Shown: positions 1 to 64,000 of the stretch, piece by piece
Layout of the letters: every line of letters begins with the position of its first letter
How positions within the stretch are numbered: the stretch's first letter is position 1
NCBI GenBank assembly: GCA_003999685.1
Contig: CP021225.1
Span: 682,001 to 746,000 of the forward strand
Length of the DNA stretch: 64,000 nt
Direction: 5' to 3'
DNA from: Taiwanofungus camphoratus
Taxonomy: Eukaryota; Basidiomycota; Agaricomycetes; Polyporales; Taiwanofungaceae
Made by a program: the position numbers and the translations under genes
Notes under the pieces: generated by a model
What the model was told of the DNA's origin: nothing
Database searches by the model: none
What the model saw: the letters and a program-made list of their open reading frames with translations, nothing else

Positions 1-3000
1 GATCAGGCGATGGAAACGATCGACGACGATGAACTAGTCATAGCGTTCATCGAAGGAGACGATCGGATCGCGACATATGGACGAGATTCGCACCCCGCAT
101 ATCGAGACGCACCTCTTACGGAAGAGAGGTACCCCCTCGACGGATCCTATCGTCGTCTCGAAAACGGTCTTATCTGGCAGGTCAAGCACGACATTGGCCG
201 ACTCACCACGTCTACGGAACTCGCTATCAAGGAACACGCGCTGAAAGAGGAGAAACCGGTCACGGAACTCGTTCCTGAGTACCTCCACGACTTCCTCCCG
301 GTGTTCGACAAAGCCAAAGCAGCGAGACTCCCGCGACACTCGGAGTTCGACCATGAGATAAACCTCAAGCCAGATTTCAAGGACTTCAAGCAGTCGACGT
401 ATTCTCTCAACCGGGATCAACGAGCGGAACTGGACAAGTTCCTCGAGGAGAATATAGAAAAGGGATACATCCGACCGTCCAAATCGCCACTCGCAAGTCC
501 GTTCTTCTTCGTGGATAAGAAGGACGGCGGATACCGACCTTGCCAGGATTATAGGGAACTTAACGAGGGAACAATCAAAGACAGATACCCTCTTCCCCTC
601 GTAACGGAGCTTCTGGAACGCCTCAATAACGCCACGATCTTCACGAAGATGGACCTTCGTCAGGGATACAACAACCTTCGCATCAAGGAAGGGGACGAAT
701 GGAAAGCGGCTTTCGGTGTTCCAGCAGCAGGGGAAGGACCTCCCTCGTTCTACGAACCCCGGGTAATGTTCTTCGGGATGTGCAACTCACCGGCAACGTT
801 CCAGCGGATGATGAACACGGTCTTCGCAGACATGCTCAAGGAAGGATGGTTGGCAATCTACATGGACGACATCCTTATCTACTCGACGGACCCCGAGGAG
901 CATAAGAAGCGAACACGGCGAGTTATCGAAAGGCTTCGAGATAACGACCTGTATCTCAAACCGGAAAAGTGCAAATTCGACGTGCAAGAAGTCGAATTCT
1001 TAGGCATGATCATCAGACCCGGACAACTCGCCATGGACCCAGTCAAGGTAGCCGGCATCAGGGACTGGCCGATACCTAAGAACCTCAGGGAGGTCCGGTC
1101 GTTCATTGGATTTGGGAACTTCTACCGCCGGTTTATACATAGCTTCTCGCATCTGGCCCAGCCTCTGGTCTCGCTTACGCGAAAGGACGTCAAATGGCAT
1201 TGGGACGATGAACAACAAGAAGCTTTCGAAGCACTGAAGAAAGCTTTCCTGGAACAACCGGTTCTACAGATGCCCGACCCGGAGAAGCCGTTCGCGTTGG
1301 AAACGGATGCATCGAAGTTCGCTACGGGCGCCGTCCTCAGGCAAAAGGACGACAACGGCGATTGGCATCCGTGTGGTTATATTTCCCAGAGTATGACACC
1401 AGCGGAACGAAACTACGACGTCTATGACCGGGAACTCATGGGCGTCATGAGAGGCCTCAACGAATGGAGTCACCTTCTCATCGGAAGCCCGTATCCAGTC
1501 ACGATCTATAGCGACCACAAGAATCTGACGTACTGGAAAACGGCACGGAATCTGAATCGAAGGCAAGCGCGATGGGCTCTCCGCTTGTCCGAATTCGATT
1601 ACAGGTTAATTCATGTCCCGGGCACGCAAATGGTGCAAAGCGACGCGCTCTCCCGACGCCCCGACCACGACGATGGTTCATCAGACAACCAGGATGTGAC
1701 CGTCTTACCGGACAAGGTGTGGGCAGCAGCAATCGACACGAGTCTAAGGGCTTCCATCGCGGAAGCATGCGTAAATGACTCGGTATATACGGAAGGGATG
1801 TGCAACGCACGAAACGGCTCAAACGACCACTGGACAATTCGAGACGGAGACCTCCTCTACGATAATCGGGTGTATATTCCCCTAGACGAGGATCTACGAC
1901 GACACACGGTCTCGAATTATCACGACCTCCCCTCCGCCGGCCACCCTGGAATTCAGAAGACCCTCTCGTCTATTCGACGGGACTACTGGTGGCCTGGAAT
2001 GGCTGACTTCGTCACGCGATACGTCAAAGGTTGCGGCACTTGCCAGCAAATGAAAGTTAACACGCACCCCACCCGACCGGCCCTACTCCCGATCAAATCC
2101 GCGCAGCACGCCACCCCGTTCAGTACATTCTGCTGCGATTTCATCACGGATTTACCGACTTCGGAGGGCTACGATTCAATTTTGGTCGTTGTGGACCACG
2201 ACCTTACGAAGGGGGTAATTTTCATTCCATGCAACAAAACGATCGACGCATCAGGAACAGCCGAGGCATTATATCGAGAGGTGTACAAGTGGTTTGGTCT
2301 CCCGGACAAGATCATTAGCGATCGGGGACCACAGTTCGCATCAAAGGTATTCCAGGAGCTCTGCCGTATGACTGGAGTAAAGTCGGCCATGAGCACAGCG
2401 TTCCACCCTCAAACGGATGGAGAAACGGAACGAGTCAACCAGGAACTGGAGATCTACCTGCGATGCTTCACGAGCAATAACCCGGACAATTGGTCATCGC
2501 TGCTGGGCTCAGCACAGTTCGCTCACAACTCGCGTGAGCACTCAACAATTAAGGCGTCACCCTTCAAGGTCATGATGGGCTATGAACCTCGAGGGATTCC
2601 CGTCGTACACCCCGGATCGGACACACCGGGCGCTGCTTATCGACTGAGGAACTTGCAGAAGATTCGGGAAGACGCACACTCAGCAATGGAGCTAGCACAG
2701 GCGGTGTTAGCAAGACGCGTGAAACCCAAAGGAACGGGTTTCCGCAAAGGACAAAAGGTATGGCTAGACTCACGGAATCTAAAGCTGCCATACCCGACAA
2801 GGAAGTTGGCTCCCAAGCGCGAGGGACCCTTCGAAATCACGGATGTTCTAGGACCGGTGTCTTACAAGCTGAAACTCCCGACGACGTGGCGAGTGCACCC
2901 CGTTTTCCATGCCGCACTTCTTTCGCCATACACCGAGACGGACACGCATGGTCCCAACTACACGGAACCACCACCGGAGCTTATCAGCGGCGAAGATAAC

Positions 3001-3177
3001 TACGAAGTCGAAGCCCTGGTCGGACATCGTGAGAATCGCCGAAGGAATCGCCGAGAATACCGAGTCAGGTGGAAAGGGTACTCGTCCGCCGATGACTCCT
3101 GGGAACCGGAAGGAAACTTAGCCGGTACTGCGGACGAGCTGCTGGACGCATATAAGCAGCGCAAGAATTTACGATGA
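1..3177 (+). CDS. Pol polyprotein (RT, RNase H, integrase, chromodomain), family A copy A1, partial
   Basis: This is the C-terminal part of the Pol polyprotein of copy A1; the frame is already open at base 1. Seen in order are the reverse transcriptase with YMDD at 859-870, an RNase H region with the ETDAS motif, an HHCC zinc-binding integrase N-domain, an integrase core with the SDRGPQF and HPQTDGETERVNQ motifs, and a C-terminal chromodomain containing RVRWKGY. Such chromodomains direct integration towards methylated-histone chromatin in the chromovirus clade of Ty3/gypsy elements. The first half is almost identical to A2, whereas the integrase and chromodomain half differs more. Confidence 0.95.
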   Translation, partial: DQAMETIDDDELVIAFIEGDDRIATYGRDSHPAYRDAPLTEERYPLDGSYRRLENGLIWQVKHDIGRLTTSTELAIKEHALKEEKPVTELVPEYLHDFLPVFDKAKAARLPRHSEFDHEINLKPDFKDFKQSTYSLNRDQRAELDKFLEENIEKGYIRPSKSPLASPFFFVDKKDGGYRPCQDYRELNEGTIKDRYPLPLVTELLERLNNATIFTKMDLRQGYNNLRIKEGDEWKAAFGVPAAGEGPPSFYEPRVMFFGMCNSPATFQRMMNTVFADMLKEGWLAIYMDDILIYSTDPEEHKKRTRRVIERLRDNDLYLKPEKCKFDVQEVEFLGMIIRPGQLAMDPVKVAGIRDWPIPKNLREVRSFIGFGNFYRRFIHSFSHLAQPLVSLTRKDVKWHWDDEQQEAFEALKKAFLEQPVLQMPDPEKPFALETDASKFATGAVLRQKDDNGDWHPCGYISQSMTPAERNYDVYDRELMGVMRGLNEWSHLLIGSPYPVTIYSDHKNLTYWKTARNLNRRQARWALRLSEFDYRLIHVPGTQMVQSDALSRRPDHDDGSSDNQDVTVLPDKVWAAAIDTSLRASIAEACVNDSVYTEGMCNARNGSNDHWTIRDGDLLYDNRVYIPLDEDLRRHTVSNYHDLPSAGHPGIQKTLSSIRRDYWWPGMADFVTRYVKGCGTCQQMKVNTHPTRPALLPIKSAQHATPFSTFCCDFITDLPTSEGYDSILVVVDHDLTKGVIFIPCNKTIDASGTAEALYREVYKWFGLPDKIISDRGPQFASKVFQELCRMTGVKSAMSTAFHPQTDGETERVNQELEIYLRCFTSNNPDNWSSLLGSAQFAHNSREHSTIKASPFKVMMGYEPRGIPVVHPGSDTPGAAYRLRNLQKIREDAHSAMELAQAVLARRVKPKGTGFRKGQKVWLDSRNLKLPYPTRKLAPKREGPFEITDVLGPVSYKLKLPTTWRVHPVFHAALLSPYTETDTHGPNYTEPPPELISGEDNYEVEALVGHRENRRRNRREYRVRWKGYSSADDSWEPEGNLAGTADELLDAYKQRKNLR

Positions 3178-3235
3178 GTAGACAAAAGAAAAAAAAAAAA
3201 AAAAAAGTCGCATTTTCACCCCACTCATCGCTCGT

Positions 3236-3490
3236 ATGTCTCAGTCAAACGGTCCTTCATCCTCGTTCACTCGCTACGGTCCATGCTACCTCTGCGGTAG
3301 CACTCGTCACTCGCACAGGACGTGCCCCGACTACAAATGTCTCCGCTGTAGTCGCCCGTCGCCTGGGCACCTTACGCGCGAATGCACCGCCGTCAATTAC
3401 GCATTCGCCTACGACCCGGTACCGCCATATCATCCAGAGTGGTTCCTGCATGTCGTTAAACTGCGAGGGAACGACCGTGCACGTCGTTAA
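3236..3490 (+). CDS. Post-pol zinc-knuckle reading frame, family A copy A1
   Basis: A frame of 84 residues follows pol and precedes the LTR. It contains one classical CX2CX4HX4C knuckle (CYLCGSTRHSHRTC) and a second, looser one (CLRCSRPSPGHLTREC). The same protein is encoded in copy A2. Gypsy elements normally carry their zinc knuckle at the C terminus of Gag, and A2 has one there too, so this is an additional nucleic-acid-binding frame. Function is unknown; a nucleocapsid-like or accessory role is inference from the motif only. Confidence 0.55.
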   Translation: MSQSNGPSSSFTRYGPCYLCGSTRHSHRTCPDYKCLRCSRPSPGHLTRECTAVNYAFAYDPVPPYHPEWFLHVVKLRGNDRARR

Positions 3491-3769
3491 ACTACACCGT
3501 ACGACCGACATGTCGTAAAACTGTAGAAAGTTCGAGCTGGAAGGATGCTCACGGTTGGAGGGGTCATCCCCTATGGTTGGAAGGGTCATCCCTTATAGGT
3601 CGCGGTGAAACACCCGCTCGTCACTTCCAGGAAAGTTTTTCAAGTTCATCCTCGGAAGTTCGTCAAGTTCGTCGACGGTCGCCAAAAAGTTCGACTCGGA
3701 GAAACTCGACGCGTCCCCATTGGAGTTTTAGTTGATTGACCAGGCGTTCAATCATAAGTAGGGGGGTAA

Positions 3770-4323
3770 TGATACAATTTCTTTCATCGCATATCTTATC
3801 GGTCGGACCTCGGATCGGTCCCGTGACCTTTCGCTTCTAGGACGGGCCTCGGGTAGGCCCAACTTCTTCGCGCAGCATCTTGACTCATCGCTGCTTACGG
3901 TACGGGCCCCGGACGGGCCCCGGTTACTCATGGACTCTGACTCATATCGGGCCCCGCTTACACATTCCGTCTTACGCTTACTGATTGCTAATACGGCCCG
4001 ATGACTCATATCGCCTTACTTACGCTTACTCATGCTGGTTCTTAGACCACGTGCCATGGTCCGTGCGCAGAGTAGAATACGTATATAAGGCCCTGTACTT
4101 TGTAGGTCGGACCTTAAGTTCGATCTGGTTACCAAGTAGCTAGTTACCACTAGCAATCTTATACTCGTATCTTGCGACCTCTCGCTTCGTACCTGAGTAC
4201 TCGCTCGACTCTATCGACTTCGCCCAGGAGGACATACGCAGTGTCCATAAAGCCTCACTACTATCCCTAGTAGCCAGGTCCTCACGTTCGAGGCTTTCCG
4301 GTCGTTGATACCAGCTTGTATCA
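3770..4323 (+). repeat. LTR of family A (shared by A1 and A2)
   Basis: A 554-base LTR starting TGATACA and ending TGTATCA. It follows a G-rich polypurine tract and is followed directly by the internal region of A2, so one LTR serves as 3' LTR of A1 and 5' LTR of A2. It appears identical by eye to the LTR at 10288-10841. It contains several short GGGCC-type inverted motifs in its upstream half. Confidence 0.95.
4082..4088 (+). promoter_or_regulatory. TATA box in family A LTR
   Basis: TATATAA lies about 310 bases into the LTR, in the position expected for the U3 promoter of the element. The matching box in the downstream LTR is at 10600-10606. Confidence 0.6.
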
Positions 4324-4424
4324 AAAGATCGAACTTACGCTAAGTCGCCCCTAGTCTTATCTAGTAGGGCTAACCGTTAGACACCACGTCTACCATCGAG
4401 ACAATCGACCCCACCGCTTGGGGA

Positions 4425-5747
4425 TTGCCGACTCAAGTAAACGACGCGCCGCTTCTGTACGATCGTCTTCGTTGGACTTTCGTTGACCAGAACCTCGACC
4501 CGATCTACCCGAACTCTCCACTTGCGTGGGCAGGGACAATTTCGGATCGCCGAGCACAGGAGAAATTAGCCTCCTATTTCAGACGTAACCCTCCGCCAGA
4601 CGGAAGAGACCCAGCTGGTTTCTTTCCCGCGTCGATACCATCGACACCGTTGATAGCCACCCCGACCACTCCCACGTTCCCATCACTCCCTTCCACACCC
4701 GTAACACCTACCACCCCTACCACGATGGCTACTATCGCAACAATGACCAGGGCGGAGCTTGAAGCGCTCATAGCGCATCTCGCGGCGCAACAGCATCAGG
4801 GGAGTCGACCCCTTAAGCTCGACATTCCTGCACCGGAGCCGTTCACCGGGCAAGGAGAAGATTTGGAGCGTTTCCTCCAACGGGTGGAGCATTACCTCAC
4901 TGCCACCAACAACCAAGGGTTAAGCGATGATGCAAAGATCGCTTACACAGTCGCTCTCATGAAAGGAGGGCAGGACGCACGTATCTGGCGCGATACGTTT
5001 TACGAACGGGCCGCGGGAGGGCATGCTCCCTACGCTAGCTGGGACGTATTCAAGGCGAGCTTGCGACTCGCGTTCCCCGAGCACGAAGGAGTCCAGAGGG
5101 CTCACCAGGTGCTAATGGAGTTGCCGGCCAAGCAACTAAACAAGAAGACCAGGGTCAGTACAAAGATGTACGTGGAGAGGTTCCGACTCCTGGCAGAGAA
5201 GGCCAAGTTAAAGGACGCTTTCACGAGCCTCCAAGGCCAACGCACCGAGAACGATTACCCCACGTTGAGGGCGATCTTCATCAAAGGTCTGGACCGCCAG
5301 ATCTACACGACACTCGCAGGTCGCACCAGTACGGAACGACCCAACTCCATGGAGAAATGGTACGCCGATGTTCTTCACCTCGACGCCGTCTATAGGGGGA
5401 TCGACCAGACCCTCTCCAACACCACCGACGTCGACTACGGCGAACCCATGGAGGTGGACGCACTCGCTATTCCGCGCCCCACACCGTTCACCAAGAAGTG
5501 GGAGGACGGATGCAACCTCAGTGAGAAAGAAAGGAAGTACCACATGGATAATCGTCTATGTTTCTACTGCCACAAGGGAGGGCACGCGGTGCGCAAGTGT
5601 CCGAAGAAGACGGCCAAAGCTGGCCAAAGGAGTACCTCGAAGGAACCTGAGGCGCGATCCCCCATGGACTTCCGCTCGTACATCAAGACGCTCTCCGCAG
5701 ACGAGAAAAGGGCGATGTTCGAGGAGTTAGGAACGGAGGATTTTTAA
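4425..5747 (+). CDS. Gag (capsid and nucleocapsid), family A copy A2
   Basis: This is the structural Gag protein that would form the virus-like particle. A proline- and threonine-rich leader is followed by a helical retrotransposon capsid region (about residues 135-330) and one CX2CX4HX4C zinc knuckle (CFYCHKGGHAVRKC) near the C terminus. The open frame begins near 4425 with no ATG; the first ATG is at 4725, so the true start is uncertain. Pol lies in the -1 frame relative to gag and is open across the gag end, which fits the ribosomal frameshifting known for this group. Confidence 0.85.
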   Translation: MPTQVNDAPLLYDRLRWTFVDQNLDPIYPNSPLAWAGTISDRRAQEKLASYFRRNPPPDGRDPAGFFPASIPSTPLIATPTTPTFPSLPSTPVTPTTPTTMATIATMTRAELEALIAHLAAQQHQGSRPLKLDIPAPEPFTGQGEDLERFLQRVEHYLTATNNQGLSDDAKIAYTVALMKGGQDARIWRDTFYERAAGGHAPYASWDVFKASLRLAFPEHEGVQRAHQVLMELPAKQLNKKTRVSTKMYVERFRLLAEKAKLKDAFTSLQGQRTENDYPTLRAIFIKGLDRQIYTTLAGRTSTERPNSMEKWYADVLHLDAVYRGIDQTLSNTTDVDYGEPMEVDALAIPRPTPFTKKWEDGCNLSEKERKYHMDNRLCFYCHKGGHAVRKCPKKTAKAGQRSTSKEPEARSPMDFRSYIKTLSADEKRAMFEELGTEDF

Positions 5748-5830
5748 AGGGGCAGGGTGAGCCGACGCAACCACTGCCCGTATCCATTTCACTGTCCCGT
5801 GTTGTACTTGTAGTCAGGAATGACAGAGCT

Positions 5831-8800
5831 TTGCACATTCCGATTACTGTGGGACGAAAAGCCGTCGAAGCCCGCGCCTTTATCGATAGTGGCGCATCGG
5901 GAATATTCGTGCATCCACGATTTGTCAAAGAACACAAGTTACGGACTGAGGCGCTACCACGCCCTATACCGGTGTTCAACGTGGACGGCACTGCCAACAA
6001 GCAAGCGCTCATTAACCGACGAGCCTTGCTATCGTACAAAATCGGGAACGAGCCCCGGTTTGTCAAAGCGTACGTGGCCAGTATAGGGAACGAAGACATC
6101 ATCTTCGGACATACCTGGCTCAAACTCGAGAACCCCAGTATCGACTGGAAGGGGGGTCGTGTGGAACTGAAGCACCGCATGACTCTACAGGAATCTCGAG
6201 AGTGGAAGAAGGGGATCATCGCGCAACGAGTAGCGCGATTGGAGCTGAAGAAACTAGCCGAACGAGAACAGGAAGAAGCCCTGGATCCCGTGCTAGACTA
6301 TGAGGTAGATTGGTCAGCACCCCCTTGCCCACAGGTAGCGGCTTTCCTCGCCGAACGAAACAAACGCCTCAAGCAACAATGGCAGCCCACCATTGAGGAG
6401 GTAGAGGACGAAGGAGACTTCGAGGTGATCGACACCATGTCTCCTGTCTTGCCGACGACAGACATGCCTAGGCAGACAGCACGCCGCGACATCCCAGTCG
6501 CACCCCTGGTAGAAGAATCGGTCAACGGTATCACACTGGATCAGGCGATGGAAACGATCGACGACGATGAACTAGTCATAGCGTTCATCGAAGGAGACGA
6601 TCGGATCGCGACATATGGACGAGATTCGCACCCCGCATATCGAGACGCACCTCTTACGGAAGAGAGGTACCCCCTCGACGGATCCTATCGTCGTCTCGAA
6701 AACGGTCTTATCTGGCAGGTCAAGCACGACATTGGCCGACTCACCACGTCTACGGAACTCGCTATCAAGGAACACGCGCTGAAAGAGGAGAAACCGGTCA
6801 CGGAACTCGTTCCTGAGTACCTCCACGACTTCCTCCCGGTGTTCGACAAAGCCAAAGCAGCGAGACTCCCGCGACACTCGGAGTTCGACCATGAGATAAA
6901 CCTCAAGCCAGATTTCAAGGACTTCAAGCAGTCGACGTATTCTCTCAACCGGGATCAACGAGCGGAACTGGACAAGTTCCTCGAGGAGAATATAGAAAAG
7001 GGATACATCCGACCGTCCAAATCGCCACTCGCAAGTCCGTTCTTCTTCGTGGATAAGAAGGACGGCGGATACCGACCTTGCCAGGATTATAGGGAACTTA
7101 ACGAGGGAACAATCAAAGACAGATACCCTCTTCCCCTCGTAACGGAGCTTCTGGAACGCCTCAATAACGCCACGATCTTCACGAAGATGGACCTTCGTCA
7201 GGGATACAACAACCTTCGCATCAAGGAAGGGGACGAATGGAAAGCGGCTTTCGGTGTTCCAGCAGCAGGGGAAGGACCTCCCTCGTTCTACGAACCCCGG
7301 GTAATGTTCTTCGGGATGTGCAACTCACCGGCAACGTTCCAGCGGATGATGAACACGGTCTTCGCAGACATGCTCAAGGAAGGATGGTTGGCAATCTACA
7401 TGGACGACATCCTTATCTACTCGACGGACCCCGAGGAGCATAAGAAGCGAACACGGCGAGTTATCGAAAGGCTTCGAGATAACGACCTGTATCTCAAACC
7501 GGAAAAGTGCAAATTCGACGTGCAAGAAGTCGAATTCTTAGGCATGATCATCAGACCCGGACAACTCGCCATGGACCCAGTCAAGGTAGCCGGCATCAGG
7601 GACTGGCCGATACCTAAGAACCTCAGGGAGGTCCGGTCGTTCATTGGATTTGGGAACTTCTACCGCCGGTTTATACATAGCTTCTCGCATCTGGCCCAGC
7701 CTCTGGTCTCGCTTACGCGAAAGGACGTCAAATGGCATTGGGACGATGAACAACAGGAAGCTTTCGAAGCACTGAAGAAAGCTTTCCTGGAACAACCGGT
7801 TCTACAGATGCCCGACCCGGAGAAGCCGTTCGCGTTGGAAACGGATGCATCGAAGTTCGCTACGGGCGCCGTCCTCAGGCAAAAGGACGACAACGGCGAT
7901 TGGCATCCGTGTGGTTATATTTCCCAGAGTATGACACCAGCGGAACGAAACTACGACGTCTATGACCGGGAACTCATGGGCGTCATGAGAGGCCTCAACG
8001 AATGGAGTCACCTTCTCATCGGAAGCCCGCATCCAGTCACGATCTATAGCGACCACAAGAATCTGACGTACTGGAAAACGGCACGGAATCTGAATCGAAG
8101 GCAAGCGCGATGGGCTCTCCGCTTGTCCGAATTCGATTACAGGTTAATTCATGTCCCGGGCACGCAAATGGTGCAAAGCGACGCGCTCTCCCGACGCCCC
8201 GACCACGACGACGGTTCATCAGACAACCAAGATGTAACCCTTCTCCCAGACAAGGTATGGGCGGCAGCAATCGACACGAGTCTAAGGGCTTCCATCGCGG
8301 AAGCATGCGTAAATGACTCGGTGTATACGGAAGGGATGCGCAATGCACGAAATGGCTCAAACGACCACTGGACGATTCGAGACGGAGACCTCCTCTACGA
8401 TAATCAGGTGTATATTCCCCTAGACGAGGATCTACGACGACATACGGTCTCGAATTATCACGACCTCCTCTCCGCCGGCCACCCTGGAATTCAGAAGACC
8501 CTCTCGTCTATTCGACGAGACTACTGGTGGCCTGGAATGGCTGACTTCGTCACGCGATACGTCAAAGGTTGCGGCACTTGCCAGCAAATGAAAGTTAACA
8601 CACACCCCACCCGTCCAGCCCTACTCCCGATCAAATCCGCGCAGCACGCCACTCCGTTCAGTACATTCTGCTGCGATTTCATTACGGATTTGCCGACTTC
8701 GGAGGGCTACGATTCAATTTTGGTCGTTGTGGACCACGACCTTACGAAGGGGGTAATTTTCATTCCATGCAACAAAACGATTGACGCATCAGGAACAGCC

Positions 8801-9715
8801 GAGGCACTATATCGTGAGGTGTACAAGTGGTTTGGTCTTCCGGACAAGATCATTAGCGATCGAGGACCACAGTTCGCATCAAAGGTATTCCAGGAGCTCT
8901 GCCGTATGACCGGAGTCAAGTCGGCCATGAGCACAGCGTTCCACCCTCAAACGGACGGAGAAACGGAACGAGTCAACCAGGAACTGGAGATCTACCTGCG
9001 ATGCTTCACGAGCAACAACCCGGACAATTGGTCGTCGCTGCTGGGCTCAGCACAATTCGCTCACAACTCGCGTGAGCATTCAACAATTAAGGCGTCACCC
9101 TTCAAGGTCATGATGGGCTATGAACCTCGAGGGATTCCCGTCGTACACCCCGGATCGGACACACCGGGCGCTGCTTATCGACTGCGGAACTTGCAGAAGA
9201 TTCGGGAAGACGCACACTCAGCAATGGAGCTAGCACAGGCGGTGTTAGCAAGACGCGTGAAACCCAAAGGAACGGGTTTCCGCAAAGGACAAAAGGTATG
9301 GCTAGACTCACGAAATCTAAAGCTACCATACCCGACGAGGAAGTTGGCTCCCAAGCGCGAGGGACCCTTCGAAATCACGGACGTTCTAGGACCGGTGTCT
9401 TACAAGCTGAAACTCCCGGCGACATGGCGAGTGCACCCCGTTTTCCACGCTGCACTTCTTTCACCATATACCGAGACGGACACCCATGGTCCCAACTACA
9501 CGGAACCACCACCGGAGCTTATCAGCGGCGAAGATAACTACGAAGTCGAAGCTCTGGTTGGACATCGTGAGAATCGCCGAAGGAATCGCCGAGAATATCG
9601 AGTCAGGTGGAAAGGTTACTCCTCCGCCGACGACTCGTGGGAACCGGAAGAGAACTTAGCCGGTACTGCGGACGAGCTGCTGGACGCATATAAGCAGCGC
9701 AAGAACTTACGATGA
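5831..9715 (+). CDS. Protease-RT-RNase H-integrase-chromodomain polyprotein, family A copy A2
   Basis: This is the enzymatic polyprotein of A2, about 1294 residues and apparently whole. An aspartic protease motif FIDSGASG lies near residue 18; reverse transcriptase follows, with YMDD at 7397-7408 (about residue 523); then RNase H, an HHCC integrase N-domain, an integrase catalytic core (SDRGPQF, HPQTDGETERVNQ) and a chromodomain at the C terminus. The listed start is the beginning of the clear protease homology. The codon there is TTG, and the frame is open further upstream through the end of gag, consistent with expression by frameshifting rather than by its own start. Confidence 0.93.
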   Translation: MHIPITVGRKAVEARAFIDSGASGIFVHPRFVKEHKLRTEALPRPIPVFNVDGTANKQALINRRALLSYKIGNEPRFVKAYVASIGNEDIIFGHTWLKLENPSIDWKGGRVELKHRMTLQESREWKKGIIAQRVARLELKKLAEREQEEALDPVLDYEVDWSAPPCPQVAAFLAERNKRLKQQWQPTIEEVEDEGDFEVIDTMSPVLPTTDMPRQTARRDIPVAPLVEESVNGITLDQAMETIDDDELVIAFIEGDDRIATYGRDSHPAYRDAPLTEERYPLDGSYRRLENGLIWQVKHDIGRLTTSTELAIKEHALKEEKPVTELVPEYLHDFLPVFDKAKAARLPRHSEFDHEINLKPDFKDFKQSTYSLNRDQRAELDKFLEENIEKGYIRPSKSPLASPFFFVDKKDGGYRPCQDYRELNEGTIKDRYPLPLVTELLERLNNATIFTKMDLRQGYNNLRIKEGDEWKAAFGVPAAGEGPPSFYEPRVMFFGMCNSPATFQRMMNTVFADMLKEGWLAIYMDDILIYSTDPEEHKKRTRRVIERLRDNDLYLKPEKCKFDVQEVEFLGMIIRPGQLAMDPVKVAGIRDWPIPKNLREVRSFIGFGNFYRRFIHSFSHLAQPLVSLTRKDVKWHWDDEQQEAFEALKKAFLEQPVLQMPDPEKPFALETDASKFATGAVLRQKDDNGDWHPCGYISQSMTPAERNYDVYDRELMGVMRGLNEWSHLLIGSPHPVTIYSDHKNLTYWKTARNLNRRQARWALRLSEFDYRLIHVPGTQMVQSDALSRRPDHDDGSSDNQDVTLLPDKVWAAAIDTSLRASIAEACVNDSVYTEGMRNARNGSNDHWTIRDGDLLYDNQVYIPLDEDLRRHTVSNYHDLLSAGHPGIQKTLSSIRRDYWWPGMADFVTRYVKGCGTCQQMKVNTHPTRPALLPIKSAQHATPFSTFCCDFITDLPTSEGYDSILVVVDHDLTKGVIFIPCNKTIDASGTAEALYREVYKWFGLPDKIISDRGPQFASKVFQELCRMTGVKSAMSTAFHPQTDGETERVNQELEIYLRCFTSNNPDNWSSLLGSAQFAHNSREHSTIKASPFKVMMGYEPRGIPVVHPGSDTPGAAYRLRNLQKIREDAHSAMELAQAVLARRVKPKGTGFRKGQKVWLDSRNLKLPYPTRKLAPKREGPFEITDVLGPVSYKLKLPATWRVHPVFHAALLSPYTETDTHGPNYTEPPPELISGEDNYEVEALVGHRENRRRNRREYRVRWKGYSSADDSWEPEENLAGTADELLDAYKQRKNLR

Positions 9716-10008
9716 GAAAGAAAAGTCGCATTTTCACCCCACTCATCGCTCGTATGTCTCAGTCAAACGGTCCTTCATCCTCGTTCACTCGCTACGGTCC
9801 ATGCTACCTCTGCGGTAGCACTCGTCACTCGCACAGGACGTGCCCCGACTACAAATGTCTCCGCTGTAGTCGCCCGTCGCCTGGGCACCTTACGCGCGAA
9901 TGCACCGCCGTCAATTACGCATTCGCCTACGACCCGGTACCGCCATATCATCCAGAGTGGTTCCTGCATGTCGTTAAACTGCGAGGGAACGACCGTGCAC
10001 GTCGTTAA
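9712..10008 (+). CDS. Post-pol zinc-knuckle reading frame, family A copy A2
   Basis: A 98-residue frame whose ATG overlaps the pol stop (ATGA at 9712-9715). An internal ATG at 9754 matches the start seen in copy A1. It carries two zinc knuckles, CYLCGSTRHSHRTC and CLRCSRPSPGHLTREC, followed by a tyrosine- and proline-rich stretch. The stop-start overlap is the arrangement known from termination-reinitiation coupling, so translation after pol is plausible, though this is inference. A comparable knuckle after pol exists in family B. Confidence 0.6.
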   Translation: MRKKSRIFTPLIARMSQSNGPSSSFTRYGPCYLCGSTRHSHRTCPDYKCLRCSRPSPGHLTRECTAVNYAFAYDPVPPYHPEWFLHVVKLRGNDRARR

Positions 10009-10287
10009 ACTACACCGTACGACCGACATGTCGTAAAACTGTAGAAAGTTCGAGCTGGAAGGATGCTCACGGTTGGAGGGGTCATCCCCTATGGTTGGAA
10101 GGGTCATCCCTTATAGGTCGCGGTGAAACACCCGCTCGTCACTTCCAGGAAAGTTTTTCAAGTTCATCCTCGGAAGTTCGTCAAGTTCGTCGACGGTCGC
10201 CAAAAAGTTCGACTCGGAGAAACTCGACGCGTCCCCATTGGAGTTTTAGTTGATTGACCAGGCGTTCAATCATAAGTAGGGGGGTAA

Positions 10288-10841
10288 TGATACAATTTCT
10301 TTCATCGCATATCTTATCGGTCGGACCTCGGATCGGTCCCGTGACCTTTCGCTTCTAGGACGGGCCTCGGGTAGGCCCAACTTCTTCGCGCAGCATCTTG
10401 ACTCATCGCTGCTTACGGTACGGGCCCCGGACGGGCCCCGGTTACTCATGGACTCTGACTCATATCGGGCCCCGCTTACACATTCCGTCTTACGCTTACT
10501 GATTGCTAATACGGCCCGATGACTCATATCGCCTTACTTACGCTTACTCATGCTGGTTCTTAGACCACGTGCCATGGTCCGTGCGCAGAGTAGAATACGT
10601 ATATAAGGCCCTGTACTTTGTAGGTCGGACCTTAAGTTCGATCTGGTTACCAAGTAGCTAGTTACCACTAGCAATCTTATACTCGTATCTTGCGACCTCT
10701 CGCTTCGTACCTGAGTACTCGCTCGACTCTATCGACTTCGCCCAGGAGGACATACGCAGTGTCCATAAAGCCTCACTACTATCCCTAGTAGCCAGGTCCT
10801 CACGTTCGAGGCTTTCCGGTCGTTGATACCAGCTTGTATCA
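10288..10841 (+). repeat. 3' LTR of family A copy A2
   Basis: A 554-base LTR, TGATACA to TGTATCA, preceded by a G-rich polypurine tract. It appears identical to the LTR at 3770-4323. A TATA box lies at 10600-10606. Family B sequence resumes at 10842. Confidence 0.95.
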
Positions 10842-12103
10842 CCCCGAGTACGAGCAAGGCACACACGCGCACACCCATACCGAAACATTCAGGAAACAGT
10901 GCCCCCATTGGCAGCGTCCGACGATCTGTACGATCAGTGGAGGCTTGCGCATCGCACTGCCTGGGCCCTGGTGGATGCCGATCTACGGCCAGAAATAGAC
11001 ACCCGGCTGTTGGCTTGGCCGGACCTGTGGGAGTTGACGAACATTTATCGGACACTGGTCATTGTCGCACGAGAGGCTGGCAGCTTGGCCACACTCGAAT
11101 GAAGGCAAACAGGCCTTGGGCCAAATGGCAACAACCCGACAACGTGGCAGTTGGCCACTCTCCACATAGATGCAAGCCGAGCAGCCCGCAACCTGCTCGC
11201 CGTCCTCATGCACTCCCCTCTAATGGGCGTCATAGACAACCTGATACCGCCACGACATCAGGCCAGAACACAGGCCCCTTCTGTCAGTGAGGGCCCGTCC
11301 AACTCTATCACTGGTGGTGCCCCTAGCTCGACCAGTGGGGGGAACTCCCCCTTCTGCATACGATGCCGACAAATGGGACATTGGAGCCATGACTGCATGC
11401 ATACCAGTGATGACGATATCCCTTCCGACCAGTCCGACACCCTCCGACCACGAGCCAGGGTCAAATCAGAACAAGAGGGGTCAGACGCTGAGGGTTCGAT
11501 CGTTGGGGCGACGAGTCCTTGAGAGGGGGGTAATGTTACAAGGCGGTAATGGTGTGAACTTACATTTTATTTCTCTTCACTATACCGGACTAGCGGGTCG
11601 TGTACACTTACAATTATCACCATTATTCCTGACGGGCTGACCGTCACCCGCTTAGTTATGGACTGTTCCTCAGAAGGGACCACTTGGGCCTCTGACTTAT
11701 GGACGCTTAGGTGCTGGTACCCGTGGGAGTGAGGGCTGGCTTGCCCTAAACCCACCATAGTACTTAAGGGGTTGGCTCACTGCGGAGCACCCCAATCTTG
11801 TCCTCCTTAGTTACACTGTGTACTTTGGTGCCGTCGTTACCATTTGTACTTTACGACTGGGCTTAGGCCCCTATACCTTTGTCTATTCAACGGGTCGCCT
11901 TAGACCATCTATATCCTTGTGACTACACTAGGACTTAGGCTGTGACTTAGCCCGCAACTCTCTCGAGACCGTTGGGCTAGCGGTTGAAGACTTAGACGTG
12001 TACTCGTCGTCAGCCAGGCTGACTCCTCGTTTACACTTTACGCCTGACTACTCAATGACCCCCCATCACGGTAGTCACCTACGGGCGTAGACCCCCCGTA
12101 ACA
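10842..12103 (+). mobile_element. Family B gypsy element, copy B1, 3' remnant with LTR
   Basis: This segment is the 3' end of a second gypsy family and is homologous to 20393-21657 in copy B2. It includes the post-pol zinc-knuckle frame (about 11151-11522), the polypurine tract and a 3' LTR. The A array is inserted into it, so the rest of B1 lies left of the window. B1 itself lies in element C, whose sequence resumes at 12104. It differs from B2 by roughly two per cent in the LTR by eye, so it is somewhat older than B2. Confidence 0.9.
11534..12103 (+). repeat. 3' LTR of family B copy B1
   Basis: A 570-base LTR starting TGTTACA and ending GTAACA, directly after a G-rich tract. It is about 98 per cent identical by eye to the two LTRs of B2. 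Confidence 0.93.
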
Positions 12104-12321
12104 CTTCTTCAGCGTCTGACCCTATCTTAGTCCATTTACCGGAATCCCCTCAGCTATCCTCTACGCTCCCATCAGCTTCGCGTTCCCCTCCAATTCCTTC
12201 TATTACACTTTCCGACGCTTCTACGACCCAATCTTCTTCAGCTAGCATCAACTCAGCATTGAACCCATCTTTGACCGCACCCATTTTAGCTAATCCCCTA
12301 TATCCTATTTCTGTGTCAACC

Positions 12322-15086
12322 ATGAACGCACCTCCACTCATGCCACCTCAAGGAGATCGTACATCCCCCACCTTCGATCCTGACCAGCCTAGGACCATCC
12401 GAAGGTATTTCCAGGACTTAGAGTCACTTTTTGTCCGCTGCCAGATAGCGGATGAGGCAACGAAGAAACACTGGACTACTCGTTACCCTCCTATTGATGT
12501 TTCGGACCTATGGGAGTCCCTCCCTGAGTGTTCCGATGTCACGAAGACCTACGAAGACTTCAAGAAGGAGATTAGAAGCCTCTACCCAGACACAGAGGAC
12601 GATAGAATGTGGTCTATGTCTGACTTGGATCAGTTGATAGGAGAACGTGCTAGAATTGGAATCAACAATGCGGCAGACTTAGGAAGCTTCTATCGTGAGT
12701 TTTATGCCATCACGAAGTATCTAATTTCGAAAAATAGGTTGTCTACCATTGAGCAAAGCCGTGCTTTCACGAGGGCCTTCCAGCCTTCGCTATGGGCTCG
12801 CGTGTCTACTAGGTTACAGCTAAAGTTCCCTGATCACTTACCCGATGATCCCTACACCTTGGACCAGCTACATAGCGCAGCGAAGTTCATACTCCTTGGC
12901 ACTTCTACGACTCTTACCTCTGCTACGACTATAACTGCTTCGACCACTGCCGTGCCCGTGGGGGGCTCATCGCTAAAGATAGAGGATCTACAGACGTTCG
13001 CAGAGATCCTCACGAAGTCCGTAACCAGTGCGCTAGCTCCTGTTCTTGTGAACCAGCGACCCCCTCGATTGGACAGCTCGCGCGGTGAGCACACTCATGT
13101 GGAAGGCCAGTACTGTCACTATTGCGGGGACTTGGACTGCTGCACTAGGTGTTGCAAGCACATTGAGCAAGACATCAAGGATGGCAAGTGCAAGCGCAGC
13201 CCAGATGGAAAGATAGTACTGCCAAATGGAAATTTCGTACCCAGAACGATCCCAGGACATATGATTCGCGATAGGCTTTATGAATATCATCGACGAAATG
13301 GCACGAATTCCTCCCCACAGCTCCTATTCGAAATCGACAATCGCCTAAATGTGCCTGCATTCTCACTATCCGCCAAGGATCGTATAGCCGCTTTAGAACA
13401 CGAGATTTACCAACTTCGGAGACGTCGCGAAGTCTTCAATGGTGTGGAAGTACCCCAGCGCAGAAGGCAGGGTGCTCCTAACGTGCAGTCTGATCCTAGA
13501 AACCCACCCATAGCCAACGCACCTCCAATAGGACGCGCTCAGCATCCAGTAGTGGATCCCCCTGCTAACCAAGATGCCCCAGTGGCAGAGGCGCAGAACC
13601 AGACCCCTCCTACCATTCTAAGGCGATCCAATTATCCTTCTAATTCAGCGCCTTCACCTCCAAAGCCTGCGAATGCATCCGATCCGCCCATGAACTCATC
13701 GGAGCATGCCTCGTCTACACCTAACGTACCAGCCCAATCAGCATCACAGGCAGCCATTCCACCGCCCACTCCACCAGTACATCCTTTCGCTAATGCTCGA
13801 GATGCTACTTACGCACCTCCGAATCTTCGAAATTTCGCAGCAGCTTCGAAGCCTACAGCAGACAAGGGCAAGAACGTGGCCTATAAGATGATCACACCGG
13901 TTCATCAGGAGAAACTTACAGAGGAAATATTCGCGCGATCTATGAGAACACCAGTGGTTACACTAATGCCCGAGGAGCTACTATCTATATCCCCGGATGT
14001 TCGTGCGCGATATCGCGAGGCTATCACCCCTAAACGTGTGCCTATGGACCCTAAGGCTACTCATATGGCTCAAATTACGAAACTCTCAGACGATCTCGCT
14101 TCTAAAACGACGCTAGCAACCTCCGAACTATCGTGCCACGGTGAACCCCTTGTCCCTGGTTCGACCATCATTCCAGACCCCTACGAAACGTACTTACGAC
14201 ACGTACTCGGAAAGGAAGAACCCTCCGAAATTATAGTAGCCCGCAACTCGAACTCTATCCGTTCTATTGAAGCCCTAATCGACAACAAAGAGCGAATCGA
14301 ATGCATCATGGACCCTGGTTCACAAGTGGTTGCGATGTCAGAGCAAGTCTGTTATGCCTTAGGACTAATCTACGACCCTTCCGTGCAGCTAAATATGCAG
14401 TCTGCTAATGGCAGTATTGACCGTTCCTTAGGACTGGTTCGAAATGTCTCGTTCCAAGTAGGCGACATCGTGTTGTACCTATAGATGCACGTCATACGCA
14501 ATCCCTCCTACGATATCCTTCTAGGCCGTCCCTTCGATGTGGTAACCGAGAGTGTGGTTAAGAACTTCGGAAACGAGGAGCAGACCATCACGATCGTATG
14601 CCCGAATACGAGCGAAGTCGCGACCATCTCTACGATGCCTCGAGAACGTCAAAAGTTCTTACCAGCCCATCATCATAGTTGCCCCCACGCGAACTCTTCG
14701 AATCATTTGCGATCGGGTTTTTAGACTTCGAGGATTTGAGAAATCAAGGAGAGGTCACCCTGGTCGTTGAGTACGAATCTGATACCCCTAAAATCGTGTC
14801 TTTCGCTGCTGTAAATGCAGCAGATAACAATTCTGTTCCTGCGCTCTATCTATCAGTCTCTAACTCTGTGTCTAGCTATCTGCAGTCTCTCTATTTTAGC
14901 GAAACTTCGAAAGTCTCGGAAGGTCCTGCTGATCATACTAGGTGGCTATCTGGCTTTCTAGCAGCAGCAACACTGCCCGAGGCTCCCTTCCTTTCACACG
15001 ATAATCCGAATTCTCTCCCTATGCTTTCGCTTTCCGCCTCTAAAGACATATCCTCTATCCCCATTCCAGGTCACAGGAACGCTATG
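12322..15086 (+). pseudogene. Gag and protease region of element C (broken)
   Basis: This region encodes a Gag-like protein starting near the first ATG at 12322. It has a helical capsid-like part, an unusual Cys/His-rich cluster (HYCGDLDCCTRCCKH), a long proline-rich linker and an aspartic-protease-like segment around IMDPGSQVVAMSEQ. The protease motif reads DPGSQ instead of the commoner DSGA or DTGA. The upstream end may be missing because of the B1 insertion. The region is interrupted by B2 and is not a single open frame, so it is treated as a fossil. Confidence 0.7.
15082..15086 (+). repeat. Target-site duplication of B2, left copy
   Basis: CTATG directly before the B2 5' LTR. The same five bases follow the 3' LTR at 21658-21662. 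Five-base duplications are usual for Ty3/gypsy integrases. Confidence 0.93.
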
Positions 15087-15657
15087 TGTTACAAGGCGGT
15101 GATGGTGCGAACTTACATTTTCATTTCTCTTCACTATACCGGACTAGCGGGTCGTGTACACTTACAATTATCACCATTATTCCTGACGGGCTGACCGTCA
15201 CCCGCTTAGTTATGGACTGTTCCTCAGAAGGGACCACTTGGGCCTCTGACTTATGGACGCTTAGATACTGGAACCCGTGGGAGTGAGGGCTGGCTTGCCC
15301 TAAACCCACCATAGTACTTAAGGGGTTGGCTCACTGCGGAGCACCCCAATCTTGTCCTCCTTAGTTACACTGTGTACTTTGGTGCTGTCGTTACCATTTG
15401 TACTTTACGACTGGGCTTAGGCCCCTATACCTTTGTCTATTCAACGGGTCGCCTTAGACCATCTATATCCTTGTGACTACACTAGGACTTAGGCTGTGAC
15501 TTAGCCCGCAACTCTCTCGAGACCGTTGGGCTAGCGGTTGAAGACTTAGACGTGTACTCGTCGTCAGCCAGGCTGACTCCTCGTTTACACTTCGCGCCTG
15601 ACTACTCAACGACCCCCCGTCACGGTAGTCACCTACGGGCGTAGACCCCCCGTAACA
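15087..15657 (+). repeat. 5' LTR of B2
   Basis: A 571-base LTR from TGTTACA to GTAACA. It is identical by eye to 21087-21657. Confidence 0.95.
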
Positions 15658-15860
15658 TTAGGACAAGATTCCCTACAAACTCTATCTCAGGATAGCGAAT
15701 TAGAACGCGAACAAGCGGAAGAAACCGGACCCTCACCAACGTCCTCATAGGAAGGATTGGATAAGACCAGTGTCCCCGTTGGAAGGGACTGGCAGGAGGA
15801 TCACTTGACTACAAGTGCGTACCATCAGTGTTGAGTTGAAGGAAAAGAAACACCGGAAAG

Positions 15861-18800
15861 ATGGAGAAGTTCCTGGCGATAGTCTGGAGAGCTATCACCT
15901 GGCGAAGAAAATTGAAGGAAGGAAGGGAGGAAGACCACATACCCCGACCAGAAACAACAGAAGAAGCAGCCCTAGGGATCCCCTGGGATGGACCGCTTAC
16001 CCCAAGCGACGATGACCTCAGACTTTCTCAGCCCTCCACTGAAGCCCTCGAACAGGGGCAGAGAGGCACAGGCTCCAGGCAAGAACACCGACACAACCAC
16101 CCCAATACAGCTCTGACACCTCATCACTGGAAGAAGAGGAGCTGCTACCGATGCAGGAAGCCAGGACACTTGGTCAAGGCATGCCCGGAGCCCAGGAAAA
16201 TCAGAAAGGAAGGACACAGAGATGTGGCCCTAGGGGAAGCTGACGATGAACACGATAATCCACACAAAGGCGAACCCAGACTTCCACAACCTTCCAATGA
16301 TGCCGGGAGAGACAGGGAACTGGAACTGCACCACTCGTCAAACTCAGATGACTTCGCCTTGGAGGAAACCCAGCCATATCCGGTCCCACCAGCAGACTAC
16401 TGGAGCAGTGAAGAAACGGAGGAATCCTTAGGAACGTCCACCGTAGAGTCCATTGAACAGAAACGGTTCCCTCATTTTGAGCACTTCACTGATGCCCCAG
16501 GAGGGGAATCAATGGCTGAAGGCACAGGGAAACCTGCGCAAAGAAACTTGGACAAGTCAAAGACCAGTAAGGACCCGACCATCTCAATGGGGGCCACAAT
16601 CACAGGATATCGGAAAGGAACCACTCTGTATGTAGAAGGTTATGTCGTCGCCGGGAAAAAGGCCATTGCTGTGAGACCACTAATCGATAGCGGAGCCGAT
16701 GCCAACCTCATACACCCTGACCTTGTGGAACGATGGGGACTGCCCACACGACCGCTACCTCGGAAGGTACGAAGTACGACCATTGACGGGACCCCCAACA
16801 GGGGTGGACCAATTACCCATCGAGTTGAAGGGAGCATACGGCTTGAAGGGTATGACATACCCACAAACTTCTATGTATCAGACATCGGGGACCTCGAAGT
16901 AGTGCTGGGCAACCCTTGGTTGATTCAAGTCAACCCGCAGATCGATTGGCCGAAAGGGACCCTCACGGTTGACCTGGACAGGATTAAGGAATGGCAGGGG
17001 TACTATGCTTGGATCATGGACCAGCCTACCACGGACGGCATCCCATTGTGCCGAGCCTCTGCACACGAGGACGATGATGAGCTAGAAACCATCCTATGTG
17101 CTTATACAAGGGGAGAAGGGGTCTTAGGCATGTTCAACGATCAACCGGAACCCCTATTCGATGAAATGGGCCTGCTGCAGCCACCCAAGAAGTCTCAACC
17201 ATCGTTAGATCGGAACAGCCATGTAAGGGGCTCAAAACGGTTCATAGCCACCGCCAGGCAGACAAGCGCACCACTGACACCCCCTGAGGAGGGGCCACAG
17301 ATTGAAGACCTGGTGCCTGAGTACTTACTCGACTACCGGGACCGCTTTGAAAAGGCGGCCGCTGCTCGATTCCCTGCTTCGAGACCATGGGACCACGCTG
17401 TGGAGACAAAGCCTGACTTTGTACCTAAGAAGTGCGGGGTAATTGCATTATCCCTGGCTGAACAAGCAGAGATGGACAAGTTCCTTGACGAGAACCTGGC
17501 GAAAGGATATCTACGGGACTCAAAGTCACCCATGGCCTCCCCAGCATTTTTTGTGGCAAAAAAGGATGGTACACTCAGGCCCTGTCAGGATTACCGATAC
17601 CTCAACAACAGCACGGTGAAAGATGCATACCCACTCCCACTCATTGGAGAGCTCATCGACAACCTGCAAAAGGCAACCATATTCACGAAGCTGGACCTCC
17701 GAAATGGCTACAACAATGTACGCATCAGGGAGGGCGACCAGTGGAAGGGAGCGTTCATGGTGAATCACCACGGAACCAAGAAGCTAGTTGAACCAACGGT
17801 AATGTTCTACGGCATGTGCAATGCCCCGGCCACCTTCCAGCGGCTTATGAATGATGGGTTTCAAGACATGCTTGCGGAAGGATGGTTAGCCATTTATATG
17901 GACGACATCCTGATCTACTCCGATGATGCTACCATCCACCGAGAACGGACACGCCGGGTACTGCAACGCTTGCAGGAGATGGACCTTTTTGTGAAACCGG
18001 AAAAGTGTGCCTTTGATGTACAAGAAGTTGAGTTTCTGGGAATGACCATCACACCGGGCCACATCCATATGGACACTGGCAAGCTGCGGGGCATCGATGA
18101 ATGGCCCATACCGACCAAAGTCAAGGATGTGGAACGATTCCTGGGCCTTGCCAATTACTATCGACGGTTTATACGCGGATTCTCGGACATCGCCCACCCC
18201 CTGAATACACTTAAGAAAAAGGGGGTAGCTTGGAACTGGTCGAACAAGTGCCAGGCAGCCTTCGAGGCACTTAAACGCCGTTTTTGTGAGGCCCCAGTAC
18301 TCACCATGCCCGACCCTGAGAAACCGTTTGTAATCGAGGCCGATGCCTCACTGGTTGCAACAGGTGCAGTACTGCAACAGGAGGGCCCTGATGGGAAACT
18401 TCACCCGGTGGCATTCCTTTCAAAATCGCTGAAGGAAGCAGAACGGAACTATCAGATCTATGATAGGGAACTACTGGCAATCGTACGAGCACTTGAGGAA
18501 TGGCGTCACCACCTGGAGGGCGCAAAGCACCCGGTCACGGTTATAACGGACCACAAGAACCTGACATACTTCAGAGAAGCCCAACGGCTAACACGACGCC
18601 AGGCACGATGGCAACTGCTGCTATCGCAGTTTGACTTACTACTGGAGAATCGAAAGGGTAAACGACTCGTAGTGGCGGACGCCCTATCACGTAGACCAGG
18701 ACATCCAGGGGGTGAGAGGGACAATGAGGACATTGTCCTCTTACCAGAAACACTGTTTGCAAAGGCAGTTAATGTTGACCTCATCGAGCGCATCCGGCAA

Positions 18801-20294
18801 CACCGAAGTCGTGACAGCATGGTCATCGAGACGATTGACGCTTTAAAACGGGGGAAAGTACCACCATTCAAGGGCACTGGATTTGCACACACAACATTGG
18901 CCGATTGGGATGTGCAGGATGGATTGATTCTGTACAAAAATCGAATCTACGTACCCCCTAGTGACGACTTGCGCAGAGAAGTTATTCGACTTTGCCATGA
19001 CACCCCAGCTATGGCCCATCCAGGAGCACAGGGAACGTTTGCCATTGCCAGAAGGGACTGGTTCTGGGATGGCATGGCCACGTTTATTGAAAACTATGTG
19101 AAAGGCTGCGCCAAATGTCAGGAGAATAAGGTCAACACACATCCAACACGACCACCAATGCAACCCATCCCAACGGAACCGAACTCCAGGCCGTTCTCAC
19201 ACATCTCAGTCGACTTCATCACAGACCTGCCAGAATCGTGTGGATCTGACGCACTAATGGTAGTGGTGGACCGAGAACTGTCCAAAGGGATAGTCCTGGT
19301 TCCTTGCAACAAGACCATCGATGCAGTAGGAACAGCCGAGGCACTCCATCAGAACGTTTACCGGCGATATGGGCTACCTGACAGAATCATATCGGACCGA
19401 GGCCCACAGTTTGCAGCAACGGTGTTCCGGGAGTGGTGCAAGCTGACAGGTGTCAAAGCGGCCATGAGCACTGCCTACCATCCGCAGTCTGATGGAAGCA
19501 CTGAGCGTGTCAATCAGGAACTCGAAGCCGCATGGAGGATCCTGTGTGCCAACAATCCTCATAACTGGGCAAAGTTTATCCCGGAATTTGAATTCGCACA
19601 CAATCAGGTGCCGCATGCTGGAAGAAGGGAGTCACCATTCAAGCTGATTATGGGATACGATCCAAAGGCAATCGGATCACCAAAGGCATCAGAAAGGTAC
19701 CCATCAATCAAGGACCGACTCTTAGCTATCGGAGAGTTCAGAAAGGAAGCACTGGCAGCACAGGATCTAGCTGCGCAGTTGATGGCAGAAAGGGCTCGAA
19801 CCACATGGCAGCCATTTGAGAAGGGGACGCAGGTTTGGCTAGAAGCAACTAACCTCCGCCTAAAGACCCCGAGGAAGTTTTCCCCAAAGCGAGTGGGACC
19901 ACTCAAGATAGCCGAAGTCCTAGGACCGCTAACGTACAAGCTTCAGCTACCAAGGGCATGGAAGATACATCCAGTATTCCATGCATCACTGTTGACACCA
20001 TACAGGGAAACCAAGGAACATGGTCCGAACTTCACAAGGCCGCCCCCAGAATTAGTCGATGGCGATGAAGAATACGAAGTCGAAGCCATTCACGGGCATC
20101 GTGCCCAACGTGGGAAATGGCAGTTCCTAATCAAATGGGTTGGATGGCCGAACTCTGCTAATACATGGCAGTCCGAGGCGGACTTAAGGAACTCGCCCGA
20201 CCTTCTGGAGGAATATAAGAAGGTCAACAGGTTGCCTGCAAGGCCCCAGGTCAACGCCCGCTACACCCGGATCTGCAGAGCTGCATACAGCTGA
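15861..20294 (+). CDS. Zinc knuckle-protease-RT-RNase H-integrase-chromodomain polyprotein of B2
   Basis: A single 1477-residue frame with a true ATG. It starts with a charged leader and a CX2CX4HX4C knuckle (CYRCRKPGHLVKAC, near residue 95), then an aspartic protease (LIDSGADANLIHP), a reverse transcriptase with YMDD at 17895-17906 (about residue 679), RNase H, an HHCC integrase domain, an integrase core (SDRGPQF, HPQSDGSTERVNQ) and a C-terminal chromodomain (LIKWVGWPNSANTWQ). Compared with family A, a Gag capsid domain of several hundred residues is absent upstream. The copy may therefore depend on Gag from related elements, which is inference. Confidence 0.93.
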   Translation: MEKFLAIVWRAITWRRKLKEGREEDHIPRPETTEEAALGIPWDGPLTPSDDDLRLSQPSTEALEQGQRGTGSRQEHRHNHPNTALTPHHWKKRSCYRCRKPGHLVKACPEPRKIRKEGHRDVALGEADDEHDNPHKGEPRLPQPSNDAGRDRELELHHSSNSDDFALEETQPYPVPPADYWSSEETEESLGTSTVESIEQKRFPHFEHFTDAPGGESMAEGTGKPAQRNLDKSKTSKDPTISMGATITGYRKGTTLYVEGYVVAGKKAIAVRPLIDSGADANLIHPDLVERWGLPTRPLPRKVRSTTIDGTPNRGGPITHRVEGSIRLEGYDIPTNFYVSDIGDLEVVLGNPWLIQVNPQIDWPKGTLTVDLDRIKEWQGYYAWIMDQPTTDGIPLCRASAHEDDDELETILCAYTRGEGVLGMFNDQPEPLFDEMGLLQPPKKSQPSLDRNSHVRGSKRFIATARQTSAPLTPPEEGPQIEDLVPEYLLDYRDRFEKAAAARFPASRPWDHAVETKPDFVPKKCGVIALSLAEQAEMDKFLDENLAKGYLRDSKSPMASPAFFVAKKDGTLRPCQDYRYLNNSTVKDAYPLPLIGELIDNLQKATIFTKLDLRNGYNNVRIREGDQWKGAFMVNHHGTKKLVEPTVMFYGMCNAPATFQRLMNDGFQDMLAEGWLAIYMDDILIYSDDATIHRERTRRVLQRLQEMDLFVKPEKCAFDVQEVEFLGMTITPGHIHMDTGKLRGIDEWPIPTKVKDVERFLGLANYYRRFIRGFSDIAHPLNTLKKKGVAWNWSNKCQAAFEALKRRFCEAPVLTMPDPEKPFVIEADASLVATGAVLQQEGPDGKLHPVAFLSKSLKEAERNYQIYDRELLAIVRALEEWRHHLEGAKHPVTVITDHKNLTYFREAQRLTRRQARWQLLLSQFDLLLENRKGKRLVVADALSRRPGHPGGERDNEDIVLLPETLFAKAVNVDLIERIRQHRSRDSMVIETIDALKRGKVPPFKGTGFAHTTLADWDVQDGLILYKNRIYVPPSDDLRREVIRLCHDTPAMAHPGAQGTFAIARRDWFWDGMATFIENYVKGCAKCQENKVNTHPTRPPMQPIPTEPNSRPFSHISVDFITDLPESCGSDALMVVVDRELSKGIVLVPCNKTIDAVGTAEALHQNVYRRYGLPDRIISDRGPQFAATVFREWCKLTGVKAAMSTAYHPQSDGSTERVNQELEAAWRILCANNPHNWAKFIPEFEFAHNQVPHAGRRESPFKLIMGYDPKAIGSPKASERYPSIKDRLLAIGEFRKEALAAQDLAAQLMAERARTTWQPFEKGTQVWLEATNLRLKTPRKFSPKRVGPLKIAEVLGPLTYKLQLPRAWKIHPVFHASLLTPYRETKEHGPNFTRPPPELVDGDEEYEVEAIHGHRAQRGKWQFLIKWVGWPNSANTWQSEADLRNSPDLLEEYKKVNRLPARPQVNARYTRICRAAYS

Positions 20295-20319
20295 CATTCA
20301 GCGGAGGCACGGCACTACG

Positions 20320-20655
20320 ATGTCCACTCATACAGACCCCCGACAGCTATCCGTCTACTTGAACCACAGCGCAGCAAGGGTACGAGACCTCGCACCCCGA
20401 GTACGAGCAAGGCACACACACGCACACCCATACCGAAACATTCAGGAAACAGTGCCCCCATTGGCAGCGTCCGACGATCCGTACGATCAGTGGAGGCTTG
20501 CGCATCGCACTGCTTGGGCCCTGGTGGATGCCGATCTACGGCCAGAAATAGACACCCGGCTGTTGGCTTGGCCAGACCTGTGGGAGTTGACGAACATTTA
20601 TCGGACACTGGTCATTGTCGCGCGAGAGGCTGGCAGCTTGGCCACACTCGAATGA
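20320..20655 (+). CDS. Post-pol helical reading frame of B2
   Basis: A 111-residue frame with an ATG, beginning 25 bases after the pol stop. It has no recognised domain, but its second half is rich in Leu, Ala, Trp and charged residues and looks helical. The matching sequence is present in B1 from 10842, where it starts inside this frame. Together with the next frame it makes a roughly 750-base region between pol and the LTR that is conserved in both B copies. Its role is unknown. Confidence 0.4.
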   Translation: MSTHTDPRQLSVYLNHSAARVRDLAPRVRARHTHAHPYRNIQETVPPLAASDDPYDQWRLAHRTAWALVDADLRPEIDTRLLAWPDLWELTNIYRTLVIVAREAGSLATLE

Positions 20656-20703
20656 AGGCAAACAGGCCTTGGGCCAAATGGCAACAACCCGACAACGTGG
20701 CAG

Positions 20704-21075
20704 TTGGCCACTCTCCACATAGAGGCAAGCCGAGCAGCCCGCAACCTGCTCGCCGTCCTCATGCGCTCCCCTCTAATGGGCGTCATAGACAACCTGATAC
20801 CGCCACGACATCAGGCCAGAACACAGGCCCCTTCTGTCAGTGATGGTCCACCCAACTCTATCACTGGTGGTGCCCCTAGCTCGACCAGTGGGGGGAGCTC
20901 CCCCTTCTGCATACGATGCCGACAAATGGGACATTGGAGCCATGACTGCATGCATACCAGTGATGACGATATCCCTTCCGACCAGTCTGACACCCTCCGA
21001 CCACGAGCCAGGGTCAAATCAGAACAAGAGGGGTCAGACGCTGAGGGTTCGATCGTCGGGGCGACGAGTCCTTGA
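20704..21075 (+). CDS. Post-pol zinc-knuckle reading frame of B2
   Basis: An open frame of about 123 residues with no ATG at its listed start (TTG). It contains a classical CX2CX4HX4C knuckle (CIRCRQMGHWSHDC), a Ser/Gly-rich linker before it and an acidic tail. B1 encodes nearly the same protein at 11151-11522. This is a second knuckle in addition to the one in pol, as in family A. How it would be translated is not clear from the sequence. Confidence 0.45.
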   Translation: MATLHIEASRAARNLLAVLMRSPLMGVIDNLIPPRHQARTQAPSVSDGPPNSITGGAPSSTSGGSSPFCIRCRQMGHWSHDCMHTSDDDIPSDQSDTLRPRARVKSEQEGSDAEGSIVGATSP

Positions 21076-21086
21076 GAGGGGGGTAA

Positions 21087-21657
21087 TGTTACAAGGCGGT
21101 GATGGTGCGAACTTACATTTTCATTTCTCTTCACTATACCGGACTAGCGGGTCGTGTACACTTACAATTATCACCATTATTCCTGACGGGCTGACCGTCA
21201 CCCGCTTAGTTATGGACTGTTCCTCAGAAGGGACCACTTGGGCCTCTGACTTATGGACGCTTAGATACTGGAACCCGTGGGAGTGAGGGCTGGCTTGCCC
21301 TAAACCCACCATAGTACTTAAGGGGTTGGCTCACTGCGGAGCACCCCAATCTTGTCCTCCTTAGTTACACTGTGTACTTTGGTGCTGTCGTTACCATTTG
21401 TACTTTACGACTGGGCTTAGGCCCCTATACCTTTGTCTATTCAACGGGTCGCCTTAGACCATCTATATCCTTGTGACTACACTAGGACTTAGGCTGTGAC
21501 TTAGCCCGCAACTCTCTCGAGACCGTTGGGCTAGCGGTTGAAGACTTAGACGTGTACTCGTCGTCAGCCAGGCTGACTCCTCGTTTACACTTCGCGCCTG
21601 ACTACTCAACGACCCCCCGTCACGGTAGTCACCTACGGGCGTAGACCCCCCGTAACA
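21087..21657 (+). repeat. 3' LTR of B2
   Basis: A 571-base LTR identical by eye to 15087-15657, preceded by a polypurine tract ending at 21086 and followed by the CTATG target duplication. Confidence 0.95.
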
Positions 21658-21662
21658 CTATG
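21658..21662 (+). repeat. Target-site duplication of B2, right copy
   Basis: CTATG, matching 15082-15086. Element C sequence resumes here. Confidence 0.93.
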
Positions 21663-24600
21663 AAGGTCACAAAGTCAGCCCGAAGACCTTCCCTTGCTCC
21701 TAATCCGATGGTATCCCTTCCTAAGTTGTCAGATTCTTCCCCTATTCCTACATTTGCAGCATCAAAAAAGAAGTACAAGCCTGTAGCGCTGAAGACTTGC
21801 CCTATTCTGGGAGCATTGGACGAACGATTCCGAATCATTTGCGAAATTAAAGGCGACCCTTTAGCGACGATGCCTACCCTATCACCGACTCCACCACCTT
21901 TCGAACCTACTTCGCGATATACGCAAGAACGGCATGATCTCACGGACAAGCTACACAATGGAGACTTCCTACAACCAGCAGAGAGGGACCTCCTACATCA
22001 CTTTATGACCCTACATGCTGATGCGTTCGCTTGGAATGACTCCGAAAGAGGGTGCTTCAAGCCGGAGTACTTCCCTCCCATCGACTTTCCGGTAGTACCG
22101 CACACGCCATGGGTACAAAAGAACATTCCTATCCCACCCGGAATCTACAATGAAGTGTGCACAATCATCAAAAAGAAGATCGCAGCTGGGGTCTATGAAC
22201 CTTCGAATTCTTCCTATCGTTCACGATGGTTTTGTGTGGTGAAGAAAGACGGAAAGTCCCTACGTCTCGTACATAGTCTGGAACCCCTAAACGCTGTCAC
22301 GATTCAACACTCAGGTGTTCCCCCGACTCCCGAACACCTCGCAGAACAGTTCGGAGGACGACCTTGTGGTGCTATGTTGGATCTATATGTAGGCTATGAT
22401 GAACGCTTGATAGCGGAGACTTCGCGCGATCTTACGACATTTCAAACACCTTTCGGAGCTATGAGATTGGTCACTCTACCTATGGGGTGGACCAACTCGG
22501 TCCCTATCTTCCACGATGATGTTACGCACATCCTACAGCCCGAAATTCCTCACCTAACGGTTCCCTATATCGACGATGTTCCGGTCAAAGGCCCTGAAAG
22601 TTCGTACGATCTCGTACCTATTTCGGAGAACCCAGACATTCGAAAGTTTGTTTGGGAACATTTTACGAACCTCAATAGGATAGTCACACGCATGCGCTAT
22701 GCAGGAGGTACCTTTTCTGGAGTTAAAAGCATTCTAATTGCCCGCGAAATCACCGTTGTAGGGCATCGGTGTACTCCAGAAGGTCACCTACCGGACGAGT
22801 CTCATGTTGCAGCCATACGCAACTGGGGACCTTGTGCGACCCTATCTGACGTTCGAGCCTTTTTAGGAACCATTGGAGTGGTCCGTATCTTCATCCGAAA
22901 CTTCGCACATCGTGCAGATGCCTTAGTACGCCTAACACGAAAGGCAGTACCCTTCGAATTTGGTCCAGCGCAAATCGCAGCGCAGGAGGACCTTAAGGAT
23001 GCTTTGCTGTCCTCTCCAGCTCTCCGATCCATTAACTATTCGTCAGGTGCGCCCGTGATCTTAGCGGTTGACACCTCCTATATTGCAGTTGGCTATCACC
23101 TTTGCCAATGCGATGAGGACAACCCTAAAGTTCGATTCTACAATCGTTTCGGATCCATCACCCTAAATGATCGCGAGTGGAGGTTCTCGCAACTGAAGTT
23201 AGAGATCTACGGATTGTTTCGAGCACTTCGCGTACTACGAATCTACCTAATCGGAGTTAGGAACCTTATAGTGGAAGTTGACGCACGATATATCAAAGGG
23301 ATGTTCCAAAATCTGGACATCGCACCCAGCGCGAGTATAAATCGCTGGATCATATCGATTCTAACATTCCATTTCACCCTAGTACATGTACCAGGTACGA
23401 TGCATGGACCAGACGGACTATCAAGACGAACCCCCCAGCCAGGAGATCAAGAAGAGAGCAGCGAAGAAGACTTCGAAGACTGGATAGACAAAATGCACTC
23501 GTTTCTACATCACATACAAGCCCCCCCTTCCCATCCTATACCATCGATTTCTACCCTATTTCCTTACGAATTCGCCTCTAACATTCCTATCACAACCCCC
23601 ACACCTCCGATAGCTCCAACCTTCGCCTCCGAGTTGGCTGAGGACAGCCAAGGTTTCAATAGGGAGGAGGAGAGCTACGATAGCGTCCCAAGATCCGAAA
23701 TGGCCAAGGAAGCTGACGCAAGACTTGACTTAGTAGCAAAATTCCTACGAAGCCTCGCGAGACCTGCCAACCTATCGGATTCAGAATACGAAGGTTTCGT
23801 AAAATACTGTCTTCTATTCTTCCTCGATGAGGACATACTATGGCGCAAAGATCCACAAGGAGCTCACAAACTAGTTGTAAAGCAGGCAGATCGTCTACAA
23901 ATCCTCCGAGAATGTCACGATGCAGTCGCGCATCGAGGAATACACGCTACGAAGGTGCTGATTTCGGAGCGGTTTTGGTGGCCCTACCATCATATCGACA
24001 TTGCCTGGTATGTTCGAAGCTGCCACCTATGCCAGATTTGCCAAGTGCGGCAGATCCTAATCCCTCCTACGGTTGCTACGCCCGCTCCGATCTTCGCAAA
24101 GGTTCATATAGATACCATGCATATGCCCCCTTCTAACGGATTTAGGTACTTGGTGCAAGGCCGGTGTTCTCTAACCCAGTACCCCGAATTTCGGATGCTT
24201 CGCAAGGAGACGGCTAAAGCTTTGACAGAATGGCTCTTCGAAGACTTTGTTTGTAGGTGGGGCGCGCTATCGGAGATAGTCACGGACAACGGTGCTCCCT
24301 TCGTAAAAGCTACGAACTACATAGCGAAGAAGTACCAGCTACGACACATCCGAATTAGTGGATATAATTCGCGTGCCAACGGGCTGGTGGAGAGGCCTCA
24401 CTTCGATGTTAGGCAGGCTCTATTCAAGGCCGTGGATGGCGAAGAGTCTAAATGGTCTCAGGCAACGTACTCAGTCTTCTGGTCCGAAAGGATCACGACT
24501 CGAAAGCGCATGGGATGTTCGCCCTATTTCGCGGTCACTGGCACCCACCCTGTTATCCCTTTGGACGTCGTAGAGGCCACCTATATCCTTCCTCCTCCAT

Positions 24601-25109
24601 CTTCTATGCTATCCACGACCGATCTTATCGCACGTCAAGCTATCGCATTGCAAAAGCGGGTGACTCAGGTAGCGGAACTACATTCGAAGGTCTACGAAGC
24701 GCGAAGACAAGCTGCTCTGCGATTCGAAGAAAAGCATAAGCACTCCATCCACGATTTCAACTTCGAAAAGGGTGATTTAGTACTAATTTGCAACATGCAG
24801 ATAGAAAAGTCCCTAAATCGGAAGATGCGACCTCGCTACCTCGGCCCAGTACTCGTAGTATCTAGGAACAAAGGTGGTGCTTATATCCTATGCAAATTGG
24901 ATGGTTCGGTACTCGACAGGCCTACGGCAGCCTTCCGAGTCATCCCCTACTTAGCGCGAAAAGCCCTCGAACTTCCTACCGAACTCTTGGACGTGTCGAC
25001 GGAGCGACTTCGCGAATTAGAGCTGACTACCACCCAAGGCGATGACGAAGAACTAGGATCGTATCCCTACTCTCCTAAGTCCAGCTCTAGTCCATCCGAA
25101 GCTCACTAA
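21660..25109 (+). CDS. RT-RNase H-integrase polyprotein of element C
   Basis: A long open frame of about 1149 residues that belongs to element C and starts within the B2 target duplication, so its natural beginning lies on the other side of B2. It shows a reverse transcriptase with YIDD in place of the usual YMDD or YVDD, an RNase H region (AVDTSYIAVGYHL), an HHCC integrase N-domain (with WWPYHHIDIAWYVRSCHLCQ), and an integrase core with TDNGAPF and a late catalytic Glu in GLVERPH. No chromodomain was recognised at the C terminus, unlike in A and B. This is a distinct, diverged gypsy lineage. Confidence 0.85.
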   Translation: MKVTKSARRPSLAPNPMVSLPKLSDSSPIPTFAASKKKYKPVALKTCPILGALDERFRIICEIKGDPLATMPTLSPTPPPFEPTSRYTQERHDLTDKLHNGDFLQPAERDLLHHFMTLHADAFAWNDSERGCFKPEYFPPIDFPVVPHTPWVQKNIPIPPGIYNEVCTIIKKKIAAGVYEPSNSSYRSRWFCVVKKDGKSLRLVHSLEPLNAVTIQHSGVPPTPEHLAEQFGGRPCGAMLDLYVGYDERLIAETSRDLTTFQTPFGAMRLVTLPMGWTNSVPIFHDDVTHILQPEIPHLTVPYIDDVPVKGPESSYDLVPISENPDIRKFVWEHFTNLNRIVTRMRYAGGTFSGVKSILIAREITVVGHRCTPEGHLPDESHVAAIRNWGPCATLSDVRAFLGTIGVVRIFIRNFAHRADALVRLTRKAVPFEFGPAQIAAQEDLKDALLSSPALRSINYSSGAPVILAVDTSYIAVGYHLCQCDEDNPKVRFYNRFGSITLNDREWRFSQLKLEIYGLFRALRVLRIYLIGVRNLIVEVDARYIKGMFQNLDIAPSASINRWIISILTFHFTLVHVPGTMHGPDGLSRRTPQPGDQEESSEEDFEDWIDKMHSFLHHIQAPPSHPIPSISTLFPYEFASNIPITTPTPPIAPTFASELAEDSQGFNREEESYDSVPRSEMAKEADARLDLVAKFLRSLARPANLSDSEYEGFVKYCLLFFLDEDILWRKDPQGAHKLVVKQADRLQILRECHDAVAHRGIHATKVLISERFWWPYHHIDIAWYVRSCHLCQICQVRQILIPPTVATPAPIFAKVHIDTMHMPPSNGFRYLVQGRCSLTQYPEFRMLRKETAKALTEWLFEDFVCRWGALSEIVTDNGAPFVKATNYIAKKYQLRHIRISGYNSRANGLVERPHFDVRQALFKAVDGEESKWSQATYSVFWSERITTRKRMGCSPYFAVTGTHPVIPLDVVEATYILPPPSSMLSTTDLIARQAIALQKRVTQVAELHSKVYEARRQAALRFEEKHKHSIHDFNFEKGDLVLICNMQIEKSLNRKMRPRYLGPVLVVSRNKGGAYILCKLDGSVLDRPTAAFRVIPYLARKALELPTELLDVSTERLRELELTTTQGDDEELGSYPYSPKSSSSPSEAH

Positions 25110-25643
25110 AGAATCAGAGGAGCAATCGACGATACCCCGACTTTAGCTAAGATTACGCTACGTCCATTTTACTTTTCGCTTACCCTTTGGTCATGTTTTA
25201 CTTTCCCCAACAAGCCCCCACTCAGTTTTGACAGCTACGAAGTCCTGAATGTCTACGAATTTTTACTTACAACATCTCCGACTTTTTACTATAGTGATTC
25301 AACTCACGAAGTCGCGATATCGTTCTAAAGGCTCCTAAAATGCCAAGCGGAGCGAAGATTGCGCGAGGGGCCTTAAGCCCTTCAAGGCCATGATGATTTA
25401 CTGAGCCTAAATGAGCGCATTTTATCCCCCTAAGTCTTCTAATTCATCTCTGTGTTGTTTGGTTACTTCACGCACTTAGGAACCTTTTCACAAGGACGAC
25501 GTTTGCATCCGCTATATTCAGACTATTGTACACATATTGGAAAAGGTCTCTAGCAAAGGGACGCGCAACGAGAGAGAATACAGCACGTTGGTGCGACAGA
25601 TACGGAACGGGCGAGACGACGAACTACGAACCCCCCCCACCTT
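25110..25643. other. Element C, region between pol and the antisense gene
   Basis: No reading frame of interest. The sequence is AT-moderate and includes several copies of a short ACGAAGTC-like motif that is far commoner further right. It is probably shared 3' untranslated sequence of the sense pol transcript and of the antisense gene. Confidence 0.5.
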
Positions 25644-27021
25644 CTAAACCTCGGCCTCGGCATCTTCCTCATCCTGCTCGGACTCACCGGAGGGACCAGG
25701 ATCAGTAGAGGAGGCGGCGATGCAACGGCGAGGAAGAGGGAGAGAACTCAAGTCGAGCGGCGCAGGCGTACGACCGGTTAGGGCAGTTTCGGCACGATAG
25801 AGCCCCGAAATGTAGTCTTCGAGACGCATCGCGCGACTCTCGGCCATCGCGCGGTCATACCAGAGGCCTTCGACAACGGCTTGATGCGCAGGGGTGAGGC
25901 CATCCAAGTATTCGGCGCCGTTAAGGGCCAGCGAGGCCTCGAGCGACATCGTAGGCGCAGGGGTCGACTTCGCCTTCTTGGGCTCGCGGGCGCGAGGCGG
26001 GGACACCTGAGGAGGTTGGCCCGCAGCTAGGGGACGCCCTAACATCAGCAATGACGCGATAACGAGGGCACGAGAAGCCCTACCGCGCTTCGAAACGCGC
26101 ACTCCGCGCTCCTTACCGTCTACAGAGAATCCGCCCCAATAACACCCCTGCGACTCTCGAAGGCACTTACCGCACTTCATGGCACCCACGGGGAGTTCGC
26201 ACTCGAAGTCGGTGGTGTAGGTGCTGCAGCGATCGCACTAGGTAGCGATGATAAGTCGCGAACAGTCACGAAAAAGATGTGCACTCACCTTCGCATGGGT
26301 TCGCCGATGCTCTGCCGCCTTCGCCATGTTAGCCAGGGCTTCAGGCGTCGGAGGGGCCTTCGCTTTCGCAGTGTCCTTCCCCTGAGTAGAAGGGACCCCT
26401 ACGAAGACACCCGAACTTGTGGACGAGGCGAGTTCGCCAACTTGGCCGCTAGAAACGGAGGCCATGATCGAGCTGGCCTGGGAAGCCGCGCGAGTAGAAG
26501 CTGCTGCCTTGGCCCGAGCTGAGGGACGACGAGTGCGCGATGAGGTACGACTAGGGGCCGGCGAGGGAGCAGAAGACGAAGCCGCAAGTTGGGCAGCGCG
26601 TTCAAGCGCAGCGCGCTTGGCCGCCTCCACACGAAGTCGTTCGGTCGCGCGGGCGAGTTCGCGCTGTGCGTCTTGCTCTTGAAGCATAGCAGCGAACTGA
26701 GGAAAGCCGGTGCGGGCCCACGAGATCCATGACGAGTCCGCGAGAGGGAGGATCGCCGTCAAACCTTCGACGATGGCGGCCTCTAAGGTAGGATCGGCGG
26801 GAGCGTTCGAAGCCTGGGACAGGACCCGCCAGTTACCCTATAACACAGTGAAGACGATGTAACGAGCGATCGAGGAGGGTACGTACCACACGACGTCCTA
26901 AGTTCCTCGCCCACCGCAAGTAATCTTTGGCCTCCGCTACGCCCTCCGGATGAGAATCGAGGAGCGCCAGGACATCGCTGTGAGCTAGGCCAACACCATC
27001 AGAGTCCATATCGTCGAACAT
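25644..27021 (-). CDS. Antisense intron-containing Cys-rich gene carried by element C
   Basis: A minus-strand gene between pol and the putative 3' LTR of element C. The likely ATG is at 27021 (MFDDMDSDGVGLAHSDVL). Exon 1 joins exon 2 across an intron of about 50 bases (donor GTACGT near 26887), and exon 2 joins exon 3 across another (donor GTGAGT near 26288, acceptor CCTAG). Both joins keep frame. Exon 2 is Ala-, Ser- and Arg-rich and partly coiled-coil-like. Exon 3 begins with a Cys cluster: CDRCS, then FEC, MKCGKC and GCYWGG. It ends in an acidic tail. The family is not identified; Cys pairs of this spacing suggest metal binding, which is inference. A possible extra 48-base intron in exon 3 would also keep frame. 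Confidence 0.6.
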
Positions 27022-27188
27022 GATGGGGAAGGGAAAGGCAAAAGGGGAGGAGGAGAAAAAGATAAGAGGCACCCACGATTAGCTTCTATCAGGATATCGC
27101 CCGCTTCGCAGATCGGATGCGATAGGCTACAAGTTCCCACGGTCGCGCACACTGACTGAGGACAGTCAGGATTTCAATAGGGAGGAGG

Positions 27189-28990
27189 TGATGAGTCCCG
27201 TAGCCTCCTGGGCCCCGAATCGCAATTTTAGGAGCTTTCTGATCCCCCAACCGACCACTCTAAGACTCTCCTACAGCCTACGACAGGAGGGATAGGTTCC
27301 TATAATATTCCTAACGCCCCCTCTCCTTCCTAAACCCTCCTAACACCCTACGAAGTCTTGCGAAGTCACACGAGGTGCTACGAGATTTCGAATGCTAGAC
27401 GCGAAGTCCCTAACTCCTGCTAAGTCCACTATTGGACACTGCCGGCCCTCCCATGCTGTTCCATTGGATCTAGGTCCTATCTACTACGTCACTCATCCCG
27501 GGCTTAGCTAAGAAGTCTTAGCTAAGTCTCTCCTAGCTCTTATGATTGCAGCTACCTCTGATAGGCTCCGAAACGGTCCGAAGTTCCGGAAGTTGGACTT
27601 AGGAAGCCTTGTGCACCCCCATGGGTCTCGATCCTATGCCATAAGGTCATCCTAGGGCGTACCCATATGACCCTCCACCCAGTTAGGACACCTCCTGCCC
27701 CGATTAGGCCAAGTCCCGCTGCTAAGAACTTTGTGCGCTCTTAGCCCACTAAGATAGGTGATCACGGCGCATGGCTGCTCTCGGATAGTCATCCCGCCCT
27801 CGTGAATGAACTTGGTCACCTTTCTACCATACGTAGTTCCCCTGTTTCAGTTCCTAATTAGTTCCTATCCTCCTCGTGTTCACTTCGGAGTCCATGCGCT
27901 TTAGTACACATTTCAGACTCGTTAGGTTCACTTCGCGCAAGAATAGTTCACTTCACGCTCCCCTATTTAGTCAGAGGTAGTTTACTATGTACGGGAGAGA
28001 CCCCTCAGTGCACGCTTCTCTCTTTGGAATACAAGTTCCCCTGTAGCTCTGATCTCAGGAAAGCGTCGTGAGTACAACCTTAGGAACGGTCCTAAGGCCC
28101 CTAAGTCTCCACCCCAGCTCCGTTTCAGTACCTTTGAACTACGTCTATGCTCGCGATATATCTACGAACCACGTCTACACTTCCTGAACTACGCACTACG
28201 ATCTACGAAGTCGCCGCAACTTTGCGCCCTTCAGCACCTCTTATAGCACCTATCCGGTGGGCCTCCGCCTTAGTTATACCCTTAGGCTCACGTTGCGCCA
28301 TTCCTACGTCCTACGAATAACCCTACGACTCCCCCATAGCCTTCATTACAGGCTATAGTACATCTCTCTACACCCTCGAACTCTCCGACCTACACCTCGA
28401 AGTCATCAGACACTTCAGAGCTTCCGGCAACCTCGTTCTCCCATTCCTATTCCAAGTATTAGCTCTCTGAACCATCTGACCTCTCCTACAAGTCTCCTAC
28501 GCTAGCCAAACCTCGCTCTAACAAACCTCTAAGTCTTACGCCCTTTAGCTAACTCTAGCTAAAAGGACTTCGCAGCAGTCTCGTACCCTCTGCCGCTTAG
28601 TAGAAATTATAGTCCATTGGCTTATTGCTCCCTAACTCCATACAGCCTACGAAGTCAGCTCGTGCGATTTAGCTAAAACTTCAAAGGACTTCGCAGAATC
28701 TCGAAGAACTTTGCGTACTTCGGAGGGCCTCGCAAGGCCTTAGGGATTGTATAGCACTTAGGAACAAGATCCTGTTGTGCAGGACCCTTGACCCCTTACT
28801 CCCCTACTTACAAAAACAAGACATACAGGTTTCCCGGTATCATACAGGTTGTAGCTCCTACCCGCACATCCTCACAGTTATCACACTACCCCACAGCCAC
28901 GTTACGGAGCACTCCCTAGGTACCAGGGTCCCCTAGGTCGTATCAGCGCATATCTTCTCTGCTGTCTGGTAGGTACAGGAGACTACATAA
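27189..28990 (+). repeat. Putative long 3' LTR of element C
   Basis: A purine-rich tract (AATAGGGAGGAGG) ends at about 27188 and is followed by TGATGAGTCCC, the usual layout of a polypurine tract and LTR start. The following 1.8 kb has no reading frame and contains many short ACGAAGTC- and TTCGCG-like motifs. The right end is a guess because the 5' LTR is not in the window for comparison. Confidence 0.5.
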
Positions 28991-29324
28991 GGGGTCCGTG
29001 GTGTCAAAGTATCTTATGCAAAATAAAACCGAAGAAACTGAAAACAAACCGAAAATCGTAAAATCTAGGATCCGATCCATGTACCATATGGGGAACTAAA
29101 CTGAAGTAGGACATGAAACAGGAACACTGAATGCGGTAGAAAGGTTACAGGGGAATGGCACAAGGTGAGGGATGCTTATCTAGAGATCATCATATGGAAG
29201 GTGGGCTATCTAACCAGGCCTTGGGGGGGAACAGGGACCTAAGAGTGTTGAACCGTCAAGCCGATGCATAGGTGGTCTAGGCCATACCAAGGGATCATAT
29301 GGACGTCATGAACAAGAGGCCGGA

Positions 29325-29425
29325 ATTCCAGACCGACAGACCGAGGACCAGAACCGAGGACTGAAGACCGATAACCGAAGGACTCGAGATCGAGGACCGA
29401 AAACCGAAGACTGAAGGACTTTTGC
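29325..29425. repeat. Degenerate minisatellite (ACCGAGGAC / ACCGAAGAC units)
   Basis: About ten imperfect repeats of 8 to 11 bases built on ACCGA(G/A)GAC(T)GA can be read directly in this stretch. Confidence 0.7.
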
Positions 29426-29665
29426 TCAGTTTTCCTTGACCAACAAGAAGAACTTGGGGACGTAAGAGGGATGCTAGGATGAGCTGAAAGAGTGCATTAC
29501 AGAGTATGAGGGACTGCTCTGTGGGATAGAGGCTTCTGAGGTGCACTGTAGAACTTCTGATATCCGAAGTCTAGATAATGATGTTTTGACGCATTGACTG
29601 GATTTCTCGGGTGGCATCATGATGCACGGACGGTGGGTCTTTGTCCTGATGATCTGTAGAGTAGT

Positions 29666-30013
29666 CTAGAAGTGCATATAAAATCGAAAATGGGTGCTTT
29701 CAGGGTGCAGAGGAGTACCAGACTTATCATCGTCTGGTACTATGTCCATCAATTCAAAGAGAGGACCTCCCGAGAGGGATGAACTCGAATTGGATCTCTC
29801 CCCATAAAAGGGTGAGATCAAAGGTGTGTCCAGAGGATGAGAGCTCGGATAATCCGAGTCAGCTTGAGTGTGATGAGCGGGGCAGCCGCCATGCACTGAC
29901 ATCGCACTCGACGAGGAGGGTGCACCATCAGTCCTAAGACCAACAGCGGCTATAGGGGCACCATTAGGGGAAGAAAATGAAAGGATATGAGGAGATTTAG
30001 ACATGCTGGGCAT
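29666..30013 (-). CDS. Hypothetical short reading frame
   Basis: A minus-strand frame of about 115 residues from an ATG at 30013. It is Ser-, Pro- and His-rich with an acidic patch (DIVPDDDKSG) near the C terminus. I do not recognise it. It could be the first exon of a decayed element gene, or chance; no supporting neighbour was found. Confidence 0.2.
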   Translation of the reverse strand: MPSMSKSPHILSFSSPNGAPIAAVGLRTDGAPSSSSAMSVHGGCPAHHTQADSDYPSSHPLDTPLISPFYGERSNSSSSLSGGPLFELMDIVPDDDKSGTPLHPESTHFRFYMHF

Positions 30014-30430
30014 GGGTGCTAAATCAAGATGGTGGTGGTACTGGTTCAAGAAGCGGCGCGAGACACAGGATAGGGAGCCCTTAACCGGGATTTCTTACCA
30101 GTTAGCTGTATTTTCTCCCAGGTGTTAAATGGGCTAAAATGTGGTACAACTATGATATAGACACTCAAAATAAGCAATACATACTGTAACTAAGCTTTCC
30201 TGATTTTGGAGCCCTCCCAAGTCATCGGTGTCGATGACCATACTGAGATGTCGGTATGCTGCCATATATGGTAAGGTAACTCATAGAGTTACACTTGTGA
30301 CATATAAGTGACATCAATCACGTGCAGAATGACACGCGCCCACCGGATACATCCCATTATGGAAGGCGCCTTCCAAATATGGTGCGTGGGAAGCTCCCAC
30401 GGGGGGAGGGAGGGTCTTGGGGGTGCTTAA

Positions 30431-32550
30431 CCGAGATTTCTGACCTCGTGTCGAAAGTTTGATTTTTGCCTGCCCCTTGACTCGACCGCAACACTACTCT
30501 CTGCGATCCTTACTGTGATCGATCGGCATTCACACATGATAACCAAATAAGTTTCGATCCACCGTGATTGCATGCTCGTACACGCCATGCTCGAAAATGT
30601 GACTGCAGTCTTTCTAAATGAATAGGACTCAAGTTTTACCAACACGCATGGTTCTTCGAAAAGCCTTCAGATCACCAATACAGAGATATCTAAGGACCTA
30701 AAAGAAACGCACAGGACAGTCCTCACAATCCTTGAAAGACAGTGAGAGAGAGAGTGGGTGGCAGTCAAATTGCAACAAAGCAGGACAGAGGTAGAGATTA
30801 ACACAGCAATCCCAATGGGACTCAACCTGACATGCAGACTTGTCACTTACATGGCATACTTGGCCATACAGATTCTTTCCTCAATATCATCTCCGAGATT
30901 TCTATGCCAATGTTGCATAGTTGTTCTGTGATTCATGTTCATACTATGATCAGCCTGGCCAAATGGATCAAGATACTGCTTGGGGAATGCATGGAGTGCA
31001 GCAATAGATACAAGGAAATGCATCAAGTTACATATATCAACACAACATGTGCCTTCCTGCACGGCCACCAACGTACTGAAAATTGGAGTGGACAAAGTGA
31101 GCCCATGTAGCGGAAGTGATAGCTTTTGCTGAAGCACTCAATTGAAACTGGACCTTGTACGATGTAGCTGGTGATGCCGGGGTGACGACAGCTGCTGTCA
31201 TTAGATGCATGAAACTGCTGGTTTCCGCCTTCACCTCCACCACACCCGTCATTAAATTCAATGATGCTCGACCAATGAAGGAATTACCAACACCAAAGGT
31301 CAGTTAGAGGGCCACAATAAGTTGATACGTCACCAATATCAATGAAGTATCCAATGTATATTCCAAATGGATGCGATTTGGTTGCTTCTGTTCACTGCAA
31401 GAGACCTGTACAGTTTTCACATTGGTGTGACAGAGTCCAGTCATTACGCCCCATACAGACATTGAGAAATTCTAGACGCTGCCGCATTCGGTACAACAAG
31501 CCAGATAGTGGGGCCCGTGAGAGCGATTTTGTCTAGAGACACGCTCAAGACATCGCAGTGGAAGTGACTAGCAGCTATAGCCTAGCGCACAACAAAGTGA
31601 GAGCAGTCTCCGCAAACGAGGCGTGGTTGAAATTGACAGGAAGTTGACGTTACGTTTCCGCGCCCGCTTCTAGGTGTGGGTCAGCCATGCATCTAGTTTT
31701 GAGTCGGGGTGAGTTCAGCACTCAACATCGGAGTAGATATTTGCTGTATCAGGAGAACTCCTGTCAGACCCATGTCACGAGAGATAACTTGAGAATACTC
31801 TCATGATATGTCGTAATCTGATCCCCAGGCGTGGGTTGAGCACCGTTTGGGCTTCTAAGTCTTCACTAGCGTCTAGATTGCCCGAAAGAGAATGAAGACC
31901 AACAACACGTAGCAGATTCTTCGTCGACGAGTCGTGGCATTGGTCGCTGGTACTGTTGGCGTGCATTCAGCGACAATAGCATAAGTAGCATCGCGGAGCA
32001 GGCAGACGTCCGCCACGTGATCATCACACTGCAGGCCAGAAATAAGTACGAAGTACGATTAGTAGGCGACAGCAAATAGATTGGCTCAGGTTCACCTGCC
32101 TGGTCTGCCCTCAGTGCCTTGCTTTCGCGACGAATCTCACTCGTGTTGAGAGATAGGCTGTTCATACAGGATGATTGCATTTTGCAGACTTACGTGTGCG
32201 ACGGCCTGCAACGGCTCGCATTTGCATCCGCATCACGAAGTTGATCAGTACATTCCGTATGCCTGGGCAAGTCTCAAGCTGGCGCGATGGATCCCAGAGG
32301 CTCAGAATCGATGTTCTCGTACGGTGACAGCGGAAATCCCCGAAGGCTCGATTCCCTCCGTTCCCTGCTAGTGATGTTGTTACGTTCAGCAATCCGACTT
32401 GTCTGCATATGCCATGGTCGCCTGATTTGACATCATGGAGCCTTGACGGCGGCCAGCACGGAAGGATCCACGACTGCAGTCTAGTTCTGACGCTGAAAGC
32501 TTCTTCGAACATCAAACAAACCAGATTTCTGATGTACTGATAGGGGTTCC
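30431..32550. other. Unassigned region upstream of the GMC gene
   Basis: Only short frames occur on both strands and none matches a family I know. Two neighbouring minus-strand frames (31261-31037 and 31137-30847) look weakly protein-like but have no recognised motif. The last few hundred bases are presumably promoter of the gene starting at 32628. Confidence 0.4.
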
Positions 32551-32555
32551 ACATG

Positions 32556-32562
32556 TATATAA
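32556..32562 (+). promoter_or_regulatory. TATA box of the GMC oxidoreductase gene
   Basis: TATATAA ends 65 bases upstream of the ATG at 32628, a normal distance for fungal genes. Confidence 0.6.
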
Positions 32563-32627
32563 GTAAGAATGGCCAATGCTATATCGTTCAATTCGACACA
32601 TCGATCCAGGACTCATCACAGTTCACC

Positions 32628-35584
32628 ATGGTCGCACAACTGTCTGACGTTGCGGGCAAATCCTTCGATTATGTGGTCATTGGCGGAGGGGTCGGTATAT
32701 GATATTTTGACATGATTTTCCCCGAGTGTGCATTGAAATTACTTGCAATCGCAGACCGCAGGTCTAGTTGTGGCATCCCACCTTGTCGAAGATCCCAACA
32801 CTTCTGTTTTAGTACTGGAGGCAGGTGAACCCAACATCGATGACCCTAAGATTCTGCTCGGAGGCGGATTCGGCTCTACATTTGGCGATCCCAAGGTCCG
32901 TCTATTTCTCGGCTTCGCTATTGCTTTACACCTGTTACAAGACTCATCGGCCTCATAATAGTATGATTGGTGCTTTGCGACAGTTCCGCAAAAATACAGC
33001 AACAACCGTGCGATACCGTGGAGCCGCGGGAAAGGCCTAGGTATATTCGATATCTGTCGCACGTGAGAAGCTCACCAAGCTGGCATATGTCACAGGCGGC
33101 AGCACCATCATGAACTTCTATGCATGGATAAAACCTCCGGCCGCGGATATTAACGCATTCGAGGAACTTGGCAATCCAGGATGGAACTGGGAATCATACA
33201 ATAAAGTCCTATTGCGTGCCGAGGAGTCTGTTTCTTCTATTTCCCTTCGCTTGAACGCTTTGTTAAGTCGTGAAATTGTCTAGCTTCACTGAGGCGACAG
33301 AGGAACAGCTGAAGGAATATGCGCACACCCATAACGCAGAATGGCGGGGCAAGGGCGGTCCGCTCAAGACAACTGTTCCAGGAGTATCAATCGGAGTCAA
33401 CAATATGCTATTTGAAACCCTGAAAAAAAGGGGCGTTCCGTTGCTGGAAGATCCTTATGGAGGTGATGTGCGTCAACAGTAGCTTGCGATACCACTTCTA
33501 TCAGGCGCTTACACAGGAGCTACGCGTCTCCAGATCACAGGTTGTTGGGTTGGTTCTGCCAACTTAGACCGCAAGGCTCAGTGGACGCGTTCCTATGCTG
33601 CTACTGCTTACTATGTGCCCAACAAGGACAAGGCCAACTACACTGTGCGTTTGTCGGGCCGGAGAGGAGTTGGTAACTGATCACGCGATATGTTTTGTCA
33701 CGGTAGGTCCTGACGGAGGCAACCGGAGCGCGCGTACTTTTCAGTGATGAGCGATCTGTGAATGACCTCGTTGCCACCGGCGTTGAGTTTGTATATCGTG
33801 GCAAGACTTACACTGCTCATGCCAAGAAGGAAGTGATTCTCTCCGCTGGGTGCGTGTCTACCTTATTATTATATTGGCTCTCTGTTCATCAGACACGGAT
33901 TGAGTCAGGACAATTAAGTCGCCTCAAATCCTTGAGCTGTCAGGCATTGGCCGTCCCGAAGTCCTGAAGAAGATAGGTGTTCCTGTCAAATTGGAGCTTC
34001 CGGGCGTAGGTGAAAACCTTCAGGACCACCCGTTCTGTGGTCAGTGTGTTCCTGGCAGCGTGTTTCGCGCATAGCTGATGGCTTACTTTCACAGGTGTCT
34101 CCTTTGAGTTAGACCCTAAGGTTGCTCACAAGACTTTTGATGTATTCCGTGATCCAGAACGGGCTAAGGAACAAACCAGACTACAGTGAATCTTCACCGC
34201 TGAAGTTTCTTCGGCTATCATGCAATTACGTTGAAACACTCTGACTCCAATTTGAATAGACAAGCAGATCAGAACAACTTACATCGCTACGGGATCACTG
34301 GCTTCGGCTACTTGCCGCTTCAACTTGCTAACCCGACCGAAGCCCCGACCATTATCGAGGAAGTCAGTGCTTACATCGAACAGCAGAAGAAGAGTGGGAA
34401 GCTTCCTCCAGGACTCGCAGAACAGTATGACATCCAACTCCGAGTGCTGAAGGATGGTACACAGCCAGATCTGGAGCTCATTGCGTTCCCTGGATTCATG
34501 ACCCTCCAATGTGAGTCGAGTGCAGTGGTATGGTTCCCTTGTTCTTGCTGGCATGACTATACTGACATGAGATATATTGTTGAGCCGTACCTGAGAATAA
34601 GGCACATGTGCGTTTGGATACAGTGTTCGAGCTTTGAAGTGGAACTCATCTTGACCGCAACGGCGCAGCTTTCCGTCCTGATTATCTCGCAGCACCCATT
34701 CTCGAGGTATGATTAGTATCGCAGCCGTGGAAGGCAAAAGCTTAATCTCCGTTGTACTGGATTTCAGGGGTTCTGTGGTGCGTCAGCGATGATACTACTG
34801 CTTTTATCGAACCTATATAGGTGCTGAGATGGGAGACTACTAGCATGCAAAAAATAATGACCCATTGGATCAGCCTGACATCGATCCACGTTATTTCGAG
34901 AACCCATACGGTAGGCGTTTCTTATAGCCTGTGCCCCGAGTTAGCAGATATTCTAACACATTTTAGACCTAACGGTTTTCGCAGAGCATGTGAAGTTAAT
35001 CAGAAAACTCGCCGAAACAGAGCCCTTCAAGTCTGGCCATGTTCGCGAGATTGACCCGGGTCCGAAGGCGCAGACTGACGAACAGATCAAAGGTTCGTTT
35101 CGTAGTTTCAGATGAAGCGAAGATTACTTCAATGGGCTCACATCTCACGATGTGGACTTACTTCACTGTTGCACTGTCGCCGGCACGTTATCTTTTGCGG
35201 GAAATTTCTTTCCAAACCTGTCATTGCAGAATATTTGAGGAATTACGTTGGGACGTGTTACCATGCCGTGGGTAGCCTCAGTATGCTTCCTCTGGAGAAG
35301 AACGGTGTCGTGGACCCGGAATTGAAGGTAAGCAGAGTTGGTCATATAACTGTGAAGATACTGAGTGCCCTTGTTGGTGTTGATCTCGTACCACAGGTAT
35401 ACGGCACCAAAAACCTTCGTGTGGTTGATCTATCCGTTGTTCCCCTGGAAGTTGCCGCACACACTCAGGCTACGGCTTATGCTGTAGGAGAGCGAGGTGT
35501 GTGTTGCTCTGCCGTTGAAAATTCTTGAACTTAGTAGGCAATCGTTCATTAGCCGCAGACATCATTAAGGGAGCGCAGAAATAA
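32628..35584 (+). CDS. GMC family oxidoreductase (aryl-alcohol oxidase/choline dehydrogenase-like), 17 exons
   Basis: This is an FAD-dependent oxidoreductase of the glucose-methanol-choline family, which oxidises alcohols or sugars. I read 17 exons totalling 1827 bases (608 residues). Exon 1 ends at 32690 inside the dinucleotide-binding motif, which reads VVIGGGTAGLVVA after splicing. GMC signature regions follow: RGKGLGGST with NFYAWIK, and [16 protein letters not shown]. Near the C terminus lie the two expected catalytic His positions, in [11 protein letters not shown] and [13 protein letters not shown]. An exon of only 10 bases lies at 34768-34777. The intron at 34511-34639 is the least certain join. 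No signal peptide is visible before the FAD motif, unlike secreted aryl-alcohol oxidases, so a cytoplasmic location is likely. Substrate is unknown. Confidence 0.85.
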
Positions 35585-36045
35585 GCGGCATGAATATCAT
35601 GTCTGACGAGATTGGGAGATCGGAGGCCGATATAAGTTTGTGTACAGCCGTCTCTTAAATTGACCATGTATGAATAGAGGTGGGAAATATGCGCAACGTT
35701 GGCAAATTGGCGAGTCGGTAGTTGTGCTGTTGGACATCCTACGTCAATCTAAAGTATGAAACCGACGAAATCTGTTCAAAGTATCCTTCCACTCGTCCGT
35801 TTCCGTCAACAGTCTGCATTGCCCATTGAAAGGTATCCACTGTGGTAGTATTTTGTAAATAACAAGATCGCCCATATTCATGATCGCTAGATATAACAGG
35901 GATGAACAACCGAGAAAAGATGGATAGCTGACCGAAAGCATTAGGAGAGGTGATGTATCAATCACGATGCGATTATAGCCTAAGTAGTGCAAAATGTCCG
36001 AAAGATGTTGTTCACGAGCAACCTGAAAGGAAAATCGGCAAAAAA
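35585..36045. other. Convergent intergenic region
   Basis: This lies between the 3' ends of the GMC gene and the PH-domain gene. It is AT-rich with no reading frame of interest and presumably holds both 3' untranslated regions. Confidence 0.6.
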
Positions 36046-39000
36046 TCACTGCACATTAGAAGTAGCACCCGGTCTACCTCTTGTTGGTTCTTCGACGGCC
36101 TCAGGCGGGCGTGGTCCAGCAGGAGAGTCATGACCGCCGGCAGAGCTGTTTTGTGATGAGTATGGCCGCTGACCGCTTCCGCCTACATCGCTTGGGTGTT
36201 GCAAGCCGCTGTCAAATGCGGAAGGCGGCGATCGTCCGTCGAAACCACCCCCCGCCATTTGCATACCCATACCCATCGGGCTCATGCCCATACCGGGGGA
36301 CATTCCGGGGCTCATGGCAGAGTTCATACCCATACCCATTCCACCGGTCATATTGGGACTGATGCCCATGCCAGGGTTCATGCCCATACTAGGGCTCATC
36401 ATCGGCATTCCCATCATAGACATTCGCGGATCAAGTCCACCCATTCCCATGCTGCCTCCAGTCATCATAGGATTGAGGGGGGCCGGTCCACCACCTTCGC
36501 CTCCGACATGGGATCCAGCCGCAGACAACGCCACCATGGCCTGTTGATAAGCCTGCATGGCAGCTTGCTGAGCGGCAAACATGTGCTGAGGGTTTGCAAA
36601 GCCAGGCATCATCCCAGGGAAGCCCCAGTTTCCAGTCATCATAGGATTCATGCCCATCATCATCGGGCTGGACATCATCGGATTGAATGGCGGCATACCC
36701 ATGCCACCGTACATGGACCCGCCTTGCTGCATGTGGTCGAGCTGCTGGCGTTGGAACTCATCGAGCTTGCGCTGCCTTTCCTCCGCCAAGCGTTTCTCCC
36801 GCTCACGTTCGGTTAAGGTAGCTCCGAAACCACCCTCGCGTTTACGCTCCCGTTCGTGGGCCGTGACAGCACCAAGCAATCCCGTCTGCGGAGGTGGAGG
36901 CTTACTGGGAACGTTGATGAGAGACGCCCCACTCTCTCTTGCAAGTTCCTCTTGTCGTTTGGCGGATCGATCTTGCCTGTCTTGTAAACCAGCAGAAAGT
37001 AAACCATGAGGAGTGAAAGCTTTGGTCATGGCTTGAGACGGGGGCTCAATTTGCACGAATGTATCTCTGTTGCCGGAATTGGCAGGTGGTGGGGACACGC
37101 TGTGACCCCTTCCAGGTTCGAGAACTTGACTCCATATAGTTTGACGAGCAGCTCCAGGGTGGTGAGGGAACTCAGATTGAGGTCTGAAATTCGGTGAAGG
37201 AGATGGTTGCCTGGGGCCGTCTGGATATAAGCTGCGCCTGCCAGCTTCAGAAAACTGATCCGACACAAGACGACGTGGTTGGGGACCGAGATACTCATCT
37301 TGATCACCTGTGATCGCAGAGTTGAGAACAAGGTCAAACAAATAGATCGTGATCTTACCTAGCGTTCGTTGCCCAGGAAGCTGAGGTAATTCTCTAGGAG
37401 GCCTTCGATGTTGTGGATAGGCATTGGTATTGAAATCCGTGCCAGACCCCGCAGGAGACATCACACGGCCCTGAGGATAGGTCTGTCCGACGGAAGAACT
37501 GGGTGTCATTGAAGGTGCAACAGGCTGCTGGCTTGTCCTGCTAGCCATACGTGGCGGTGGTTCTGCGTCGGAGTCTGCATCCTCATCATCTTCTTCCTCC
37601 TCCTCCTCTTCCTCCTCATCACTGCTCTCAGCCCAGGCCCCACGACTCTGATTTCTAGGCTTTCCCTTGCCATTCGCCTTACCTGGTCGGCTGACGGCAG
37701 CCTGATGTGCAGCTTGCTGTGCCTGTGTCTTGGCCTTCCGTTCTGCAGCTTGTCTGGAGGGTGCAAATGATGACCTGTACTCGCGTCGATCAACAGGAGC
37801 TCTCGACGGACTGGAAGATGGTTCAATGACTTCGGGGATCGGTGGTGCTGATGAAGGTGCCGACGATGGTGGCGATGGCTTGTGTTGCGATGCTGTTGTG
37901 GTTGTACTCTCCTCTTGTTCCAGGAACGTTAGCGCCGCCAATGCGTCAGCGTCAGGGTCCTCCAAAGTTTCCATGGCACGAGCGACTTTGTCCGGAGGAG
38001 GAGTATCGTGTTCTCCAGCGCTCTCCATGTCGTCCACCTCGTCGACTTCTTTTGGACTGCGGTTGGGTGCGAAAGAATTGCGAGGAAAGGCTGGCAGTTT
38101 GCTCGAGGGGGCAGCACGTGCACCAGAAGGCTTACGTACCATACCCGATCTGGAAGCGGTCGCGGGGACTGCCGAAGGCGACTCGGTCAGGTTCGACTGG
38201 GAGATGGGCGTGTCAGTATCGCGTCTTATAGGTGCTGGAACACGCGAAACAGGGGGTGGAGGACTTGTATGTTTGATGCGGAGGGGACCGACGGGACTGG
38301 TGGTGGTACGAGGTGGAGGCGTGTATGAGTCTGTGTCGTCCGATTGGGTCTCATCATCATCTGATTTACTGGTAGGTGGTGGGCCTCGATGAACGGGGAC
38401 TTGTAATCCTGATTCTTGCTGTAAGTGTTGCATGTAATACAATGCACCGGCTTCCTGCAGGATGTCCTCTGTCTCAGCTTGCTGTGCCTGCGGAGATGCG
38501 ATTGGCGAGGATGTGGCAGCGCGAGAAGGAGCAGGCAAGCGAGGTGACTTGGGAGCGTTTGGTATCCGAGACAGAGGTGAAGAGGAAGGTATATATGGTG
38601 ATGCCGGCCTAGACGGGCTCATCGAAATAGATGCCGGCTGGTGCGAGGACGACGTGGGAGAAGAAGTGGTACGAGGGGACGTGGTACGAGGAACGCTCGC
38701 GAATGAACGCATATCAGGTTCTGGAGACGTGGGAACTTTCACGATTGTCTGCGGAGAAACATTTGACTGTTGTGCCAACGAGGACCTTGATGGAGGTCTG
38801 TTGAGGTCGGACATACGGCTGAGCCTTGACTCTGGCCTCGAAATAATATTCATTCTGTGGGCGTCCTCGCTTCGTCGATTTCGAAAATCCGCTTCAAGAG
38901 GAGGGCTAGCTGCTACCGGGCTAGAGACCACTGGTTGACCCAGGACTGAGGCAGACTCACGAGAACTCTCTGGAATCGATGTTGGTAGCGTAGCATACTG

Positions 39001-41271
39001 TGCGGATGGCTTCACGAGATGGTTCTCAGTGGACAAGGAACGGCTGGTGTCCCGAGGTACACTGCGCTCGGTGATGGGTGTTAGTGCACGTTTCTCAGGG
39101 ACCGCTGGTGGGATAGACTGTTCACTCAGTGGACTTTCGAAGTTCAAAGGCGGAAGTTGCATCGAAGGGCGCTCCTGTCGCTCCCGCTCTCGCTGCTCGA
39201 GTTGTTTGGATTGCTCCGCTTCATTTTCTGCTTCATCTTCTGAATCTACGTCAGGCAGTGGAGGAAGAACTGGCGGACGATCCGGCGGAGCAGGTGTCGA
39301 AGTCTGTCCTGCCCCAGGTCCGCGCATGCGCTCTAAAAGTATGTTCTGTAAACGTGATCGAATGAAGGATGTGCGGTCATCGCGAGGGTCAAGGGTTTCA
39401 GCGAACTCGCGATCCAGAAAGAGTAGCTGTACACATGTCAATTTCGAATGAGTTGACAAGAATAGGAATACATACATCTCTGTGAGGTCCGATCGGGTAT
39501 GCAAACATCATGGACCGTGGATCACGAGGATCCCAGCTATACATGTGAGGTCGCCCATATAGCTCAAAGGCATCGTGTATGGCTGAACGCCCGGTAAGAC
39601 ATCCGGTAGAAAACATATGATCTCGATGATTATCACTTACCGATGAGCCACTTCAGCATTTCCGATGCGCGAGCATTTGAACCCTCAAACTCAGGCATTA
39701 CTAGAACCCAACACTCCCGCAACTTCATACCCGCCGCAATGTCTTCATCTCCCAGGAGACCTTCAAGCTTTATCAGCGTACTACGAGTAATGAACTCCGG
39801 TCGTTCTGGGTATACCGCGAAAGCTTGAGTGACATCTTTCATCGTCAATAGCGGTTTCTTCTTGTCCTTCGGCTTCGGAGAGGCAAGAAGCTGTATCATA
39901 GGCTTTGACGGGGCAACTGATCGCTGGGGACTGCGCTCACGCGAAAACAAATGCGACATGCGCTTTTTGCGCGTAGCATTTGGGGAACCTGGTCGATTGT
40001 TCTGATCAGTAGACGAGAGGGACGAACCATCCTGCTGGTGCCCGCCTGCATTTACTACCATCCACATCCGCTTCCAGTCGGTTTGCCCGGCAATACGAAT
40101 TCGTACCCAGCCTTCCAAACGGCCGCTCGCCAAAGGTGAAGGCGTCTCTCGTCCTTAATGCTACTCATTAAGTAGACAGTCCGCCATGCACAAAATAGGA
40201 ACTCACCGTCATTCAGAGTAATCCGGATGAGATGCGCTGTGTAAATTTCTTCCAGTCGTGACTTTTCCCATGCAGAAAGTCGCAAAGCAGCGGTCCAGGC
40301 AACGAGAGCCTCTGGAGATGAGCAACAGAAAAGTAGTAGATTGGATCCTGCAGTATTCAAAGTGACCACATTCGAGTATCTCTTCTGTGGCGCATTCGCT
40401 GAGGGCGGGACGGTGACCGACCCCAGGACATTTACGAACTTTCAGTGATCGGCATCAGGATGTTTCACACATCTACGCGGATATATTCACTCACAGCATC
40501 TGTAACGTTGATATACGTGGGGGGAACCTGTCTACCCTGCTTGCTCGCCTCGTCGATAGCCTGCATGTCCCACACGCTCAGTGTGGTACCTCCAAGCTGT
40601 GCCCACACGTCCCGCCAACCGTCATCCTTGGTTGGCTTTTGACCATCCGGCTGTCGTTCGACGTGCCGGACGAGAGGCCCAGAGTAGTAGATCTTGTGTG
40701 CGTGCGCCATCGTGAGCTGTACGATAGAGCGAATTTCAGGGTGTAATGGCGGCAGTCCACCCGCTGGTATGGAACCCGCCGTCGATGCCCGATTGAGAGT
40801 AGATGAGTCGTTCGATCGTGATTGTTGTGAAGTTATAGTGGCTGGTGATAGTGGACCCCTCTCAGAATTTGTCCGTGACACTGGAATCCGGGATTGCTTC
40901 GCAGATCCATTGGTACCCTCGTGTTGATTATCAGCCTGCTGCTGTCGCTGAGGGGTCGATGATGACGCTGAGCTGTCTTCCTGGTGCGAAGTCCAGCCTT
41001 TAAACAAAGAGAACGAAGATATGGTGCGAGTATGGCCTCCAGATGACGGACCTCCATTAGAAGAACCTCCTGAAGGGGCCGCAGAGTTCTTCCTATTTGT
41101 TGTGAGTCGCATGTCTTGCTGAGAAGGTTGCTCCTGAGGGGGTGATGACGGAATTTCATGACTGGCGCGTTGTTGTTGCCTCCATTGTTGGAGTTGTGCG
41201 GGAGAAATAAAGCCCTGGTTGCGACTATCCCACCTGGGGCTGGTACTGCCAGGCTGGGAGACAGAGGTCAT
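36046..41271 (-). CDS. Caf120/Skg3-like protein with two PH-type domains and a Met/Gly-rich tail
   Basis: Six exons totalling 4959 bases encode 1652 residues. The start is the ATG at 41271; nothing in frame upstream is an ATG. A Ser/Gln-rich leader precedes a first PH-like domain (IYYSGPLVRH to LVAWTAALRLSAW), then a second one (GRLEGWVRIRIAGQTDWKRM, continuing through VMPEFEGSNARASEMLKWL). This double layout is that of yeast Skg3/Caf120, a Ccr4-Not-associated, bud-site-related family. A long Ser/Pro-rich disordered region follows, with an acidic run near 37570-37620, then a charged coiled-coil-like stretch (REREKRLAEERQRKLDEF) and a Met/Gly/Pro-rich tail. Introns fall at 40494-40439, 40206-40154, 39640-39583, 39475-39427 and 37358-37308. 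The last is 51 bases and has no stop, so retention would keep frame. Confidence 0.85.
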
Positions 41272-41552
41272 TGACGACGGGAGAGACGGCAACGACGAAG
41301 AGGCATGCACAATGATCAGCGCACTAACCCTGAGCCTCTGCACAATTCTATGTATTTTATTCAAGTATTTAACCCTGTTGGGGCAAAATATACATGGAGC
41401 TATTGTAGGCTATCGGGCAATGCAGACTTATCTTATGACAGAAAAGGTCTTCCTTTATATTTCCACATTCTCCCATCACATGAGCGTCGCGTCTTATGCT
41501 GATCGGTCACACCGGCGGGTGATAGCATTATAGCATTACAGCACATCTAGTA

Positions 41553-44500
41553 CTACAGCCTCGCCTTCTCACGGCTCGTCACCTTAACCACTCTTTTAAG
41601 TCGCAGTTGATCAGTTATGAGTTGGGATGTTCGAACAGCAGCATCACAAACACGTACAGTTTACCTGTGTTTCCTCCGTTAAACAACATAAGTAGAGCTT
41701 GGGGTGCGTTTTCCAAGCCCTCCACGACGTGGAACTTTCGTTTGAGATTGCCATCGTTGAGTAGTCCAGCTAAATATGTCTGGGCTTCGGGGTAACGTTT
41801 GGCAAAATCAAAGCTGCATGCAATTTAGTAACGTCAAGAAGTGAATGCTGAATTAGAAAAACATACACCAAGAAACCTTCTATCTTTGCCCTTTGCGAGA
41901 TCAGATTCAGATATCCAGAAAGACCTTTGGGTTTTACAGAGTCTAGCAAATCATATCAGAATGCAGTGAGTGAAAGAATAGCCTGACAACTTACTGTAAT
42001 CCGAAATAGCACCTACATGATGGTGAGTCCAGGGTAAGAAAGCAGCGCAAATGCCCACTAACCGCAGAGGACAATCCTTGCACCCTTGTTCATTCTCGTC
42101 AGCGCAAAGTCCAATATATCTCCACCAACATTATCAAAGAACACATCGAAATAGCCCACAGAGTTCTTGAAGTCGTCATGGAACGTAGAGCTCTTGTAAT
42201 TGAGCGCTTTATCGACGCCAATATCCTTCTCAAGCCATTCACACTTCTCTGTGGAGCCCGCAATAGCATATACCTTGGCGCCCTTTTGCTTGCCAATCTG
42301 GCAGACGACGGAACCTGTCGCCCCCGCCGCCCCAGAAACGACAAGCTTTTCACCGGGCTGCACCTTGCCCACCTCGAGCAAACCCTATGAACAGAAGATC
42401 AAAGGAACTACAAGCAGAGAGTCCGACTTGACGACGCACAAAGTAAGCCGTGAGACCTGACATGAGTGGTCAACGCGAGACTGACAGTTCAGACGACTAG
42501 TTGAACAAACCTGTGGTACCCAGAGCACCCAGGAAATCAAGAGGCTCTGCGCCTCGGGGAAGTCTACAAGATTATGAGAAGCGGTCTGGCACGCACTCAA
42601 AGACTATTCGGCTTCTAAGCGAGCGCGAGGCACGAGCGCGACCATAGAATATAGTCTACGTACGGATTAGGCAGTGCGACGCGCTCTCTCTTATCCAGCG
42701 TCGCACACTGCAAAAACACTGCTCGACGACACAGTTCTCAGTCGACAGTGTCGCTTTGAATTTCATAATTGATATAGAGTACCTTGAGACTAGTATCCTA
42801 GGCAGTAACACGTCAGAGCAATGCAGAGACTACTATCGGATCCATCCGAGGCCCAATGTCCAGACTATGCATCTCCGAGATATGCAGCTACTCGGGCATC
42901 ATGTATCAATGCCAACACTACTGAGGCTCAAGCAATCCAGCTGCTGATAAACATATGGCATGAAGCCAATCAGGTGGATAGACAACAGTGGCAAAACCAG
43001 CTAGATGAACAGGCAGCAATACTAGAAAACCACATTCATCTAGCAGAGGAAGCCGAGACACATCGGCGTGAAGCTGCAAAGATCGAAGAAGAAGCCACAC
43101 GGAAGGAAGAACTAAAGAAGAACAAAGGGAAATACATTCCTATTCCAGACCGAGATGCACCAATCATCACACCAGTTCTTCCGGCAACTTATGCAGTCAG
43201 GAAGATGGAAAAAGGTCTGTATGTGGAGATGTACTATTACACTAACAAGGGGCTTGACGAGGCAATCAATGTCACTGGCACAATTGATGATGAAGCAATG
43301 GTTCTCCAACAAAATGCAAATGGAACAACGGCGTGGGTACCTGCTGCCGCAACCAGAGATGCGCATGGTGTTATCGATGACAAGGATCTGGTGTGGGAAG
43401 ATTTCTGCCAGGCAGTTCCGAGAATGATCCTTGCCATGGAACAAGCTGGATGGCTTGCGGAGCGAGTCCTCATGGTCGCAACGTTCTGGGGAAATCTTCA
43501 GATTCATCCAATGCGGTCATCGAGAGATCCATTGGATCAGAAGACGCTACTGCTCTATCAAGCGGAGCAGCGGAAACTGTGGCATATGGCCATCCCCTCA
43601 GCACAGGGTGCATGGAATCTATCACGAATCAGTGAAGAGATCTTAGAAAAAACCAGGGCACGAGTTTACTGGGAAGACCGACGACAAAAAGACAATCAGA
43701 GAGATTTGTATGTCCATAATATTCATATGCCTTAGAAATTTATACTCACATTACCCCCCCCCCCACCTTCTTTCAATGTCGGGATTTATCTCCCTTTTTT
43801 CATCCTATTCCATCTGCCATCAAATGCCATCTGCCATCATATGCCATCTGCCATCATACGCCATCAATCAATGTGCCATCATGTGCCATCGCAAAGCCGA
43901 GCTGAACAGCGCAGTATGCAAAATCCGAATATGGTGATATCCTTGCCAAGACACTTGAGTCATGCCCAAAGCAGCTCGAACATTGGTCGAGTGCCATCAG
44001 ATAGCCATCAGCATGCCAATGTGAGAACTGCGGCACAACCTTATCCATCTCGAAAACAGAATTTTCAAGCCGGCACAAGTGGACGTGTCCTCTCTGCTTG
44101 TGCCATCTGTCTTGGACGTCATCAACACCGTGTCATGGAATGCTGCGACACAAGCATATGGGACAAAACACACTCATCTCTGGCGCAGCGAATCAACAAA
44201 GTTCTCTCGCTGCGAGACGGCCGAGCCCTATGCTTCAATTGGCAACGCCCCGAAGGATGCACAAGCAGGAACCACGACGAACGTCATTTATGCTCAGGGT
44301 GTGGACAGAACACTCACGGAGCTCAGCAGTGTCCTCGAGCAGAGAAAGCATCAACCTATCACACCGTATAAAAGAGATCATTGGAAGATTTACTTACAGA
44401 GCGCGGGACTTCTTCCGAAATATGATCTTCTACTGGCAGGCTTGCGAAACGGCTTCATCATCAACATACCTGATATATCGCATACACAAACTCCATCTAA

Positions 44501-47500
44501 CACAGATTCTGTACTTGATTTCTCGCATGAATTTGAAAATATTGTTGCCACGGAGACAAGAAAAGGCCGATACATTGGTCCATTCTCAAAGGATGCACTT
44601 GAGCAGCTTATTGGGCCTTTTCAGACATCACCGTTCTCTATCATTCCAAAGCCAGGAAAGCCAGGCAAGTATCGGATTGTTCAGAATTTTTCCTTTCCTC
44701 GTCGTCCATCCGTTCAATTTCCAAACCCCTCTATCAATTCCACCATTAATTCTGATGACTTTCCGAGCACATGGGGGACCTTCACCATCATTGCGCAACT
44801 TATTCGAGGACTACCCCCAGGTTCACAAGCAGCCACACGAGATGTGGCAGAAGCCTATCGCACCATTCCACTTCACTACTCACAGTGGCCAGGATCAGTG
44901 GTATGTACAGGAGACAACGAGTTTCGAGTGGACACTTGTGTATCCTTCGGGAGCACACCATCATCAGGAGTATATGGCTATGTTGCAGATGCCGAAAATG
45001 ATATTTTTAGATCACAAGGGATACTGCCGCTATCGAAATGGGTGGATGATCACCTCTTTGTTCGAATTCTTCGACAGGAGCTTCAGCAATACAACAGTCA
45101 TCGCAGCGACTTACATCAAAATCCAGCCACACGAGAACGCCATCATGATGGAGGACGCATCTGGTATGGCACAAAATCCTCAGCCAACAATGTCAGTAGG
45201 GAGTCTGATGAAGACTACACTTTCGCATGCAAAGACCTATCATCATCTTCACCACGAAGCCAGGATGAGGCCAAGTACACCTACAACTTCACTGACATTG
45301 ACGCCCTTTCAAGTGACCTTGGCATTCCATGGGAGCGCAGCAAGGACATTGCCTTCGCATTTACGGCAACATTCATTGGCCTGGTATGGAACCTTACGCA
45401 AGCGACAGTCAGTCTCGCAGCAACGAAGACGGCGAAATACCAACAAGCGATCCGTGATTGGCAACATCAAAGCAGGCATACCCTTCTCGAGGTACAAAGG
45501 CTCTACGGCAAGTTGTTACATGCCTGCCTGGTTGTTCCCAGAGGACGTGCGTATCTCACTGGACTGGAGACCATGCTCGGAATCTGCTCTGATCGCCCTT
45601 TCATGCCATACGCACCTGCCAAAGGTGTCACCGCAGATCTGGAATGGTGGGCTGCCATCCTCAGCCAGGCTGCTCCAGGACCCATACGGTCCATACCAGA
45701 CAGCAACATCGAGGTCGTCGATATCGGAGCATTCTCAGATGCCAGTTCAGGCATTGGCATTGGCGTCATCATCAATGGCTGGTGGCGAGCTTGGCGGCTT
45801 ATCCCAGGATGGCAAACATTGGATGGACGCAGAGATATTGGATGGGCAGAGGCAGTCGGATTTGAACTTGCAGTACGCACCCTCACCAGGACTCGCGGCT
45901 TTACGAGCCATTACAGGATATACGGGGACAACCAGGGCGTTGTTGATGGATGGCGAAACAGCCGAAGTCGCAGCAAAGCCATCAATGCCGTTTTCAAAAG
46001 AATTCATCAGTACCTCACCGAAGGCAACAATCCCGAGTGCATACACACAGCCTACATACCCAGCAAGCACAATCCAGCAGATGCCCCATCTCGGGGTGTC
46101 TACTCATCCAAGTCCCTCCTCCTCCCACCACTCGAGCTTCCATCAGAACTCGGACACTTTATTATCGATGCTGAAGAACCCTACACAGCTACAGAGCTAC
46201 GATGCCTCCGAGAGGGACGTTATCCAAAAGCGATCGCAAAGTCAATTGCGAACGCTGTCGCAGATACTCGTGCCCGTGAACAATTTGACACGGACGACTT
46301 CCGTGACAAGTGCATCTACAGCAGTCTCCAGGATGACGACCATTGATGGTACTCAGCGTTTCTCGGCTCCCCTTCCATCATCGACATCTGCATATAACAC
46401 ACCAAAACCATATCGAGTAGGGTTGACTCCCATACCATCAAACTTGCGTCCCCACTGCCTTGCACGAGATCGGCTACGACTCTGGCGACCATTGACATCG
46501 CGCACACCCAAAGATCAGCAAGGGAAGCCAATCACCATAACAGATGCTGACCTTGACCGGGTGCTAGCAGTCATTACAGTGTCATGGGCACAAGGCACTC
46601 GGGAGACGTATGGGGCAGGTCTTCTGGTATTTCACGTCTTCTGTGATACTCGCAACATTCCAGAGTCGCAGCGTTGCCCGGCTGGCAATGTTCTTATGTT
46701 AGCATTCATCGCAAGTTGTGCAGGAGCATATTCAGGCAAGTCGTTAGCCAACTATTTCTATGCAATCAAAGCATGGCATACCCTGCATGGCCAGCCTTGG
46801 GAGATGAACCATGCCGAAATGAATGCAGCGCTCGATGGCGCTACCAAACTTGCTCCACCCACCTCCAGAAGACCGAAGCGTCACCCCTTCACCATTGACT
46901 TCATCACCCAGCTTCGGTCAAAACTCGATATCACATTACCACTGGACGCAGCAGTTTTCGCATGCCTGACAACGATGTTCTTTAGCATGGCAAGACTAGG
47001 TGAATTCACACTAACAAATTCCAAAGCTTTCGACCACCAGACGCACGTCACACCCAGTGATATCTCGACCAGGCAAGACCGTCATGGCTTGGACGTCACA
47101 GTCTTCCATATCCCACGCACCAAAGTCGCCGCAGTGGAAGGGGAAGATGTCTATTGGGCCACCCAAATGGGACTTGCGGATCCCGCAGCAGCACTCGCAA
47201 ACCACCTCGCCGTCAACAAACCACCAAGGGATGGGCCGCTTTTCGCACGACGACATCGACAAGGCATGGAGCCACTTACACGATCGGTTTTTCTGAAACG
47301 GCTCAACATTGCAGCGAGCGCGCTTGGAGTCGAGTCGCTCAAAGGGCACGGCATACGGATTGGAGCTACGCTGGAGTATCTACTTCGGGGAGTACCATTT
47401 GATGTTGTCAAATCTCTCGGCCGCTGGAGCGGAGACAGTTTCACACTTTATCTCCGGCAGCATGCAGTGGTCATGGCACCATATCTGCAAGGCACCCCCA

Positions 47501-48707
47501 TCCTGGAACCCTTCACGCGGTACACCATGCCACCTGCTCGATAATAGACCGAGGTACGTTTTCCCGCTCCTAACACAGGGGTATCTAACCTTCGCTTCGA
47601 CGCGTCGCGAGACTCCTAATTCATGGGAATCACAGCTCACGTTAGTCTTTCTCCCTTTGCTAGGTTCGGGCTCTTGTTTCGGGTCAAAAAACCTCTGGTT
47701 TTTGCCCACATATGCTAATATCACTTATCGTTTGTATTGGCGGCTCTGCCGCAACCCATCCTTAATAACAAAGTATTATCCTACTCTCTTTCTCAAATCC
47801 ACGTACTGGACGTACATAGATCGGCTTCTAAGCGAGCGCGAGGCACGAGCGCGACCATAGAATATAGTCTACGTACGGATTAGGCAGTGCGACGCGCTCT
47901 CTCTTATCCAGCGTCGCACACTGCAAAAACACTGCTCGACGACACAGTTCTCAGTCGACAGTGTCGCTTTGAATTTCACCCACCCGCCTCTCCCTTTGGT
48001 CAGCAACTTGCATCTTCATCGGTTACATTCGGTTTCCTTTTCTCCGACTCGACGCATCTCTCCCGCGACCTACCTGGGGCTAGAGTTGCTGAGGCCCACC
48101 TGCCCTCACAGCTCACGTTAGTCTTTCTCCCTTTGCTAGGTTCGGGCTCTTGTTTCGGGTCAAAAAACCTCTGGTTTTTGCCCACATATGCTAATATCAC
48201 TTATCGTTTGTATTGGCGGCTCTGCCGCAACCCATCCTTAATAACAAAGTATTATCCTACTCTCTTTCTCAAATCCACGTACTGGACGTACATAGACACG
48301 CACAATAGTTTCTGGACATCCTTATCCTTCATAACCACATACTCCGTCCAGCCTTCTCACACCGTTGATCGACCATTCACGATTGGTATACAATGGTCGT
48401 ACTTACCTACTGTCCCGCTGACGAGATCACCTCGGGCGAATTTGCTGTCCTCACCGGCCTCAACCACAACGCCCAAGCCCATAGCCCTCATGACCGCCCC
48501 GATTTCCACGGGTGGTAAGTAACTCCTCCGATCATTCAACCATCCACGCATGGCAGGATCAAGCGATAGGTACTGGACCTGAATCAAGACTTGGCCCTTC
48601 CCTGGCTTGAGGTCGAACGCAACGACTTCGCGACGGAAAGTGGTGGGCGTGATGGACCCCTTCGGTCTCTCCGCTAGCACAATTCGAGTGTAGTGTGAGA
48701 CTGCCAT
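41553..48707 (-). CDS. NADP-dependent MDR-family reductase (alkenal/leukotriene B4 reductase-like), split by a retroelement in intron 2
   Basis: A zinc-independent medium-chain reductase of the type that reduces alkenal or enone double bonds with NADPH. Exon 1 (48707-48407) encodes the N-domain with YLSLDPAMRGW. Exon 2 (48355-48304) ends at QKLL, and exon 3 resumes at 42563 with LPRGAEPLDFLGALGTTG. The nucleotide-binding motif VVSGAAGATGSVVCQ lies in exon 5, and VFFDNVGGDILDFAL follows. All junctions checked keep frame. A last intron with donor GTACGT after NTGKL gives the ending LVVKVTSREKARL; the final ARL resembles a PTS1 peroxisomal signal. A 5.7 kb Ngaro-like element fills intron 2, six bases inside the donor; without it the intron would be about 47 bases. 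Coding exons are intact, but expression may be lost. Confidence 0.85.
42608..42765 (+). repeat. Split direct repeat A1 of the Ngaro-like element
   Basis: 158 bases at the 5' end, matching 47821-47978 without a difference I could see. It contains two potential hairpins: CAGTGCGACGC with GCGTCGCACACTG, and CGACACAG with CAGTGTCG. Confidence 0.92.
42821..43735 (+). CDS. Gag-like ORF1 of the Ngaro-like element
   Basis: A 304-residue frame with a true ATG at 42821, beginning 55 bases after repeat A1. It is charged, with a coiled-coil-like stretch rich in Glu, Ala and Lys near residues 55-110 and a more globular C-terminal half. Position suggests a Gag-like protein, as in other DIRS-order elements; no motif proves it. 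Confidence 0.6.
   Translation: MQRLLSDPSEAQCPDYASPRYAATRASCINANTTEAQAIQLLINIWHEANQVDRQQWQNQLDEQAAILENHIHLAEEAETHRREAAKIEEEATRKEELKKNKGKYIPIPDRDAPIITPVLPATYAVRKMEKGLYVEMYYYTNKGLDEAINVTGTIDDEAMVLQQNANGTTAWVPAAATRDAHGVIDDKDLVWEDFCQAVPRMILAMEQAGWLAERVLMVATFWGNLQIHPMRSSRDPLDQKTLLLYQAEQRKLWHMAIPSAQGAWNLSRISEEILEKTRARVYWEDRRQKDNQRDLYVHNIHMP
43736..44078 (+). repeat. Short tandem motif region between ORF1 and RT of the Ngaro-like element
   Basis: The stretch begins with a run of C residues near 43757 and then holds repeated (A/C)TGCCATC and ATGCCATC units around 43808-43890. A frame crossing it (see 43841-44371) makes its status as pure spacer uncertain. Confidence 0.5.
43841..44371 (+). CDS. Cys/His-rich frame of the Ngaro-like element
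   Basis: An open frame of 176 residues containing CAICLGRHQHRVMECC, followed by CFNWQRPEGC, then HLCSGCGQNTHGAQQC. These resemble zinc knuckles or zinc fingers that occur upstream of RT in DIRS-order elements. It overlaps the RT frame at its end. Independent translation is not established; it may be part of the Gag or RT product. Confidence 0.5.
   Translation: MPSAIIRHQSMCHHVPSQSRAEQRSMQNPNMVISLPRHLSHAQSSSNIGRVPSDSHQHANVRTAAQPYPSRKQNFQAGTSGRVLSACAICLGRHQHRVMECCDTSIWDKTHSSLAQRINKVLSLRDGRALCFNWQRPEGCTSRNHDERHLCSGCGQNTHGAQQCPRAEKASTYHTV
44079..46346 (+). CDS. Reverse transcriptase and RNase H of the Ngaro-like element
   Basis: A frame of about 755 residues. The listed start codon is GTG, so the exact start is not known. 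RT hallmarks include FSIIPKPGKPGKYRIVQNFS, REVAEAYR-type sequence (ATRDVAEAYRTIPLH), SFGSTPSSGVYG and KWVDDHLF around 45040-45060. VDDH replaces YxDD, which is typical of DIRS and Ngaro elements. The RNase H part has VDIGAFSDASSGIGIG and YGDNQGVVDGW. Its end overlaps the tyrosine recombinase start by 14 bases, and a second frame is open across nearly all of it. Confidence 0.85.
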   Translation: MDVSSLLVPSVLDVINTVSWNAATQAYGTKHTHLWRSESTKFSRCETAEPYASIGNAPKDAQAGTTTNVIYAQGVDRTLTELSSVLEQRKHQPITPYKRDHWKIYLQSAGLLPKYDLLLAGLRNGFIINIPDISHTQTPSNTDSVLDFSHEFENIVATETRKGRYIGPFSKDALEQLIGPFQTSPFSIIPKPGKPGKYRIVQNFSFPRRPSVQFPNPSINSTINSDDFPSTWGTFTIIAQLIRGLPPGSQAATRDVAEAYRTIPLHYSQWPGSVVCTGDNEFRVDTCVSFGSTPSSGVYGYVADAENDIFRSQGILPLSKWVDDHLFVRILRQELQQYNSHRSDLHQNPATRERHHDGGRIWYGTKSSANNVSRESDEDYTFACKDLSSSSPRSQDEAKYTYNFTDIDALSSDLGIPWERSKDIAFAFTATFIGLVWNLTQATVSLAATKTAKYQQAIRDWQHQSRHTLLEVQRLYGKLLHACLVVPRGRAYLTGLETMLGICSDRPFMPYAPAKGVTADLEWWAAILSQAAPGPIRSIPDSNIEVVDIGAFSDASSGIGIGVIINGWWRAWRLIPGWQTLDGRRDIGWAEAVGFELAVRTLTRTRGFTSHYRIYGDNQGVVDGWRNSRSRSKAINAVFKRIHQYLTEGNNPECIHTAYIPSKHNPADAPSRGVYSSKSLLLPPLELPSELGHFIIDAEEPYTATELRCLREGRYPKAIAKSIANAVADTRAREQFDTDDFRDKCIYSSLQDDDH
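46333..47544 (+). CDS. Tyrosine recombinase of the Ngaro-like element
   Basis: About 403 residues from the ATG at 46333. This is a phage-integrase-type tyrosine recombinase that would integrate the circular cDNA. The expected catalytic set is visible: an Arg in MARLGEF, HxxR in GHGIRIG (about 47345-47358), a conserved Trp in GRWSGDSF and the nucleophile Tyr in LYLRQHA. The frame stays open far upstream, to about 44098, under the RT frame. Long overlaps between RT and recombinase frames are known in the DIRS order, so a longer product cannot be excluded. Confidence 0.85.
   Translation: MTTIDGTQRFSAPLPSSTSAYNTPKPYRVGLTPIPSNLRPHCLARDRLRLWRPLTSRTPKDQQGKPITITDADLDRVLAVITVSWAQGTRETYGAGLLVFHVFCDTRNIPESQRCPAGNVLMLAFIASCAGAYSGKSLANYFYAIKAWHTLHGQPWEMNHAEMNAALDGATKLAPPTSRRPKRHPFTIDFITQLRSKLDITLPLDAAVFACLTTMFFSMARLGEFTLTNSKAFDHQTHVTPSDISTRQDRHGLDVTVFHIPRTKVAAVEGEDVYWATQMGLADPAAALANHLAVNKPPRDGPLFARRHRQGMEPLTRSVFLKRLNIAASALGVESLKGHGIRIGATLEYLLRGVPFDVVKSLGRWSGDSFTLYLRQHAVVMAPYLQGTPILEPFTRYTMPPAR
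47630..47820 (+). repeat. Split direct repeat B1 of the Ngaro-like element
   Basis: 191 bases starting TCACAGCTCACG and ending ACGTACATAGA, matching 48106-48296. It is followed directly by repeat A2. Confidence 0.92.
47821..47978 (+). repeat. Split direct repeat A2 of the Ngaro-like element
   Basis: 158 bases matching the 5' repeat 42608-42765. The B1-A2 junction represents the joined circle junction from which new copies are integrated in the Ngaro model. Confidence 0.92.
48106..48296 (+). repeat. Split direct repeat B2 of the Ngaro-like element
   Basis: 191 bases at the 3' end of the element, matching B1. The host intron donor GTGCGT (read on the minus strand) lies immediately to the right. 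Confidence 0.92.
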
Positions 48708-49297
48708 AGGTACAATAAATGAGTGATATGGGTCGAACAGGATGAGACTGTCGTCGTGTCCAAGACGATGAGCCCTATCTCATTGAATAAAGTACATCAA
48801 ACCTTGACGGCGCTTGAGGACTACCGAAAGCGAAGCTCGATCTAGTGAAATGAGAAGTGCCCCCATACGCTCAAAAACCAAGCGGCAACTAGACTAGGGA
48901 CTACATTGTCTTGGGCCATGGTCATAGTCCTTGCACGACTGAGTAATTACTGTAAAATACAGGTCTTGCCCATAAGATGTCTGCAGAGCCACATGGAAAT
49001 AAGGACACGAGAATAAAGATAGTCATTGTCTAGTCGCAGTATATATATATGACAAGGATACATCCAGCTCGACAGACAAGGACGCGACAGACCCGCTCGC
49101 ACCGTACCGACTTTGGATATTCCGCCAACCTGAACCAGCACTGGCAGCTACCTATAACAATGACATACAAACGACCTAAGATCCCACATCTCAAGGACCA
49201 GCGTTAGAACCAAGAAAGCCAGCGCCAAAGGAGAATATACAAGGCGTGTCCCACAAGTGAGAGATAAGAATAGGGGTATATGTTCTGATGTGACGGT
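48708..49297. other. Intergenic region upstream of the MDR reductase
   Basis: There is no gene. A TATATATATA stretch lies at about 49039-49050, roughly 330 bases before the reductase ATG and facing either strand. The rest shows nothing distinctive. Confidence 0.5.
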
Positions 49298-50191
49298 TCA
49301 CAAAGAGATGGCAAGGGCTGCAAGGGCGCTGATGATCATGATGGGGGTGCTGAGCTGGTGCATGGTAAACCCGGCGCTGGTAGGGTTGTCACCAGCGTTC
49401 GCCGCACCAACAGGAACGGCACCAGCAGACGAAGATGGCTCCGCACTTGGGGTGTCGTCCGCAACCGGCGAGGACGGCCCAGGGCCAACAAACAAGCTAC
49501 GCCACATAGAATCAACCAACGTACTGAAATTTGTGCACGTGATACTCACGTAGTTGCAGCCGTAGGAATAGCAAAAGCAGAGGAAGAGATGCTCAGACTG
49601 CTGGGGGTCGAGCTCGCAAAGGATGACGACGCGGATGCAGAGAACGATGCAGAAGTGTTGTTCAAGCAAGACGTGTCATTGCCTGGTTGGACAGTCATCT
49701 AATATAGAGATCACCAGACGGATAAGAGTAAGGTAAAGATGAGCCGAATAATACATACCGAACCACTCCATGCTTCGTCACCGACCGCGTCCTGCAAAGA
49801 AAACGTCACGACCTGGCCAGCAGCGATGTTCACCGTCCACGTGGCGGAAGTCGAGTTGAAGTCACCGAGGTCGGCACTATAATATGAGAAGTTATCAGAG
49901 GTTGAACTACATACATGCAAGCAGGATAGCACTGACATTTCATCACCACAAACATCATCACTGGGTACAACTATGAGGTTGTACGGGGCAGCGTTAGTGT
50001 CATCCCAAGTCACAGTAGCAGTCTGGCACTAAGGGGGCATATAAATGATATTTTCAGTGAGACTAGAGCAAACCAGTTTCGAGTATCACAAATACCTGGA
50101 ATAACTGAGGGGTATCGATGGTAAAATCTGCGCGAGCTCCCTGGATGGCGACGGTCGATAAGAGAACGACAGAAACGAGTGTGGTGAACAT
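49298..50191 (-). CDS. GPI-anchored Ser/Thr-rich wall protein with Kre9/Knh1-like N-terminal domain
   Basis: A small secreted cell-surface protein in five exons, about 230 residues. Exon 1 (50191-50096) encodes a signal peptide (MFTTLVSVVLLSTVAIQGARA) and the start of the domain. Exon 2 begins at 50028 with CQTATVTWDDT, then GDFNSTSATWTVNIAAGQVV and FSLQDAVGDEAWSGS, which matches the Kre9/Knh1-like domain linked to beta-1,6-glucan wall assembly in yeast. A Ser/Ala-rich stretch follows. The C terminus ends in a hydrophobic tail (STPIMIISALAALAISL), typical of a GPI-attachment signal. The last intron, within GTGAGTATC to GCGTAG near 49555-49500, is placed by frame only. Many basidiomycetes have paralogues of this kind. 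Confidence 0.8.
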
Positions 50192-50651
50192 TGTAGCAAT
50201 GTACAGGGGCGGTAAGGAGAGGAGCAGGGAGCTCAGAGAATTTAGAGGAAAAAGGAGGACGTTCGGTTGATTGGCAAGGAAATGGCAAGGCTGGCGAAGC
50301 GGTTACAAGGCCAGTGTGCAAATACACCCAAATATTTAAGCGCCGTATGCTCACATGACAACCGTGACATGAAGCAAACTCCGATGTCGACTCTTGGCTA
50401 CCAACTGCAACGCCCGTCTAGCTTCCGAAGGACCCGAACAGTTTGCGGCACATTGTTGCGCGAATAGCATTCATTCATGAAATTCCTCCAGAAATACCCA
50501 TACTATCCAGTAAATACAGCATAATATGCATCAGAGTCTTGCTTTCCCTTTGAAACTCGCCAGCATTGTTCTTTTCGTGATCCTGGGAAGACAAACAAAA
50601 GTTAACGCTGATCACTCGCCTCATGTCAGTTTATACGGCACAGTAATTCAC
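50192..50651. other. Intergenic region between wall protein and citrate synthase genes
   Basis: This should hold the promoter of the wall protein gene. An AT-rich TTAAATATTT stretch (minus strand, near 50330) lies about 140 bases upstream of its ATG. No other gene is seen. Confidence 0.5.
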
Positions 50652-53083
50652 TTACCCTCCATGCTCGACTGCGGAAGGCGTTTGTCGAAGGCCCTCAACA
50701 GTAGCGCGCTGCTCAACGGGCACGTAGTCCCGCTTCCCCGGACCCACGTAAACCTACAGCACCCAAAATGAGAGAATACGGAACAGGGACCGAGAAATTT
50801 TCTAAGGTACACACCTGCCTGGGACGCCAGATTTTCACGCCGCCCTCTTGCAGCATCATTTGCCGCCAGTGAGCCAGCCAGCCAACAACTCGTGGTACCA
50901 CGAAGAGCACTGGGAAAAAATCCATTGGGAATCCTATTTAGAACCCCCGGTTAGTACGTACAGACTGACGGACCAAACCCTGGATGGCCATTTTACCCAT
51001 TGCACGGTAAATGAGACCGCTGGCAGCAGCGTAGTCAGCCATGGCAATATCCTATAACGTGCAGTCTCATTACCTCCTGCGAATACATAGGAGTCATGAG
51101 TAACTTGACATCATTTCACGCAAGAATAAGCGCACCAAAAGTCGACGTTGGGAGCAAGCTTCCGCTTGATGAAGTACTCGTCTTTCATTGCTGCATCATG
51201 CAGCGCCATCGCCGTTTCAAGGAGCTCATCCTTTCCCGTCCTAGATAATGGTAAACGGGGTTTATGAAAACCATATGGCAGTAGACTTACACTTTAAATA
51301 CCTCATCTGCCGTCTTGCGCACGATAAAAGAGCGAGGGTCGGACTGTGTGCGGAGAAATATCGTCGAAACGTGGATTAAAATGAATGAAAACCGAAACAT
51401 ACGGTCTTGTACACGCTAAACATTACCAATATGAGTGCATTGAGCATGCCTTATGACTGTGGCGGACGCTCACCGATGGCCAAACCCTGAAAGAGTCTTT
51501 TCACGCCTCTTGACAGCTTCGATGAAGGCAGGCACGTTCTCCGGTCTTTCAGAAATAAGTTAATCGAATCTTTACGGAGAGGAAAGCCAGCCTTACCGTC
51601 CGACTGAGATTAGCATACGAATGACCGCCTCATTGGCACCACCTATTACTCGTATGTAATAAAATCCTGGCAAAGGAATGAGACAATATACCATGTAATG
51701 GGCCACTAAAGATGACACCAGTAAGGATCGAGAATTATAATTTGCCAGAGTCGATACTTACTACAGTGATGCGCAGCCAGCACTATAAGTCATGCAATAA
51801 GCACTTCATTGTGTAAGCAAGCCATGGCACGCACGCAATGGCAGAATAAGGGTCTACAAGCGAGCTCCCAGTCTGCAGTACCGTGGTACATGACGCGTTG
51901 AGCTCATGATCTGCGTGGAGGAGGAAGAGAACATCGAGCGCTTTCTCGAGAACCGGGTTCGGCACGTAATTCTCTTCACCAAGATGGTCCATCTGGTACA
52001 AAAACCTTGCATGAGGCATATTGGTCGTCATCGGTCTGTACTCAAGATATCATAAAGGCAGCACTTACGAGCCGGTGTAGCTGAGGCCCGTTGGAGGCGT
52101 GACGAAGTCTCGGCCTTGCCGGACACGATATGCCATACTTTATGACGCGTGTTTACATCAAAATCCCGCTCGCAGCACATTTAGCACTGGATCACTTACG
52201 CAGCCAGAGTTGTAGCTTTGCCTATGATCCTGTATATCTGCCGATCCATGATGGCAAGGGAAGCTTTGTCGCCATTCGTGTACAGTCGCTGACCTGGGGC
52301 GCATGGCGCACGTTAGGAAGATAAACAGCTTAAAGTTGGGAATGCAGATCATACTCTGGAGGGATGGATTTGCCTCGCTGTAATATGACCCCAGCATTGC
52401 GAACGCACTCGTGAGCATACTCATCGGGTGCGCATCATACCTGTAAGAGGGACTGTCAGACTGCATCAAGTCTTATTTAACTCATCGTTTCACCTGAAAG
52501 ACTGGAAGAAGCCTTTAGTGTCTGAATGCATGACACCATGCCGCAAGACCTCGCTCTCGAAAAACCTGTATTGCTCTTGGGTTGGGAGTGAACCATAAAT
52601 GAGGAGATAGGCGGTCTCGAGATGAGAGGAATGCAAAGCAAGCTGCTCGATGGGATAGCCTCTGCTCGCGCATTTCTTTCAATAAGTCTGCATGACAGTA
52701 CTTCAAAGTACGTGCCTGTAGCGCAGTACTATGGGTTATATTAGTATAAAAAATGTGGGCTACTGGAAAAGTCGCTGACCTCCAGCTTCACCATCAATGT
52801 AAGTGATCTCACTCTGGATGACGGCCGTGTTCAGAAAGCCCTTGTCTTGCACGCGCAGCCCCTTCTCAGTCTCGTTCTCTTCCCGCTCTCCAGGCTTCCT
52901 AGGTGCGGTCATGGACTTGAACGCAGTCGCCGAGACTGCATTGTCGACGACGCTATAGACACACGCTCAGACCCGTCCTTTCCACTCACTGGACTGAGTG
53001 ACTCACGGAATGGTGTACGTCTTCCCTGTCCGATTGTCGCGTACGGTCAGGCTCTGGGTCTTTGTCTCTGCTGGCCGGCCCAT
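50652..53083 (-). CDS. Citrate synthase, intron-rich, no visible mitochondrial presequence
   Basis: This enzyme condenses oxaloacetate and acetyl-CoA to citrate. Pieces in order from the ATG at 53083 are [65 protein letters not shown] joined to [18 protein letters not shown] joined to VYKTSDPRSF, and [16 protein letters not shown] with [16 protein letters not shown] at the end. The catalytic His residues (in LHG and FGHR) and the Asp of DPR are therefore present. More than ten short introns interrupt it. The N terminus starts with [16 protein letters not shown] and lacks an arginine-rich presequence, so a cytosolic or peroxisomal form is likely. No clear PTS1 was seen. A GTAAGT at the end leaves the last codons uncertain. 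Confidence 0.85.
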
Positions 53084-53449
53084 GATGTCGTAATGTGAAG
53101 GCAGAGTCTTCTACCTAAACTACCCAGACTCCTATTTATCGTACGTGTAAGTGCGAAACACCAAGAACGATAAAAGGGGAATGATCATTGGCATTTTCAC
53201 ATGACACTACATAGCGCCACATGCGAATCAAAATTTCAGTACGCGCTTGTTCACGTGCAGTGCCAGTAGCAGGAGTGCTCAGTGATCATTATCGCTCACT
53301 GCATAGCAGCGACGCTGCAGCACTATCTGTTAGAGCATAGATCACGCAGATCTACAGCCGATAAAAAGTGCGCTTATTCTGGAGTGGGTGAAACCTCAAA
53401 ATTATGGCAGAAAGGATATCATAGAAGCAGAACAGTATCGATGCACATA
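53084..53449. other. Intergenic region, citrate synthase promoter
   Basis: The region separates the citrate synthase start from the Rpt2 stop. A TATA-like CGATAAATAGG (minus strand) lies about 50 bases upstream of the citrate synthase ATG. Nothing else is recognised. Confidence 0.5.
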
Positions 53450-55026
<1,577 letters not shown>

Positions 55027-56143
55027 GTGAGTTCAACGAGACGATAGCACTTATACGGAGACAGGTTACCATAATGAAAGCGGCTTTTAAGCGTTAGGAA
55101 CGTTCGAAGGATAGGATGGCTGTGAGTGCGAGCGACCATGTACGCGACGCGTCAGTTATCCAAATCAAGAGACGTGGGAGAATGGCACGTGCCTTCTCCC
55201 TGAGCTCGTGCTTATGAACATCCCATGGAACAGAGGCAGTTGCCTGTTCATCTGCAGTACCCTGCGAGGATTTATCTACATAAAGGACCCCTCTCGATGG
55301 AAAGTGAAGACGCACAAAGTTCGGAAGGCATGAGCGACAACGGTCGTTGCTACATTATGTGCTTAAGGACTTAAACACACGTCTCATGTTACGATTCTCA
55401 ACTGTCCACGGCCTGTGGTTCTCACAAGGATTGCTCGGCTGCGTTTCTACGAAAGACGTCGGATGCCTGGCGAATCGATCATCTTTAAGGTAAATGACGA
55501 ATCTGATCAGGGATACCTCGAGGGAAATCAAGTAAGGTTTCTGTACCTGCGTCACCAGCCATACGTACATTTACTTGCCATTAGTGAAAGCTTCTGTATG
55601 AAGCGACCTGACTGAACCGCGTTGCGACCGACAACAAGTTCGCCCAAGGCGAGCAGGGAGCGGAAAGCATGCCAATCGCGTCTGGTTTATGAGGAGGCAT
55701 CTTTGTGAATGCGGAATTACACGTCATTCGTACTGTTATCTATCGCGATACCTCTGGTCATGGTCTTTTCCCCAGCGCACCTGATTTGTTGTAGAGTTAC
55801 TGGAGGGTTCTCTTTTGCAGGCTGAGATTGCAGGATTAGAGGCGGCCATTGTATAAACTTGTAGACCCTGGCAGGTCCTCCCCTCTCCCTTCCCTTAAAG
55901 TCTGTCCCTAAACGTCTCCCCCTCTTCTCCATCCGTCCCTCTCCGTCTTCCCCTCTCTGTCCTCTCCACATCCACATTCTCCTTTCCTCTTCAGATTTTT
56001 TTACACAGATAGCTTGATGAAGCCGCCGAGAATCTATGCTAGCAGGCTACTTACTAGAATCGTGAACATGAGCGCGCCTTGATCGGAGTCACGTGGAAGA
56101 GTCTACGTGGGTAGTTTCGAATGCGCGCGGCGGTGCAGACACC
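55027..56143. promoter_or_regulatory. Divergent intergenic region between RPT2 and the Yip1-family gene
   Basis: Two features stand out. GGAACGTTCG at 55098-55107 matches a heat-shock-type GAAnnTTC pair about 75 bases upstream of the RPT2 ATG; it could equally be chance. A long C/T-rich tract at about 55875-56000 lies upstream of the Yip1-family gene, a common feature of highly expressed fungal promoters. No reading frame in the region looks real. Confidence 0.4.
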
Positions 56144-57479
56144 ATGGAGCGGTTCGACAACGATGTCGCGACTCCAGTCACTTCGACCTCTCAATTCATT
56201 GAAGCAGGTATGTTTCGCATAGCCTCGGCAGGTTTATCACCTACAGGCTTGTATTTGCAGACAATGACGACGACTTTGACGAGGATGCCATTCCCGGGTT
56301 CACTCACCCGTCACTAGGTGCACCAACCTCCCCCTCCGCAGCGGGCAAAGGCAAGGCACGTGCACCTGAGCAGCTTGCGGGCCCGGAAGGGTCTTCAGGT
56401 GATCCTGTGTCTGGCAACATTGGGAGTGTTGCAAACGGTGGACCAAGACCTGCACGGAGAGCTGTAGGTGGCGTGCTGGTCGAGACACGGTATGACATAT
56501 CACGTATTTTCTCCAAATACTTCTCATCGTTGCTTAGATATACAGGAATTGACACATTGGATGAACCAGTGTCGACGACGATTGTCAGTATAATTCACCG
56601 CCTCAGCGAGACGCCGAGATCAAGTTCTACTCTCAAATAGGGCCGTGATCTTCTTTCTATCTATACGAAGCTTGTACAAGTGCTGTACCCACCGAGAGCG
56701 GGGGCGGAGCGTGAAGTGCTAAAGTGAGTCCTCCCTCTCGCAGTGTTGCCGTGAGTGTGACCGCTTGCATTCATCTAGAGACTGGGACCTTTGGGGCCCC
56801 CTAGTGATATGTTTGACTCTGGGAATCCTTTTGAGCCTCAGGGTATTGATGGTCTCTGATCAAACCCGTTTGGTCCCTCATCTTGTTCTTGCTTCAGGCA
56901 CCGTCTGCCCAAGCGCTCCCTCTATTCACAATCGTTGTATGCATCATGACCTTTGGGTCGTTAGTAGTAACAATTCAAGCGAAGGTAAGCGTCAGATGTA
57001 GAGCAGAGATGGGCACATTTCACCTTCATTCTTTACACAGCTTCTTGGCGGCCGAGTGTAAGTTACCTCTTTCATTCACGTCTTTTATGTTACAGACTGT
57101 CCTTGTCTAGCTCCTTCTTTCAAGGGCTTTGCGTGTTCGGGTACTGTGCGGGGCCTCTCACTGTTGCCGCACTAGTAGCGGCCTTTGTACGGTTGATCTA
57201 TGTGCGAGCCCCAGTGACTGTTGCAGCTTGGGCATGGTGTCTCTGGGGTACGTTTACACTGCACAATGTTGTACCGTTTCATGGCGCTGATTACGCTCGT
57301 AATGTGGTAGCGTCAGTAAACTTCCTCGATGGCACGAAACTAGAAAAGCAGCGCGTCATGCTTGCGGTGTATCCCCTGGTGTAAGTTCATACTCGCGACT
57401 GGAGTGCGATAGGATGTTGAATACTGCTGGTTCAAGCCTCTTCTACTCAATCTTGGCTTGGATGATCGTCATCCAGTAG
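56144..57479 (+). CDS. Yip1-domain Golgi membrane protein (YIPF6/Yip4-like)
   Basis: A multi-spanning membrane protein of the Yip1 family, which interacts with Rab GTPases in ER-Golgi traffic. The ATG at 56144 has a good context (ACACCATGG). After an acidic leader (DNDDDFDEDAIPGFTHPS) the conserved part reads TGIDTLDEPVSTTI, GRDLLSIYTKLVQVLYP and DWDLWGPLVICLTLGILLSL, followed by hydrophobic segments FTIVVCIMTFGSLVVTIQAK, FGYCAGPLTVAALVAAFVR, WAWCLW and YPLVLFYSILAWMIVIQ. That makes about five membrane spans. Eight or more exons occur; I checked frame through exon 5 and at the intron beginning GTACGTTTAC near 57248. The stop is at 57477-57479. YIPF6 is favoured over other family members by the DLWGPL motif. 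Confidence 0.85.
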
Positions 57480-57945
57480 TGCGCTGCCAGTGGACTAGGT
57501 TCGACTTTTACTCTTCGTATTCTACATGCTCTTCCTGCCATGTGTACCTGTGCTATTTCCTGTGCAGCAATCGGATTTGTGCGAGTGCTGAGACCATGTC
57601 GTTGAACAATCGACGCCTGTATGAGATAAGATTAGATCTAAAGCTCATTGACATAGATTGACTTCCACTTGGCAGTCCAAAGCGTCGACATCTGGTACCT
57701 GGATAATTGCATGGTGAATAGTCGACGTATTTATGACAAGTTTGAGGCCAATGCTCGGTGTACATTTGAAGTTGCACCGGGACGCGACTCAACTGTTCAG
57801 ACCATTTTCATTGTTAGCACCCAAGACTCTGCGTGGCAAGCGGGATCTTCATGGTTTATCTTGCATAAGCACGCCTTTTCTCGAGCCAAGATCTTCCAGA
57901 TCGTCTGCAACCGTCTGCCGGCGTCCATACTCGTTCGTCGCTTCG
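57480..57945. other. Intergenic region upstream of the binding-protein-like gene
   Basis: This contains the 3' end of the Yip1-family transcript and the promoter of the next gene. A plus-strand frame at 57669-57998 crosses it but lacks any recognisable motif and runs over the next start, so it is probably chance. Confidence 0.5.
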
Positions 57946-59374
57946 ATGCCTCTCAGAGTTGGCTACGGTATGGACAGACATCACATCCCGCTGATTGACC
58001 GCTGATCTGGCGTATCCTCGCCTCGGAATGCAGTTCGCGAGCACTTTTCGTCGCCTCTTCTGCAGTTTGCAGAAGCCGATGGGGGGAAGACCTTCACGCT
58101 TGTCGAATGCCCAAGTGAGCGGTCTCCTCCTGTGCCGAATTCACGGGTTCGGTTGAGGAGTCGGGGGTTGTTTAGGTGGAACTGGGCAGCTCATCGGTCG
58201 TCTCACGAATGACGAGATCGATATCGCAATGTGAGTCCGGCAGTGCCATCATAATGTCTCAAATACATGGCAAATTGGTTTGAACGTGTTCTCTCAAGCG
58301 CGTTGACGGATCCCTTGATTTCGGGGATAGCCAAGGGTTCGGAACACTACAGGCTCGTCGGTAGCTTCGTAACTACACCTCTGAACTGGTCAGTTATCCA
58401 CTTTCTCCTGCACTGAGTTTCCTCCCTGCAACATTCATCCCCGTTTCCGTCTAGGGCGGTCATCACGGGCAAGGACACAAAGTACAGACAGATCGCTGAC
58501 TTGCAGGAGACAACCATTGGTATCTCGCGATATGGAAGGTTGTTTGTCGTCTGCCTGGCTATTGTTCATGCATTCATGCGTTCATGTAGCGGAAGCCAGA
58601 CGATGGCATACGTCATGGCCCTACAACAAGGCTGGCCGACGGATAAGCTGGAGTTCAAAGGTGCAGACTCCGCTCACGATCTTCGGAAGATGAATGACTA
58701 GAACATTGGATCGTATACAGTCAACAACGACATCCGCGGCCTGATCGACTCTGTCAACGACGGGACGACCAGCGCGTTCATGTGGGAATGGTTCACGACC
58801 AAACCCTTCGTCGACGCCGGCGAGGCGCGCTTCGTGAGTAAATTCGTGCCAAGCCCAGATTTCGACCCTTCGCGGGAGAAACGGCCCTAATCACATCGCG
58901 CATCATCGTCAGATCGGCTCCGTCCCTACTCCGTGGCCCTCGTGGCTGATCGCCGCCCACCCGACACGGGCGACTGCAGATGCGCTGCGCGCGTTCCTCG
59001 GCGCGCTGACGGCCCATGTGCGCGCGTTCGACTCGCCGGCGCAGCGCGCTGGCAGCGACGTCGAGTTCATCAAGCGCACGTTTGGCTACCCGGAGGAGGA
59101 TATCAGGGTGTGCATTCCTTCCATTGAGCCGGAGGTCGTCTGCTCACACGAGGCGGGCAGGCTTGGCTGAAGACCGTGGGCTATCCGCAGGACTGTGCTG
59201 CTATCCCTCGCACGGTCATAGCGGACACTCTCGAGTGAGTGTCTGTAGTTTGTGTGCTGATAGGCTGGGCTCATTCGTTCCAGAGTACTCGAGAAAGCTG
59301 GCTTCATCAAGAGTCCCGAAGGGGGCTTTGACGTCGCTAATTTTGTCGACACCAATATCGTTGAACTCGTTTGA
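57946..59374 (+). CDS. Periplasmic-binding-protein type II-like fold protein (Ca3427/NMT1-like), cytosolic
   Basis: A fungal protein with the type II periplasmic-binding fold, of the kind typified by Candida albicans Ca3427 and related to bacterial NMT1/ThiY-like binding proteins. The ATG at 57946 gives MPLRVGYVREHFSSPLLQFA after splicing. Later pieces are TFTLVECPSGTGQLIGRLTN, DEIDIAIALTDPLI, GSFVTTPLNWAVITG, QETTIGISRYGSGSQTMAYV, TSAFMWEWFTTKPFVDAGE, SVPTPWPSWLIAAHP and KRTFGYPEEDIRAWL. An apparent stop near 58700 falls inside a GT-AG intron that joins LEFK to VNNDIRGL, so the gene is intact. Short introns separate about nine exons. There is no signal peptide. The role in fungi is not established; thiamine-precursor binding has been suggested for relatives. 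Confidence 0.8.
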
Positions 59375-59804
59375 ACGGACTGCGTGGATCTACACGTCGT
59401 AAGTGTACGTAATTATGGTAGAGAATCCTCGAGCGCAGTCACTTGATGTGTTGGAAGTGAGATCATTGTAGAAGTGTTTTTGCACTAGTCTGTAAAACTC
59501 TATGGTGTAGCTTATACACGCAATGACTAAGTAACGAAGAGATCCTACACTATCTACTAAGCAATAAAGAACAGCAAGCGTTCAGGAAGTGTTCGGGTGA
59601 TACAGAGGATGGATGCATCAGAGGATTGCGATTGACAATGCAACAATACGCAGCAGTGCGAAGTAGCGTAGGATATACACGTAGACGTGAGTAATGGAAG
59701 CTAATTATGCAGGTAGATGAAGTTGTGAACAGCCAAGGGGAGCTAAGGGTAGGGTGTCATAATTACAGTCTGTACATTGTCAGTGTAGTCCGTGACGTCA
59801 ACAC
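59375..59804. other. Convergent intergenic region
   Basis: AT-rich 3' flanks of two convergent genes. No reading frame, repeat or RNA gene was recognised. Confidence 0.6.
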
Positions 59805-62136
59805 TCAGTATTCGTTCGAAGTCCTTGGAGGCGATGTAACTATACTTTCGGGGACATGAGGGCCCGCATCCGCCGGATGAGGATCGACGTTCGGAATCAA
59901 CAACCTAGGTTCCGACCACCATCAGCGAACGTCAGTCGCGACCAAAGCACGGCACTCACTTCATCCACAGCCGCCCGCCCCCCGACTTGTCCCTCACCAC
60001 CTCCCACTCGCCCCTCCGCGCCCGCGCGCCGTCCGCGTCGCCCGCCTGCAGCGCGTCGAGCAGGCTCTGCCGCCCCTCCTTCGTGCCCTCGCCCTCCAGC
60101 ATCCACTCGCCCTGCCACCCGCGCCCGAGCGCGCCGCCCGCCTGCGGGCCGACGTACGGCACGCGCGCGAGCCACGCGTACTTCTGCACGAGCGCGAGCC
60201 CCGCCGGGCTGTGCGGGCTGCGCACGCGCGTCGGCACGTGCGCGAGCGTCAGCTGGAGGTGCGCGGCGAGGTCCGGCGCGGAGCGCGGGAGCGCGGGCAG
60301 GGCGAGGTCGAAGACCGGGTGGGCGAAGGGCGGGAGGACGTGTGCGTAGTAGAACGGGCTGGGGAGCGCGAGCGGGCTCTCGAGGGGCGGCGGCCCCGGC
60401 GGCACCCAGGGCACGAGGCCGTAGCCGCTGAACAGCAGCCATTCCTGCGCGGGCGCGTCCGCGGCGTCGTCCCCGTGCGCGGGGTCCGCCGGCGGGACGT
60501 AGCCGAGGTTGCAGACGACGTCGCCGACGGAGAGGTGTTCCCAGAGGCCCGCGTCCGCGAGCTGCTCCTCGCACGCGGCGATCGCGGCGTCGTCGAGCGC
60601 GGTGCATGGCACGAACGTGCGCAGGACGGGCGTGCGCGTGCGCGACGTCGCGAGGAAGAGGTCGTGCGGGGACGTGCCCTGCGGGACCGCCAGATTGGGG
60701 AAGGGCGCCGCCTCGCTCTCGCGGCGCACGCCCGCACCCGCGTCCTTCGAGTGCGTGTGCCGGCTGGCGCTGGTGCTGGCGGACGGGCTGCTGTCCGTGT
60801 GGTCCGTGTTGCTGCGGGACGACGGGCCCGCGCTCGACAGCTCCGACTCGCTAGAGTGGTTCGCGGACGCGAAGCGGCGGATCGGGCGCGGCAGCTCCGC
60901 CTTGCTCTCGTCGTCGCTCGCGCACGCGTCCGCGACGCTAAACGGCGTGCGGGGGGGCGCCACCGTGCTCGCGCGGCGCCAGCCCGAGTACTTGAGGACT
61001 GCCGGCTCTGACGCGGGCGGGGGCGGGGGGAACCGCGGTCCACCGAAGAGCGGGACGCGTGGGAGGCGGCTTTTGCGCCTCTCTAAGCCCGAGCCCAGCA
61101 GGGCCTGGAAGTCGCCTGACGCACGTGTGGGGCTCAGGGACAGTGCTCGCGCGCTTGGAAGCGCGCTTGCGGTGCTTGTGCGGCGGTGACCCAGCCCTGA
61201 CGTCGTGGGCGTGTTCTCCAGGGCAGCATCGGGGTGATCAGCGCCAAAGTACGACAGCGGCGCGGGAAACACCAGCTCGCGTACGCCGGGAAGCTGTGGC
61301 GAGCGGAAGCCAGGCGGTGGGAGAAACCCGAGAGTATCCTCCGAGTCTCCAAACGGAGGGAGGATCTGGCCTGTGCTGCTGTGTACGAGGGACTGGAGGA
61401 GCAGGACGAAGCGCGAGTGCGCTTGTGTGAGTGCGGCATATTTAGCGGTCGACTCGTATAGATGGAGGTGATCTACAGCCTCTGCTAGTGCGCTGAGAAT
61501 GGACAATGAGTGCATCGGGTATTTGTGTAACGGGACGTATTGGGACATCACTGTTTCACATGGGCAGAGTTCAGCATCCATGGATGATGAAGGGACAAAG
61601 AAATACGACTCACTGAGCAGACTGAGATCGTGAAAGTCGACCTTCACTTCGCGATACTGTTGGAGGTCGCCCATCCGCACGGCCAAAGTGTATCCGGGAA
61701 CAAAGCGAGAAAGAATGACGTCTCTGCAGCGCGGATGGCGCAACATGATCTGTCTAAAGTCTCGACATGAGCATGAGAGTGCACGGAAGTCGTCCCAGGA
61801 CACTAGGTCGAGTAGATGGGAAAGCACCCGAGGGTGTTTCACGACGCGGGCGAGGGCACGGCGGGACGCGTCCAAGGCGACCGACATCGAACGAGATCTA
61901 AAGTGGGCGACATCGAACGGGCTTGATGGCCTCCGTGGCGGAATGTGGGTGCTTTTTGGCAGCGGATTGGGCTCGGGGAGCTTCCTGAGGGCTGGAGGGA
62001 TTGCTGGCAGCGGTCGGCTCGAGTTCTTCGGCGAAATAGACTCTGCAGCGACGCTGGACGGCGGCGAGAGCATCAAAGACGTATCACGGTCGAGGAACAC
62101 TTCGGAGGCCACGGCAGAGACGACCTCCATGGCCAT
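59805..62136 (-). CDS. F-box-like protein, conserved in basidiomycetes but uncharacterised
   Basis: The ATG at 62136 opens a 2177-base first exon. A GTGAGT donor after LWMK and an acceptor CCTAG near 59905 add a 100-base exon, giving 2277 bases (758 residues) and ending in TSNEY. Without splicing the protein stops right after LWMK. Near residues 95-150 an F-box-like helical motif (VLSHLLDLVSWDDFRALSCS, then CRDFRQIM) suggests an SCF substrate adaptor, but the match is loose. The middle is Ser/Pro-rich and disordered; the C-terminal third is more ordered (WLLFSGYGLVPWVPPGPPP, FYYAHVLPPFAHPVFDLAL). Base composition becomes very GC-rich over about 59950-61100, with GC-ending codons, unlike the neighbours. 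Confidence 0.7.
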
Positions 62137-64000
62137 GGATGGCGGGGGGGATGAGTGGAGAATAAAGGACAGCTCAGCTGGGTGGGGAATGAGAAAACAT
62201 GGAGACGTTGAGGGAGCAAGTAGACGCCATGTATTGAATAATAGTAAATAACAATGTTTTGCCGAGTGTGTCACTTGCGCGCTCCCGTCGGCTGATTCCC
62301 TCTGTCTGCGGCCGAACGGCAGACGGCACCCTAATTATGGCTCCACACTCACGCAGCAGACATGGAGTCTTTGTCCTTCAGGTTACAGGCAATGGTGAGC
62401 TAAAGAGGAGAAAGGCTATTCGCAAGCGACATGCACGCGCCGCCTCGGTGTGCTGATTCTCTACGATACGCTTTCAGAGATAACTCGCAGAACCGATAAA
62501 GATAAATATAACTGTGAGAAGATCTCGGCCGATTGCCTCTCTGATTCAAATTTCGAGATACACGCATCAAGCACAGAGACGCACACGTCGCTGTATACGA
62601 CTTGCGCCCCCGTCCTAATGGCGAGGAGCAAAGGAGGACGTAGTACTGCGCAAGTACGCGGCGGCTGCTTCTGGTGGATCGAAGCGACGATCACGATCGG
62701 GTGACCGATGGGACTGCTCGCAAGCAAAGTCGTCAACACCGCCATCCATGCTGTCATTGACGGTGCGGGTGGGAGCAAACGTATACCGGACAGATACGTA
62801 GCAGCGCCTCTGTCAGTCATGGTAAAGCAACTTCCCTTTGCACATCAGCGCTCAGCACTCCATCAGTCGCCCTCCCTGTCTTACCCACCCCGTGCGTGGT
62901 GCAACGTGTCGCCCCGTCAAATGAGCGTCAGGCGTACACAGCCTACCGGAGAATACTATCACGTAATTCAAGACCTGGCTACGGAATGCTGAGTGTCTCG
63001 GTCATCGGCCCACCGGTAAGCAAGCAGCACTCGTAAGACAGCACCATGTCGCCGCAGTTGGTGAAGCAAGCTCCTGCCGGCCTAGTAGTTGCTAGTATAC
63101 AAACTAGCCCATGTACTAGGCACGTTCGAGTCCAGTAGAACACAGCAATCTCCGAATTTTAGCGATGCGTGGAACGTGCGTCCTTTGCCCATGTACAACA
63201 AGATATGAACGTGCGAGTGTCCGGAATACGACGGTAGAAGGGACCGTCGGGCGGCAAGCGAGAACTCGAGGAAAGCACGAGCAGTCGAAGCCCAAATATA
63301 AGCGTTGTCTCAGTACCAGCACGACCGGTCCTGGAGAAAGGATGAAACAGTCTGGATAGCAGCTTGAACCCACAGCAAGACACAAGCGTATTGAATTTGC
63401 GACCGAGAGACGATTGGCTAGGTTCCCGTAGTAGAAGTGTCGTGCCTGGTAGCCATCACCTTCCTGGATCACTTTTGTCGGCCAATTAAGAGGGGCGAAT
63501 TTGACGCCGAAGAACTAGCTTTCTAAATACAGCTAATTGTAAGCTGCCTGGATCAAAGTTTTTAGGAAATTACAGTTAGTCAATGGGAAAAGACACTTAC
63601 TACTGTTACCCAGCAGCGGACTCGCTGGTGAGCAAAAAAAGCAGGGAGCTGCCAAGGCCAGAGATTTTCGAGGGGCCAGAGACCCAGTCTAAGAGTAACC
63701 AATGTTCGTGCGTGCGGCCTTGATCAGGTGAAGACTTCGAGATCAGAGAGTCCCCAAAAAACCCAATAGGTGGGGAGCGACTCCCGTATTCGCAAACACC
63801 GCGAGTCACCGAGGGATCAGACACACACAGAACTCAAGACCAGACGGTAGCAACAACCCGCTTCTGCGCGCTTTTGCAAGTAGCTTCCCAGGCCAAGGGG
63901 AAATTTCGTATTCTCACACCCGCGGGAGCACTGACTGACGTGCGGCCAGGATTTACAGGCCACGATAGGACCTATATAGCGCTGTCCGGTGCCTTCGAAT
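62137..64000. other. Unassigned right flank
   Basis: I found no gene in this 1.9 kb. Short frames on both strands have no recognisable motif. The first few hundred bases should be the promoter of the F-box-like gene. Nothing repetitive was seen, and a GTTCGAGTCC near 63124 does not fold into a tRNA. Confidence 0.5.

Follow-up and report, generated by a model that had tools for sequence, protein, structure and literature searches.

An intron-bearing antisense gene between pol and the 3' LTR of a gypsy-type element in Taiwanofungus camphoratus

Can a protein gene with several introns be a regular part of an element that is copied through RNA? The question is raised by a locus of the 33.2 Mb, 15-contig genome of Taiwanofungus camphoratus, in a stretch of 64,000 nucleotides (contig CP021225.1, positions 682,001–746,000 of the forward strand; hereafter the window, to which positions refer), in which the strand opposite to pol of a gypsy element, here element C, carries exons for a Cys-rich protein. 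The initial annotation suggested that, if conserved between copies, this antisense, intron-containing gene would encode an accessory protein of the element, a reading now borne out by a pN/pS of 0.14 and by introns kept in 21 of 21 copies. With a probability of about 0.8, we consider this a true accessory gene, coding for a protein, that a fungal gypsy lineage carries on the opposite strand between pol and the 3' LTR. We demonstrate its structure, its conservation, the purifying selection acting on it, its linkage to pol in several element families, and the introns and Cys cluster that these families share.

The gene occupies positions 27021–25644 of the minus strand, between the pol stop at 25109 (plus strand) and the 3' LTR, which starts at about 27189. 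It consists of four exons separated by introns of 49, 51 and 57 nt and runs from an ATG at 27021 to a stop codon at 25646–25644, with a product of 406 residues. The gene models for the window and for two relatives, L041 of element family D and the stand-alone homologue L030, were built from splice motifs and homology. The features are as follows.

21648..25109, plus strand: pol of element C (RT, RNase H, integrase), portion 3' of nested element B; Pfam RNase H and integrase zinc-binding matches
25644..26026, minus strand: exon 4, acidic C-terminal tail and stop codon; pN/pS 0.197; stop identical in 21 of 21 close copies
26027..26083, minus strand: intron 3, 57 nt, phase 1; GTAGGG...CTGATG...TAG in 21 of 21
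26084..26237, minus strand: exon 3, Cys cluster C-x2-C-x8-C-x8-C-x2-C-x6-C; pN/pS 0.083; spacing also in L041 and L030
26238..26288, minus strand: intron 2, 51 nt, phase 0; GTGAGT donor and YAG acceptor in 21 of 21
26289..26837, minus strand: exon 2, helical region followed by Ala/Ser/Arg-rich low-complexity region; pN/pS 0.144
26838..26886, minus strand: intron 1, 49 nt, phase 0; GT...AG in 21 of 21; position common to L030 and L041
26887..27021, minus strand: exon 1; ATG and donor GTACGT identical in 21 of 21
27189..28945 (both ends approximate), plus strand: 3' LTR of element C; repeat-pair boundaries

Coordinates, strand, exon order and Cys cluster had been given correctly in the initial annotation. 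Its count of at least three exons also stands, but what it took for the last exon is split by the 57-nt intron 26083–26027, which makes four. This intron was added to the model because, taken as codons, it has a pN/pS of 0.86 amid constrained neighbours and because there is an intron at the corresponding place elsewhere: a counterpart of matching place and phase is modelled in both L030 and L041. The two relatives also have a similar first exon, and they share the position and phase of intron 2, which sits immediately 5' of the CDRC codons.

The carrier has the LTRs and the gag-protease-RT-RNaseH-integrase order of Ty3/gypsy elements. Pfam matches in its pol are to the RNase H and integrase H2C2 domains; the RT and the integrase core gave no Pfam hit at E up to 1 and, like gag and protease, were recognised by eye only. 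The 3' LTR begins with TGATGAG at about 27189, just after the purine-rich tract AATAGGGAGGAGG. Repeat pairs open at the same point in the stretches L011, L017 and L027, and they close near 28945 in L011, L017 and L018/L045. The last 299 bp of this LTR gave at least 523 first-look candidates genome-wide, the best 40 of the 523 being scored. In one copy, represented by the pieces L045 and L018, a gag-like frame in sense orientation, with both a Cys-rich segment and a protease-like region, can be made out by eye upstream of pol. The gag-protease frame (L018:1–1299) and the frame that leads into pol (1256–5110) overlap in different frames, which suggests frameshifting or a similar device. The LTRs of this copy are 99.8% identical over the 557 bp compared; the family has therefore moved recently.

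Element C is split in the window (at 15084/21648) by element B (15087–21657), a younger chromodomain gypsy element whose two LTRs agree completely (100% over 571 bp); the frame of exons 3–4, used as a query, found no match in element B. Other repeats of the window include a 4.3-kb direct repeat within 1–10841 (1–4323 and 6539–10841, 98%), which belongs to other gypsy-like sequence, two exact 191-bp direct repeats 476 bp apart (47630–48296), and a 158-bp stretch that recurs exactly at 42608 and 47821 (42608–47978).

A search of the genome with the exon 2 frame, the query being extended to the stop inside intron 2, returned at least 78 matches, of which at least 61 cover nearly the full length at an identity of 91% or above; these and the other genome-search counts are lower bounds because only the best candidates were scored. 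Stops are present in 10 of the 61 near-full-length matches (among the matches listed). Base-level reading covered 21 close copies, that is, the window and 20 others out of at least 61. Every one of them has the ATG, the stop codon and canonical splice borders at introns 1 and 2, the GT-AG of intron 3 is likewise kept throughout, and there are no indels within the gene (0/21). The frame is open in 17 of the 21 copies, with one stop each in L010, L013, L014 and L028. Absence of the frame from other copies, which had been named as grounds for refutation, is thus not what the at least 61 close copies reveal, and the suggested comparison of splice sites across copies ended in canonical introns in all 21. 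A genome search for family C copies in which exons 2 and 3 are joined without the intron, with up to 3 mismatches allowed, found none, which supports the view that antisense orientation explains the introns.

Six older relatives (L035–L040) were compared apart from the close copies. Five of them carry stops; the intron 2 acceptor is broken in L035, and L040 is without exon 3. L032 was excluded from alignment A2 because its frame holds a stop. In L013 (C1:3711214), the antisense gene and 3' LTR are those of element C, and the pol side is occupied by sequence of a different gypsy element. At L031:2856–3562, a gag-like plus-strand frame directly adjoins a relative of antisense exon 2, which has the appearance of a derivative from which pol was lost.

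Summed over all pairs of the 21 copies, the antisense gene has a pS of 0.084, a pN of 0.012 and hence a pN/pS of 0.14, as against 0.154 for pol (window 21657–25106) in 20 of the same copies, L013 being left out because its pol is not alignable. Within family C, the antisense gene is therefore as constrained as pol, and lack of purifying selection, the other outcome that was to count against the gene, is contradicted by these values. The ratio is 0.15, 0.144, 0.083 and 0.197 in exons 1 to 4, respectively, lowest in the Cys exon, and it is 0.07 for the whole gene when CpG-transition columns are masked by codon. Divergence in introns 1–3 (0.051, 0.069 and 0.054) compares with 0.012 at second codon positions, and the intron 1 value (pi 0.051) with an exon pS of 0.084. 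When all six frames are compared, low pN/pS is confined to the predicted minus frame (0.14) and one plus frame (0.179), whereas the remaining frames give 1.4–2.3. We attribute the low plus-frame value to wobble positions shared with the minus frame; this plus frame has 12 stops in the window copy, and plus-strand coding was rejected. A chance open frame was rejected on the basis of the 17 open copies of 21, the lack of indels in all 21, and the pN/pS of 0.14. Against the older relatives L035–L040, dN/dS is 0.11–0.22 under a three-exon model. Constraint is weaker in family D, where dN/dS is 0.32–0.64 over the six pairs of four copies (L041–L044), L042 having two stops and L044 one broken codon. 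Silent divergence in the antisense gene (0.084; 0.156 in the Cys exon) exceeds the 0.048 of pol in nearly the same copies, and exchange between subfamilies is a possible cause.

Linkage to pol extends beyond the close copies. The frame of exons 3–4 has at least 115 matches in the genome and the integrase half of pol at least 97; the two sets were paired by position, each row being a match, so that a few loci give two or three rows. Among the matches listed, at least 97 Cys matches follow a pol by no more than 6 kb, as counted along pol's orientation (94 antisense to it, 3 sense), and at least 18 lack such a pol. Conversely, an antisense Cys match lies no more than 1.7 kb downstream of 92 of the 97 pol matches listed. 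Divided by pol class, and again among the matches listed, the Cys exon is downstream in 62 of 63 close and 30 of 34 diverged matches, the 30 being 65–75% identical to the window pol. It was not found at five of the 97 pol matches listed; the four diverged ones are 76, 75, 64 and 56% identical to the window pol. Distances between pol and the Cys exon in the 94 antisense pairs listed are 537–547 bp in 62, 628–935 bp in 29 and longer in three. The Cys exon of L041, used as a query, has at least 111 matches, which include the family D copies, a third set at about 60–80%, family C at about 37–45%, and L030. In viral contigs, the frame of exons 3–4 found no match and the integrase half of pol a single, unconfirmed pattern match.

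Five exons were placed in L041; three of its introns are at places equivalent to those of the window, in phases 0, 0 and 1, and one is additional. Splice dinucleotides are kept in all four family D copies (L041–L044). The antisense proteins of families C and D (L041) are 26% identical over 355 aligned positions, as opposed to 75% for the integrase half of pol. Nevertheless, the Cys spacing given above for exon 3 recurs in all three sequences (C, L041 and L030), and the motifs CDRC, EC, C..C and GCY.G are common to C, D and L030.

The four exons of L030 (G000:C3, about 1164016–1165346) are all open, and all three shared intron positions are occupied; the donor of the third intron is weak as a motif and was picked on grounds of homology. 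The L030 protein shares 40% identity with that of the window and 28% with that of L041. The locus has no pol match (best E 0.29), and its neighbour matches RNA12 (PF10443, E 4.8e-09). All long tblastx matches between L030 and the first 9 kb of L018 are confined to the antisense gene. Two short segments also match beyond it, probably by chance; one of these includes a 23-bp blastn match to pol (E 0.0008). Another candidate homologue, L046 (C8:1441391), is a weak match (E 0.007) that aligns without the Cys cluster and was rejected as unrelated. Presumably it is similar to a glutathione transferase.

An open single homologue outside the elements is a case of gene exchange between host and retroelement, and its direction can be argued both ways. 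If a host gene had been captured by an ancestor of the elements, L030 would be the surviving host gene, with which its open exons, the missing pol match, the host-type RNA12-like neighbour and an intron at each shared place all agree. However, in an unrooted comparison of three sequences, L030 is closer to C (40%) than either is to family D (26–28%), and origin from the element lineage fits this better. We rate host capture as a serious but minority possibility and lean, on these unrooted identities, toward L030 being a domesticated element gene.

For the protein, no Pfam or NCBIfam family reaches its cut-off, and PDB sequence searches gave 0 matches. SusD-like Pfam matches of the window protein (E 0.005–0.014) fell below the curated cut-off and were rejected, bZIP gave no match at E up to 1, and Lzipper-MIP1 matched the helical part weakly (E 0.094, below the cut-off). 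AlphaFold2, run on the single sequence, predicts helices with a block pLDDT of 80–94 over exon 2 residues 21–80 and lower values after that, one helix covering residues 46–87; the Cys cluster modelled alone has a mean pLDDT of 53.6 and is unusable. The 110 residues before the cluster have a net charge of +12 in C, +14 in L030 and -5 in L041, and the last 25 residues one of -9, -12 and -6, respectively.

The cluster has six Cys with two C-x2-C pairs, like the fungal Zn2Cys6 domain (PF00172), whose spacing follows C-x2-C-x6-C-x5-12-C-x2-C-x6-8-C. The first loop, however, has 8 residues here instead of 6, in all three sequences. PF00172 gave no match at E up to 10 for the three Cys exons, and hhalign against approximate sequences of four yeast Zn2Cys6 domains gave a probability of 4.9% (P 0.008) with the Cys of the first loop unaligned. 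Membership in this family was rejected on spacing and profile tests. The HMM search of exon 3 that had been suggested as a check for a zinc-binding fold thus found no Pfam family at cut-off. Since the cluster model is poor and no library recognises the cluster, we only infer zinc binding and a nuclear role.

How would such a gene work? Antisense transcription could start at a promoter located within the 3' LTR or shortly before it; the LTR edge lies 168 bp from the ATG. The TATAWAW pattern is absent from window 27000–28950, and a promoter scan with a bacterial consensus yielded nothing useful. The transcript would then be spliced and translated into the 406-residue protein, in which a helical N-terminal part and a basic segment precede a cluster of six Cys that probably binds zinc, and the tail is acidic. 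As the initial annotation rightly argued, an intron that runs antisense to the RNA being reverse-transcribed can outlast many rounds of copying through RNA. Here they would persist because the sense genomic RNA that is reverse-transcribed has no working splice signals for them, and they imply long inheritance of the gene through an RNA intermediate, in antisense.

As to function, our tentative preference, held at somewhat less than even odds, is that the protein binds nucleic acid in the nucleus and regulates either LTR transcription or silencing of its own element, in a role comparable to that of HBZ of HTLV or to the one proposed for plant antisense ORFs (aORFs). Next in rank, but unlikely, comes a counter-defence protein that blocks host silencing (RNAi, DNA methylation or similar). 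The Cys gene is kept at 92 of the 97 pol matches listed, and between C and L041 it has diverged faster than pol (26% versus 75% identity), as expected of a protein in conflict with the host; the tight constraint within family C points the other way. A Gag-like or nucleocapsid function supplied from the opposite strand would account for a helical N-terminal part followed by a Cys cluster, as in Gag proteins. We regard it as very improbable: the cluster is not of the CCHC type (zf-CCHC gave no match for the antisense protein), and one element copy has, by eye, a gag-like frame of its own in sense orientation upstream of pol, so that an antisense Gag was rejected.

The least credible reading is that the gene acts only as RNA that pairs with the genomic RNA, its frame being incidental. 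By position alone an antisense transcript would pair in this way, and retroelement antisense RNAs may act via dsRNA (as described in PMC7264820). Yet selection follows the codons, with a pN/pS of 0.14 in frame and near neutrality of intron 3 as codons, no copy of 21 has an indel, and the Cys residues are kept between proteins that are only 26–40% identical. This codon-level selection marks a protein gene under constraint like that of pol. On a bolder view, a long shot and less likely than counter-defence, this gypsy lineage would have evolved its own HBZ-like control: a new kind of Cys6 zinc protein, translated from a spliced antisense mRNA that starts in the 3' LTR, would act on that LTR, and the host would have retained L030, the one stand-alone copy, as a domesticated regulator or restriction factor against the element.

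The titles and abstract openings of the open-access PMC articles retrieved contain no report of an antisense Cys gene with several introns in a gypsy element of a mushroom-type fungus, nor, within the same scope, of an antisense multi-intron gene over several element families, of the Cys cluster, or of a stand-alone homologue. Antisense genes in retroelements are otherwise known. The HBZ transcript of HTLV is spliced, and HBZ is a bZIP protein. Its gene is antisense with a promoter in the 3' LTR (PMC7264820), a location that we infer for the promoter here; the window protein differs in that it has no bZIP match. In plants, antisense ORFs in the same place and orientation (aORF-3R) include gene23 of Grande and those of RIRE2, Retand (TRP28 domain) and PvRetro13 (PMC7264820, PMC11963269). 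As described there, they occur in most copies, are conserved and have been suggested to be regulators; the Grande product is nuclear (PMC7264820, PMC11963269), and antisense TRP28 ORFs are found in 97% of Retand clusters (PMC11963269). The fungal gene behaves likewise, being present at 92 of the 97 pol matches listed and conserved like other proteins of the element (pN/pS 0.14 versus 0.154), although the plant proteins are different (TRP28, SMC and others). The word 'intron' does not occur in the main text of PMC7264820 or PMC11963269.

The closest parallel in place is brtn of the Boty-like gypsy elements, for which Zhao et al. 2011 (Virology) is said to be the primary paper. Boty of Botrytis and Sclerotinia is described as having this antisense gene between pol and the 3' LTR (PMC7264820, PMC8365987, PMC4227169). 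Accordingly, the kind of gene was already known, also in fungi, and the earlier statement that fungal gypsy elements offer no described counterpart with this Cys pattern fails as far as the kind goes; the pattern itself is recognised by none of the libraries searched. Boty differs in being a chromodomain element of ascomycetes (PMC4227169). What brtn of Botrytis cinerea and Sclerotinia has in common with the gene described here is that it is an extra antisense gene in the same place of a fungal gypsy element, and with such genes of LTR retrotransposons known from plants and Botrytis, their roles have now become directly testable in a fungus.
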